Part shown: positions 1-44,646 of the stretch, piece by piece | Position numbering within the stretch: the first letter of the stretch is position 1 | Layout of the letters: each line of letters opens with the position of its first letter | Source: Verrucomicrobiota bacterium | GTDB lineage: Bacteria; Verrucomicrobiota; Verrucomicrobiia; Opitutales; UBA953 | Reading direction: 5' to 3' | Length of the DNA: 44,646 nt | Assembly (NCBI GenBank): GCA_016871415.1 | Contig: VHDL01000016.1 | Location: 1 to 44,646, forward strand | Notes under the pieces: model-generated | Told to the model about the DNA's origin: nothing | Database searches by the model: none | The model's input: only the letters and a program-made list of their open reading frames with translations | Translations under genes and position numbers: made by a program

Positions 1-59
1 CTCGATGCATTCCTGGCCAACCGACCAACTGATCAACAGGTCAACTGGCCTGGTTCATC

Positions 60-95
60 CATTCAGCCCTCCATTCAGCCCTCCGTTCAGTCCTC
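60..95 (+). repeat. Three tandem 12-mers, consensus CRTTCAGYCCTC
   Basis: Three perfect-register 12-base units (60-71, 72-83, 84-95) in the gap before the first gene. The first two units are identical (CATTCAGCCCTC); the third is CGTTCAGTCCTC. The same unit recurs at 4065-4076 and in a six-unit array at 10105-10176, always outside genes. The 15-mer at 57-71 is identical to 4062-4076. Downstream words at 92-103 and 111-121 recur in swapped order at 30582-30593 and 30572-30582. Function unknown. Confidence 0.85.
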
Positions 96-168
96 CGGCT
101 TGTATTGGCTAACCGCCAACCGCTAAAACCGATTTTACCTCCATTTCCCCGCATTTGAACAACCGCCG

Positions 169-198
169 TTGACGGGTGTCAGATAGCCTACGAAATAA
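169..198 (+). promoter_or_regulatory. Weak candidate promoter for the first gene
   Basis: TTGACG at 169-174 matches a sigma70 -35 box at five of six positions. An A/T-rich stretch (AAATAA, 193-198) lies about 18 bases further on but is a poor -10 match. If used, transcription would begin almost at the ATG at 208, giving a nearly leaderless mRNA, which would fit the absence of a Shine-Dalgarno sequence. This is a guess from spacing only. Confidence 0.25.
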
Positions 199-207
199 GA
201 CCTCCCG

Positions 208-3200
208 ATGAGACACCCCCTCTCTGCCCTGCTGGCGTTCCTGCTGGCGGCCTTCTCCCCCCTTTCCGCCCAGGAAGGCTTCAAATCCTTGTTCGACGGC
301 AGGACCCTCACCGGCTGGGACGGCAATCCCGAGCTCTGGACCGTCGAGGACGGCGCGATCACCGGCAAGACCAAGGGACCCGACCATCCCGCCTTCAACC
401 AGTTCCTCATCTGGCGCGGTGGCGTCGTGAAGAATTTCGAGCTGCGCGCCAGGATCAAGTGCTCCGCCAGCAACTCCGGCATCCAATACCGCAGCAAGGA
501 GCTCCCCGAAGCCGGCAAGTGGGTCGTCGGCGGCTACCAGTGCGATGTCCATGCGAACGCTCCCTACAACGGCATGGTCTACGAAGAACGCGGCCGCGGC
601 ATCCTCGTGCAGAACGGGCAGAACGTCGTCATCGACGACAAGGGCGACAAGTGGCTCGCCGCCGAGCGAGACCCCTTGAAGGTCGACTTCACCGAATGGC
701 ACGAGTACGTCATCATCGCGCAGGGCAACCACCTCGTCCACAAGGTCGACGGCAAGGTCACCATCGACCTCGTCGACCACCAGGCCGCGAACCGCGCCCT
801 CGAAGGCCTGCTCGCCTTCCAGGTGCACAAAGGCCCGGCCATGATAGTCCAGATCAAGGACGTCATGCTCAAGGAGCTCCCTGAAGCACCGCTCATCACC
901 CTGGACAAGAGCCCCATCCCCAGCGACGCCCAGCGCATCGTCGCCCCGGCCCCGGGCAAGAAGGCGCCGGCCAAGAACGCGCCGAAGGCCGCTCCGGGCA
1001 AGGCGAAGGCCAAAGCCCCGGCCAAGAACGCGCCGGCCGCCGAGACCGGCAAGGAGATCGGCGAGAACAAGGCCACGCCCGTCAGCCGCATCAAGGCTCC
1101 GGCCGGCTTCCGGGTCGAGCTCCTCTACTCCGTGCCCGGCGCCGAGAAAGGCTCCTGGGTCGCCCTCTGCGTGGATGACAAAGGACGCATCTACGCCAGC
1201 GACCAGTATGGCGACCTCTACCGTTTCCCTGCGCCGGCCGCCGGCCAGGTCCTCAAGGCCGCCGACATCCGGAAGATGCCGGTGAACATCCGCGCCATCA
1301 ACGGCATGACCTGGGCCTTCGGCGCCCTTTACGCCGGCGTGAATGATTACGAGAAGAAGATCCCCAGCGGCTTCTACCGCCTGAGCGACAGCGACGGCGA
1401 CGATCTGCTCGATAAAGTCGAACTCCTACGCGCGATCGAATCCGGCGGCGACCACGGCGTGCACAAGGTCCTCCTCACGCCCGACGGCCAAGGTTTCTTC
1501 CTCATCTGCGGCAACAACGCCGTGAAGACCGAGACCCCGGCCACCTCGCCCGTGGCGCCGCTCTGGGGCGACGACCACCTCCTCCCGCGCATGCCTGACG
1601 GCCGCGGCCACAACCGCCACGTCCTCGCCCCGGGCGGCATCGTCTACCGCATCAGCAAGGACGGGAAGACCTTCGAGACCTACGCCAGCGGCTTCCGCAA
1701 CATCTACGGCGGCGCCCTCAACCGCGCCGGCGACCTGTTCACGTACGATGCCGACATGGAGTATGACTTCAACACCCCGTGGTATCGTCCGACGCGCGTG
1801 AACCACGTCGTCAGCGGCGGCGAATACGGCTGGCGCAACGGCGCCGGCAAGTATCCCGAGTTCTACCCCGACAACCTGCCCGCCAACGTGAACATCGGCC
1901 CCGGCTCGCCCACCGGCATCGCCTTCGGCTACGGCGCCAAGTTCCCGGCCAAGTATCAGGAAGCCCTCTACATCATGGATTGGAGCTGGGGCAAGATCTA
2001 CGCCATCCAGCTCAAGCCGCAGGGCGCGAGCTATGTCGGCGTGAAGGAGGACTTCATCCAGGGCGCGCCCCTGCCCGTGACCGACCTCGCCATCCACCCG
2101 CAGGACGGCGCGATGTATTTCGCCATCGGCGGACGCAAGGTCCAGTCCGGCCTCTACCGCGTCACCTATGTCGGCAAGGAATCCACCGCGGCCGTGAGAT
2201 ACGACGCCCCGGCTCCGGCCGCCGAAGTCCTCGCTCGCAAGTCCCTGGAGCAATACCACGGCAAGCAGGACCCCAAGGCGGCGGACGTCGCCTGGCCGCA
2301 CCTGTCCTCCTCCGACCGCTGGTTGCGCAACGCCGCTCGCGTCGTGCTCGAGCATCAGCCGCACACCGGCTGGGCCGACCGCGCCTTCGCCGAGAAGGAC
2401 TTGACCGCCCGCCTCGAGGCGCTGCTCGCGCTCGCTCGCCAGGGCCTGCCCTGCCCCTATCACACCGAAAAGGCCGCCAAGCCCGTCCGGAGCACTGGCG
2501 TGCCCGTGAACAAGGCCGACCCCACGCCCGCCCAGGCCGCCCTGCGCGACCGACTGCTCAGCGCGCTCCTCGCGACCGACTTCGCGGCCCTCACCCGCGA
2601 GCAGAAACTCGTGCACGCCCGCGTCGCCCAGCTCGCCCTGCATCGCGGCGGCGATCCTGTCGCCGCCCTGGCGGCCAAGGTCTCCGCGCAGTACGACGCC
2701 GCCTTTCCCGACGCCTCCTTCGAGGTGAACTGGCTGCTCACCGAGACCCTTTCGCACCTCCAGTCCCCGAACCTCGCCGCCAAGGCCATGGCCGTGGTCG
2801 CCGACGCCGGCAGCCAGGAGCCCGAGATGGAGATCATGCGCAGCCTGCGCATGCTGAAGGCCGGCTGGACCCCGGAGCTGCGTGAGAAGCAGCTCAACTG
2901 GTTCGTCAAGGCCGCCAGCTACCGCGGCGGCTCGAGCTTCGGCAAGTTCATCGAGTTCATCCGCAACGACTCCCTCGCCACGTACTCGCCGGAAGAGCTG
3001 GCCCGTCACGAGAAGCTCGTCGCCCAGGCCAAGAACCCTCCCGTAAAATCCGCCTACGAGAACGTCGGCGCAATCTTCGCCGGCCGCACCCCCAAGAACT
3101 GGACCCTTGAGGAGCTCAGCGCCGCGGCCAGCACCGGCATGAAGGGACGCGACTTCGAGACCGGCCGCAGGATGTTTGGCGCCGCCGCCTGCTTCACGTG

Positions 3201-3594
3201 CCACCGTTACGGCAACGCCGGCGGGATGAACGGCCCGGACCTCACCGGCGCCGGCGGCCGCTACAGCCCGCACGACCTCCTCGACCAGATCATCAACCCC
3301 AGCAAGGAGATCAACGAGCAGTTCGCCCCGGTCGTCGTGACCAAGCAGGACGGCACCACCGTCACCGGCGTCATCGTGAACCTCAACGGCGACACCGTGC
3401 AGATCAACACCGACCTCTCCGACCCCGACCAGCGCGTCGGCTTCGACCGCAAGCAGGTCAAGAGCATCGAAGTCTCCAAGGTCTCGCCCATGCCGCCCAT
3501 GCTCCTGAACATGCTCACCAAGGAAGAGGTCCTCGATCTCCTCGCCTTCACCCTGAGCGGCGGCGACAAGAACGGACCCGCCTTCCAGAAGTAA
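208..3594 (+). CDS. DUF1080 + PVC-type dehydrogenase + cytochrome c fusion protein
   Basis: Exported 1128-residue multidomain protein. A Sec signal peptide (about 1-22) leads into a DUF1080/3-keto-disaccharide hydrolase-type domain (about 24-230, with the typical SLFDGRTLTGW start). A Lys/Ala/Pro linker follows (247-292), then a sugar-dehydrogenase-like beta-propeller of the PVC heme-binding type (about 295-650), a helical HEAT-like stretch (about 690-960) and a C-terminal cytochrome c domain with heme motif CFTCH at 995-999. The family is thought to oxidise sugars or alcohols in the periplasm and hand electrons to cytochromes. Fusion to a DUF1080 domain suggests oxidation of a glycoside to its 3-keto form and cleavage by one polypeptide, which is inference. 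No Shine-Dalgarno sequence precedes the ATG, which was chosen because it starts the signal peptide. The next gene follows 6 bases after the stop. Confidence 0.9.
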   Translation: MRHPLSALLAFLLAAFSPLSAQEGFKSLFDGRTLTGWDGNPELWTVEDGAITGKTKGPDHPAFNQFLIWRGGVVKNFELRARIKCSASNSGIQYRSKELPEAGKWVVGGYQCDVHANAPYNGMVYEERGRGILVQNGQNVVIDDKGDKWLAAERDPLKVDFTEWHEYVIIAQGNHLVHKVDGKVTIDLVDHQAANRALEGLLAFQVHKGPAMIVQIKDVMLKELPEAPLITLDKSPIPSDAQRIVAPAPGKKAPAKNAPKAAPGKAKAKAPAKNAPAAETGKEIGENKATPVSRIKAPAGFRVELLYSVPGAEKGSWVALCVDDKGRIYASDQYGDLYRFPAPAAGQVLKAADIRKMPVNIRAINGMTWAFGALYAGVNDYEKKIPSGFYRLSDSDGDDLLDKVELLRAIESGGDHGVHKVLLTPDGQGFFLICGNNAVKTETPATSPVAPLWGDDHLLPRMPDGRGHNRHVLAPGGIVYRISKDGKTFETYASGFRNIYGGALNRAGDLFTYDADMEYDFNTPWYRPTRVNHVVSGGEYGWRNGAGKYPEFYPDNLPANVNIGPGSPTGIAFGYGAKFPAKYQEALYIMDWSWGKIYAIQLKPQGASYVGVKEDFIQGAPLPVTDLAIHPQDGAMYFAIGGRKVQSGLYRVTYVGKESTAAVRYDAPAPAAEVLARKSLEQYHGKQDPKAADVAWPHLSSSDRWLRNAARVVLEHQPHTGWADRAFAEKDLTARLEALLALARQGLPCPYHTEKAAKPVRSTGVPVNKADPTPAQAALRDRLLSALLATDFAALTREQKLVHARVAQLALHRGGDPVAALAAKVSAQYDAAFPDASFEVNWLLTETLSHLQSPNLAAKAMAVVADAGSQEPEMEIMRSLRMLKAGWTPELREKQLNWFVKAASYRGGSSFGKFIEFIRNDSLATYSPEELARHEKLVAQAKNPPVKSAYENVGAIFAGRTPKNWTLEELSAAASTGMKGRDFETGRRMFGAAACFTCHRYGNAGGMNGPDLTGAGGRYSPHDLLDQIINPSKEINEQFAPVVVTKQDGTTVTGVIVNLNGDTVQINTDLSDPDQRVGFDRKQVKSIEVSKVSPMPPMLLNMLTKEEVLDLLAFTLSGGDKNGPAFQK

Positions 3595-3600
3595 CCACGC

Positions 3601-3897
3601 ATGAAACCCGCGAAGCTACTGCCGCCGATCTTCGCCTACTCCACGGCCTCCCTCTACCTTGTGGGCGGCTTCGTGGAGTCGCTGAAGCCTGAGCGAACGG
3701 GTTTCTGGCGCAAGATCTTCGGTCCGCTGACCTTCGACCTCGGACCCGACGCGACCCAGACCGGCATGATCATGCTGGGGACCGACATCCTGCTGTTCGT
3801 CGCACTCGTCTTCTACATCAAGCGCCTCACTCGACTGGAAGCCGAAGAAGCCGCGCACGGCAAAGTCACGCAGGAGCAGGGACCGTTCGGGAATTAA
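3601..3897 (+). CDS. Small two-helix membrane protein, unknown function
   Basis: A 98-residue protein not recognised as a named family. It has two hydrophobic stretches (about 6-26 and 56-79) separated by a polar loop, and a charged C-terminal tail rich in Glu and Lys, so it is probably an inner-membrane protein. It starts 6 bases after the stop of the dehydrogenase fusion, so it is almost certainly cotranscribed and may anchor or assist that protein. No catalytic motif is visible. The coding frame is open over its full length, with GC-rich third positions like its neighbours, which supports a real gene. Confidence 0.7.
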   Translation: MKPAKLLPPIFAYSTASLYLVGGFVESLKPERTGFWRKIFGPLTFDLGPDATQTGMIMLGTDILLFVALVFYIKRLTRLEAEEAAHGKVTQEQGPFGN

Positions 3898-3920
3898 GGG
3901 CTGAGCAGAGAGCCGTTTTA

Positions 3921-4076
3921 GGTGGCAGGTGGCAGCCCCTGGACTCAGGTGGCAGGACTCAGGCCCTGGCATCGATTCAGTCCTCTGTCATCGACTCAGC
4001 AGGTTGCTAAGTCGTGACGCGGTCCCGACCCTACCCAAGGCAGAGGCAACTGGTCTGACTTATCCATTCAGCCCTC
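3921..4076 (+). repeat. Intergenic word-repeat tract
   Basis: The 238-base gap between 3897 and 4136 has no credible gene. It holds GGTGGCAG in tandem (3921-3935), GGACTCAGG-like words (3941-3963), the 16-mer CATCGATTCAGTCCTC (3970-3985), which is identical to 10161-10176, and CATTCAGCCCTC (4065-4076), identical to units at 60-83. An open frame runs through the gap into the next gene, but the signal peptide at 4136 marks that gene's true start. Confidence 0.8.
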
Positions 4077-4135
4077 AATTTGGTCCTCCCCTCCTTGCCT
4101 CGGGCCCTCCGGCCCTCTATTCATCGGGGAACCCC

Positions 4136-5029
4136 ATGCGCCTCGCCCTCGCCTTCCTCTCCCTTTGCGTCGCGCTGACCGCGGGCGCCCAGGAAAAGAC
4201 CGCCAAGAAAAAAGCCGGCGGCTATCCGCCGACGATCGAAGGCACGAAGTCCGAGACCTACCGCAAGGTCGGCGAGACCGAGCTCAAGGTCTGGATCTTC
4301 GACTCGCGGCAGAAGCTTACGGAGCGCCCCCTGCCGGCGATCGTGTTCTTCTTCGGGGGTGGTTGGACGGGCGGTTCGCCGACGCAGTTCGAACCGCAGA
4401 GCCGGCACCTCGCCGCGCGCGGCATGGTCGCGATTGTCGCGGACTACCGGGTCAAGAGCCGTCAGGACGCCAAACCGGCCGACTGCGTCTCCGACGCCAA
4501 GGCCTGCGTCCGCTGGGTACGAGCGAACGCCGTTCGCCTCGGCATCGATCCGGACCGGATCGCGGTCGGCGGCGGGTCGGCCGGCGGCCATCTCGCCGCG
4601 TCGGTCGCGACCTTGCCCGGACTCGACACGGCGGCGGATGACAAGTCCGTCTCCTGCCTGCCTAATGCTCTCGTGCTCTTCAATCCCGGCACCGTCATGG
4701 CGCCCTTCCCCGGCCTGGACCTCAAGGGCTTCGGCGCCGGCCTGGACAAGTCGAAGTTCGGCTGCGAGCCCACGGAGATCTCGCCGATCCACTACGTGAA
4801 GAAAGGCCTGCCCCCGACCATCATCTTCCATGGCACGGCCGACACCACCGTACCCTACTCGACCGTCGAAAAGTTCACCGAAATCATGGAAGCCGCCGGC
4901 AACCGCTGCGAACTGGTCGGTTACGCAGGCGAAAGCCACAGCTTCTTCAACAAGTCGAAGTACGCCGAGACGCTGGCCGCCGCCGACGCCTTCCTCGTCT
5001 CGCTGGGCTACCTGCCCGCCAACAAGTAA
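4136..5029 (+). CDS. Exported alpha/beta hydrolase (esterase-like)
   Basis: A 297-residue secreted alpha/beta hydrolase of the esterase/lipase (BD-FAE or acetyl-xylan-esterase-like) group. The signal peptide is about 1-18. An oxyanion-hole segment FFFGGGW lies near 70. The nucleophile elbow GGSAG puts Ser at 148, Asp236 sits in GTADTT and His268 in ESHSF, giving a complete triad. It probably removes an ester group, such as acetyl, from a glycan or small molecule; the substrate is unknown. The frame is open upstream to 3929, but the ATG at 4136 starts a clean Sec signal and everything upstream is repeat DNA. The sulfatase gene begins 3 bases after its stop, so the two are coupled, consistent with de-esterification and desulfation of the same material. 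Confidence 0.85.
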   Translation: MRLALAFLSLCVALTAGAQEKTAKKKAGGYPPTIEGTKSETYRKVGETELKVWIFDSRQKLTERPLPAIVFFFGGGWTGGSPTQFEPQSRHLAARGMVAIVADYRVKSRQDAKPADCVSDAKACVRWVRANAVRLGIDPDRIAVGGGSAGGHLAASVATLPGLDTAADDKSVSCLPNALVLFNPGTVMAPFPGLDLKGFGAGLDKSKFGCEPTEISPIHYVKKGLPPTIIFHGTADTTVPYSTVEKFTEIMEAAGNRCELVGYAGESHSFFNKSKYAETLAAADAFLVSLGYLPANK

Positions 5030-5032
5030 GCC

Positions 5033-6829
5033 ATGCGCCGCATTGTCCTACTTGGTGCCCTCCTCCTGACGGCCGCCCTCGTCTGGGCTAAGTCGCCGAA
5101 CGTGGTCGTCCTGCTGGCGGATGACGCCGGCTGGGGGGACTACTCGTTCAACGGCAACCGCCAGGTCGCCACGCCGCACATCGACGGCATCGCCAAGGCC
5201 GGCGCGCACTTCGACCGGTTCTTCGTCCAGCCCGTCTGTTCCCCCACCCGCTCGGAGTTCCTCACCGGCCGCTATCACCGACGCCTCGGCGTCTACGGCG
5301 TCTCCACCGGGCAGGAGCGCCTGAATCCGGACGAGAAGACCGTCGCCGACTCCTTCAAGGCCGCCGGCTACGTCACCGGCCTCTTCGGCAAGTGGCACAA
5401 CGGCAGCCAGTGGCCCTATCACCCACTCGCCCGCGGCTTCGACACCTTCTGGGGCTACACCTCCGGCCACTGGGGCGAATACTTCGACGCGCCGCTCGAG
5501 CACAACGGCGTCATGAAGACCTCCCAGGGCTATATCGTGGACGTCCTCACGGACAAAGCCTTGCAGTTCATCGAACGCAACCGGACCAAGCCCTTCCTGT
5601 GCTACGTGCCGTTCACCACCCCGCACTCGCCTTGGTCGGTGCCCGCCGCGGATTGGGCGCGTCTCAAAGACAAACCGGTCAGCCAGACCGCGACGAACGC
5701 CCAAGCCGAGAAGCTTGACGAAACCCGCTGCGCCTTGGCCATGGTCGAGAACCAGGACCGCAACGTCGGCCAGATCCTCGCCAAGCTCAAGGAACTCGGC
5801 CTGGAACAGGACACCATCGTGGTCTACTTCTCCGACAACGGACCCAACGGCCATCGTTGGACCGGAGGCATGAAAGGGACCAAGGCGAGCACTGACGAAG
5901 GCGGCGTGCGCTCTCCGCTCTTCATCCGCTGGCCCGGCAAGATCGCGGCCGGCACGCAGGTGAAGCCCATCGCCGGCGCAATCGACCTCGCGTCGACGCT
6001 TGAAGCCTTGGCCGGCGTGAAGCGCGTCGGCGACCGCCCGCGCGACGGACGAGATCTTTCACCGTTGCTCAGGACCGGGCTGGACGCCGACTGGGCGCCT
6101 CGGCAGATCTTCAACACCTGGGGCAACAGCGTCAGCGTGCGCACCCAGACCCATCGTCTCGATGGCGCCGGCAACCTCTTCGACATGGTCGCCGACCCCG
6201 GCCAGACGACCCCCATCCAAGCCAAGCAGCCGGACCTCGCCCAGGAGCTCAGCGCAGCGGTCGCGGCTTGGCGCAAGGAGATGGGCATCGCCGCGCCGAT
6301 CGGCGGCAAGGGCAAAGGCAAGGGCGGCAACGGCCCCGGCAATGCCGTCGATCCCCGTCCGATCCACGTCGGCTACCGCGAGTTCCCGACGACCATGCTG
6401 CCGGCGCGCGACGGTGAGCCACGCGGCGGCATGCGACGGAGCGCCGCGGCGCCGAACTCGTCTTATTTCGTGAACTGGACCAAGCCGGAGGACGCCGCCG
6501 TCTGGAACGTCGAAGTCGTCACCGCGGGGACCTATGTCGTCACCCTCGACTACGCCTGCGCCGCAGACGCCGTCGGCACCCCGCTGGAACTTTCCTTCGA
6601 AGGTACGTTGCTCAAAGGCGGGATCACCGAGGCCTTCGACAGCCCCCTGAAGCCCGAGCAGGACACCCTGCCCCGTCCGCGAGGCGAATCCGTCATGCGC
6701 GACTTCCGCTCCATGATCCTCGGCGAGGTCCGCCTCGAGCCCGGCAAGGGCGAACTCAGGCTCCGTGCGCCGGAGATCCGGGGCAAGGGCGTCATGGACC
6801 TTCGCCGCATCACCCTGACGCTCAGATAA
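5033..6829 (+). CDS. Secreted S1-family sulfatase with C-terminal beta-sandwich
   Basis: A 598-residue formylglycine-dependent sulfatase. Signal peptide about 1-19; PNVVVLLADDAGWGD carries the first metal-binding Asp pair. The active-site signature CSPTR is at 69-73 followed by TGR (78-80), so Cys69 should be converted to formylglycine by FGE. Further conserved segments are GKWHNG and FSDNGPNG. A Gly/Lys-rich linker (about 423-437) separates the catalytic domain from a C-terminal region of about 150 residues that looks like an all-beta ligand-binding or carbohydrate-binding module. It hydrolyses sulfate esters outside the cytoplasm, probably on a glycan. It lies 3 bases after the hydrolase stop and 1 base before the next start, so it is mid-operon. 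Confidence 0.9.
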   Translation: MRRIVLLGALLLTAALVWAKSPNVVVLLADDAGWGDYSFNGNRQVATPHIDGIAKAGAHFDRFFVQPVCSPTRSEFLTGRYHRRLGVYGVSTGQERLNPDEKTVADSFKAAGYVTGLFGKWHNGSQWPYHPLARGFDTFWGYTSGHWGEYFDAPLEHNGVMKTSQGYIVDVLTDKALQFIERNRTKPFLCYVPFTTPHSPWSVPAADWARLKDKPVSQTATNAQAEKLDETRCALAMVENQDRNVGQILAKLKELGLEQDTIVVYFSDNGPNGHRWTGGMKGTKASTDEGGVRSPLFIRWPGKIAAGTQVKPIAGAIDLASTLEALAGVKRVGDRPRDGRDLSPLLRTGLDADWAPRQIFNTWGNSVSVRTQTHRLDGAGNLFDMVADPGQTTPIQAKQPDLAQELSAAVAAWRKEMGIAAPIGGKGKGKGGNGPGNAVDPRPIHVGYREFPTTMLPARDGEPRGGMRRSAAAPNSSYFVNWTKPEDAAVWNVEVVTAGTYVVTLDYACAADAVGTPLELSFEGTLLKGGITEAFDSPLKPEQDTLPRPRGESVMRDFRSMILGEVRLEPGKGELRLRAPEIRGKGVMDLRRITLTLR

Positions 6830-6830
6830 A

Positions 6831-9818
6831 ATGAGGGCGACCCCGCTGCTTCTCCTGCTCTCCGCAGGTCTCCTCGCCGCGGAGGCGCCGCCGACCGGCA
6901 ATGCGCAGGTCGCCGAGATGGCCAAGACGTTCAAAGGACGCGGCGTGCAGGCGGACGATACCCCGCCTTCGACCCCGGCCGATGCGCTGAAGAAGTTCAC
7001 GGTCCGCAACGGTCTGAAGATCGAGCTCATCGCGGCGGAACCGGCCATCACCCAGCCCATCCATGCGAGCTGGGACTCCCAAGGCCGCCTCTGGGTGGTG
7101 CAGTTCCCGCAGTATCCTTTCCCGGCAGGACTGAAGGTCATCAGCTACGACCAGCACCTGCGCGCGCAGTTCGACAAGGTCCCCTTGCCTCCGCCCGCGG
7201 GAGACAAAGGCGCCGACGTCATCAGCGTCCTTGAGGATACCGACGGAGACGGCACCTACGACAAGCAGGCCGACGTCCTGCGAGGCCTCAATATCGTGAC
7301 CGCAGCCGTCGCCGGCGACGGGCTCCTCTGGGTGCTTAATCCGCCCTACCTGCTGAGCTACGCGCTGAAGGACGGACTCCCCGTCGGCGACCCGTCCGTC
7401 GAGCTGGCGGGCTTCGGCCTGGAAGACACGCACAGCACCGCGACCAGCCTCCAGTTCAACATCGACGGCTGGCTCTACGGCGCGAACGGCAGCACGACCA
7501 CCGGCAACGTCGGCGTGCCCGGCGGCAAGCGGACCGCCTGGACAGGCCAGTGCATCTGGCGCTTCCATCCGACCCGCAAGACCTTTGAGATCTACGCCGA
7601 GGGCGGCGGCAACACCTACAGCCTCGATATCGACGGCAAGGGCCGCGTCTTCTCGGGCTCCAATTACGGCGACACCCGCGGGATGCATTACGAGTTCGGT
7701 TCCTATGGCGTGAAGAACTGGGGCAAGCATGGTCCGCTCACGAATCCGCATGCCTATGGGTGGTTCGAACACATGGCGAACACCGGCGACAAGCGACGCT
7801 TCCCGCAAGCGTTCGTGCTCTACGAAGGCGGGCTGCTTGGTGCGGAATACGACGGCAAGCTCCTGGTGCCTAATTCGCTGGCGAACAAGGCGTACGTCAG
7901 CCGGCTCGTGCCGCAGGGCTCGACCTTCCGCACCATCGACGAAGAAGACCTCATCGCCAGCAGCGACCGCTGGTTCCGTCCCGTCTGGACCGGCGTCGGA
8001 CCCGACGGAGCGGTCACTCTGGCCGATTGGTATGACACCCGCCTCAGCCATGTGAACCCCGTCGACGACTGGGACAAACAACGCGGCCGTCTCTACCGTA
8101 TCCGGCCGGATGACGCCAAGGTCGGACTGAAACCTTTCGACCTCTCCCGGGCGCCGGCGGGCGAGCTCGTCGCCCTGCTCGCGCATCGCAACGAATGGTT
8201 CCGCAAGCAGGCCGTCCTCGAGATCGGCTGGCGCGGGCTCAAGGAAACGGTTCCGGCGCTCCGCGGGATGCTCACAGGTCAGCATGCATTGGAAGCCCTC
8301 TGGGCGCTCGACCTGCTCGGCGCCGTCGACGCGCCGCCCGTGACGCATGCCGACCCTTACGTACGCCGCTGGGCGTGGAAGATGCTCGGCGAACGCAGGG
8401 CCGTGCCCACCTCCGCTCAGATCAACGCGGCCAAGCAGGAAGCCCACCTTGAGGTCAGGGCGCAGATCCTGGCCTCGGCCAAGCGGATGCCGAACGAAGG
8501 CCTGCCGCTGGTGCGAGCGGGACTCGGGGCCCCCGACGAATCCGGACACCTCCCCTTGCTCGCCTGGTGGGCGTTGGAAGCGCACCTCGGCACGTCCGCC
8601 GAACGGGCGGCGGCGATTGATTTCCTGCGCGCCGATCCGTCGTTCGTCGCCTCAACCGTCTTCCGCGAAACCCTGGCCGAACGCATCGGCAAGCGCCTCG
8701 CCCATGGCGCGCGCCCGGAATCCCTGGCCGACGCGGCCGAAGTGCTGGCGCTCTGCCCGGCCCCCGCCGCGGAGAAGCTGTTGGACGGCATCCTTTCGCA
8801 GCTGGAGGCCGGCGACCTCCCTCCCATGCCGGCTTCGCTGCGCACCGCCCTGGAAGCCCGGCAGACGAAGGACGGACGGCAGCCGATCCCGCTGGCCCAC
8901 CTTCGCGCCGGCCACAAATCCGCCCTCGCGGCCGCCCTTAAGGAACTCTCCGACAAGCGCACGCCGGACCGACGTCTCCACGAGCTCGCCGACGCGCTGT
9001 CGATCGCCCAGCGCCCGGAAGCCATCGACCCGCTGCTCAAGCTGCTCATCGCTCCGAACACCGTCGGCAAGAAACCCTTGCTGTCGGCCCTTTCGCGCTA
9101 CGACGACGTCCGACTGCCCCGGGCCATCATCGACAACTACGAGCGCTCCATCGCGGCGGATGACGGCCTGCGGGATCTCGCGCTACGCACCTTGGCCGGT
9201 CGCCCCGCCTGGGCCACCCTCCTGCTCTCGGCCGTCGACACCGGCAAGATCCCGGCGCCGCACATCACCGCCGACGTCGCCCGCGCCTTGCTCCGCCACG
9301 GACTGCCGGAGGCGAACTCCGCCATCGAACGCCTCTGGAAGCCGTTGCTCGTGACCGGGCTCACGCCGGAGAAAGACCAGGAAGTCGCCCGTCTCCGGGC
9401 GGTCGCCCGCGCCGGAGAAGGCGACGACGCAAAGGGACGGGTTCATTTCCTGGCCCGTTGCGCCAGTTGCCATCAGCTGAAGGGCGAAGGCGGCAAGGTG
9501 GGCCCCGAACTGACCGGCTATGACCGTAGCAGCCTCGACTTCTGGGTGCTCAACATCATCTACCCCAGTCTCGAGATCCGCGAAGGCTTCGGGGCCTATG
9601 ACGTCCGCCTCAAGGACGGCACGATCGCCAACGGTATCCTTGAACGTCGCGAAGGCGGCGAGATCGTCCTGCGCGACCTCGCCGGCAACCGCACCAAGGT
9701 CAAGGAAGCCGCCGTCGCTTCGCTGCTCGCCAGCCCGACTTCGGTCATGCCCGAGAACCTGCTCGCCGGGTTGTCTGATCACGATCTTCGGGATTTCTTC
9801 GCGTATGTGATGAAGTGA
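6831..9818 (+). CDS. PVC-type membrane-bound dehydrogenase with HEAT region and cytochrome c
   Basis: A 995-residue exported protein: signal peptide about 1-16, a beta-propeller of the PVC heme-binding/glucose-sorbosone dehydrogenase-like type (about 55-430), a HEAT-like helical region (about 440-850) and a C-terminal cytochrome c domain with CASCH at 877-881. The calcium-binding-like DTDGDGTYDK loop typical of this family is present near 138. Likely role: oxidation of a sugar or alcohol in the periplasm with electron transfer to the respiratory chain. Unlike the protein at 208 it lacks a DUF1080 domain. The ATG lies 1 base after the sulfatase stop, indicating translational coupling. A low-complexity repeat tract begins 17 bases after its stop. 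Confidence 0.9.
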   Translation: MRATPLLLLLSAGLLAAEAPPTGNAQVAEMAKTFKGRGVQADDTPPSTPADALKKFTVRNGLKIELIAAEPAITQPIHASWDSQGRLWVVQFPQYPFPAGLKVISYDQHLRAQFDKVPLPPPAGDKGADVISVLEDTDGDGTYDKQADVLRGLNIVTAAVAGDGLLWVLNPPYLLSYALKDGLPVGDPSVELAGFGLEDTHSTATSLQFNIDGWLYGANGSTTTGNVGVPGGKRTAWTGQCIWRFHPTRKTFEIYAEGGGNTYSLDIDGKGRVFSGSNYGDTRGMHYEFGSYGVKNWGKHGPLTNPHAYGWFEHMANTGDKRRFPQAFVLYEGGLLGAEYDGKLLVPNSLANKAYVSRLVPQGSTFRTIDEEDLIASSDRWFRPVWTGVGPDGAVTLADWYDTRLSHVNPVDDWDKQRGRLYRIRPDDAKVGLKPFDLSRAPAGELVALLAHRNEWFRKQAVLEIGWRGLKETVPALRGMLTGQHALEALWALDLLGAVDAPPVTHADPYVRRWAWKMLGERRAVPTSAQINAAKQEAHLEVRAQILASAKRMPNEGLPLVRAGLGAPDESGHLPLLAWWALEAHLGTSAERAAAIDFLRADPSFVASTVFRETLAERIGKRLAHGARPESLADAAEVLALCPAPAAEKLLDGILSQLEAGDLPPMPASLRTALEARQTKDGRQPIPLAHLRAGHKSALAAALKELSDKRTPDRRLHELADALSIAQRPEAIDPLLKLLIAPNTVGKKPLLSALSRYDDVRLPRAIIDNYERSIAADDGLRDLALRTLAGRPAWATLLLSAVDTGKIPAPHITADVARALLRHGLPEANSAIERLWKPLLVTGLTPEKDQEVARLRAVARAGEGDDAKGRVHFLARCASCHQLKGEGGKVGPELTGYDRSSLDFWVLNIIYPSLEIREGFGAYDVRLKDGTIANGILERREGGEIVLRDLAGNRTKVKEAAVASLLASPTSVMPENLLAGLSDHDLRDFFAYVMK

Positions 9819-9835
9819 GTGAGGCGGAGCCTTCA

Positions 9836-10007
9836 AGGGGGCACGTGGGCAAGGGGACATGCGCTTACGCGTGGGGACATGCTGGCACGTGGGCATGTGG
9901 GCAAGGGTTGCAAAAAAACCGTGCAAAGGTGCAAATCGGAGCGAAGTTGCTATGCAAAAGTGCAAAGGTAACACAAGGGCTAGAGCTAGAGCGAGGGCTG
10001 GGGCTAG
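9836..10007 (+). repeat. Composite intergenic word-repeat tract
   Basis: The 410-base gap 9819-10228 carries no supported gene. In order it holds AGGGGGCACGTGGGCA (9836-9851, identical to 35954-35969), GGCAAGGGGACATG (9848-9861, inverted copy at 36013-36026), CACGTGGGCATGTGGGCA near 9885, GTGCAAAGGTGCAAAT (9921-9936, inverted copy at 36287-36302), and GGGCTAGAGCTAGAGC with AGGGCTGGGGCTAG (9977-10007; the last 14 bases have an inverted copy at 36256-36269). The same kinds of module therefore occur in two gaps 26 kb apart. Confidence 0.85.
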
Positions 10008-10039
10008 TAAGACAAAGCAAAGGCAATTCTCGGGTGGCG

Positions 10040-10176
10040 GAATCAATCGAGGACACGAGGACCGGAGGGCACGTGGGCCGGAGAAATCCGATGGCGGGAT
10101 GATCCGTTCAGTCCTCCGTTCAGTCCTCAACGCAGCCCTCCACTCAGTCCTCTGTCCTGTCATCGATTCAGTCCTC
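10040..10176 (+). repeat. Six 12-mer units plus an imperfect inverted arm
   Basis: Six consecutive 12-base units fill 10105-10176: CGTTCAGTCCTC twice, AACGCAGCCCTC, CACTCAGTCCTC, TGTCCTGTCATC and GATTCAGTCCTC. Part of the array (10147-10169) is an imperfect inverted repeat of 10040-10062, with a spacer of about 84 bases, so the region could fold into a long cruciform or RNA hairpin. The units match those at 60-95, 3974-3985 and 4065-4076. Confidence 0.85.
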
Positions 10177-10228
10177 CATGCTTCCAGCCATCCTTGACGG
10201 AGCGGCCTCACCCGCCCACCTTGCCGGC

Positions 10229-10432
10229 ATGAAGACGATGATGCAGTTCCTGCTCGGCGTGCGCCTGCTCTTCCTGTCGGCCGCCGGCGCGATGTGCGTC
10301 TATGGTCTGCTGCACGCCGCCGACCCGCAGGTCCAGTGGTATTGGACCGTCGGTCATGTCGTAGTCCTGGCAGTCTCGGTATTCCTGATCGGCAAGGTCT
10401 GGGCCTCTCTCAAGGCGACCTGGAAGGAATAG
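10229..10432 (+). CDS. Small membrane protein, unknown function
   Basis: A 67-residue protein with two hydrophobic segments (about 8-28 and 38-57) and a basic C-terminal end, so probably an inner-membrane protein. The family is not recognised. The frame is open from 10178, but the ATG at 10229 follows the end of the repeat array and starts the charged/hydrophobic N-terminus, so it is preferred. It resembles in size and layout the two-helix protein at 3601, which also sits next to a cytochrome-linked dehydrogenase, though the sequences are not obviously related. The dehydrogenase gene begins 94 bases downstream. Confidence 0.6.
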   Translation: MKTMMQFLLGVRLLFLSAAGAMCVYGLLHAADPQVQWYWTVGHVVVLAVSVFLIGKVWASLKATWKE

Positions 10433-10526
10433 GCGAGCGCCCTAAATGAGGGAAATCGGAGCCACCCGGACGCGAAGTCTGGCTGGATTAAAGCCGCCAC
10501 GGCCTCACAATAGATGGCGATCTGCC

Positions 10527-13500
10527 ATGAAGTCTCGCGCCCTGCTCCTCGCCCTCGCCTCGCTCGCCCTCGGCGTCCACGCCGCCGACAAGCCGGTAGC
10601 CGACCATAGCAAGATCAAGACGCGGGCCGACAAAGCCAACGCCGCCAACTGGCCCGACAACAGCAAGGGCTCCCCCACCCCGCACGCCCCGGCAGAGAAC
10701 CCGCCCGAGGCGAAGATGCAGCGCTCCCAGCGCGGCCAGGCGCCCGGCAAGGGCGAGACGATCGCCTTCATCGGCAACGGCTTCGCCGAACGCGAGACCT
10801 ACTACGGCCGCATCGAGACCGAGCTCCAGCTCCGCTTCCCCGACCGAGGCTTCATCGTGCGCAACCTCGGACGCTCGGGCGACACCCCCGCCTTCCGCCC
10901 CCATCCCGCGCGCGCCAGCCAGTGGGCCTTCCCGGGTGCCGAGAAGTTCCACCCCGAATACGCCCAGCACAACGGCAAGGGCTTCTTCTCCACGCCCGAC
11001 CAGTGGCTCTTCCATGTGAAGGCCGGCACCATCGTCGCCTTCTTCGGATACAACGAGTCCTTCGACGGACTCGGCAGGGTCGAAAACTACGAGGCGGAGC
11101 TCGACGCCTTCGTCGCCCACTCCCTCACCCGCGCCTACGACGGCGAGCGCGCCCCGCGCCTGGCCCTCGCCTCGCCCTTCGCCTTCGAGGACCTCTCCAA
11201 GAAGCGCGACCTACCCGACGGCAAGAAGGAGAACGAGCGCCTCGTCGCCTACTCCCAGGCCATGGGCCGCGTCGCCCAGAAACACGGCCTGACCTTCATC
11301 GACCTCTTCAGCGCCTCCCGCGACGCCTACGCCGCCAAGGCCGAAGGCGCCCCGGACTACACCATCAACGGCTTCGCGCCCACCGACCACGGCTACCGCT
11401 TCGCCGCCAAGATCGTGGCCGACGCGCTCTACGGCGTCGCCGCCCGCAAGTCGAAGGCCGACGAGGCCCTGGTCAACGCCGCCGTGAAGCAGAAGGATCA
11501 CTGGTGGAATTCCGACTACGCCATCGTCAACGGCGTCCACACCCACGGCCAGCGCTACAATCCCTTCGGCCCGCAGAACTACCCCGACGAAGTCCGCAAG
11601 ATCCGCGAGATGACCGCCCTGCGTGACACGCTCATCCAGGACGTCGCCGCTGGACGCCGCGCCGACCTGACCGTCGACGACTCGAAGACGCACCCCCTGC
11701 CGCCCGTCCCGACCAACTACAAGCCCAGCGACAAGAACGGCGACCCCGCCAAGTTCCTCTCCGGCGAGGAGGCCATCGCCAAGATGAAGCTCCTGCCCGG
11801 CTTTAAGGTGAACCTCTTCGCGGACGAGTCGATGTTCCCCGACCTCAAGAAGCCCGTGCAGATGTCCTTCGACGCCAAGGGCCGCCTCTGGGTCGCCACC
11901 ACGCCGACCTACCCGCACCATCGCCCCGGCGACCCCGCGCCCGACGACAAGCTCCTCATCCTCGAGGACACCGACGGCGACGGACGCGCCGACAAGCGCA
12001 GCGTCTTCGCCGACGGCCTGCACCTGCCCATCGGCTTCGAAATCGCGCCCGAAGGCGTGTACCTCTCCCAGGAACCCAACCTCGCCCTGCTCATCGACGA
12101 CGACAAGGACGGCAAGGCCGACCGCAAGGAGCTGATCCTGCACGGCTTCGACTCCCACGACACACACCACGCCATCTCGGCCTACTGCGCCGACGCCTCC
12201 GGCGCGTTCCACCTGCTCGAAGGACGGTTCCTGCACAGCCAGGTGGAGACCCCCTACGGTCCGCGGCGCTGCAACGACGGCGGCGCCTGGCGCTTCGACC
12301 CCAAGTCCTTCCGCCTCGAGCGCTATCAGACCGACGTCTCCAACCCCTGGGGCTTCTCGTTCAACCGCTGGGAGCAGCCGCACCTCTCCGACGCCTCGCC
12401 CGGTGAGAACTGGTGGGCCCTGCCGCTCTCGGCCAAGATGCCGTACGGCATCGAGATCCCCAAGATCGAGCAGTTCGTCCCCAAGCGGTCCCGTCCGAGC
12501 TCCGGCGCTGAATTCGTCTCCTCCCGCCACTTCCCCGAGGAATACCAGGGCGACTTCATGACGTGCAACACCATCGGCTTCCTCGGCATCAGCCTAGGCA
12601 CGCCGAGCGACGACGGCGCCGGCTACGTCGGCAAGGCGCACGGCGACCTCATCGTGTCCGAGGACGGCAACTTCCGCCCCGTCGATCTCGAGTTCGCGCC
12701 CGACGGCTCGCTCTACTTCCTGGACTGGCAGAACCCGCTCATCGGGCACATGCAGCACAACGCGCGCGACCCCAACCGCGACCGCGAGAAGGGCCGCATC
12801 TACCGCATCACCTGCCCGGGCCGCCCGCTCCTCAAGCCCGCCAAGGTCGACGGCGCCTCGGTCGCCGAGCTGCTGGAGAACCTGAAGGAGCCCGAATACC
12901 GCACCCGTTACCGCACCCGCCGCGAACTCCGCGGCCGTCCCGCCTCCGAAGTGCTGCCCGCCGTCAAGGCTTGGGTCGACCGTCTCGACCCCGCGGACCC
13001 TGAGTTCGAGCACCGCCTTTGCGAGGCGATGTGGGCCACCTGGGCGCAGAACGCTCCCGACGAGGCCCTGATCCGCCGCCTCCTTTCCGCCAAGCGACCC
13101 GAGGCGCGCGCCGCGGCGGCCGACGTCGTCCGCCACGCCTTCTGGAAGCTGCCCGCACATGTCGAACTGCTCATGCAGGCCGCGCGCGACGAGCATCCGC
13201 GCGTGCGCCTGACCGCGCTCGTGGCGGCCTCCTGGCTGGACAACGCCGACGGCGCCCGCATCGCCCTGGAGACCTTCCGCAAGCCCATCGACCGCTGGGC
13301 CGGACCGGTCACCCACTACGTCATGACGTACACGCTGTCGGACGACGTGAAGTCGCTGCTCGCGGGCGGACTCAAGCCGGACGACAACCCCGCGGCCGCG
13401 GACTACCTCGCCGGCAGGAGCGCGATCAGCAAGCCCGTGGCCGAAGAAGGCGGCACCGTGCGCCCCTCGCGCAAGCTCACCGCCGACGAGCAGAAGATCT

Positions 13501-13934
13501 TCGACCTCGGCAAGTCCGTCTACTTCCGCGACGCCCACTGCGCCACCTGCCACCAGGCGGACGGCAAGGGCCTGCCCAACGTCTACCCGCCCCTGTCCCG
13601 CAGCGACTGGCTGGAGAGCGACGAGCGCGTCATCAAGATCGTGCTCAAGGGCCTCTGGGGTCCGATCAAGGTCTCAGGCAAGGACTTCGACCCCACCAAG
13701 GGCGTGCCGCCCATGATGGGCTTCGCCGGCCTGCTCAATGACCAGGAAGTGGCGGCGGTCATCACCTTCAGCCGCCTCGCCTTCGGCAACAACGGCAAGC
13801 CCGTGAGCGCCGACCAAGTGGCCAAGGTGCGCGAGGCCACCAAGGACCGCGTGAACTTCTACATGGCCGACGAGATCCTCAAGGAGCATCCCCTGAAGCC
13901 CGCGGGACAGGGCAAGGGCGGCAAGAAGAAGTGA
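10527..13934 (+). CDS. SGNH-like domain + PVC-type dehydrogenase + cytochrome c fusion
   Basis: A 1135-residue exported protein. Signal peptide about 1-20. An SGNH/GDSL-like domain occupies about 75-310, recognisable from FIGNGFAERETYYGRIE and VRNLGRSGD; the usual Ser is replaced in the first block (GNGF), so catalysis is doubtful. A PVC heme-binding dehydrogenase propeller follows (about 410-770, with the DTDGDGRADK loop), then a helical region and a cytochrome c domain with CATCH at 1005-1009. This order is known in Planctomycetes and Verrucomicrobia. Likely role: sugar or alcohol oxidation linked to respiration. The frame is open from 10446, but the ATG at 10527 begins the signal peptide. 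A strong terminator follows at 13962. Confidence 0.88.
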   Translation: MKSRALLLALASLALGVHAADKPVADHSKIKTRADKANAANWPDNSKGSPTPHAPAENPPEAKMQRSQRGQAPGKGETIAFIGNGFAERETYYGRIETELQLRFPDRGFIVRNLGRSGDTPAFRPHPARASQWAFPGAEKFHPEYAQHNGKGFFSTPDQWLFHVKAGTIVAFFGYNESFDGLGRVENYEAELDAFVAHSLTRAYDGERAPRLALASPFAFEDLSKKRDLPDGKKENERLVAYSQAMGRVAQKHGLTFIDLFSASRDAYAAKAEGAPDYTINGFAPTDHGYRFAAKIVADALYGVAARKSKADEALVNAAVKQKDHWWNSDYAIVNGVHTHGQRYNPFGPQNYPDEVRKIREMTALRDTLIQDVAAGRRADLTVDDSKTHPLPPVPTNYKPSDKNGDPAKFLSGEEAIAKMKLLPGFKVNLFADESMFPDLKKPVQMSFDAKGRLWVATTPTYPHHRPGDPAPDDKLLILEDTDGDGRADKRSVFADGLHLPIGFEIAPEGVYLSQEPNLALLIDDDKDGKADRKELILHGFDSHDTHHAISAYCADASGAFHLLEGRFLHSQVETPYGPRRCNDGGAWRFDPKSFRLERYQTDVSNPWGFSFNRWEQPHLSDASPGENWWALPLSAKMPYGIEIPKIEQFVPKRSRPSSGAEFVSSRHFPEEYQGDFMTCNTIGFLGISLGTPSDDGAGYVGKAHGDLIVSEDGNFRPVDLEFAPDGSLYFLDWQNPLIGHMQHNARDPNRDREKGRIYRITCPGRPLLKPAKVDGASVAELLENLKEPEYRTRYRTRRELRGRPASEVLPAVKAWVDRLDPADPEFEHRLCEAMWATWAQNAPDEALIRRLLSAKRPEARAAAADVVRHAFWKLPAHVELLMQAARDEHPRVRLTALVAASWLDNADGARIALETFRKPIDRWAGPVTHYVMTYTLSDDVKSLLAGGLKPDDNPAAADYLAGRSAISKPVAEEGGTVRPSRKLTADEQKIFDLGKSVYFRDAHCATCHQADGKGLPNVYPPLSRSDWLESDERVIKIVLKGLWGPIKVSGKDFDPTKGVPPMMGFAGLLNDQEVAAVITFSRLAFGNNGKPVSADQVAKVREATKDRVNFYMADEILKEHPLKPAGQGKGGKKK

Positions 13935-13961
13935 ACTGAAGCGGTCCTGCAGCCCGTTTTC

Positions 13962-14003
13962 GCAGGGGCCGACGTCATCGACGCCGGCCCCTGCTCCTTC
14001 TTG
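13962..14003 (+). terminator. Rho-independent terminator
   Basis: A perfect 10-bp stem, GCAGGGGCCG (13962-13971) with CGGCCCCTGC (13985-13994), is followed by the T-rich tail TCCTTCTTG. It lies 27 bases after the stop of the dehydrogenase fusion and 37 bases before the next start, so it separates the two transcription units. Confidence 0.8.
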
Positions 14004-14040
14004 AATTGTAAGCGGCCCGCCCGCACCGATAGTCACCGTC

Positions 14041-15093
14041 ATGCGCAACCTGTCCGCCGCACTCCTCTGTTTCGCCGCCCTGTCCGCGGCCGCCTTCGAC
14101 TTCAAGGGCGTGCCGCCCGAAGCCTCGCTGGTCTTCGCCACCGAGTCCACGGCCGGACTGGCCATCTCGAACTCCCCGGGCATGCAGGCCCTGAAGGCCC
14201 GCATGCAGAAATCGCAGGCCGCCGAGATCGGCGGCTTCGACGTCGAGAAGGCATTCAAGGAGGCGACTGGCCTCGACCTGTCCTCTCCTGACATCTCCTT
14301 CGCCGGCGGACTTCTCGGGGGCTTTTCCGACGAGCCGGACTTCGTGCTCATCGTGCGCGGCGTCTACGATCAGGCTCGCCTGGCCTCCCACTGCGCCAGC
14401 AAGGGCGTCAAGAGCGTCCAAGCCGGCACGGTCAAAGGATGGGACCTTCCCGGACTCGTGAATTCCTTCGGCCCGGGCTCCCCCGAGCCGGTGAAGCCCG
14501 GTTCGCCCGCCCTCTTCACCTACGACGCCAGGACGCTCGTGATGACGAAGCCCGCCAATGTGGCAAAGGTCTTCGCGGCCCTCAGGGGCGCAGGACGCTC
14601 CTTCACGCCGGGCCCCGAAAGCGCCGGCGCCTCCTCGCAGGTCGGCAAAGGCTACTTCTTCATGGCCGCCAACAGCTCGCTCATGCCCCCGACTCCCGAT
14701 GACGACAGCGGTTTCAAGGGCATGCACGCCGCGATGGGAGAAAAAGGCGACGCGCAGGTCATGAAGTTCGAGGTGCTCTTCACCAGCCCGGAGAAGGCCG
14801 CGCCCTTCGCCATGCAGGCGCAGGGCATGGTGGCCATGATGCCCCTGATGATGGCGGGCGACCCCACCGCGCCGCAGTCCCCGGCCGACAAGGCCAAGGC
14901 GAAGCTGGCCGGCGACTTCATCGCGGGCATCGCGCCTGTCGAACACCGGGGCGACCGAGTGATCTTCACTGCCAGCTGGAGCACGGAGCGACTGCTCACG
15001 ATGCTCAACCAGCTCATCGACCAGGCGGAGCTCGAGGCGAAGAACGGGGCGAATCTCTTCGGCGCCCCCGCCGCGGCGCCGAAGAAGAAGTAA
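14041..15093 (+). CDS. Secreted protein of unknown function
   Basis: A 350-residue protein with a Sec signal peptide (about 1-18) and no family that I recognise. The mature part is mixed alpha/beta in character, starts FDFKGVPPEASLVF, is rich in Ala, Gly and Lys, and has a Met-rich stretch near 260-276 (GMVAMMPLMMAGD) that may be amphipathic. There are only two cysteines, near 120, and no metal or catalytic signature. It ends in a Lys-rich tail. It is flanked by terminators at 13962 and 15113, so it is probably monocistronic. The ATG at 14041 was chosen because it begins the signal peptide; no Shine-Dalgarno sequence is present. Confidence 0.75.
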   Translation: MRNLSAALLCFAALSAAAFDFKGVPPEASLVFATESTAGLAISNSPGMQALKARMQKSQAAEIGGFDVEKAFKEATGLDLSSPDISFAGGLLGGFSDEPDFVLIVRGVYDQARLASHCASKGVKSVQAGTVKGWDLPGLVNSFGPGSPEPVKPGSPALFTYDARTLVMTKPANVAKVFAALRGAGRSFTPGPESAGASSQVGKGYFFMAANSSLMPPTPDDDSGFKGMHAAMGEKGDAQVMKFEVLFTSPEKAAPFAMQAQGMVAMMPLMMAGDPTAPQSPADKAKAKLAGDFIAGIAPVEHRGDRVIFTASWSTERLLTMLNQLIDQAELEAKNGANLFGAPAAAPKKK

Positions 15094-15112
15094 GTCGGAC
15101 ATCGGCCAGAAG

Positions 15113-15142
15113 AAAGGGCGGAGCCTCGCGGCCCCGCCCTTT
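15113..15142. terminator. Bidirectional terminator between convergent genes
   Basis: The stem AAAGGGCGG (15113-15121) with CCGCCCTTT (15134-15142) has flanking A and T tracts on each side, so it can work on both strands. It lies between the convergent stops at 15093 (plus) and 15166 (minus), as expected for a shared terminator. Confidence 0.8.
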
Positions 15143-15165
15143 TCATGGCGGCGATTCCAAGTCGC

Positions 15166-15654
15166 TCAGCCGCAGCAGCCGGTCTTCTTTTCACCGGAGC
15201 CGCAGGAGCCGTCCTTGGGGCACAGGCCGCATGACGCGAGACACTCTCCTGAACCGCAGCAGGCCAAGCATCGAAAACCCTGACGACCCGCAAATGCCAG
15301 GTACAATCCAGCGAGAACCATGGCGATAACGATGGGGTTCCAGATATTCATGATCAGCACGTTCACGAAGAAGATGTTGAACAGGATGGCGCCCGAGAGG
15401 ACGATGCCCCAGCCCCGGGTGCACTTCAAGATCAGCAGCACGCCGGCGAGAATCTCCAATCCCTTGATCACGCTGAGGTAACCAGAGCCCGCCAAGCCGG
15501 CGAAGAAGGCTTGGGTCAGCTTGCCGGCTTCTTCGCCGTTCGGGGGCGTCGGGGCGGGCAAGATCGCTTTTACGGCGGGCACGAAATGCGCGACGCCGAA
15601 GAGGATGAAGGCGACTCCGAGCAGGAGGGCGACGATGCAGGGCAGTTTTTTCAT
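15166..15654 (-). CDS. DoxX-like membrane protein with cysteine-rich tail
   Basis: A 162-residue protein with four predicted membrane helices (about 4-25, 48-72, 75-98, 100-122) in the pattern of the DoxX/DoxX-like family. After the last helix is a tail with nine cysteines (129, 132, 133, 138, 142, 145, 151, 160, 161) in about 33 residues, mixed with Gly, Ser and Lys. DoxX family members are usually about 130-150 residues and lack such a tail. It could bind metal or a metal cluster, or act in thiol redox chemistry; this is inference. It lies 50 bases downstream of the pirin gene on the same strand and is probably cotranscribed with it; both families are linked to redox stress. Confidence 0.8.
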   Translation of the reverse strand: MKKLPCIVALLLGVAFILFGVAHFVPAVKAILPAPTPPNGEEAGKLTQAFFAGLAGSGYLSVIKGLEILAGVLLILKCTRGWGIVLSGAILFNIFFVNVLIMNIWNPIVIAMVLAGLYLAFAGRQGFRCLACCGSGECLASCGLCPKDGSCGSGEKKTGCCG

Positions 15655-15704
15655 AGCACCCGCAGATTAGCCCGCCCGACCCCGAGCAGGAAGCCCATAG
15701 TTGA

Positions 15705-16406
15705 TCAAGCGAGATCGAAGAGGAGGGCTTCCATGGGGCCGGAGGATTTGAAGGAGCAGGCGCCGGGATCTTCAGTCAAGACGGCGTCTCCGACGGAAAG
15801 CTTGACGCCGCGGACATCCACTTCGCCGGCGATGAGCTGGAACCAGAGGCCCCTGCCCGCCCGAAGCTCATGCGTGACGACGCCTCCGGCCAAAGTCTTC
15901 ACGCGATGGACGTCCGCGTCCTGACTGATGGTGGCGGAACCTTCCCGGCCGTCCTTTGAAATGATGAGCACCTTATCGGCGGCGAGCTGTTCGGGCGTGG
16001 GCGTCCACTCCGCGTAGCGCGGACGCAGGCCCGGACGTTCGGGCTCGATCCACACTTGGATGAGGTGCAGGCGATCGGTCTTGGACGGATTGTATTCGCT
16101 GTGCCTCACCCCGCTGCCGGCGCTCATCACCTGGATCTGCCCGGGCCGCAACTGGGCGTGGTTGCCGAGGCTGTCCCGATGCTCGATGACCCCCTCCAGC
16201 ACGTAGGTGAAGATCTCCATGTCCCGGTGCCCATGGGGAGGAAACCCGGCCACGGGGGCCACGATGTCCTGATTGATGACCCGCAAGGACCGGAAGCCCA
16301 TGTGGGCGGGGTCATGGTAGTCCGCGAAACTGAAGCTGTGCCTGGCCACGAGCCACCCGTGGTCGGCGAAGCCCCTCTCACCCGAGCGCCTGATCTTGAA
16401 GCCCAT
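15705..16406 (-). CDS. Pirin family protein (YhhW-like)
   Basis: A 233-residue bicupin of the pirin family, matching the length of E. coli YhhW (quercetin 2,3-dioxygenase activity in vitro). The N-terminal cupin keeps the four metal ligands His58 and His60 (PPHGHRDME) and His102 and Glu104 (GVRHSEYN). The family opening ARHSFSFADY is present at 21-30. No signal peptide, so cytoplasmic. Physiological substrate unknown; pirins are commonly tied to redox or stress responses. The DoxX-like gene follows on the same strand. Upstream is the tRNA-Pro gene on the opposite strand. Confidence 0.92.
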   Translation of the reverse strand: MGFKIRRSGERGFADHGWLVARHSFSFADYHDPAHMGFRSLRVINQDIVAPVAGFPPHGHRDMEIFTYVLEGVIEHRDSLGNHAQLRPGQIQVMSAGSGVRHSEYNPSKTDRLHLIQVWIEPERPGLRPRYAEWTPTPEQLAADKVLIISKDGREGSATISQDADVHRVKTLAGGVVTHELRAGRGLWFQLIAGEVDVRGVKLSVGDAVLTEDPGACSFKSSGPMEALLFDLA

Positions 16407-16462
16407 GCCTTTGTCATGTGGGAAACCGATGCGCAGGCAAACGGGGCCGGCTGGGTTTTGGG

Positions 16463-16490
16463 TTGAACTCCGCCTCGGCGCCTGCTCAAT
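16463..16490 (+). promoter_or_regulatory. Candidate tRNA promoter
   Basis: TTGAAC (16463-16468) and CTCAAT (16485-16490) are spaced by 16 bases and end 14 bases before the tRNA. The -10 match is partial, so the call rests mainly on position and spacing. Confidence 0.35.
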
Positions 16491-16504
16491 CGACGCTCCT
16501 TTGT

Positions 16505-16581
16505 CGGGCTGTGGCTCAATCTGGTAGAGCGCTGCTTTCGGGTAGCAGAGGCTGAGAGTTCAAATCTCTCCAGCCCGACCA
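16505..16581 (+). tRNA. tRNA-Pro (anticodon CGG)
   Basis: A full cloverleaf folds by eye: acceptor CGGGCTG/CAGCCCG, D stem GCTC/GAGC, anticodon stem CTGCT/AGCAG with loop TTCGGGT (anticodon CGG at 16539-16541, reading CCG), T stem GAGAG/CTCTC with loop TTCAAAT, discriminator A and an encoded CCA (16579-16581). The C1-G72 pair and A73 are the usual bacterial tRNA-Pro identity elements. It stands alone, followed 8 bases later by a strong terminator. Confidence 0.97.
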
Positions 16582-16588
16582 CTTAAAA

Positions 16589-16621
16589 AGACCCCGGGGA
16601 CGTCCACCGTCCCCGGGGTCT
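16589..16621 (+). terminator. Strong terminator after tRNA-Pro
   Basis: A perfect 14-bp stem, AGACCCCGGGGACG (16589-16602) with CGTCCCCGGGGTCT (16608-16621), has a 5-base loop and is followed by CCTCTTGT. It ends the tRNA transcript. Confidence 0.88.
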
Positions 16622-16667
16622 CCTCTTGTGGGTTGTGCCCCATGCCCGGGAGAAGTCTACTCCGACC

Positions 16668-17744
16668 ATGCGTCCGACCGCCCTGCTCCTGCTTGCGCTG
16701 GCGGCCCTCCTGACTTCCTGCGACGCAGGCCGCGAGCCCTCCCGCCCGCTGGTGCTGGCGCACGTGATGCCGTGGTTCGAGACCAAGGAGAAGTCAGGCG
16801 GCTGGGGCTGGCACTGGACGATGGACCGCAAGGATCCGTCGAAGGGCGAGATCGCCGCCCACCAGCGACCGCTCATCGGCCCCTACGACTCCTCGGATCC
16901 CGCCGTCGTCGCCTATCAGGTCGCGCTGATGAAGGCGGCCGGCGTCGATGGCGTCGTCATCGACTGGTACGGTCTCGGCGGATTCAAGGATTACGAATCC
17001 ATCCACCGGGCCTCGCTGTTGCTCATCACAGAAATCAAGAAGGCCGGCCTCCGTTTCGCGGTCTGCATGGAGGACAACATCGGCGCACGCTTCATGAAGG
17101 AAGCCGGCATGAAACGCGAGGAGGCGACGGCCAAGGTCGCCGAAGCCTTCGCCTGGCTGGAGGCCAACTGGCTGCGCGACGAGGGCTATGTGCGACTGGA
17201 AGGCAAGCCGGTGATGCTCATCTTCGGCCCGCAGTACCTGCAGGAGAAGGAATGGCTTGTCATCCGCAGGCGCATGACCTCCGAACCCCTGACCTACGTC
17301 CTGCCGCACCTCAGCGCCACGCCGGGGGTCGACGGGCGCTTCGTCTGGATACCGGTGTACGACGGACGCACGGTCGCCCCGGAGGCCTGGAAGGCCGAAC
17401 TGGCCGCATGGCAGCAAGGTCCGAAGGAAGACCGGCGCATCGCCGCGGCCTTCCCGGGCTACCATGATTTCTACGCGCAGGCCGGCGCGCGGCCCAGCTA
17501 TGGACGCATCGAAGACCGCGGCGGCGCCACCTTCGCGGAATCACTCAAGCTCGCGATGACCAGCGGGGCGTCCATCGTGCAGATCGCCACTTGGAACGAC
17601 TACGGCGAAGGGACTGCGGTCGAGCCGACGGTCCAGCAGGGACACCGCGATCTTGAGACCCTCATGCGGCGCCTGCGGCCCGGGGCCGACCCGACCGAAC
17701 TGACCCGGATCACGGAGCGATTCCTGAAATCCCAAGGCCGCTGA
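16668..17744 (+). CDS. GH99/GH71-like lipoprotein
   Basis: A 358-residue predicted lipoprotein: basic start, hydrophobic core and lipobox LTSC with Cys18 as the lipidation site. The mature part looks like the GH99/GH71-like (endo-alpha-mannosidase or glycan hydrolase) TIM barrel found in Bacteroidetes and Verrucomicrobia: VMPWFETK near 28, GWGWHW, a DGVVIDWYG segment near 100-110, and TWNDYGEGTAVEP near the end. It probably hydrolyses or binds a glycan at the cell envelope; substrate unknown. The ATG at 16668 is used because it starts the lipoprotein signal; an in-frame ATG at 16626 lies just beyond the tRNA terminator and would disrupt the signal. Confidence 0.8.
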   Translation: MRPTALLLLALAALLTSCDAGREPSRPLVLAHVMPWFETKEKSGGWGWHWTMDRKDPSKGEIAAHQRPLIGPYDSSDPAVVAYQVALMKAAGVDGVVIDWYGLGGFKDYESIHRASLLLITEIKKAGLRFAVCMEDNIGARFMKEAGMKREEATAKVAEAFAWLEANWLRDEGYVRLEGKPVMLIFGPQYLQEKEWLVIRRRMTSEPLTYVLPHLSATPGVDGRFVWIPVYDGRTVAPEAWKAELAAWQQGPKEDRRIAAAFPGYHDFYAQAGARPSYGRIEDRGGATFAESLKLAMTSGASIVQIATWNDYGEGTAVEPTVQQGHRDLETLMRRLRPGADPTELTRITERFLKSQGR

Positions 17745-17768
17745 AAAGGGAGGGCATCACCCTATAAA
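17741..17768 (+). promoter_or_regulatory. Candidate promoter for the DUF1549/DUF1553 pair
   Basis: CTGAAA (17741-17746) and TATAAA (17763-17768) are spaced by 16 bases. The -10 box is a good match in otherwise GC-rich DNA. It overlaps the stop of the upstream gene and would give a leader of about 45 bases. Confidence 0.4.
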
Positions 17769-17820
17769 AAGAAAGCGTCCCGGGGTTGCAGTCGTCCGTG
17801 CCGGGGGTTTGATTTTTCCC

Positions 17821-20268
17821 ATGAGGGCGCCCCTCCTACTGCTGCTTTCCTTCGTCTCCCTCGAAGCCGCGGACCGCAAGGTCTCCTTCAGCCGGGAGAT
17901 CCGTCCCATCCTCTCGGAGAACTGCATCGCCTGCCACGGACCCGACGACAAGGGGCGCAAGGGCGAGCTGCGGCTCGATGACGAGCAGGACGCCAAGCGC
18001 GACCGTGACGGCGAACGGGTCATCGTGCCGGGCGACCCGGAAAAAAGCCTGCTCATCGCGCGCATCCTCTCGAAGGACCCCGACGAGGTGATGCCGCCGC
18101 CCAAGCAGCACAAGACCATCCCCGCCGCGCAGGTCGAGCTGCTCAGGACCTGGATCCGTCAAGGCGCCCCTTGGGGACGTCACTGGGCCTACGAACCCGT
18201 CGTCCGGCCGTCCGTGCCGAAGAACGGCGAAGCCAATCCCGTCGACGCCCTCCTCGCCGAGCGTCAGAAACAGGAAGGCCTGAAATGGTCGGATGAGGCA
18301 CCCAAGAACGTGCTGATTCGCCGCGTCGCGCTCGACGTCACCGGCCTGCCGCCCACGCCGGAGGAAGTCACGCGGCTGGCCAAGGCCAGCCACGCCGAAG
18401 TCGTCGCGCACTTCCTCGCCAAGCCCGCCTACGGCGAACACTGGGCCCGCCAGTGGCTCGACCTCGCGCGCTATGCCGACAGCGCGGGCTACCCGAGCGA
18501 CCCTGGCCGCATCATCTGGGCCTACCGCGACTGGGTGATCAAGGCGCTCAACCAGAACAAACCCTTCGATCAGTTCGCGGTCGAGCAGCTGGCCGGCGAC
18601 CTGCTGCCGAACCCCACCGAGGACCAGATCATCGCCACGGCGTTCCACCGGAACACGATGACCCAGAACGAAGGCGGCACCAGCGACGAGGAGTTCCGCA
18701 ACGCCGCCGTCATCGACCGGGTCAACACGACCTACGCGGTGTTCATGGGCACCACCATGGCCTGCGCGCAGTGCCACACCCACAAGTACGATCCGATCAC
18801 CATCACGGAATACTTCCAGTCCTACGCCTTCCTCAACCAGAGCGCCGACAGCGACAAGAAAGACGAAGCCCCGCTCCACGAGATCTATCCGCCCGGCGCG
18901 AAGGCGCAGCGGGAACTCTGGATGAAGGAGAGCGCCGCGGCCGAAGCGGCCCTCAAGAAGACCGACCCGGCCTGGCTGGCCGGCTTCGACGAGTGGCTAG
19001 CCAAGAAGCCGAACCTTGCGGACAAACCCCTCAAGGCCGCCCTCGAGGCGCCCAAGGAGAAGCGGACGAAGGCCCAGAACACCCTGCTCCGCCAGCATTA
19101 CGTCCGCAACGTCTCGCCGGCGACGAAGGCCCAGCGCGCCCTTGCCGATGGCCTCAAGCAGAAGATCGCCCAAAGCGCCCCGGTGACCGTGCCGGTCATG
19201 CAGGACCTTCCCAAGGACAAACGTCGCAAGACCTTCGTGCAGCTCCGGGGCAACTGGCAGGCCCTCGGCGAAGAAGTCGGCGAAGGCGTGCCGGTCAGCT
19301 TCGGGCGATGGGACGCGAATTACCCCACGAACCGCCTCGGGCTCGCCCGCTGGATCGTCAGCCGCGACAATCCTCTCACCGCGCGGGTGACCATGAACCG
19401 CCTCTGGGAGTCGGTCTTCGGCGTGGGCATCGTCCGCTCGAGCGAAGAGTTCGGCAGCCAGGGCGATCTCCCGTTGCACCCCGAGCTGCTGGACTGGCTC
19501 GCCGCCGAGTTCGTCGAGAGCGGTTGGGACACGAAGAGGATGCTGACGCTTCTGCTGAACACCCGCGCTTATCGTCAGGCCTCCGCCAGTGTCGCTCAGC
19601 TCAACGAGAAGGACCCGGATAATCGTTTCGTGGCGCGAGGCCCGCGCTTCCGCCCTTCCGGCGAGATGCTCCGCGACCAGACGCTCGCCGTGAGCGGCCT
19701 GCTCAGCGCCAAGATGTTCGGCCCCCCCGTGCGCCCCATGCGCCCGAACATGGGCCTGAGCATCGCCTTCGGCGGCTCGGGCGACTGGCAGACCAGCGTC
19801 GGCGAAGATCGCCACCGCCGCAGCGTCTACACCGACACCCGTCGCAGCACGCCCTACCCCAGCTTCGCGACCTTCGACGCGCCCAACCGTGAGACGTGCG
19901 TGATCCGGCGCGACCGCTCGAACACGCCCCTCCAGGCGTTCGTCACCTTGAATGACCCCGTCTTCATCGAAGCAAGCCAGGCGCTCGCCCGTCGCCTCAT
20001 GAAGGAAGCCCCGACGGATGAGGCCCGCCTGCGCCTCGCCTATGCGCTCTGCCTCGCCCGTGAACCCGACGTCGCTGAGCTCACCACGTTGCAGACCCTG
20101 CTCGCCCGTTCGCTCCAGGAATACCGCGCCGACGCCAAGCTCGCCGAGCAGATGGCCACCCAGCCGCTCGGCCCGGCCGACAAAGGCACGGACCTCCCCG
20201 CCCTCGCCGCCTGGACCGCGGTCAGCAGCGTCATCATGAACCTCGACGAATTCCTCATGCGCCGCTGA
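17821..20268 (+). CDS. Planctomycete-type cytochrome, PSCyt1/DUF1549/DUF1553
   Basis: An 815-residue exported protein: signal peptide about 1-18, N-terminal PSCyt1 domain with CIACH at 35-39, DUF1549 (about 130-335) containing a second heme motif CAQCH at 315-319, and DUF1553 (about 500-760). So it may carry two c-type hemes. Known in PVC bacteria as one half of a conserved pair with a DUF1501 protein, which follows 43 bases downstream. The exact reaction is not established; a role in envelope electron transfer coupled to polymer or sugar use is the common inference. The ATG at 17821 begins the signal peptide and has no Shine-Dalgarno sequence. It lacks the LamG insertion seen in the paralogue at 30647. 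Confidence 0.92.
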   Translation: MRAPLLLLLSFVSLEAADRKVSFSREIRPILSENCIACHGPDDKGRKGELRLDDEQDAKRDRDGERVIVPGDPEKSLLIARILSKDPDEVMPPPKQHKTIPAAQVELLRTWIRQGAPWGRHWAYEPVVRPSVPKNGEANPVDALLAERQKQEGLKWSDEAPKNVLIRRVALDVTGLPPTPEEVTRLAKASHAEVVAHFLAKPAYGEHWARQWLDLARYADSAGYPSDPGRIIWAYRDWVIKALNQNKPFDQFAVEQLAGDLLPNPTEDQIIATAFHRNTMTQNEGGTSDEEFRNAAVIDRVNTTYAVFMGTTMACAQCHTHKYDPITITEYFQSYAFLNQSADSDKKDEAPLHEIYPPGAKAQRELWMKESAAAEAALKKTDPAWLAGFDEWLAKKPNLADKPLKAALEAPKEKRTKAQNTLLRQHYVRNVSPATKAQRALADGLKQKIAQSAPVTVPVMQDLPKDKRRKTFVQLRGNWQALGEEVGEGVPVSFGRWDANYPTNRLGLARWIVSRDNPLTARVTMNRLWESVFGVGIVRSSEEFGSQGDLPLHPELLDWLAAEFVESGWDTKRMLTLLLNTRAYRQASASVAQLNEKDPDNRFVARGPRFRPSGEMLRDQTLAVSGLLSAKMFGPPVRPMRPNMGLSIAFGGSGDWQTSVGEDRHRRSVYTDTRRSTPYPSFATFDAPNRETCVIRRDRSNTPLQAFVTLNDPVFIEASQALARRLMKEAPTDEARLRLAYALCLAREPDVAELTTLQTLLARSLQEYRADAKLAEQMATQPLGPADKGTDLPALAAWTAVSSVIMNLDEFLMRR

Positions 20269-20282
20269 GGCACGACAACCTA

Positions 20283-20304
20283 CCCCCACCCCTACCCCTA
20301 CCCC
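20283..20304. repeat. C-tract repeat, quadruplex-capable on the minus strand
   Basis: Four C-runs (20283-20287, 20289-20292, 20295-20298, 20301-20304) are separated by A or TA. The minus strand therefore has four G-runs with 1-2 base loops, a canonical G-quadruplex pattern. It lies between the two genes of the DUF1553/DUF1501 pair, ending 8 bases before the DUF1501 ATG, where a Shine-Dalgarno sequence would be expected. Confidence 0.85.
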
Positions 20305-20311
20305 TTTCGAG

Positions 20312-21766
20312 ATGCACCCCCTTCGCGAAGCCCAGCTCAGCCTCCAGACCCGCCGCACGTTCCTGAGCAGCGTCGGCCAGTTCAGCCTCGGCGCCATCGC
20401 CCTGCACGCCATGCAGGCCGACCTGCTCGGCGCATCCGCCGCGCCGGCCAACCCGCTCGCTCCCCGTAAGCCGCACTACAAGGCCAAGGCCAAGCACGTG
20501 ATCTACCTGCACATGTCGGGCGGCCCGCCCAACCTGGATATCTTCGACCACAAGCCCGAGCTGGTGAAGCGCAACGCCGAGGACTGCCCGGATTCCTTCC
20601 TCAAGGGCCGCACCTTCGCCTTCACGACCGGCGTGCCCAAGCTCATGGGCTCGCCGCGGATGTTCAAGCAATACGGCAAGGGAGGCCTCTGGATGAGCGA
20701 TGCCGTCCCGAATTTCCATAAAATCGCCGACGATGTCACGCTCGTGAAGGCGATGCACACGGACCAGTTCAACCACGCCCCGGCGGAACTGCTCCTATTC
20801 ACCGGCCACAACCGCCAGGGCCGTCCCTCGCTGGGTTCCTGGGCCACCTACGGACTCGGCACCGAGAACCAGGACCTCCCGGGCTTCGTCACGATGATCT
20901 CCAACGGCGTCCAGCCCAGCGGCGGCCAAGGCTGCTGGGGCTCGGGCTTCATCCCGTCCGTCTACCAAGGCGTGCAGTGCCGCAGCAAGGGCGACCCCGT
21001 CCTCTTCGCCAACGACCCGCCCGGCATGACCCGCGACCTGCGCCGCGCCACGCTCGACGCCCTCAACGCGCTCAACCAGCGCCAGCAGGACGAGCTCGGC
21101 CACGCCGAGACGGTCACCCGCATCGCCCAGTATGAACTCGCCTTCCGCATGCAGGCCAGCGTGCCCGAGGTCATGGATATCTCGAAGGAGAAGCCCGCGA
21201 CGCTCGCCGCCTACGGCGCCCAGCCGGGCCAGGCCAGCTTCGCCAACAACTGCCTGCTCGCCCGCCGGCTCGTCGAGAAAGGCGTGCGCTTCGTCCACCT
21301 CTTCGACTGGGGCTGGGACTTCCACGGCACGAACCCCAAGGAAGACATCCGCGACGGCCTCACCGCCAAGATGGCCGCGACCGACAAGCCCGTGATGGCG
21401 CTCATCAACGACCTCAAGGATCGCGGTCTGCTCGACGACACGCTCGTCGTCTGGGGCGGCGAATTCGGCCGGACGCCTTTCCGCGAGGGCCGTACGTCCA
21501 AGGGCGAGGTGCTCGGCCGCGACCACTACCCCGACTGCTTCACGATCATGATGGCCGGCGGCGGCGTGAAGGGCGGCTTCCAGTTCGGCGAAACCGACGA
21601 GATGGGCTTCGCGGGCGTGAAGGACAAGGTCCACGTCCACGACCTGCAGGCCACCATCATGCACCTCCTCGGCTTCGACCACGAACGCCTCACCTACCGC
21701 TTCCAAGGCCGGGACTATCGCCTCACCGACGTGCATGGCCACGTCGTGAAGCAGATTCTTAGTTAG
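20312..21766 (+). CDS. Tat-exported DUF1501 protein
   Basis: A 484-residue DUF1501 protein. The N-terminus has a twin-arginine motif (TRRTFLSS, near 13-20) and a weakly hydrophobic stretch, so it is probably exported folded by the Tat route. Family landmarks are MSGGPPNLDIFDHKPEL near 67 and [10 protein letters not shown] near 385. The fold belongs to the alkaline phosphatase/sulfatase-like group, but the family reaction is not established. It pairs with the upstream DUF1549/DUF1553 cytochrome, so one partner uses Sec and the other Tat. The stop codon lies at the edge of a G-rich repeat whose first G run includes the final base of the TAG. Confidence 0.92.
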   Translation: MHPLREAQLSLQTRRTFLSSVGQFSLGAIALHAMQADLLGASAAPANPLAPRKPHYKAKAKHVIYLHMSGGPPNLDIFDHKPELVKRNAEDCPDSFLKGRTFAFTTGVPKLMGSPRMFKQYGKGGLWMSDAVPNFHKIADDVTLVKAMHTDQFNHAPAELLLFTGHNRQGRPSLGSWATYGLGTENQDLPGFVTMISNGVQPSGGQGCWGSGFIPSVYQGVQCRSKGDPVLFANDPPGMTRDLRRATLDALNALNQRQQDELGHAETVTRIAQYELAFRMQASVPEVMDISKEKPATLAAYGAQPGQASFANNCLLARRLVEKGVRFVHLFDWGWDFHGTNPKEDIRDGLTAKMAATDKPVMALINDLKDRGLLDDTLVVWGGEFGRTPFREGRTSKGEVLGRDHYPDCFTIMMAGGGVKGGFQFGETDEMGFAGVKDKVHVHDLQATIMHLLGFDHERLTYRFQGRDYRLTDVHGHVVKQILS

Positions 21767-21906
21767 GGACAGGGGCAGGGACAGGGGCAGGGATAGTTAT
21801 GGAGAGGGAAGAAGGCGGAGTCAGTTCCCTGACTTTTCAAACCCCTTGCCTCTGGTGTCTCCCTGTCCCTGTCCCTGTCCCTGCCCCTGCCCCTGTCCCT
21901 GTCCCT
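21766..21906 (+). repeat. Facing G-rich and C-rich arms between genes
   Basis: The left arm 21766-21793 alternates GGGACA and GGGGCA; the right arm 21861-21906 alternates CCCTGT and CCCTGC. They are imperfect inverted copies separated by 67 bases and could pair as a long hairpin in RNA. Each strand also has enough G-runs for a quadruplex. A CATCC-rich pyrimidine tract (about 21907-21955) continues to the next ATG, leaving no room for a Shine-Dalgarno sequence. No gene lies in the 194-base gap. Confidence 0.85.
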
Positions 21907-21960
21907 TCATCCTTTATCCCCCATCCCTCATCCTCCATCCTCCCTTCTCACCCCCTCCCC

Positions 21961-22932
21961 ATGCGACGCCTGCTCATCCTCTGCGCCTCCGCCCTGCTCG
22001 GCGCCGACGCCCCCAAGAAGAAGGCCCCTGCGCCCAAGGCTCCCGAACCGCCCGTCTACCTGACCGTCGAGACCGCCGGCCCCGATTTCCCCCTGCAGGG
22101 AGAATACGCCGACGCCAAGGCCCACCCGGGAATCGGCGCGAACGTGATCGCCCTCGGCGACGGCAACTTCCGGCTCGTCCTCTTCCGTGACGGGCTCCCC
22201 GGCCTCGGCGACGGGCTCGGCAAGTCGCGCCTCGAATCTGAGGCCCGTCGCGAAGGCGACCGCATCGTCTTCAAGCAGGCGACCCTTGCGGAAGGGAAGC
22301 TCGTCGGGTCGCTCGACGGCAAGGACTTCACCCTGCCCCGCCTCGTGCGCGTCTCCCCCACCATGGGGCTCGCCTCACCGCAGGGAGCCACGGTCCTCTT
22401 CGACGGCCGAAGCGCCGACGCCTGGGTGGACGGCAAGATCGACCCCCGTGGCCACCTCGAGGCCAACACGAAGACCAAGCAGGCCTTCACCGATTTCAAG
22501 CTGCACCTCGAATTCTTCCTGCCGTTCAAGCCGCTCGGCCGCGGCCAGGGTCGCGCCAACAGCGGCGTCTACCTGCAGCACCGCTACGAGGTGCAGGTGC
22601 TGGACAGCTTCGGACTGGCGGGCTTGGACAACGAATGCGGCGGCATCTACAAGAACGCCGCGCCGCGCCTCAACCTCTGCCTGCCTCCCCTGCAGTGGCA
22701 GACCTACGACGTCGACTTCACCGCCGCCAAGTTCGACGCGGACGGCAAGAAGACGGCCGACGCCGTCGTCACCGTCCGGCACAACGGCGTGGTCGTGCAC
22801 GACCGCCTGGCCCTCAAGGGCGCGACCCCCGGAGGCGCCTTCAAGACCGAGGTGCCCGCACCCGGCCCCATCTACTTCCAGGGCCACGGCAATCCCGTCG
22901 TCTACCGTAACGTCTGGCTGGTGGGGAAGTAA
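21961..22932 (+). CDS. Secreted DUF1080 (3-keto-disaccharide hydrolase-like) protein
   Basis: A 323-residue exported protein: signal peptide about 1-15, a Lys/Pro-rich spacer, a small N-terminal region (about 35-135) and a C-terminal DUF1080 domain (about 140-322), seen in VLFDGRSADAW, the SGVYLQHRYEVQVLDS block and the closing PIYFQGHGNPV. Members of this Pfam family (3-keto-disaccharide hydrolase) cleave 3-oxidised glycosides or bind glycans. The first 46 bases of the gene match the start of the unrelated gene at 27717 except at one position. The frame is open upstream to 21799, but that part would translate repeat DNA, so the ATG at 21961 is preferred. Confidence 0.88.
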   Translation: MRRLLILCASALLGADAPKKKAPAPKAPEPPVYLTVETAGPDFPLQGEYADAKAHPGIGANVIALGDGNFRLVLFRDGLPGLGDGLGKSRLESEARREGDRIVFKQATLAEGKLVGSLDGKDFTLPRLVRVSPTMGLASPQGATVLFDGRSADAWVDGKIDPRGHLEANTKTKQAFTDFKLHLEFFLPFKPLGRGQGRANSGVYLQHRYEVQVLDSFGLAGLDNECGGIYKNAAPRLNLCLPPLQWQTYDVDFTAAKFDADGKKTADAVVTVRHNGVVVHDRLALKGATPGGAFKTEVPAPGPIYFQGHGNPVVYRNVWLVGK

Positions 22933-22943
22933 GCCCCCGAGAG

Positions 22944-22967
22944 AGCTAGGGCCAGGGCTAGGGCTGG
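22944..22967 (+). repeat. CTAGGG-type word repeat
   Basis: AGCTAGGGCCAGGGCTAGGG-type tandem words follow the DUF1080 stop by 11 bases. The same vocabulary occurs at 9977-10007 and, inverted, at 36248-36269. The rest of the 135-base gap holds only the IclR operator. Confidence 0.75.
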
Positions 22968-23034
22968 AGGGCCGGAGGACAAGATCCATGGGTTAGCTCC
23001 CTAGGGACTTACCCCTGTCCGTCCTGAAACTGTT

Positions 23035-23066
23035 TGCTACTTATGAAAATACTTTCATTTGTAGCA
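23035..23066 (+). promoter_or_regulatory. Palindromic operator at the IclR start codon
   Basis: A 32-base dyad: left arm TGCTACTTATGAAA (23035-23048), centre ATAC, right arm TTTCATTTGTAGCA (23053-23066). Twelve of the 14 arm positions pair. The core ATGAAA-N4-TTTCAT resembles known IclR-type sites such as KdgR. It ends 1 base before the ATG of the IclR gene, is AT-rich against a GC-rich background, and is best read as an autoregulatory operator that also controls the two genes downstream. Confidence 0.75.
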
Positions 23067-23067
23067 T

Positions 23068-23883
23068 ATGGCTTTACCCCGCCCATCCCGCTCCGCGCGC
23101 AAAGCCGTCGCCGACTCCGGCTTCAGCACGCCCGGACTAGACCGTGCTTTGGCGATCCTAAGCTGCCTTGGCGCCCATCCGACCGGCCTGAGCCTTTCGG
23201 AGATAGCCGCCGAGCTGGGACTATCCACCAACTTCGTCTACCGCACCACGCAGTCCCTCGTCGCGCACGGCTACCTGCTCCGCGACGCCGCCAAGCGTTA
23301 CTCGCTGGGCCCTGGCCTCCTGCGCCTGAGCCAGCCGTTCGTGGACGACGTCCCCCTGGCCGAAGCCGCGCTGCCGGCGATGCGCTGGCTCAGCGAACAG
23401 ACCGGCGAAGCCGCCCACCTCGGGATGATCTCCGGCGACGAAGGAGTCGTGCTGGAGCGCGTCATCGGCACCGCCCCGATCAAGTTCTACGTCGAGCGGG
23501 GCGTCCGGTTTCCGCTTCACACCAGCGGACCGGGCAAGGTGATGCTGGCCTTCCGGGGCGAAACCGAACGCGCTGAGATCGCGGGTCGCCTGAGCTTCGA
23601 ACGCTTCCAAGCGCACACGATCTCTAATGCCAAGGCCCTCCTTGCCTGCTTGCAGGACGTCCGCCGCCAAGGCTGGGCCACCGACATGGGCGAGCACGTC
23701 GAAGGCCATAACTGCGTGGCTGCGCCGATCTTCGACGCCACGGGCGAAGCCATCGCCAGCCTCTGGATCACCGGCACCAGCCAGCGACTGGACGCCCGCC
23801 GCATAAAGGAACTCACCCCGGTCGTGAAGAAGGCAGCCCAGATCGCGTCCGAAGCGTTGCAGCCCAAGGCCGTCCTGCGCTGA
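23068..23883 (+). CDS. IclR-family transcriptional regulator
   Basis: A 271-residue regulator. A basic N-terminal extension (1-22) precedes the winged helix-turn-helix (about 24-80, with LSLSEIAAELGLSTNFVYRT) and a C-terminal ligand-binding domain (about 90-265). No signal peptide, so cytoplasmic. IclR proteins often sense carbon-source metabolites and repress or activate catabolic genes. A strong dyad ends next to its start codon, so it probably regulates itself. The DUF1592-type cytochrome gene begins 1 base after its stop, making this the only complete regulator in the window and tying it to that cytochrome pair. The ligand cannot be inferred from sequence. Confidence 0.93.
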   Translation: MALPRPSRSARKAVADSGFSTPGLDRALAILSCLGAHPTGLSLSEIAAELGLSTNFVYRTTQSLVAHGYLLRDAAKRYSLGPGLLRLSQPFVDDVPLAEAALPAMRWLSEQTGEAAHLGMISGDEGVVLERVIGTAPIKFYVERGVRFPLHTSGPGKVMLAFRGETERAEIAGRLSFERFQAHTISNAKALLACLQDVRRQGWATDMGEHVEGHNCVAAPIFDATGEAIASLWITGTSQRLDARRIKELTPVVKKAAQIASEALQPKAVLR

Positions 23884-23884
23884 G

Positions 23885-26365
23885 ATGCGCCCCGTGCCCG
23901 TGAACGCCCTTGGGATCGCCGGCCTGATGTGCCTGGCGAGCCTTGGCCACGCTGGCACGCTCCCCGGCATCGAGCAGACCTGTTTCGAGTGTCACGACCA
24001 AGAGACCGCCAAAGGGGACGTCGTCCTCACGACCCTGTCCTTCGACCCGCAGGACCGCCTGAACCGCGAACGCTGGGCGCACCTTTACGACGTCATCGCG
24101 AAAGGCGAAATGCCGCCGAAGAAGAAAGCTCTCTCCGCCGACGACCGCGCGGCGCTGGCCCGCGCCATCGCCGGCCCCTTACTGGCCGCCGATGAAGCAG
24201 AGATCAAGGCCGCCGGCCGGGGCCCTCGCCGTCGCCTCAATCGCGACGAATACGAACAGAACCTCCGCGACCTGCTGCGCCTGCCGGATCTCGACATCCG
24301 GGATATGCTCCCAGCGGATCGCGAAGGCCATCACTTTAACAAGACTTCGGCCACCCTGGACATGTCACACGTCCAGTTGACGGCCTACCTGGATGCCGCC
24401 GAGGCAGCGCTTCGTCAGGCGATGGCCTCGGGCGCGCCGCCCGCGAAACCCAAGACCATACGTATCGTCGGGACGACTCTGTTCCCCGCGAACGATACCT
24501 TCGGAAACAAGGAGGCGATGTTCTTCGCCCGTGACAACAAGGCGTTGAAGCCGGAAGAACTGAAAGCCAAGGACACCGCCTCAGACCCGACGATCGAAGT
24601 AGCCCTCTTCCGCTCCGCGCACTGGCCTTACTACGGCTACCCGAAAGGTTTCCTCGCGCGTCAGCCCGGCAACTATCGCGTCCGCTTCTCGGCCCGCGCG
24701 GTGCTCCAGCAGAAAGGCTACGTACTCACCCCGGCCGTCGACCCCGTCCCGATGACCTTCCGCGCCCGCAAGCCGTCGGGCCCCGACGTCTCGGGCGACG
24801 TCCGCGCGACCGGCGGCGTCATGGACATCGCGCCACAGACCGCGACCTACGAGACGACGGTGCGCCTCCTCGCGAACGAGACCTTCGAATACAGCCTCCT
24901 CGGCCTACCCGTCCCGCTCGCGCGCAATGTCCAAGGCGGACCGCCCACTTATCGCTACCCGCCGTTCCCGACCGGCGGACAGCCCGGCGTGGCTTTCCAG
25001 TGGCTGGAAATCGAAGGTCCGTTGACGCCGACGGAGCAGGCCGATGCGCCTTATCGCGTGCTCTTCCCGACGCATATTCCAGCCACCGACGCCAGGGCGC
25101 TCCTACGACACTTCATCCGCCATGCCGCGCGTGAGCCCGTCGACGAGGACACCCTCGGCCAATACGACCGACTGGTCCAGGCGCGCCTTGAGAAAAAGGA
25201 GCCGCTCTCAGACGCCCTGCTCGCCGCCTACAAGGCTTTCCTGTGCTCCGGCCACTTCCTCTACCTGCGTGAACCGGCGCACGCCGCCGATCATTTCGCG
25301 GTCGCCGGCCGTCTGTCACACTTTCTCGCGAACAGCCGGCCGGACGCACGGCTGCGCCAGCTGGCCGCCGACGGCAAACTGGGCGATGCCGCCGTATTGC
25401 GTGCCGAGACCGATCGGCTGCTCGGCGAGCCGGGCTTCGCTCGCTTCGTCCACGCCTTCACCGATTACTGGCTCAACCTTCGACATCTCCGCCGGGACGA
25501 ACCCGACATCCGCCTCTACCCCGAGTATCGGTTCGACGATTATCTCACCGACAGCATGGGTGAGGAAACCCGCGCCTACTTCACCGGCCTAATCCGCGAC
25601 AACCTTCCCGCCAAGCACCTCGTCCAAGCCGATTTCATCTACGCCAATGATCGGCTGTCACGGCACTACGGTCTGCCGCCGCTCCAGGGCTCGGCCATGC
25701 GCAAGGTCAAGCTCCCGGGAGGCAGCCCGCTAGGCGGATTGCTGACCCAAGCCGCGATCCTCAAGGTGACCAGCAACGGCACGACGACCTCGCCCGTCAT
25801 CCGCGGCGCCTGGATCATGGACCGCATCATCGGCGAACCGCCGCCCCCGCCGCCCGCGAAAGTCCCCGCCGTCGAACCGGACATCCGCGGAGCGAAATCC
25901 ATCCGCGATATCCTCGCCCGCCACACGCAGGACAACTCCTGTGCCAACTGTCACGCCCGCTTCGACCCCGCCGGCTTCGCCCTCGAGAACTTCGACATCC
26001 TCGGCGGATGGCGCCAACGCTATCGCGGACTGGAACTCGGCGAGAAAACCAAGGGCATCGATCGGGCCGGACATGACTACGCCTACACGGTCGCGGATGT
26101 CGTCGACGCGAGCGGCAAACTGCGCGACGGCCGTGCCTTCACCGACGTCCGCGAACTCAAGGCCCATTTCGCCGCCGACGACCGCCAGCTGGCCCGTAAT
26201 CTCCTGCACCAGTTCGTCCTCTACGCGACCGGCACGCCGGTGCGTTTCGCCGACCGGCCGAAGATCGAAGCCATCCTTGATGCCAGTTCCCATGACGGGT
26301 ATCGCATGCGCGACCTTCTCCACGGCCTGATCCAAAGCCCCCTCTTCCGCGGCCCCGCGCGCTGA
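23885..26365 (+). CDS. Planctomycete-type cytochrome, DUF1587/1595/1592/1588/1585
   Basis: An 826-residue exported protein. Signal peptide about 1-23; N-terminal heme motif CFECH at 33-37; DUF1587 (about 117-180, LNRDEYEQNLRDLLRL); DUF1595 (about 400-460); DUF1592 (about 460-585); DUF1588 (about 590-690) ending with a second heme motif CANCH at 686-690; DUF1585 (about 735-805). This order is the standard PVC five-domain protein and pairs with DUF1552, which follows 2 bases downstream. Probably a di-heme electron-transfer protein of the periplasm linked to a degradative pathway; the reaction is not established. Its ATG follows the IclR stop by 1 base, so it is cotranscribed with its probable regulator. 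Confidence 0.93.
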   Translation: MRPVPVNALGIAGLMCLASLGHAGTLPGIEQTCFECHDQETAKGDVVLTTLSFDPQDRLNRERWAHLYDVIAKGEMPPKKKALSADDRAALARAIAGPLLAADEAEIKAAGRGPRRRLNRDEYEQNLRDLLRLPDLDIRDMLPADREGHHFNKTSATLDMSHVQLTAYLDAAEAALRQAMASGAPPAKPKTIRIVGTTLFPANDTFGNKEAMFFARDNKALKPEELKAKDTASDPTIEVALFRSAHWPYYGYPKGFLARQPGNYRVRFSARAVLQQKGYVLTPAVDPVPMTFRARKPSGPDVSGDVRATGGVMDIAPQTATYETTVRLLANETFEYSLLGLPVPLARNVQGGPPTYRYPPFPTGGQPGVAFQWLEIEGPLTPTEQADAPYRVLFPTHIPATDARALLRHFIRHAAREPVDEDTLGQYDRLVQARLEKKEPLSDALLAAYKAFLCSGHFLYLREPAHAADHFAVAGRLSHFLANSRPDARLRQLAADGKLGDAAVLRAETDRLLGEPGFARFVHAFTDYWLNLRHLRRDEPDIRLYPEYRFDDYLTDSMGEETRAYFTGLIRDNLPAKHLVQADFIYANDRLSRHYGLPPLQGSAMRKVKLPGGSPLGGLLTQAAILKVTSNGTTTSPVIRGAWIMDRIIGEPPPPPPAKVPAVEPDIRGAKSIRDILARHTQDNSCANCHARFDPAGFALENFDILGGWRQRYRGLELGEKTKGIDRAGHDYAYTVADVVDASGKLRDGRAFTDVRELKAHFAADDRQLARNLLHQFVLYATGTPVRFADRPKIEAILDASSHDGYRMRDLLHGLIQSPLFRGPAR

Positions 26366-26367
26366 CC

Positions 26368-27666
26368 ATGCAAGCCCCTCATATCGCCCGACAGCTCTCC
26401 CGCCGTCGCTTCCTCAGCGGAGCCGGGGCTTTCCTGGCCTTGCCCATCCTCGGTAGCTTCACGCCGGCCTTCGGTCGCGACAAGCCTTCCGCCCCGCCGC
26501 AGCGGATGCTCCTGATCTCGAATAACCTCGGCGTCCTGCCCGCCCAGTTCTTCCCGACGAGGACCGGCCGCGGTTATGAAGCCTCGCCTTACCTCGCGAC
26601 ACTGGCGCCATTCCGCGAAGACTTCACGGTCTTCAGCGGCCTCTCCCATCCGGACGTCAACGGAGGGCACAGCACCGAGAACTGCTTCCTGACCGCCGCC
26701 CGCGGTCCGACCAAGAGCGGCTTCCGCAACGAGATCTCCCTGGACCAGTTCGCCGCCGAGAGACTCGGCCAGGTCACGCGCCTTCCGACGCTCAACCTCG
26801 GGGTCAACATCGACAAAGCCAACCGTAGCCTTTCCTGGACGCGCGACGGCGTCCTGCTTCCCGCCGAAGACAGCGCCTCCGCCCTCTTCCGTCGGATGTT
26901 CCTGCAAGGCAATCCGGCCGAAGTCGCCCGCCAGCTCCACCGGCTCGAGGAACGCGGCAGCGTCCTGGACACTTTGCTCGACGACACCAAGCGCTACGCC
27001 CGCGACCTCGACGGCGAAGACCGCACCCGCCTGGACCAATACCTCACCTCCGTCCGCGAGGTGGAAGCCCGCCTCCGCATCGCCCGCGACTGGGAAATGC
27101 GCGCCAAGCCCTCCACCGATCGGGCGATGCCGACCGACATCACCGATCGCCAGCTCTTCTTCGCGAAGTTCGACCTGATGCTCTCCATGGCGCAGCTCGC
27201 GTTCGAGTCGGATTCGACCCGTGTCGTGACCCTGATGGTCGACGCCTTCGCCACGCCGGTCTTCAAGCTGCACCCCGACCAGAACACGACGGATGGCTAT
27301 CACAACCTGAGCCACCACGGACAATCCGTCGAGAAAGTCGCCCAGCTCAAGGACGCCGACCAGCAGCAGATGACGCTGCTCGCCAAAGTCCTCGGACGCC
27401 TCACCGAACACCGCGAAGGAGGCCAACGCCTGCTCGACCGCACGATGGTGCTCTTCGGTAGCAACATGGGCGACGCCAACACCCACGATAACACCAACCT
27501 GCCCATCCTGCTCGCCGGCGGCGGCTTCAAGCATGGCCAGCACCTGGCCTTCCGCCGCGACCAGAACACCCCGCTCTGCAACCTCTACGTCTCCATGCTC
27601 CAGAAGATGGGCGTCGAAGCGGATGCATTCGGCTCCAGCACCGGCCCGCTCGCCGGCCTAAGCTAA
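26368..27666 (+). CDS. Tat-exported DUF1552 protein
   Basis: A 432-residue DUF1552 protein. The N-terminus has a clear twin-arginine motif (SRRRFLSG, 10-17) and hydrophobic segment, so export by Tat is likely. Family segments include LISNNLGVLPAQFFP near 48, the HSTENCFLTA block near 100 and the FGSNMGDANTHDN segment near 365, which has possible metal ligands. It is the usual partner of the DUF1592-type cytochrome encoded immediately upstream. Reaction unknown. The same layout, a Sec-exported cytochrome with a Tat-exported partner, appears twice more in the window with DUF1553/DUF1501. Confidence 0.92.
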   Translation: MQAPHIARQLSRRRFLSGAGAFLALPILGSFTPAFGRDKPSAPPQRMLLISNNLGVLPAQFFPTRTGRGYEASPYLATLAPFREDFTVFSGLSHPDVNGGHSTENCFLTAARGPTKSGFRNEISLDQFAAERLGQVTRLPTLNLGVNIDKANRSLSWTRDGVLLPAEDSASALFRRMFLQGNPAEVARQLHRLEERGSVLDTLLDDTKRYARDLDGEDRTRLDQYLTSVREVEARLRIARDWEMRAKPSTDRAMPTDITDRQLFFAKFDLMLSMAQLAFESDSTRVVTLMVDAFATPVFKLHPDQNTTDGYHNLSHHGQSVEKVAQLKDADQQQMTLLAKVLGRLTEHREGGQRLLDRTMVLFGSNMGDANTHDNTNLPILLAGGGFKHGQHLAFRRDQNTPLCNLYVSMLQKMGVEADAFGSSTGPLAGLS

Positions 27667-27716
27667 GCCCTTATCTCCCCACTGTTTTTTACCACCCAGC
27701 CCCCACCCCATGCCTC

Positions 27717-29786
27717 ATGCGACTCCTGCTCATCCTCTGCGCCTCCGCCCTGCTCGGCGCCGTCTCCCTGTTCGCGGCCGAACATAAGATCAAGCCGGGC
27801 GACGACCCGCAGGCCGTCATGGACGCCGCCGCGCCCGGCGACAAGCTGACCTTCCTGCCCGGCCTGCACCAGCATGGCCTGAAGAAGCACCGCTCGATCC
27901 TCTACGTCGACAAGTCCGTCGAGATCGAACTCATGGCCGGCGCGACGCTCAAGCTGGCCGATAATTTCTGCCATAAAGAAGGCGTCGGCGAGATCACGAC
28001 CGACCAGGATTCGGGCAAGAAGATCGACGACCTTGAGATCGGGGGCGCCTACGACATGAAGAAGGGAAAGGTCGACGGCTCCGAGCTCTTCGGCAGCACG
28101 GTCTACACGGTCATCGTCACCGGCGGCAAGAACGGCGCCCCGGACACCATCGCCTGGGGCGACGGCAAGCTCTTCGACACCCCGCATAAGGGCATCCCGA
28201 TCACGGGTGATTGGCAGGAACTCAGCCATGGCGTGAAGATCCGTTTCGCGAACAAGACCGGCCACGGCGCCCGCAGCCTCTGGTTCGTGTCCTACGACGC
28301 CCCGGAGGCCTACGGCATCCGCATCGGGCACGGACGCCAGGCCGAGCCGATCTCCGGCGTCCGCATCACCGGCAAGGGTACCATCGACCTCAACGCCAGC
28401 CACAACGATCAGCCGAGCGGCCTGGTGAAGAACATCAACGCCTGCGTGCTCATCCATGGTCGCGTCCGCAACGTGCTCGTCGAAGGCATCACGATGACCG
28501 ACACCATGCGCGCGGTGATGATGTACGGCGAGCACACGGGCAAGTTCCTGCCGGGCGGCAAGGTCGGTCCGGGCGAGTCGTTCGACGCCGAGAACATCAC
28601 GGTGCAGTTCACCCGTACGATCAATCCGAACGGCAGCGGCACCCTCCTCGGCCACCCGTCCTTCCGCGGCCGCCTGCGCAATGTCCGCTGCAACTACAAT
28701 TACTTCGAGACCAAGCTCACCGCCATCGAACCGAACTTCAACCTGGACGGCTACGAAGTCATCGGAAACCACATCAAGAGCGACGGCGAAGCCATCCACT
28801 GCTGGCGACATTCGGAGAACGGCGTCATCGCCGACAACCTGCGCCTCGGGGACGTGACCTTCAAGAAGGTGATCAGCGTCAACGCCCCCGCCGGATGGGA
28901 ACCCCCGATGCCGCCGGTGATGAAGAACAATCGCAACGCCCTCGGCGACCGAGCCCAAGGCCCGCAGACGAGCCTCGAGCCGAAGCCCTTCGGACGCCGC
29001 CTGCTCGTCAGCGATTACGTCGGCAACAAGGTCGCCATCGTCGCCGCCGACGGACGCGTCGAGTGGTCGACCCCGGCCGAGAAGCCCCAGGATTCCTGGC
29101 TGCTGCCCAACGGCAACGTGCTCTTCAGCCATGTCAAAGGCGCCAAGGAAGTGAAGCCCGACCATTCCGTGGCTTGGGAATTCGTCGCCGACGCGAAGAC
29201 GGAGATCCAGGGCTGCCAGCCGCTGCCGGACGGACGCGTGCTGGTGGTCGAATGCGGCCCGGGACGCCTTCTGGAGATCGGTCGTGACGGCAAGATCGCC
29301 AAGGAGATCAAGGTCCCGCTGACGCCCACCATCCGCACCCATGAACAGATGCGCGGCTGCCGCAAGACGGCCGACGGACGTTACCTCGTGAGCGCCAAGG
29401 GCGACCGCGCGGTGCTCGAACTCTCCGCCGACGGCAAGCTCCTCCGGACCCAGCCGGTCAACGGGGACGTCCACGACGTCCGCGAGCTTGCGAATGGGAA
29501 CTGGCTGGTCGCCTTGGGCGAGGGGGACGGAATCGTGGAATACGACAAGTCCGGCAAGGCCGTCTGGAACATCGGACGGAACGAGGTCACGGACAACCAC
29601 CTCTACCTCGCAAGCTCGGTCGAACGCCTCGCCAACGGCAACACGATCGTCATGAACTGGCTGGGCCACGGCCACCTTGGCGCCACCGCCCAGATCTTCG
29701 AGCTCGACGCGCAGAAGAAGCCCGTCCGCCAGTTCACCGACCACCGCCAGTTCACCAGCATCAATCACATTCAGGTGCTGGAGTGA
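27717..29786 (+). CDS. Beta-helix domain fused to a beta-propeller
   Basis: A 689-residue exported protein. The signal peptide (about 1-21) is encoded by DNA almost identical to that at 21961. Residues about 25-410 look like a right-handed parallel beta-helix of the pectate-lyase-like group, with short repeated beta turns. From about 420 the sequence changes to six or so blade-like repeats (PDGRVLVVECGPGRLLEI, ADGRYLVSAKGDRAVLEL), typical of a PQQ-like or NHL-like propeller. Likely role: binding or cleavage of a polysaccharide, with the propeller as a second binding or catalytic module. No lyase catalytic residues could be assigned. The stop lies 9 bases before the next gene. Confidence 0.75.
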   Translation: MRLLLILCASALLGAVSLFAAEHKIKPGDDPQAVMDAAAPGDKLTFLPGLHQHGLKKHRSILYVDKSVEIELMAGATLKLADNFCHKEGVGEITTDQDSGKKIDDLEIGGAYDMKKGKVDGSELFGSTVYTVIVTGGKNGAPDTIAWGDGKLFDTPHKGIPITGDWQELSHGVKIRFANKTGHGARSLWFVSYDAPEAYGIRIGHGRQAEPISGVRITGKGTIDLNASHNDQPSGLVKNINACVLIHGRVRNVLVEGITMTDTMRAVMMYGEHTGKFLPGGKVGPGESFDAENITVQFTRTINPNGSGTLLGHPSFRGRLRNVRCNYNYFETKLTAIEPNFNLDGYEVIGNHIKSDGEAIHCWRHSENGVIADNLRLGDVTFKKVISVNAPAGWEPPMPPVMKNNRNALGDRAQGPQTSLEPKPFGRRLLVSDYVGNKVAIVAADGRVEWSTPAEKPQDSWLLPNGNVLFSHVKGAKEVKPDHSVAWEFVADAKTEIQGCQPLPDGRVLVVECGPGRLLEIGRDGKIAKEIKVPLTPTIRTHEQMRGCRKTADGRYLVSAKGDRAVLELSADGKLLRTQPVNGDVHDVRELANGNWLVALGEGDGIVEYDKSGKAVWNIGRNEVTDNHLYLASSVERLANGNTIVMNWLGHGHLGATAQIFELDAQKKPVRQFTDHRQFTSINHIQVLE

Positions 29787-29795
29787 CCGACGGAC

Positions 29796-30566
29796 ATGCG
29801 CGTCATCGCCCTCCTGGCCTCCTGCCTGACCCTTTCGGCCGCGCCGCACCCGCTGGCCGAAAAGGTGATGCCGGGCGCCGCTCTGACGCTTGAGTTCCCC
29901 GACCTGACTCCTGACCGACGCGGACGCACGGCCTCGTGCGAGGTGCGCATCCCCGCCGGATACGCTACCGACAGGAAGTTCCCGCTGGTCGCGTGGCTAG
30001 CGGGTGGAGAAGGCGGCACCGCTCCGTCCTCGGGATTTCTGCCGCTGGGCGACTTCATTCTGGTCGGCCTGCCCTACCCCAAGGGGGCCGCCAATCCCGC
30101 CTACCCGCCCATGGTCGGCGACTTCGCCAAGATCTGGGCCTACCATCGCACGATGCTCGAGGACGTGCACCGGCTGCTGCCCAACGTCGAACGCCGCAGC
30201 TCGATTCTGGCCGGCTTCAGCAACGGCGGACACGCAATCGACGGCATGCTGCGCGCACGCTTCGAAGGACCGAGGCCGTCCGACCATTTCGGCATCTTCA
30301 TCGCCGCGGACGGGGGTGGAAACAGCTACACTTCCATCGGCACCATGCAGCCGATCGGCGGACGATACGCCTACGTCTGCTGGGGCGAGAAGAGCCCCAA
30401 CCGTCCGAATGGCGCGGCCTTCTCGAAGGCTCTCGCGGCCAAGGGCGCAAAGGTCACCGCCAGCGAGATGAAGGGGGTCGGCCACGCCTTCCCGGAATCG
30501 GAACAGGCCAAGGCGAAGGACTGGCTGGCCCGGGTGGCCCTGCCAGGCTGCGCCGACGGAAAGTAA
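29796..30566 (+). CDS. Exported esterase-like alpha/beta hydrolase
   Basis: A 256-residue secreted protein with a signal peptide (about 1-16) and alpha/beta-hydrolase features: nucleophile elbow GFSNGG with Ser142 and a late His230 in GVGHAFP. The acid residue was not assigned with confidence. It resembles predicted esterase/feruloyl-esterase or phospholipase-carboxylesterase types. It could remove acyl groups from a glycan. It follows the beta-helix gene by 9 bases, probably in the same transcript. Confidence 0.75.
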   Translation: MRVIALLASCLTLSAAPHPLAEKVMPGAALTLEFPDLTPDRRGRTASCEVRIPAGYATDRKFPLVAWLAGGEGGTAPSSGFLPLGDFILVGLPYPKGAANPAYPPMVGDFAKIWAYHRTMLEDVHRLLPNVERRSSILAGFSNGGHAIDGMLRARFEGPRPSDHFGIFIAADGGGNSYTSIGTMQPIGGRYAYVCWGEKSPNRPNGAAFSKALAAKGAKVTASEMKGVGHAFPESEQAKAKDWLARVALPGCADGK

Positions 30567-30571
30567 GCAGG

Positions 30572-30593
30572 AACCGCCAACCCTCCGGCTTGT
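30572..30593 (+). repeat. Shuffled copy of leader words from the first gap
   Basis: AACCGCCAACC (30572-30582) and CCTCCGGCTTGT (30582-30593) both occur in the leader of the first gene, at 111-121 and 92-103, in the opposite order. The gap before the next gene is otherwise featureless. Confidence 0.7.
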
Positions 30594-30646
30594 CGTAGAT
30601 GAGGGTTGCGGAAGCCCCTGACGGGCCAATCCTACGCCCCACCCCG

Positions 30647-33600
30647 ATGCCGACGCGTTTGCGCACGCCCCTTCTGACGACGTTGCTGACGGCAGCCGTG
30701 CCGCTGGCCGCGCAGCCGTCCGCGGCCGACCTCGAGTTCTTCGAATCGCGCATCCGCCCCGCCCTGGTGGCCGAATGCTACGAGTGTCATGACGCCAAGA
30801 AGCAGAAGGGTGACCTGCGGCTCGACCACCGCGCGGCGATGCTCAAGGGCGGCGAGACGGGCCCGCTGCTGATCGCCGGCGACCCGGACAAGAGCCTCCT
30901 CATCCAGTCGATCACGCACGAGCACGAGGACCTCAAGATGCCCAAGAAGCGTCCGAAGCTCGACGCGCGCATCATCGCCGACTTCAAGGAATGGGTCAGA
31001 CGCGGAGCGCCCGACCCCCGGGACAAGGAGCCGACGGACTCGATCACGCCGACCTGGTCCGACCTGCTCTCCGTCCGCAAGAACTGGTGGAGTTTCCAAC
31101 CTGTCGCCGCGCCATCGGGAGCGACGATTGACGGACTGCTGGACGCACGCATGAAGACCGCCGGAATCGCGCCTGCCCCGGCCGCAGGCAAGGAGACGCT
31201 CCTGCGCCGCGTGACCTTCACGCTCACGGGCCTGCCGCCGACCAAGGAGGAGGTCGACGCCTTCTTGGCCGACGGCTCGGTTGACGCCTACGAAAAGGTC
31301 GTCGATCGGCTGCTCGCCTCCCCGCGCTACGGCGAGCACTTCGCCAGGCATTGGATGGACCTCGTGCGGTACGCGGATTCCCACGGCAGCGAAGGCGACC
31401 CCTCCATCCCGCAGTCCTGGCGTTACCGCGACTACCTCATCCGGGGCTTCAACGGCGACGTACCCTACGACCGCTTCGTGCAGGAGCAGATCGCCGGCGA
31501 CCTGCTCCAGTCACCCCGCATCGACGCGGCCGAAGGGCTGAACGAATCCATGCTCGGCACCGGCCACTTCCGGATGATCGAGCACGGCCACCAGCCGGTC
31601 GACACGGTCGACGAGCAGGTGCGCAACGTCGACAACCAGATCGACGTGGTCTCCAAGACCTTCCTCGGCCTCACGGTCTCGTGCTCCCGCTGTCACGACC
31701 ACAAGTTCGACGCCATCAGCCAGGCCGACTTCTACGCCTTCTACGGCATCCTCGCCTCCAGCCGGCCTGGTCAGGTCACGGTGGACGCACCGGACAGGCT
31801 CGACGCAAGACGTGACCGACTGACCAGGATCAAGACCGCCATCAGGGCCGAACTTTCGGGTCTCTGGAGGGACCAGGCCGCAGCCATCCCGGACTCAATC
31901 GAACGGATGCGCAATACCGCGAAGGAAACGGCCGCCCTTCGCGAGGAGCTGACCAAGATCGAGTCGCAGCTGTCCGCCGAATCCTTCCGCCGCCGTCTGA
32001 ACGCCAAGGACGCGAGCGGCCCCACCCCCGACCATTGGTGGACTTTTGAGAAGGACGCCAAGGACCTCGTGGGCGGTCTGAACGCCGAACTCAGGGGCGG
32101 CGCCAAGCTGTCCGACGGACGCCTGACGCTCAAGGGGGACGGAGCCTTCGCCCGCGCGGGCGCCAGCAAGCGACCCTTCACCACCAAGACCCTGGAGGCC
32201 TGGGTGTCCCTCCCGACGCTCGACCAGCGTGCGGGCGGCGTGCTCACCGTCCAGTCCGTCGGCGGAGGCGTCTTCGACTCCATCGTCTTCGCCGAGAAGC
32301 AGCCCCGACGCTGGATGGCAGGCAGCAACAACGGCGTGCGCAGCGCCAATGTCGAAGGACCGGCCGAGGACGCCGCGCCCGGACGCCTGACGCACGTCGC
32401 CGCGACCTACGGGATCGACGGACGCATCACGCTCTACCGCGACGGCGAACCTTACGGACGCTCCTACGTGCCCGAGGGCAATCCGAACAGACTGCAGGGC
32501 TTCCCCGCAGGACGGACGGAAATCCTGTTCGGCTGCCGTCATACGGGCGGAGGCAACGCATTCTTAAAAGGTGAGATCGAAGAGGCGCGGCTCTACCACG
32601 TCGCGCTTTCCGCCGATGAGGTTCGCCGTTCGTTCAAGGCGGGCGTGCTCAAGGGCGAGATCGGCGGAGCTCCGGCCGATGACGATGCGGTCAAGGCCAT
32701 GAGGACGCGGGCAGAAGCGCTCCGCGCCGCCATCGACCGACTTGAGGCCCCTTTCAGAGGCATGCTGGAGGGACTCGCGCGCGGCGAGACCGACCCCGAC
32801 CACCCCCTGCACGCCTCGACGATGCTGAGGGTCGGCTTCCAACCCAAACCGGGCAAGACGGCGCCGCGCGAACCCGACTGGGACCTCTCCGGAGAGGACG
32901 CCGACACTTGGATGCGCCACGGCAACGGCATCGCCCATCGGGCCGCTCCGGGCGAGTTCCGCATCGAACCCGACGGCGCCGTCGCCGTCCGGCGCATCCT
33001 GCCCTCGGGATTCCATTCGCACACCCTGTCCACACGACACTCCGCCGTGCTCACCTCGCCGCGTTTCAAGGTGACTTCGGATTTCCTGAGCATCCAGGCC
33101 TCGGGCAAAGGGGCGACGGTGCGGCTCATCCCGGACAACTACCCCATCTCACCGGGGGGATCCCGCTTCCCCAAGGCCAGGCTGGATTCCGACAGCGCGA
33201 CATGGGTGACCTTGGACACGGCGTATCGCAAGGGGTCCTACGCCTACCTTGAATTCACCCTGCCGGCCGACTCCACCAATCCGGAAGGCAAGGACGAGGA
33301 CCTTGGCTGGTACGGCGTGCGCCATGTCGTCTTCCATCATCGACGCGAGGACGGACCGAAGGGGCAGGCGACCGTCGCGCCCACGCCCGTCTTCCCCACC
33401 GCGCAGGACGCCGCCATCGCGATCTCGGAGGCGGCCTACGCCTGGGGCAAGGGCGGCGCGGATGAAGCGCAGGCCGCGCTCCTCGACGCCGCGCTGCGTC
33501 ACGGCCTCATCGACGGCTCCGCCGGCGCATCCCCAAAACTGGCGGAACTCGTGAAGGAGTATCGGCAGATCGAAGGCGGCATCGCCCCGCCACGCCGCGC

Positions 33601-34546
33601 CCCGGGCCTCCTTGAGGCGGCCGGATTCAACCAGCCGCTCTACGCCCGAGGCGACCACAACCGCCCCGAATCCGCGATACCCAGACGTTACCTCGAGGCC
33701 TTCGACGCGTCACCCTTCCGGTCGAGCGGCAGCGGCAGGCTCGAGCTCGCCGGCAAGATCGCGTCAGCCGACAATCCGCTGACCTCCCGCGTGATGGTGA
33801 ACCGCCTCTGGCACCATGTCTTCGGACGGGGCCTGGTCGGGACGGTGGACAACTTCGGACGGCTGGGCGACCTGCCCACGCATCCCGAACTGCTCGATCA
33901 TCTCGCGGCGAAGTTCATCGCCGACGGATGGTCGGTGAAACGGATCCTGCGGGAACTAGTGCTCACCGAGGCCTTCCGTCGCGACTCGGCTCCGACCGAG
34001 TCCGCACGGGCCAAGGATCCCGCCAACGACCTGCTCTCCCACATGCGCGTGCGCCGACTGAGCGGCGAATCCCTCCGCGACACGCTTATCCTGCTGGCAG
34101 GACGCCTTGAACACCGGATGTACGGTCCGGGCGACAACGCCCTCGCGAATCCGACCGAGCAGACCCGTCGAAGCGTCTACCTGCGCATCCGACGCAACAC
34201 CCTCAACCCTCTCATCACCGCCTTCGACGGTCCCAAGCCCTTCACCACCGTGGGCAGAAGGGACGCGACCAACGTGCCCGCCCAGTCCCTCACGCTCCTG
34301 AACGACCCCTTCGTGCAGGAGTGCGCCAAGGGATGGGTCTCCTCTCCCCTGCCCGCCGGCACGGACCTCGTGCGCATCCGCACGCTTTTCCAGCAGGCCC
34401 TCGGACGCGCCCCCACGATGGGCGAAAGCGCCGCCGCCACGCGTTACTTGGCGGACCTCCGCGCCGGAGGGGCGACGGATCAGGCCGCATGGGTCGACCT
34501 GGCCCACTCAATGCTCAACCTCAAGGAATTCATCTACGTACGCTGA
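30647..34546 (+). CDS. PSCyt1/DUF1549/LamG/DUF1553 cytochrome
   Basis: A 1299-residue exported protein. Signal peptide about 1-22; PSCyt1 with CYECH at 44-48; DUF1549 (about 160-365) with a second motif CSRCH at 346-350; a coiled-coil-like stretch (about 385-450); an inserted LamG/concanavalin-like domain (about 462-664, HWWTFEK to [14 protein letters not shown]); a further region (about 690-1010) and DUF1553 (about 1020-1290). It is about 480 residues longer than the paralogue at 17821, mainly because of the LamG insertion, which probably adds glycan binding. The ATG at 30647 begins the signal peptide; an upstream in-frame ATG at 30599 lies in repeat-like leader. The DUF1501 partner begins 1 base after its stop. 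Confidence 0.92.
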
Positions 34547-34547
34547 C

Positions 34548-35948
34548 ATGAGCCCCCTCACGCGAAGAGAAGTCCTGCGACGTTGCTCCCTCGGATTCGG
34601 CGGCGTCGCCCTCTCGGGCCTGCTCGCCACCCCGGCCTACGGCGCATCCGGCGCCCCGGCCCGCCCCGGCAAGGCCAGGAACGTCATCTTCTGCTACATG
34701 TCGGGCGGCGTCTCGCACGTCGACTCCTTCGACCCCAAGCCTGAGCTGAACCGCCTGCACGGGAAGCCGATGCCCGTCCCGATTCAGCGCACGGTGTTCA
34801 ACAACAACGGGAACATCATGGCCAGCCCCTGGGAGGCCAGGCCGCGCGGCAAGTCGGGCATCGTGATGACCGATCTATTCCCGCAGATCGCCGCCCTCGC
34901 CGATGACCTGACCGTCGTACGCTCAATGACCAGCAAGGTCAGCGAGCACGCCCAGGGGAACTACTTCTTCCACACCGGCTTTCCCTTCATGGGGCATCCC
35001 AGCGCCGGAGCCTGGATGACCTACGGCCTCGGTTCGGAAAACCAGAACCTGCCCGGCTTCGTCGTCCTGCAGAGCGGCGGCGCGGTCGTCCCGCACGGCG
35101 GCGTGGGGCTCTTCAGCAACGGCTACCTCCCGGGCCAGCACCAGGCCTCGATCATCAAGGCCGACGCGCAGGCCCCGCTGGACAACATCCGCCCCTCGCA
35201 GGCGGACGCCGCGCAGCGCCGGCGGCTGGCCTTCATCGGCGAGGTGGACCGGGCCTTCGCGGAGGCTTCCCGCGAACCGCAGGTCGAAGCCGCCATCCGC
35301 AATTACGAGACCGCCTATCGCATGCAGTCGGCCGTGCCGGAGGCGTGTGACATCAGCGGCGAAAGCGAGCCCACCAAGGCCATGTACGGCCTCGACTCAG
35401 CCGACAAGCTCACCGCCGGCTACGCCCGGCAGGCCCTGCTGGCACGTCGGCTCGTCGAACGCGGCGTGCGCTTCGTCGAGCTCAGCTGCATCTCCTCCGG
35501 CATCGGCGCCGGCAACGGCCCCAATCCGTGGGACCAGCATGGCGCCATCAAGAAAGGGCACGGGGCCATGGCGCATCAGGTCGACCAGCCGATCGCCGCG
35601 CTCCTCAAGGATCTCAAGCAGCGCGGACTCCTCGAAAGCACCATCGTCATCTTCTCCGGCGAATTCGGCCGCACGCCCTTCTCGCAGGGCAGCGACGGAC
35701 GCGACCACAATCCCTACGGCTTCAGCCTCTGGGTGGCCGGCGGCGGCTTCAAACCCGGCACCGTCTTCGGCGCCACGGACGACCTCGGCTACTATGCCGT
35801 GGAAAAGCCGCTCACCGTCTATGACTTCTGGGCGACCATCCTGCACCAGCTCGGCGTCGATCACGAGAGACTCACCTACCGCTTCGGCGGCCGCGACTTC
35901 CGCTTGACGGACGTGCATGGCAACGTCGTCCGCGAGATCATCGCGTGA
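34548..35948 (+). CDS. Tat-exported DUF1501 protein (second copy)
   Basis: A 466-residue DUF1501 protein, paralogue of the one at 20312. Tat-type start [10 protein letters not shown] (4-13) with a weakly hydrophobic segment. Family landmarks: [19 protein letters not shown] near 45 and [10 protein letters not shown] near 366. It starts 1 base after the LamG-containing cytochrome, so the pair is translationally coupled, unlike the first pair, which is separated by a C-tract repeat. Function is not established; probably works with its cytochrome in envelope electron transfer. Confidence 0.92.
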
Positions 35949-35953
35949 ACGCG

Positions 35954-36045
35954 AGGGGGCACGTGGGCACGGTGACACGGGGACAAGGGGAGATCCGTTA
36001 TCGTCGTGCCCCCATGTCCCCTTGCCAGCGTGTCCCCACGAAGGC
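35954..36045 (+). repeat. Inverted GGGGGCACG/CGTGCCCCC word-repeat tract
   Basis: Starting 6 bases after the DUF1501 stop is AGGGGGCACGTGGGCA (35954-35969), identical to 9836-9851. GGGGGCACG (35955-35963) has a perfect inverted partner at 36005-36013, and CATGTCCCCTTGCC (36013-36026) is the inverse of 9848-9861. The tract can form a hairpin with a loop of about 41 bases. The whole gap 35949-36325 has no supported gene; it holds this tract, a REPIN-like pair and a third tract. Confidence 0.85.
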
Positions 36046-36055
36046 ATAGCCTTCG
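36039..36055 (+). repeat. Short hairpin next to the REPIN-like element
   Basis: CGAAGGC (36039-36045), loop ATA and GCCTTCG (36049-36055) form a perfect 7-bp stem. It abuts the first GTAG hairpin at 36058 and may be part of the same mobile unit. Confidence 0.6.
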
Positions 36056-36057
36056 CA

Positions 36058-36176
36058 GGTAGGGCGGTCATTACCATGACCGCCGTTCGCATCCCAGGGT
36101 GAGTCAAGCCGGGCAAGGTCACGGGCCATTTCATGATCCGTCCACCCACGGACGTGATGGCAATCACGTCCCTACC
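36058..36176. repeat. REPIN-like pair of facing GTAG-headed hairpins
   Basis: Two 27-base elements face each other. The first (36058-36084, plus) reads GGTAGGG, stem CGGTCAT, loop TACC, stem ATGACCG, CC. The second (36150-36176, minus) reads GGTAGGG, stem ACGTGAT, loop TGCC, stem ATCACGT, CC. They share the head GGTAGGG and the loop context ATTRCCAT while the stems differ with compensating pairs. A GTAG head beside a palindrome, in inverted pairs, is the hallmark of REP elements mobilised by RAYT transposases. No RAYT gene is in the window. Confidence 0.75.
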
Positions 36177-36247
36177 CATGCCCAAGCTCATCATCCGGTC
36201 TCCGGCTTCCCCTTGAGCGGCCATTCCTAATGCCCAGATACCACCAA

Positions 36248-36302
36248 CCCTAGCTCTAGCCCCAGCCCTAAAAACCACCTTTGCACATTTGCACCTTTGC
36301 AC
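36248..36302 (-). repeat. Inverted copies of CTAGGG and GTGCAAAG words
   Basis: CTAGCCCCAGCCCT (36256-36269) is the exact inverse of 9994-10007, and ATTTGCACCTTTGCAC (36287-36302) the exact inverse of 9921-9936. On the minus strand the two modules appear in the opposite order to their order around 9.9-10.0 kb. Confidence 0.85.
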
Positions 36303-36325
36303 CTATTCAATGCCACCCCCACCCC

Positions 36326-37219
36326 ATGCGCACCACCCTGCTGTCCGCCGCCCTGCTCACCGCCACTCTGGCCTCGGCCGCCGAAGTCTTCACCGAAGGT
36401 CCCGCCCAGAAAGTCGGCGAAGGCTACAAGTTCACCGAAGGCCCGGCCTGGCACCCGCAGGAGAAGGCCTTCTACTTCTCCGACATCCCCAGCGCCAACA
36501 TGCAGCGCTGGACGGCCGAGGGCGGCAGCAAGCTCTTCCTCGACCGCAAGTCGCGCTCTAACGGCATCGTCGTCGACCCTCAGGGCCGGCTGATCTTCTG
36601 TGAGATCGACAAGCGCGCCGTCGTCCGTCGCGACAAGGACGGCACCGAGACCGTCCTGGCCGACAGCTGCGACGGGCAGAAGCTCACCGCCCCCAACGAC
36701 CTCTGGCTCGCTCCGAACGGCGACATCTACTTCACCCTCCCGAAGCTCCGTCCGGCCAAGGCCAAGAAGGACGCCATCCCCGAGAACGTCCTGAACGGCA
36801 CGCTCTGCCGCATCTCCGCCGACGGCAAGTCGGTGACCAACGTGGGCAAGGCGGTCGGCGTCGAAGCCCCCAACGGGGTCGTCGGCACGTCCGACGGCAA
36901 GCGCATCTGGTGGACGGACGGCACGGTCTGCAAGACCGCCAAGATCAACGCGGACGGCACCCTCTCCGACCCCAAGGTGGCCGCCAAGGTCGGCAGCGAC
37001 GGTCTGGCCATCGACGCCCTCGGCCGGCTCTACACCACGGCGAAGGAAGGCCTGGCCGTCCATGACGCCGACGCCAACCAGATCGGACTCATCCCCTTCC
37101 CCGAGAGCCCCTCGAACATGAAGTTCGGCGGCGTCGACGGCACCACCCTCTTCGTCACCGCCCGCACCGGGGCCTACATCGTCAAGTCCAAGACCCCCGG
37201 CGAAGGATTCGGAAAGTGA
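36326..37219 (+). CDS. SMP-30/gluconolactonase-like secreted protein
   Basis: A 297-residue protein with signal peptide (about 1-19) and a six-bladed propeller of the SMP-30/gluconolactonase/LRE family. Metal-site residues expected for the family are present: Glu38 (TEGPAWHP), Asn124 (APNDLW) and Asp225 (GSDGLAID). It probably opens a sugar lactone outside the cytoplasm, which would suit the products of the cytochrome-linked sugar dehydrogenases in this window; the pairing is inference. The frame is open from 36281, but that part is repeat DNA and the ATG at 36326 begins the signal peptide. The leader ends in a C-rich CCACCCCC-type run with no Shine-Dalgarno sequence. Confidence 0.88.
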   Translation: MRTTLLSAALLTATLASAAEVFTEGPAQKVGEGYKFTEGPAWHPQEKAFYFSDIPSANMQRWTAEGGSKLFLDRKSRSNGIVVDPQGRLIFCEIDKRAVVRRDKDGTETVLADSCDGQKLTAPNDLWLAPNGDIYFTLPKLRPAKAKKDAIPENVLNGTLCRISADGKSVTNVGKAVGVEAPNGVVGTSDGKRIWWTDGTVCKTAKINADGTLSDPKVAAKVGSDGLAIDALGRLYTTAKEGLAVHDADANQIGLIPFPESPSNMKFGGVDGTTLFVTARTGAYIVKSKTPGEGFGK

Positions 37220-37239
37220 ACGATGTAAGATGAATGATG

Positions 37240-37336
37240 GAGGATGGATGATGAAGATCCGAGACCGAGGTAATCCGCCTGATAACGATCTTCCCATCCC
37301 TCATCATCCATCTCCTGTCCTCCATCATCCATCCTC
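37240..37336 (+). repeat. Facing GATGG-rich and CATCC-rich arms
   Basis: GAGGATGGATGATG (37240-37253) has an exact inverse CATCATCCATCCTC at 37323-37336, within longer GATGATGG-type and CATCCTCCATC-type tracts that span almost all of the 152-base gap 37220-37371. The CATCC words also occur at 21907-21955. No gene is visible; the tract runs to the next start codon. Confidence 0.85.
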
Positions 37337-37371
37337 TATCATCTATCCTTCATCCCCCATCTGTCATCTTC

Positions 37372-38445
37372 ATGAACCTCCTCCGCCTCCTCCCCCTCCT
37401 CGCCGCCGGCACGCTCACCGCGGCCACGGTCTCCACCTTCGCGGGCAACGGCCAGAAGGGCTACTCCGGTGACGGCGGACCCGCCACCTCGGCGATGATG
37501 AACGACCCTTTCGGGGTCGTGCGCGGTCCTGACGGGGCGATCTGGTATTGCGAATACGGCGGCCAGCGGATCCGCCGGGTGGACAAGGACGGCAGTATTT
37601 CGCTCATCGCGGGCAAGGGTCAGAAAGGCTACTCCGGTGACGGCGGTCCCGCCAAGGAGGCCTCCTTCAACCTGCCCCACGAGCTGCGGTTCGGCCCGCG
37701 CAACGGCAACCTCTTCGTGGTCGACATGCAGAACCACGCCGTGCGCCGCATCGACATGAAGACGGGCGTGATCTCGACCGTCGCCGGCACGGGTCAGCCC
37801 GGTTACTCGGGCGACGGCGGACCCGCCGACAAGGCCCAGCTGAAGCAGCCGCACAGCATACAGTTCTCGCCTGACGGAAAGCACCTCTACGTCTGCGACA
37901 TCGGGAATCACGTCATCCGGCGCATCGACATGAGGACGAAGCGCATCGAGACCTTCGCCGGCACGGGCAAGGCGGGCGAGACGCCCGACGGCTCCGCGAT
38001 CCGCGGCACGCCCCTGCGGGGTCCGCGTTCGCTCGACTTCGACCGCAAAGGCGACCTCTGGCTCTGCACGCGCGAAGGCAACCAGGTGTTCCGCTTTGAC
38101 ATGAAGGCCGGCGTCATCCGCCACGTGGTCGGCTCCGGCAAGAAGGGCTTCACGGCCGATTCCCAGCCCGCCAAGCAGGCGACGCTCAACGGCCCCAAGG
38201 GCGTGGCGGTCGACGCCCGAGGCGACGCCTGGATCGTGGACACGGAAAGCCATTCGATCCGGGTGTACCGGGCGGCCACGGACACCCTCGAACTGGCCGT
38301 GGGCACCGGGAAGAAGCACGACGGACCCGATGGCGACCCTCTCAAGTGCGGTCTGGCCCGCCCCCACGGCGTCTGGGCCGATGCGGATGGCTCCATCTTC
38401 ATCGGTGACTCGGAGAACCACCGCGTGCGGGTGCTCCGCCCCTGA
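37372..38445 (+). CDS. Secreted NHL-repeat protein
   Basis: A 357-residue exported propeller protein: signal peptide about 1-18, then NHL repeats with a recurrent GYSGDGGPA motif (three near-identical copies, about residues 30, 86 and 144) and RRIDM-type blade ends. NHL propellers bind ligands, and some act as hydrolases or lyases; no catalytic set is evident. It is the first gene of a five-gene operon: the next start lies 3 bases after its stop. The leader is a pyrimidine-rich word repeat without a Shine-Dalgarno sequence. Confidence 0.85.
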   Translation: MNLLRLLPLLAAGTLTAATVSTFAGNGQKGYSGDGGPATSAMMNDPFGVVRGPDGAIWYCEYGGQRIRRVDKDGSISLIAGKGQKGYSGDGGPAKEASFNLPHELRFGPRNGNLFVVDMQNHAVRRIDMKTGVISTVAGTGQPGYSGDGGPADKAQLKQPHSIQFSPDGKHLYVCDIGNHVIRRIDMRTKRIETFAGTGKAGETPDGSAIRGTPLRGPRSLDFDRKGDLWLCTREGNQVFRFDMKAGVIRHVVGSGKKGFTADSQPAKQATLNGPKGVAVDARGDAWIVDTESHSIRVYRAATDTLELAVGTGKKHDGPDGDPLKCGLARPHGVWADADGSIFIGDSENHRVRVLRP

Positions 38446-38448
38446 GCG

Positions 38449-39555
38449 ATGCCTGACCGCCGCGCCTTCCTGACCGTCGCCGCGCCCCTCGCGGCCGGAC
38501 TCGCCGCAGGATGCTCGGCGGGCGCCGCGTCGACGCGCCGACCGAAGGTGACGGGCATCTACGGAGGATTCCTCACGCAGATCCTGGAGCGCGGCGAAAA
38601 GCCGTCCGACTACGGCATCGATGCGGTCTGGGTCGGCTCAGGCGGCCTGAAGGCCGACCAGATCGCACGTCACAGGGACCTCGGACTGAAGGTCTACGCC
38701 GAGTTCAACTCGATGCACCTTGCGTCGTTCCTGCGCGAGCATCCCGAAGCCGCGCCGATCGGATCCGACGGACGCCCCTGCCCCGCCCCTTCCGGCTGGC
38801 AGGGCGTGAGCGCACACCATGAGGGCTACCGCCGGGACCGCATGCAGGAGTTCCGACGCGTGCTGGAGACCTTCGACATCGACGGCATCTGGCTGGACTA
38901 CCATCATGCTCACGCCGCCTGGGAGCAGGCCGAGCCCGAACTGCCCGACACGGACTTCTGCCCCGCCGCGCTTCGCGGCTTCAGCGAATCAACGGGCGTC
39001 CGACTCCCCGATGAAACGGCTAAGGCGGCCGCGCTGCTCCTCGGTGAACATCGCGACCGCTGGACGGACTACCGCTGCGGGGTCTTCACCGACTGGGTGC
39101 GCGAATACCGGGACATCCTTGAGCGCACGCGGCCGCGCGCCCTCCTGGGGACCTTCCATTGCCCGTGGGGAGAGGATGAACGCGGAGGCGCCATCCGGCA
39201 TAAGCTGGCCATCGACCTGCGCGCTCAGGCGAGCCATCTCGACGTGTTCAGCATCATGCCCTACCATGCGCGCTTCGGCCACGCAGGCGACCCGGCCTGG
39301 GTCTCGCGGCAGACGGGCAAGCTCGGAAGCCTGCTGGGCATCAGGGGTGAGCCGGGGGAGAAGAAATTCATCTGGCCCATCGTGCAGGTCTCCGACTGGG
39401 GCGAGCGCGTGCCGGTCGAGGAGGTCGGCGAGACCGTCCGCCAAGGTCTGGCCGCGCCTTCCACGGGGGTCATGACCTTCGCCTGGAGCGGCATCGCCAA
39501 AGAATGGCCCAAGGTCGAAGCCATCGGCAGAGCCTACCGCAGCGTGCGTCCATGA
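38449..39555 (+). CDS. Exported TIM-barrel glycosidase-like protein
   Basis: A 368-residue protein. The N-terminus combines an RR-containing start (DRRAFL) with a lipobox-like LAAGCS (Cys22), so it may be a Tat-exported lipoprotein. The mature region looks like a TIM barrel of the putative glycoside hydrolase-like groups: GLKVYAEFNSMH near 80, DIDGIWLDYHHAHA near 145 (Asp candidate), and VFSIMPYHARFGHAG near 265. It probably acts on a glycan; no family can be assigned confidently. Its stop overlaps the next ATG by 4 bases (ATGA), so the genes are translationally coupled. Confidence 0.7.
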   Translation: MPDRRAFLTVAAPLAAGLAAGCSAGAASTRRPKVTGIYGGFLTQILERGEKPSDYGIDAVWVGSGGLKADQIARHRDLGLKVYAEFNSMHLASFLREHPEAAPIGSDGRPCPAPSGWQGVSAHHEGYRRDRMQEFRRVLETFDIDGIWLDYHHAHAAWEQAEPELPDTDFCPAALRGFSESTGVRLPDETAKAAALLLGEHRDRWTDYRCGVFTDWVREYRDILERTRPRALLGTFHCPWGEDERGGAIRHKLAIDLRAQASHLDVFSIMPYHARFGHAGDPAWVSRQTGKLGSLLGIRGEPGEKKFIWPIVQVSDWGERVPVEEVGETVRQGLAAPSTGVMTFAWSGIAKEWPKVEAIGRAYRSVRP

Positions 39556-40601
39556 TGCGACGACGCTCCTTCCTCAAGGCCGCGCTCGCGACCGGAGTCT
39601 GGCACGGCGCGGTCGGTCGATCTTTCGCCCAGGCTTCCTCGCCCGAAGTCCTCGGCCAGGGCGACTTCAAGTATCGCGTCGTTCCCGGCTGGGGCGTGCT
39701 CGACGAAAAGACACCCGTCAACGATTGCCACGGCCTCGCCCGCACGCTCGACGGACATATCATCCTGCTGACCAATCACGTCGCCAACAACGTCATCTTC
39801 TACGATGACCGCGGCCGGCTGGTCGACAAGTGGAGCACGCGCAAATTTCCCGGAGCGCACGGACTCTCCCTCGTCAGGACCCCGCAGGGCGAGTTCCTCT
39901 TCATCACCGACCTCAACCTGCACACGGTCACCAAGATGTCCCTGCAGGGCGAGGTCGTGGCGGAATGGCGCCTGCCCGCCGGGACCGGCAAGTATGGCAA
40001 GGAGACGGAATACCGTCCCTCTTGGACCCTTCATCGGGCCGACGGCGAGTTCTACGTCCTCGACGGCTACGGCAAGGACTACTTCCTGCACTACGCGGCC
40101 GACGGCTCGTTCAAACGACTGCTCGGCGGCCCCGAAGGCGGCATCGTGCACTGGGGCCCGCACGGCGGCATGATCGATTCGAACCCCCGCACGGGCGTCG
40201 ACGGCGATGAGACGATGCTCATCGCCATGAGCGACCAGCAGCATCTCCTCCGCCTCGACCTCGAGGGACGCAAGCTGTCCCAGACCGATCTCCCCGGCGG
40301 CAACCCCCGCCAGATCCGTCGCTTCGGCAATCACTACCTCGTGGCGCACCTCGCTGACAACTGGCCCAAAGATCGCACCAGCCGCGGGTTCCTCTCCATC
40401 CTCGACCGCAATCTCGAGGTCGTCTCCAACGTGGGTGGCACCGCGCCGACCAAGGACGCGTCAGGCACGCTCCAACGCATGCGCAACGACACCGACGCAT
40501 TCCTGCACCCACACGACGCCCTGGCGAACCCCGATGGGTCGCTGGTCGTCGCCCAGTTCGCGTCCGGAAGGACCTACCCGGTCAGACTTGAAAGAGTATG
40601 A
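39552..40601 (+). CDS. Tat-exported six-bladed propeller protein
   Basis: A 349-residue protein starting with a twin-arginine signal (MMRRRSFLKAA) and followed by a six-bladed NHL-like beta-propeller (about 40-340), with blades such as CHGLARTLDGHIILLTNH. The Tat signal suggests it folds or takes up a metal before export. Function unknown; possibly a lyase, lactonase or binding protein for the same glycan as its neighbours. The start overlaps the upstream stop (ATGA at 39552-39555); the ATG three bases later is also possible. Its own stop overlaps the sulfatase start in the same way. Confidence 0.75.
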   Translation: MMRRRSFLKAALATGVWHGAVGRSFAQASSPEVLGQGDFKYRVVPGWGVLDEKTPVNDCHGLARTLDGHIILLTNHVANNVIFYDDRGRLVDKWSTRKFPGAHGLSLVRTPQGEFLFITDLNLHTVTKMSLQGEVVAEWRLPAGTGKYGKETEYRPSWTLHRADGEFYVLDGYGKDYFLHYAADGSFKRLLGGPEGGIVHWGPHGGMIDSNPRTGVDGDETMLIAMSDQQHLLRLDLEGRKLSQTDLPGGNPRQIRRFGNHYLVAHLADNWPKDRTSRGFLSILDRNLEVVSNVGGTAPTKDASGTLQRMRNDTDAFLHPHDALANPDGSLVVAQFASGRTYPVRLERV

Positions 40602-42055
40602 TGCTGACCCGCCTCCTCCCATTGCTGGCCGCGATCTGCGCGCTCTCGGCACGCCCGCCCAACGTGGTGCTCATCGTCGCGGACGACCTGGGCTACGGCG
40701 ACCTCGGCTGCTTCGGAGCCGGGGACATCCGCACCCCGCATCTCGACGCCCTCGCCAAGCAAGGGACTCGCTTCACCGACTTCTACGTGGCCCAAGCCGT
40801 CTGTACGGCCAGCCGCGCGGGCCTGATGACGGGCTGCTACCCGAACCGGGTCGGTCTCCAGGGCGCGCTCAATCACACGAGCCGCAACGGACTCTCGCCC
40901 AAGGAGTGGTCGATGCCCCGCATGCTCAAGGAACTGGGCTACGCTACGGCCTGCTTCGGCAAGTGGCACCTGGGCACGGTGCCTTCCCTCGCCCCTCCCG
41001 CCCAGGGGTTCGATGCGTTCTTCGGCCTGCCCTACTCCAACGACAACTCAAAATATCATCCGACGCTGGCGGAGGTCATGCCGCCCCTGCCGCTGATGGA
41101 AGGCGACCGGGTCGCCGAGCTCGATCCGGATCAGTCCCAGTTCACCGCGCGCTTCACCCGGAAGTCCGTCGACTTCATCGCGCGCAACAAGGACCGGCCC
41201 TTCTTCCTCTACCTGCCGCACGTGATGCCGCACGTGCCGATCTTCGCCTCGGAACGGTTCAGGGGGACCTCGGGTCGCGGGCTCTACGGCGACGCGGTGC
41301 AGGAGCTGGACGACGGCATCGGGCGGACGCTCGACGCGCTCCGTGAGCACGGACTGGAGAAGGACACGGTCGTGATCTTCTTCTCCGACAACGGCGCGTG
41401 GACGAGCTACGGCGAGCACGCGGGCTCCAATGGCGCCCTGCGCGAGGGCAAACTGACCTGCTTCGAAGGCGGCGTACGTTCGCCGCTGATCATCCGCTGG
41501 CCGGGCCGCGTGCCCGCCGGCAAGGCGTGCGACACGCCCTGGATGTCCATCGACCTCCTACCGACGCTCATCGAGGCGCTGGGCGGACGAACCCCGGAGC
41601 TGCCCATCGACGGACGTTCGGCGCTCGCGCTCATCGAGGGACGCGACCTGCGTCCGAAGCACGAGGCGCTCTTCTTCTACGCCGGCGAGGAGCTGCACGC
41701 GGTCCGCTCGGGCGACTGGAAGCTTCATTTCGCCCATCCCTATCTCACGAACATCGGCGCGCCCGGCCGCGGCGGGAAGCCCTCCGGCCACGGCACCTAC
41801 GTGCCCAGGCCGATCACGGACTCCTCGATGGACGCCATCGCCAGCCGCCACGGACAGAAGGTCGCAAAGATCGGCCTCTCCCTGTTCAATCTGCGGGAAG
41901 ACCCGGGGGAGACGAAAGACCTGGCCGCCAAGCACCCTGACATCGTGAGGCGGCTCTCCGCCTTGGCTGACCCGGTCCGCCAGGCGCTCGGAGACAAGCT
42001 GACCGGCGCCCCGGGCACGGAATGCCGTCCGGCCGGCTTCGTGCCGACCAAGTAA
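40598..42055 (+). CDS. Secreted S1-family sulfatase with CTASR active site
   Basis: A 485-residue sulfatase. Signal peptide about 1-18; PNVVLIVADDLGYGD carries the metal Asp pair at 29-30. The active-site signature is CTASR (69-73), with Ala in place of the usual Pro, and TGC rather than TGR at 78-80. CxAxR is known in bacterial S1 sulfatases and should still be a substrate for formylglycine-generating enzyme. GKWHLG and FFSDNGAW follow as expected. It has no C-terminal beta-sandwich, unlike the sulfatase at 5033. The ATGA overlap with the upstream gene shows translational coupling. Confidence 0.92.
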   Translation: MMLTRLLPLLAAICALSARPPNVVLIVADDLGYGDLGCFGAGDIRTPHLDALAKQGTRFTDFYVAQAVCTASRAGLMTGCYPNRVGLQGALNHTSRNGLSPKEWSMPRMLKELGYATACFGKWHLGTVPSLAPPAQGFDAFFGLPYSNDNSKYHPTLAEVMPPLPLMEGDRVAELDPDQSQFTARFTRKSVDFIARNKDRPFFLYLPHVMPHVPIFASERFRGTSGRGLYGDAVQELDDGIGRTLDALREHGLEKDTVVIFFSDNGAWTSYGEHAGSNGALREGKLTCFEGGVRSPLIIRWPGRVPAGKACDTPWMSIDLLPTLIEALGGRTPELPIDGRSALALIEGRDLRPKHEALFFYAGEELHAVRSGDWKLHFAHPYLTNIGAPGRGGKPSGHGTYVPRPITDSSMDAIASRHGQKVAKIGLSLFNLREDPGETKDLAAKHPDIVRRLSALADPVRQALGDKLTGAPGTECRPAGFVPTK

Positions 42056-42102
42056 GCGCGTATTGGGGTGGAAAGCCCCCTCGGTGCGGGTTCACTCAAG
42101 GC

Positions 42103-44463
42103 ATGCCCACCCCTGGCATGTCCTGCGCCATCCTGGCCATCCTGCTCGCCGGCATCGCCTCCGCGGCGGAGCCCCGGCGCGTCGAGACGTCGCGCGACCT
42201 CTGGATCTCCTCCTACCCTTCGGAGCAGGAGGGCAACAACGGCGGATCTCCCAAGCTCAAGCTCAAGGGCACGCAGGAGTTCTTCCTCATCGATTTCGAC
42301 CCCGCCCCTTTCAAGGGCAGGAAGGTCGTCCGCGCCGCGCTTCACCTTCATCTGGAATCACCCCATCTGCTCGGCCGCACCACGGTGTCGACGGTGGCGC
42401 AGGAATGGGTCGAGGGCAAAGGCAACGGCTACGCGAAGGTGCCCGGCGCCACGAGCTTCCGATGGGCGCGCACCGGCGAACAGCGCTGGAACGGCGATGG
42501 CAAGGATATCACGGCGGTCACGCTCGGCCTCGGCGGCTCGATCTGGGGCTTCGGAGACCCCAGCCCGCCCGACGAGAACCGCTGGCAGGCCATCCCGATC
42601 GACCCGGCCGTCGTGCAGGCGCGACTCGATGGCCGCAGCTTCGGCTTCCTGGTGATGGATGACGTCGGTAGCGAATACCAGCGCGACGGGGACAAGTTCA
42701 CGTACCTGCACTTTCCCAACCGGTTTTTCGCCAGCAAGGACGGCAACCGGAAGACGGCTCCGTACTTCACCCTCTGGCTCGAGGACGGCCCGGCCCCGAC
42801 CGTCGCCTTCCCGTCGGACCCCACGCTGAGGCCGGCCAAGCCCGCGGAACTTCCGCCCGTGCCGAAGATCACGGCCGAAAGCGCACCGATCAAGGCGGTC
42901 GATGCGCTCGGCCTGCCGATCCCGGGCCTGAAGCTCTTCGCGGCCAAGGGCGAAGCCTTCACGATGCTGCTTGAGGAAGCCCCGCAGAGCGTCTCGTTCG
43001 ACCTCCCGGTCCGCCGCTTCGACGTCCTCAAGGTCGGTGCGCACCAAGACCCACTAGTAGCCTCGCCGAACGGCCGCCTGCTCGAATTCCAGATTCCCAA
43101 GGACGCCAAGCCGGGCGAACACCGCGGCACCCTGCGCATCGGCGGCAAGGAAGTCCCCTTCAGCGTGACCGTATGGAACTTCACCCTGCCTGACCGGCTG
43201 TCCTTCATCGCGCAGATGAACGGCTACGGCATGATGGACAAGGAGCGGCCCTGGTTCCGCCTGGCCCATGAGCATCGCCTGACGCTCAACGTCCTCACCT
43301 ACGGGTGGACCGGACGGGTCACCGCCGCGCCGAAACTCAAGGCCGACGGCACGTTCGACTGGGCCGCCTGGGATGCGCGTTTCGGCCCGCTGCTCGACGG
43401 CTCGGCCTTCGCCGACCTTCCTCGCGGCAAGGTGCCGACGGAGGCCCTCTATCTGCCGCTCAACGAAAACTGGCCGATGGACCACGAGAAGCACTTCAAG
43501 GGCGGCTACTGGATCGAAAACGCCTTCGGTCCGGAATACTGGCGCGAGTTCGGGAACGCCGCCGCGGGCTTCGCCCGCCACTTCTCCGAGAAGGGCTGGG
43601 ACGAGACGATGTTCGAGTTCTACCTGAACAACAAAGTCTACTACAAGAACGGCAAGAACGGTAAACCCAGCAACTGGAAGACCACCTCGGCGACCTGGAT
43701 CTACGACGAGCCCCAGCACACGCAGGACTTCTGGGCCATCCGTCGCTTCGGCGAAGAGTTCTGGAAGGCCGTCTCCCCGTTCTCCGACGTGCGCGGGGCC
43801 TTCCGCATCGACGTGTCGCGTCCGGAATGGCAGCGCGACCTCCTCGACGGCGTCACGAACGTCGACGTGATTTCCGGCACCCTGCGGGAATACCCCCTGC
43901 GGTCCATCGGCCGCAACCGGCGCGACGGCAAGCTGACCTACATGTACGGCAGCGTGAACAAGCTCGGCCAGCCACTGGTCGTCAACGCAGCCTGGTGCGC
44001 CGAGAGTTGGTCGCTCGGCGCCGACGGGATCGTGCCCTGGCAGACGATCGGGAACAAGGACTCGCTGACCAAGCCCGACGACCTGGCGATCTTCTATCCC
44101 GGACCCGACGGCCCGATGCCCAGCCTGCGCCTCAAGGCGTTCCGTGCTGGACAGCAGCTCGCCGAGTATCTCGCCCTCTACTCCGCCGCCGCGGGACAGG
44201 ACCGCGACGCCGTCGGCGCGGCCGTGCTCCAGCTCCCTGGCATGCGCGCGGGCACCGTCCTTACCTACGCCGACGACGCCGGCAGCTCGGCCTTCGGCGA
44301 CGGCGCCGCCCGCTCCGTGGCCGAACTCCGCCTGCGCCTCGGCGCCTGGCTCGACGCCCAGGCCCCCGCTCCGCGCGCCCGCTGGCACGACCCGCGCCCC
44401 CGCGCCCAGGACCCGACCCGCGTCAGGCCGATCACCGCGCTGCCAGCCCCCACCTTCAATTGA
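42103..44463 (+). CDS. Secreted DUF4091-like glycoside hydrolase-type protein
   Basis: A 786-residue exported protein. The N-terminal third (about 25-240) is a beta-rich DNRLRE/CBM-like module (LKGTQEFFLIDFD, RAALHLHLESP). The middle contains a TIM-barrel-like region, and the C-terminal part (about 520-740, with NAAWCAESWSLGADGIVPW) resembles DUF4091, a domain of putative glycoside hydrolases. A candidate acid residue lies in TWIYDEPQH near 535. Start is uncertain: ATG at 42103 or 42118; both precede the hydrophobic signal. An in-frame ATG at 42022 lies within the sulfatase gene. It ends the five-gene operon, with a hairpin at its stop codon. Confidence 0.78.
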   Translation: MPTPGMSCAILAILLAGIASAAEPRRVETSRDLWISSYPSEQEGNNGGSPKLKLKGTQEFFLIDFDPAPFKGRKVVRAALHLHLESPHLLGRTTVSTVAQEWVEGKGNGYAKVPGATSFRWARTGEQRWNGDGKDITAVTLGLGGSIWGFGDPSPPDENRWQAIPIDPAVVQARLDGRSFGFLVMDDVGSEYQRDGDKFTYLHFPNRFFASKDGNRKTAPYFTLWLEDGPAPTVAFPSDPTLRPAKPAELPPVPKITAESAPIKAVDALGLPIPGLKLFAAKGEAFTMLLEEAPQSVSFDLPVRRFDVLKVGAHQDPLVASPNGRLLEFQIPKDAKPGEHRGTLRIGGKEVPFSVTVWNFTLPDRLSFIAQMNGYGMMDKERPWFRLAHEHRLTLNVLTYGWTGRVTAAPKLKADGTFDWAAWDARFGPLLDGSAFADLPRGKVPTEALYLPLNENWPMDHEKHFKGGYWIENAFGPEYWREFGNAAAGFARHFSEKGWDETMFEFYLNNKVYYKNGKNGKPSNWKTTSATWIYDEPQHTQDFWAIRRFGEEFWKAVSPFSDVRGAFRIDVSRPEWQRDLLDGVTNVDVISGTLREYPLRSIGRNRRDGKLTYMYGSVNKLGQPLVVNAAWCAESWSLGADGIVPWQTIGNKDSLTKPDDLAIFYPGPDGPMPSLRLKAFRAGQQLAEYLALYSAAAGQDRDAVGAAVLQLPGMRAGTVLTYADDAGSSAFGDGAARSVAELRLRLGAWLDAQAPAPRARWHDPRPRAQDPTRVRPITALPAPTFN

Positions 44464-44487
44464 GTCAGCCGCCGTCGGGCGGTGACT
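44463..44487 (+). terminator. Hairpin at the end of the operon
   Basis: AGTCA and CCGCC (44463-44473, with one bulged G) pair with GGCGG and TGACT (44478-44487) around a GTCG loop. The first base is the last base of the TGA stop. There is no T-run, so it may act with Rho or as an mRNA 3' end stabiliser. Confidence 0.5.
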
Positions 44488-44535
44488 GAGCAAAATTCCC
44501 CAGAAGGATTCGGATAGAGGAACTTGCCATCGGCA

Positions 44536-44551
44536 AAAGTGTCGACACTTT
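44536..44551 (+). promoter_or_regulatory. Perfect 16-bp palindromic operator before the GntR gene
   Basis: AAAGTGTCGACACTTT is a perfect palindrome ending 6 bases before the ATG at 44558. A second, imperfect dyad (TTGCC ATC GGCAA, 44524-44536) adjoins it. Such palindromes are typical regulator binding sites, and the position points to autoregulation by the GntR-type protein. Confidence 0.75.
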
Positions 44552-44557
44552 AAGAGC

Positions 44558-44646
44558 ATGCCCCGACCCCGCGCCGCAAACCAAGCCACGACCGCCCACC
44601 TGCGCCTGCGCCGTGAAATCGTCAGCGGCAGGCTGCCGCAGGGATC
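44558..44646 (+). CDS. GntR-family regulator, N-terminal fragment
   Basis: Only 29 codons are inside the window; the gene is cut by the right edge. The visible part (MPRPRAANQATTAHLRLRRE and onward IVSGRLPQG) matches the first helix of the GntR winged helix-turn-helix, whose typical form is L-x-x-x-I-x-x-G-x-L-P-x-G. A perfect palindrome lies just upstream. It may control the operon that ends at 44463 or genes beyond the window. In Verrucomicrobia a GntR head is often joined to a LacI-type sugar-binding domain; that cannot be seen here. Confidence 0.75.
   Translation, partial: MPRPRAANQATTAHLRLRREIVSGRLPQG

Follow-up and report, generated by a model that had tools for sequence, protein, structure and literature searches.

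A conserved fusion of a DUF1080 domain, a dehydrogenase-like beta-propeller and a c-type haem domain in Verrucomicrobiota

Characterised relatives of the DUF1080 domain work on 3-keto sugars, and in the LacABC systems of Caulobacter, Pedobacter and others a DUF1080 protein is reported near a periplasmic sugar dehydrogenase (PMC9007349). Among these relatives, BT2157 of Bacteroides thetaiotaomicron is a 3-keto-glycoside eliminase/hydratase of solved structure (3osd, 8tda, 8rr2 and 9fbe); an H275N variant of a B. thetaiotaomicron 3-keto-O-glycoside lyase, which we take to be BT2157, is described as being without hydration activity (PMC13273386), and deletion of BT2157 is reported to leave growth on sugars of the raffinose family unimpaired (PMC11501099). 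A DUF1080 protein of Thermogutta has been reported as an ordinary endo-glucanase with activity towards xanthan, lichenan and further glucans (PMC10881899). On the dehydrogenase side, the AA12 enzyme CcPDH of Coprinopsis cinerea (6jt5) is a single secreted polypeptide made up of a haem domain, a PQQ propeller and a carbohydrate module (PMC4332668), and PVC-type haem-binding CxxCH proteins (TIGR02604/TIGR02603), such as Lac161_ORF7, carry a dehydrogenase-type domain, helical repeats and a c-type haem (PMC5342196). Term searches of the open-licence literature found no description of a fusion of DUF1080, propeller and haem domain. In this report, we describe such a fusion from a Verrucomicrobiota bacterium, encoded in a stretch of 44,646 nucleotides (the window), with the following features:

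208..3594, + strand: whole fused gene, ATG start, 1128 aa (open reading frame, profile matches and orthologues)
208..270, + strand: signal peptide, about residues 1-21 (judged by eye from the N-terminal sequence; helix 4-15 in the model)
277..870, + strand: DUF1080 / 3keto-disac_hyd domain, residues 24-221 (PF06439 profile, alignments and predicted fold)
886..1065, + strand: Ala/Pro/Lys-rich linker, residues 227-286 (low model confidence)
1066..2175, + strand: sGDH/AA12-like beta-propeller, about residues 287-656, with D415-H416 and R497-N498 (predicted fold and alignments)
2176..3117, + strand: alpha-helical region, residues 657-970 (predicted model)
3118..3591, + strand: c-type haem domain (TIGR02603), CxxCH 995-999 and invariant M1095 (profile and alignment)

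The initial annotation had placed three parts in this one polypeptide, and this was borne out: the open reading frame is present, PF06439 matches residues 24-221 (E 9.5e-32; 111 bits against a curated cut-off of 26.8), the predicted propeller fold is dehydrogenase-like, and a CxxCH motif runs from C995 to H999. Of its name for the propeller, PVC dehydrogenase, the dehydrogenase part is supported by the predicted fold, but the sequence families agree less well; TIGR02604, the 'PVC-type' model, scores 69.7 bits over residues 386-638 against a cut-off of 122.2, and was therefore dropped as a firm label, and PF23500/DUF7133 was not reported for the fused protein in a family scan at E 0.001, so that, judged by sequence, the assignment is distant. 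The haem domain is matched by TIGR02603 (residues 982-1114; 88.2 bits against a cut-off of 68.15) and by Cytochrom_C (residues 984-1032); it is poorly predicted in the model, and C995, C998, H999 and M1095, the last a putative axial haem ligand, are invariant in 42/42 fused proteins. A RecC_C match in the helical part fell below its cut-off and was taken as chance. The order of dehydrogenase-type domain, helical part and c-type haem is that of Lac161_ORF7, which differs in that DUF1080 is not among the domains listed for it, the window protein being under the TIGR02604 cut-off. CcPDH differs in being fungal, with a b-type haem at the N-terminus and CBM1 at the C-terminus.

The fusion is present in 52 of the 80 orthologous loci among those listed, in Verrucomicrobiota and including three from Planctomycetota; one fused orthologue belongs to the named strain Brevifollis gellanilyticus NBRC 108608 (L127). 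In a further 22 of these 80 loci, the propeller-haem protein is retained but no DUF1080 was seen in the available DNA, which extends over 5 kb upstream in 16 of the 22, and in L121, L136 and L147 the orthologous DUF1080 is a separate gene within the locus (71%, 70% and 66% identity). On the tree, the DUF1080 label changes 12 times. Three further DUF1080-PVC-dehydrogenase-cytochrome fusions are encoded in the same genome, which brings the layout to four proteins of one genome, and the genome holds 18 TIGR02603 domains above cut-off. The dN/dS of the DUF1080 part is 0.125-0.297 in five of five genus pairs, indicating purifying selection, and this selection together with the fused orthologues in independent records rules out an assembly chimera or a chance fusion. 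Profiles and predicted models together show a single chain, kept over wide distances, in which a flexible linker separates a DUF1080 jelly-roll from a GSDH-like propeller and a c-type haem domain.

The DUF1080 domain was modelled with a pLDDT of 96.3, and a fold search returned 4jqt, a protein without a function test, first (Z 23.0), followed by 9fbe (20.7) and by 3osd, 8tda and 8rr2 (19.4-19.5). These closest folds after 4jqt are titled 3-keto-glycoside eliminase/hydratase or 3-keto-2-hydroxy-glucal hydratase, and the titles thus also point to 3-keto sugars; the hydrolase-type label of the initial annotation fits the known family reaction less well than elimination/hydration. With BT2157 the domain shares the PF06439 fold (Z 19.4-20.7 over 178 residues) and the equivalent of His275: a profile alignment pairs H207 with the histidine at chain index 250 of BT2157, which is residue 275 as reckoned from the 3osd range. 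This position is His in 38 of the 42 fused proteins aligned and Ser in the other four, and in A2 it is His in 20/21. BT2157 is unfused and has a Glu at chain index 139 and longer loops, whereas the subfamily of the window protein has Q111, in all 42 fused proteins, and YEERGRG instead. Gln also occupies the Q111 position in domain 1 of 4jqt, and to our knowledge the Glu is not known to define the PF06439 family. As a check on the catalytic residues of a characterised relative, the comparison gives a mixed picture, with the His275 equivalent retained but Gln standing for Glu throughout; Q93, R95, Q111, E127, R130, D190 and Q205 are invariant in 42/42 fused proteins. CBM66 scores Z 17.5-18.2 against the domain, 1-2 below BT2157, with 16-17% identity over the structural match vs 26-28% for the enzymes.

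For the propeller, the 16 best fold entries, in which one protein recurs several times, all belong to glucose, aldose or pyranose dehydrogenases or to AA12 (Z 26.0-27.7; CcPDH 27.1), and the next kinds of fold (lactonase, Diels-Alderases and DFPase) score Z 25.0 or less. Soluble PQQ glucose dehydrogenase and aldose sugar dehydrogenase (1c9u, 3a9g, 3das and 2g8s) share the propeller fold, the catalytic His and the Arg-Asn motif, but the matched chains consist of the propeller alone and their sequence similarity to the window protein is very weak (E 0.06). In this weak match, D415-H416 aligns with sGDH positions 143-144; in a profile alignment with four GSDH sequences, H416 is the His of NHxGG and R497-N498 falls in GHRNPQG (local probability 71.6%). 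D415, H416, R497 and N498 are each conserved in 42/42 fused proteins, and Pfam GSDH (PF07995) was not reported for the fused protein in the family scan (E 0.001). The solved relatives of the propeller are C1-oxidising enzymes, and the LacABC system differs from the window in having separate genes and, as its oxidising part, LacABC itself, which is of the GMC/FAD type and without a propeller. C3-oxidising systems described in the literature include LacABC (PMC9007349) and a flavoenzyme (PMC10628242); for CcPDH, C1 oxidation was inferred by its authors (PMC4332668). PQQ synthesis was considered as support for a quinoprotein and set aside, as neither PqqC nor PqqE was found in this genome. PqqC is above cut-off in 6/288 phylum genomes, all six in one family, and PqqE in 0/57 genomes; PqqE matches lay below cut-off only, in 15/57 relatives and in 14/14 controls, so that this search was without a positive control above cut-off. 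PQQ uptake from outside is a possible source of the cofactor.

The fused gene is followed on the same strand by these neighbours:

4136..5029, + strand: BD-FAE-type esterase, recurrent neighbour, likely start ATG 4136
5033..6829, + strand: sulfatase, recurrent neighbour
6831..9818, + strand: PVC-type dehydrogenase with CxxCH, recurrent neighbour
10446..13934, + strand: GDSL-PVC-type dehydrogenase-cytochrome fusion, neighbour

Across ten fused genus contexts (the window and nine others), a PVC dehydrogenase is a neighbour in 10/10, a sulfatase in 9/10 and an esterase in 7/10; the genus loci L107 and L109, which have the fusion, show no esterase-sulfatase-dehydrogenase neighbours within 6 kb. 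Sulfatases make up 10 of the 49 neighbours in 14 loci, a raw count with no background rate for comparison. A family scan of 25 window proteins returned neither a GFO/IDH nor an isomerase family; genome-wide there are 22 GFO_IDH_MocA matches above cut-off, and these proteins are possible further keto-sugar partners. The genome's single GMC match, together with a Gluconate_2-dh3 gene, is found immediately upstream of one of the sister DUF1080 fusions, and another enzyme may therefore carry out C3 oxidation, the GMC pair being a better candidate C3 oxidase than the propeller. A GMC gene stands beside the sister fusion in 18/30 loci, within one genus only. Outside the genus a GMC match was seen beside 0/7 clear orthologues of the sister fusion (L235-L241, 1.5 kb flanks), and extending the flanks of two of these loci gave none either; this search used one query and may miss divergent GMC genes. 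For the fusion of the window itself, the 97 stretches searched around its orthologues contain no GMC match.

According to the initial annotation, C3 of a glycoside would be oxidised by the propeller and the resulting 3-keto product cleaved by the DUF1080 domain next to it, so that the fusion would link the oxidising and cleaving partners. The physical linkage in one conserved chain stands, but production of the 3-keto group by the propeller is not supported, given the C1 chemistry of its solved relatives, the described C3 systems being LacABC and a flavoenzyme, the GMC pair beside the sister fusion and the 22/80 listed loci that keep the propeller-haem protein without DUF1080, and we consider the whole scheme unlikely. 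It draws on the 3-keto-sugar chemistry of characterised DUF1080 relatives (PMC9007349; PDB titles), on the recurrence of the layout within one genome and in 52/80 loci listed, and on the survival of the DUF1080 orthologue as its own gene in three loci. A rather unlikely but live reading takes DUF1080 as a non-catalytic, CBM66-like module that tethers a haem-linked dehydrogenase to glycan. CcPDH follows the same logic with haem domain, PQQ propeller and CBM1 (PMC4332668), and the closeness of the CBM66 fold, the coming and going of the domain on the tree, the Ser at the H207 position in 4/42 fused proteins and the replacement of Glu by Q111 all suit a binding role; the sequence, however, is nearer the enzymes, and seven invariant residues with H207 in 38/42 are more than tethering seems to need.

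Improbable in our judgement is that one domain is a classical non-redox glycosidase, whether the propeller, as in the PVC-type protein of a Chthoniobacter-like cosmid, or DUF1080, as in Thermogutta; the propeller fold is that of dehydrogenases, and an invariant haem site would be useless to such an enzyme. E. coli BL21 is Lac+, and LacZ is of about 116 kDa. Purified Lac161_ORF7 (TIGR02604, HEAT_2 and cytochrome c) is reported to free glucose from lactose with a Km of 1.8 mM and a kcat of 13.2 per s (PMC5342196), but it was made in E. coli BL21(DE3)pLysS with IPTG. Since the preparation ran at 109 kDa and its Km resembles that of LacZ, the activity could stem from the LacZ of the host. Its homologues have been counted as putative glycoside hydrolases (PMC5352709), and the Thermogutta protein is described as acting on glucans (PMC10881899).

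What we tentatively prefer, from profiles and predicted folds, is a secreted, probably periplasmic, modular haem-linked sugar dehydrogenase with an attached catalytic module that processes 3-keto sugars. The propeller would oxidise a hydroxyl group of a sugar; by analogy with its solved relatives, the likeliest position is C1 of a reducing sugar. His416 would serve as base, and PQQ or some replacement for it, imported and not synthesised by the cell, would be the cofactor on top of the propeller; electrons would pass to the attached haem and on to the respiratory chain. The DUF1080 domain may act on 3-keto sugars by elimination/hydration with H207, releasing or rearranging a sugar that the propeller would then oxidise, and the 3-keto group itself may come from other dehydrogenases. 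Weighing against this reading are the failure to find PqqC and PqqE in the genome, Q111 in place of Glu, the listed loci in which no DUF1080 was seen, the confinement of the GMC link to the sister fusion within one genus, the missing neighbour set in L107 and L109, the lack of GFO/IDH or isomerase families among the scanned window proteins, the endo-glucanase activity reported for Thermogutta and the growth of the BT2157 deletion strain. A sulfated, decorated glycan is hinted at as the sugar source by the esterase and sulfatase genes next to the fusion.

Verrucomicrobiota and Planctomycetota have many haem-bearing dehydrogenase-like proteins without an assigned function, and their conserved fusion to a domain whose 3-keto-sugar chemistry is known offers a concrete substrate class to test, also in the named strain B. 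gellanilyticus NBRC 108608. Should DUF1080 only bind, a test on this substrate class would show what such modules do in these phyla. Single-chain redox glycoside cleavage is doubtful; here a propeller of the PQQ-dehydrogenase fold would have shifted to C3, would reduce the haem of its own chain and would supply the 3-keto glycoside to the eliminase/hydratase domain of that chain. If true, a glycosidic bond would be broken by oxidation without a classical glycosidase and, by extension, the opening of glycans would be the task of many PVC-specific dehydrogenase-cytochromes. With oxidation and cleavage coupled in a single chain, the fusion would offer, for decorated glycans, a respiratory route in place of glycosidases.

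The open reading frame at 208-3594 (+) is real and begins with ATG, as the initial annotation had described, and it encodes 1128 aa. The three-part anatomy proposed for it held for the DUF1080 and haem domains, which both exceed their cut-offs, whereas the PVC-type label is a remote one by sequence: TIGR02604, the 'PVC-type' N-terminal model, reached 69.7 bits, below its NCBIfam cut-off of 122.2. The haem motif is a CxxCH running from C995 to H999. The features of the protein are as follows.

Features of the fusion encoded at 208-3594, + strand
Residues 24-221: 3keto-disac_hyd (PF06439, DUF1080); Pfam, 111 bits against a cut-off of 26.8
Residues 227-286: Ala/Pro/Lys-rich linker; from sequence, with low model confidence
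Residues 982-1114: haem domain TIGR02603; NCBIfam, 88.2 bits against a cut-off of 68.15
Residues 984-1032: Cytochrom_C; Pfam match

The source genome (2.2 Mb, 99.5% complete, with the window as its contig C16) contains 25 PF06439 matches, 21 of them above cut-off, and 18 TIGR02603 domains above cut-off. Three further proteins join DUF1080, DUF7133/TIGR02604 and a cytochrome c domain, namely L082 (1448 aa, including a Laminin_G_3 stretch), L083 (1299 aa) and L084 (1208 aa, which also matches GDSL); thus, the layout is found four times in one genome. Both domain families are already known, as is DUF1080 beside a dehydrogenase; a term search of the open-licence literature found no description of the DUF1080-dehydrogenase-cytochrome union. 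A second DUF1080 protein in the window (21799-22932, 377 aa, domain in the C-terminal half) adjoins a PSD1/DUF1501 pair.

A search of 57 relatives revealed fused orthologues in the genus, together with propeller-haem proteins that do not carry the DUF1080 part. We also analysed the best 80 of at least 263 relatives in a scan of named genomes, some records of which are the same assemblies as members of the 57; among the matches listed, the most similar loci were mainly Opitutae, Opitutia or Verrucomicrobiota. Among these best 80, DUF1080 lay in the same ORF in 52 loci (three of them Planctomycetota: L161, L177 and L180) and in another ORF in five, one ORF was cut by a contig end, and no DUF1080 was seen in the available DNA of 22, of which 16 have more than 5 kb of upstream DNA and six have less (L115, L117, L134, L142, L170 and L174). 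Two of the five, L133 and L139, appear to be fusions that have broken apart; in L121, L136 and L147, a separate DUF1080 gene upstream of the propeller-haem gene shares 71%, 70% and 66% identity with the fused domain, respectively, and each gene begins with its own signal-like N-terminus. In the relative's locus L095 (G043), the propeller-haem ORF is directly adjoined or overlapped by a separate DUF1080 ORF of 41% identity. On an 85-row tree built by a quick method, the fused state required 12 changes against 24.1 in shuffles, at least eight of them forced by well-supported branches, indicating that the DUF1080 module was repeatedly lost or gained. The dN/dS values were 0.125-0.297 for DUF1080 in all five pairs and 0.097-0.209 for the propeller. 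The anatomy and conservation of the fusion are near certain.

In ten fused contexts of the genus (the window, L085-L088, L092-L094, L099 and L100), the neighbours include orthologues of a PVC dehydrogenase (10/10), a sulfatase (9/10) and an esterase (7/10); all three are absent within 6 kb of the close fused loci L107 and L109. For 14 fused loci from outside the genus, Sulfatase was matched by 10 of 49 neighbours, a raw count. The window also holds three clusters of planctomycete-type cytochrome genes (17809-21766, 23885-27666 and 30599-35948), comprising PSCyt1/PSCyt2/PSD1 with DUF1501 and PSD2-5/PSCyt3 with HXXSHH, one of the clusters having a Laminin_G_3 domain. Further on from the dehydrogenase genes, in the downstream direction, a protein (16626-17744) weakly matches GH99/WbsX types. 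A study of freshwater Verrucomicrobia had already described many such cytochrome genes in the vicinity of sulfatases, some of them carrying carbohydrate-binding modules (PMC5615132).

We modelled the protein with AlphaFold2 from 42 fused sequences, combining that of the window with those of 41 of the 52 fused loci; the mean pLDDT was 79.2, with good values over DUF1080, the helical part and most of the propeller and poor ones over the haem part. Each of the top 16 structural matches of residues ~293-656 was an AA12 entry or a glucose, aldose or pyranose dehydrogenase (Z 26.0-27.7; including 3a9g, 1qbi, 6jt5 and 2g8s), several being one and the same Acinetobacter enzyme; a lactonase, a Diels-Alderase and DFPase ranked next (Z ≤25.0). 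The best PDB sequence match, sGDH, was weak (E 0.06) and aligned D415-H416 with chain positions 143-144; His144 is the base in sGDH. A profile alignment against four GSDH sequences (local probability 71.6%) placed H416 opposite the conserved His of NHxGG and R497-N498 opposite GHRNPQG, and D415, H416, R497 and N498 are identical in all 42 fused proteins. Of 288 phylum genomes, six members of a single family had PqqC above cut-off, and the source genome did not; PqqE exceeded its cut-off in none of the 57 relatives and had no match in the source genome. The propeller is likely a sugar dehydrogenase.

Modelled alone (pLDDT 96.3), the DUF1080 domain best matched 4jqt (BT3469, of putative function going by its title; Z 23.0), followed by '3-keto-glycoside eliminase/hydratase' or '3-keto-2-hydroxy-glucal-hydratase' entries mixed with relatives of putative function (9fbe, 20.7; 3osd, 19.5; 8tda and 8rr2, 19.4) and, behind the eliminase/hydratase entries, CBM66 (18.2). 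In the profile alignment, H207 falls opposite a His of 3osd, at index 250; because index 32 is residue 57 when alignment ranges are compared (offset 25), index 250 would be residue 275. A 3-keto-O-glycoside lyase of B. thetaiotaomicron, taken to be BT2157, is reported to have no hydration activity as the H275N variant (PMC13273386). This His equivalent is kept in 38 of 42 fused proteins, whereas Gln111, present in all 42, replaces the Glu of BT2157. E127 and R130 occur together in 14 of 21 aligned DUF1080 domains and in none of the other seven, five of which carry Glu at 111. Thus, the domain is not visibly dead, yet not residue-for-residue BT2157. Catalysis by DUF1080 seems slightly favoured.

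The domain may instead only bind carbohydrate. The fungal CcPDH, with its haem domain, PQQ propeller and CBM1, is a close parallel in layout and favours this alternative (PMC4332668), and the four proteins with Ser at 207 (L151, L155, L164 and L165) would be natural candidates for a binding-only DUF1080; the His retained in the other 38 speaks against it. Another alternative is glycosidase activity in one of the domains, as endo-glucanase activity is reported for a DUF1080 protein (PMC10881899) and glycosidase activity for a PVC-type protein without DUF1080 (PMC5342196). We add the caution that host LacZ may have contaminated the latter. Deletion of BT2157 is reported to have left growth on raffinose-family sugars unaffected (PMC11501099).

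LacABC is linked with DUF1080 in lactose use (PMC9007349). It is of the flavin type. In the source genome, the single PF05199 (GMC) match adjoins the sister fusion L084, and among known proteins its sequence most resembles the large subunits of membrane-bound fructose and glucose dehydrogenases; in that locus (contig C15, 4159-10464), GMC oxidoreductase, Gluconate_2-dh3 and the DUF1080-GDSL-PVC dehydrogenase-cytochrome fusion form one gene set. A GMC gene adjoins the sister fusion in 18 of 30 fetched loci, all in the genus with the source genome counted, and we count these as one ancestral event. Among the other 12, L225 has the small-subunit gene at a contig end, five are cut on that side and six encode more distant proteins. 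None of seven clear orthologues outside the genus (L235-L241) has a GMC gene within 1.5 kb, widening the stretch for two of these loci revealed none either, and 97 stretches around the window fusion and its orthologues gave no GMC match.

It had been proposed that one chain oxidises a glycoside at C3 and then cleaves the 3-keto product through DUF1080. The dehydrogenase part of this proposal is likely, but C3 oxidation by the propeller itself is doubtful, because kin of the propeller oxidise C1 and because a flavin-type dehydrogenase, the kind tied to DUF1080 in LacABC, adjoins the sister fusion. On the same two grounds, we prefer a division of labour in which DUF1080 would handle 3-keto sugars, while the propeller would oxidise a sugar, most likely at C1, and pass its electrons to the haem.
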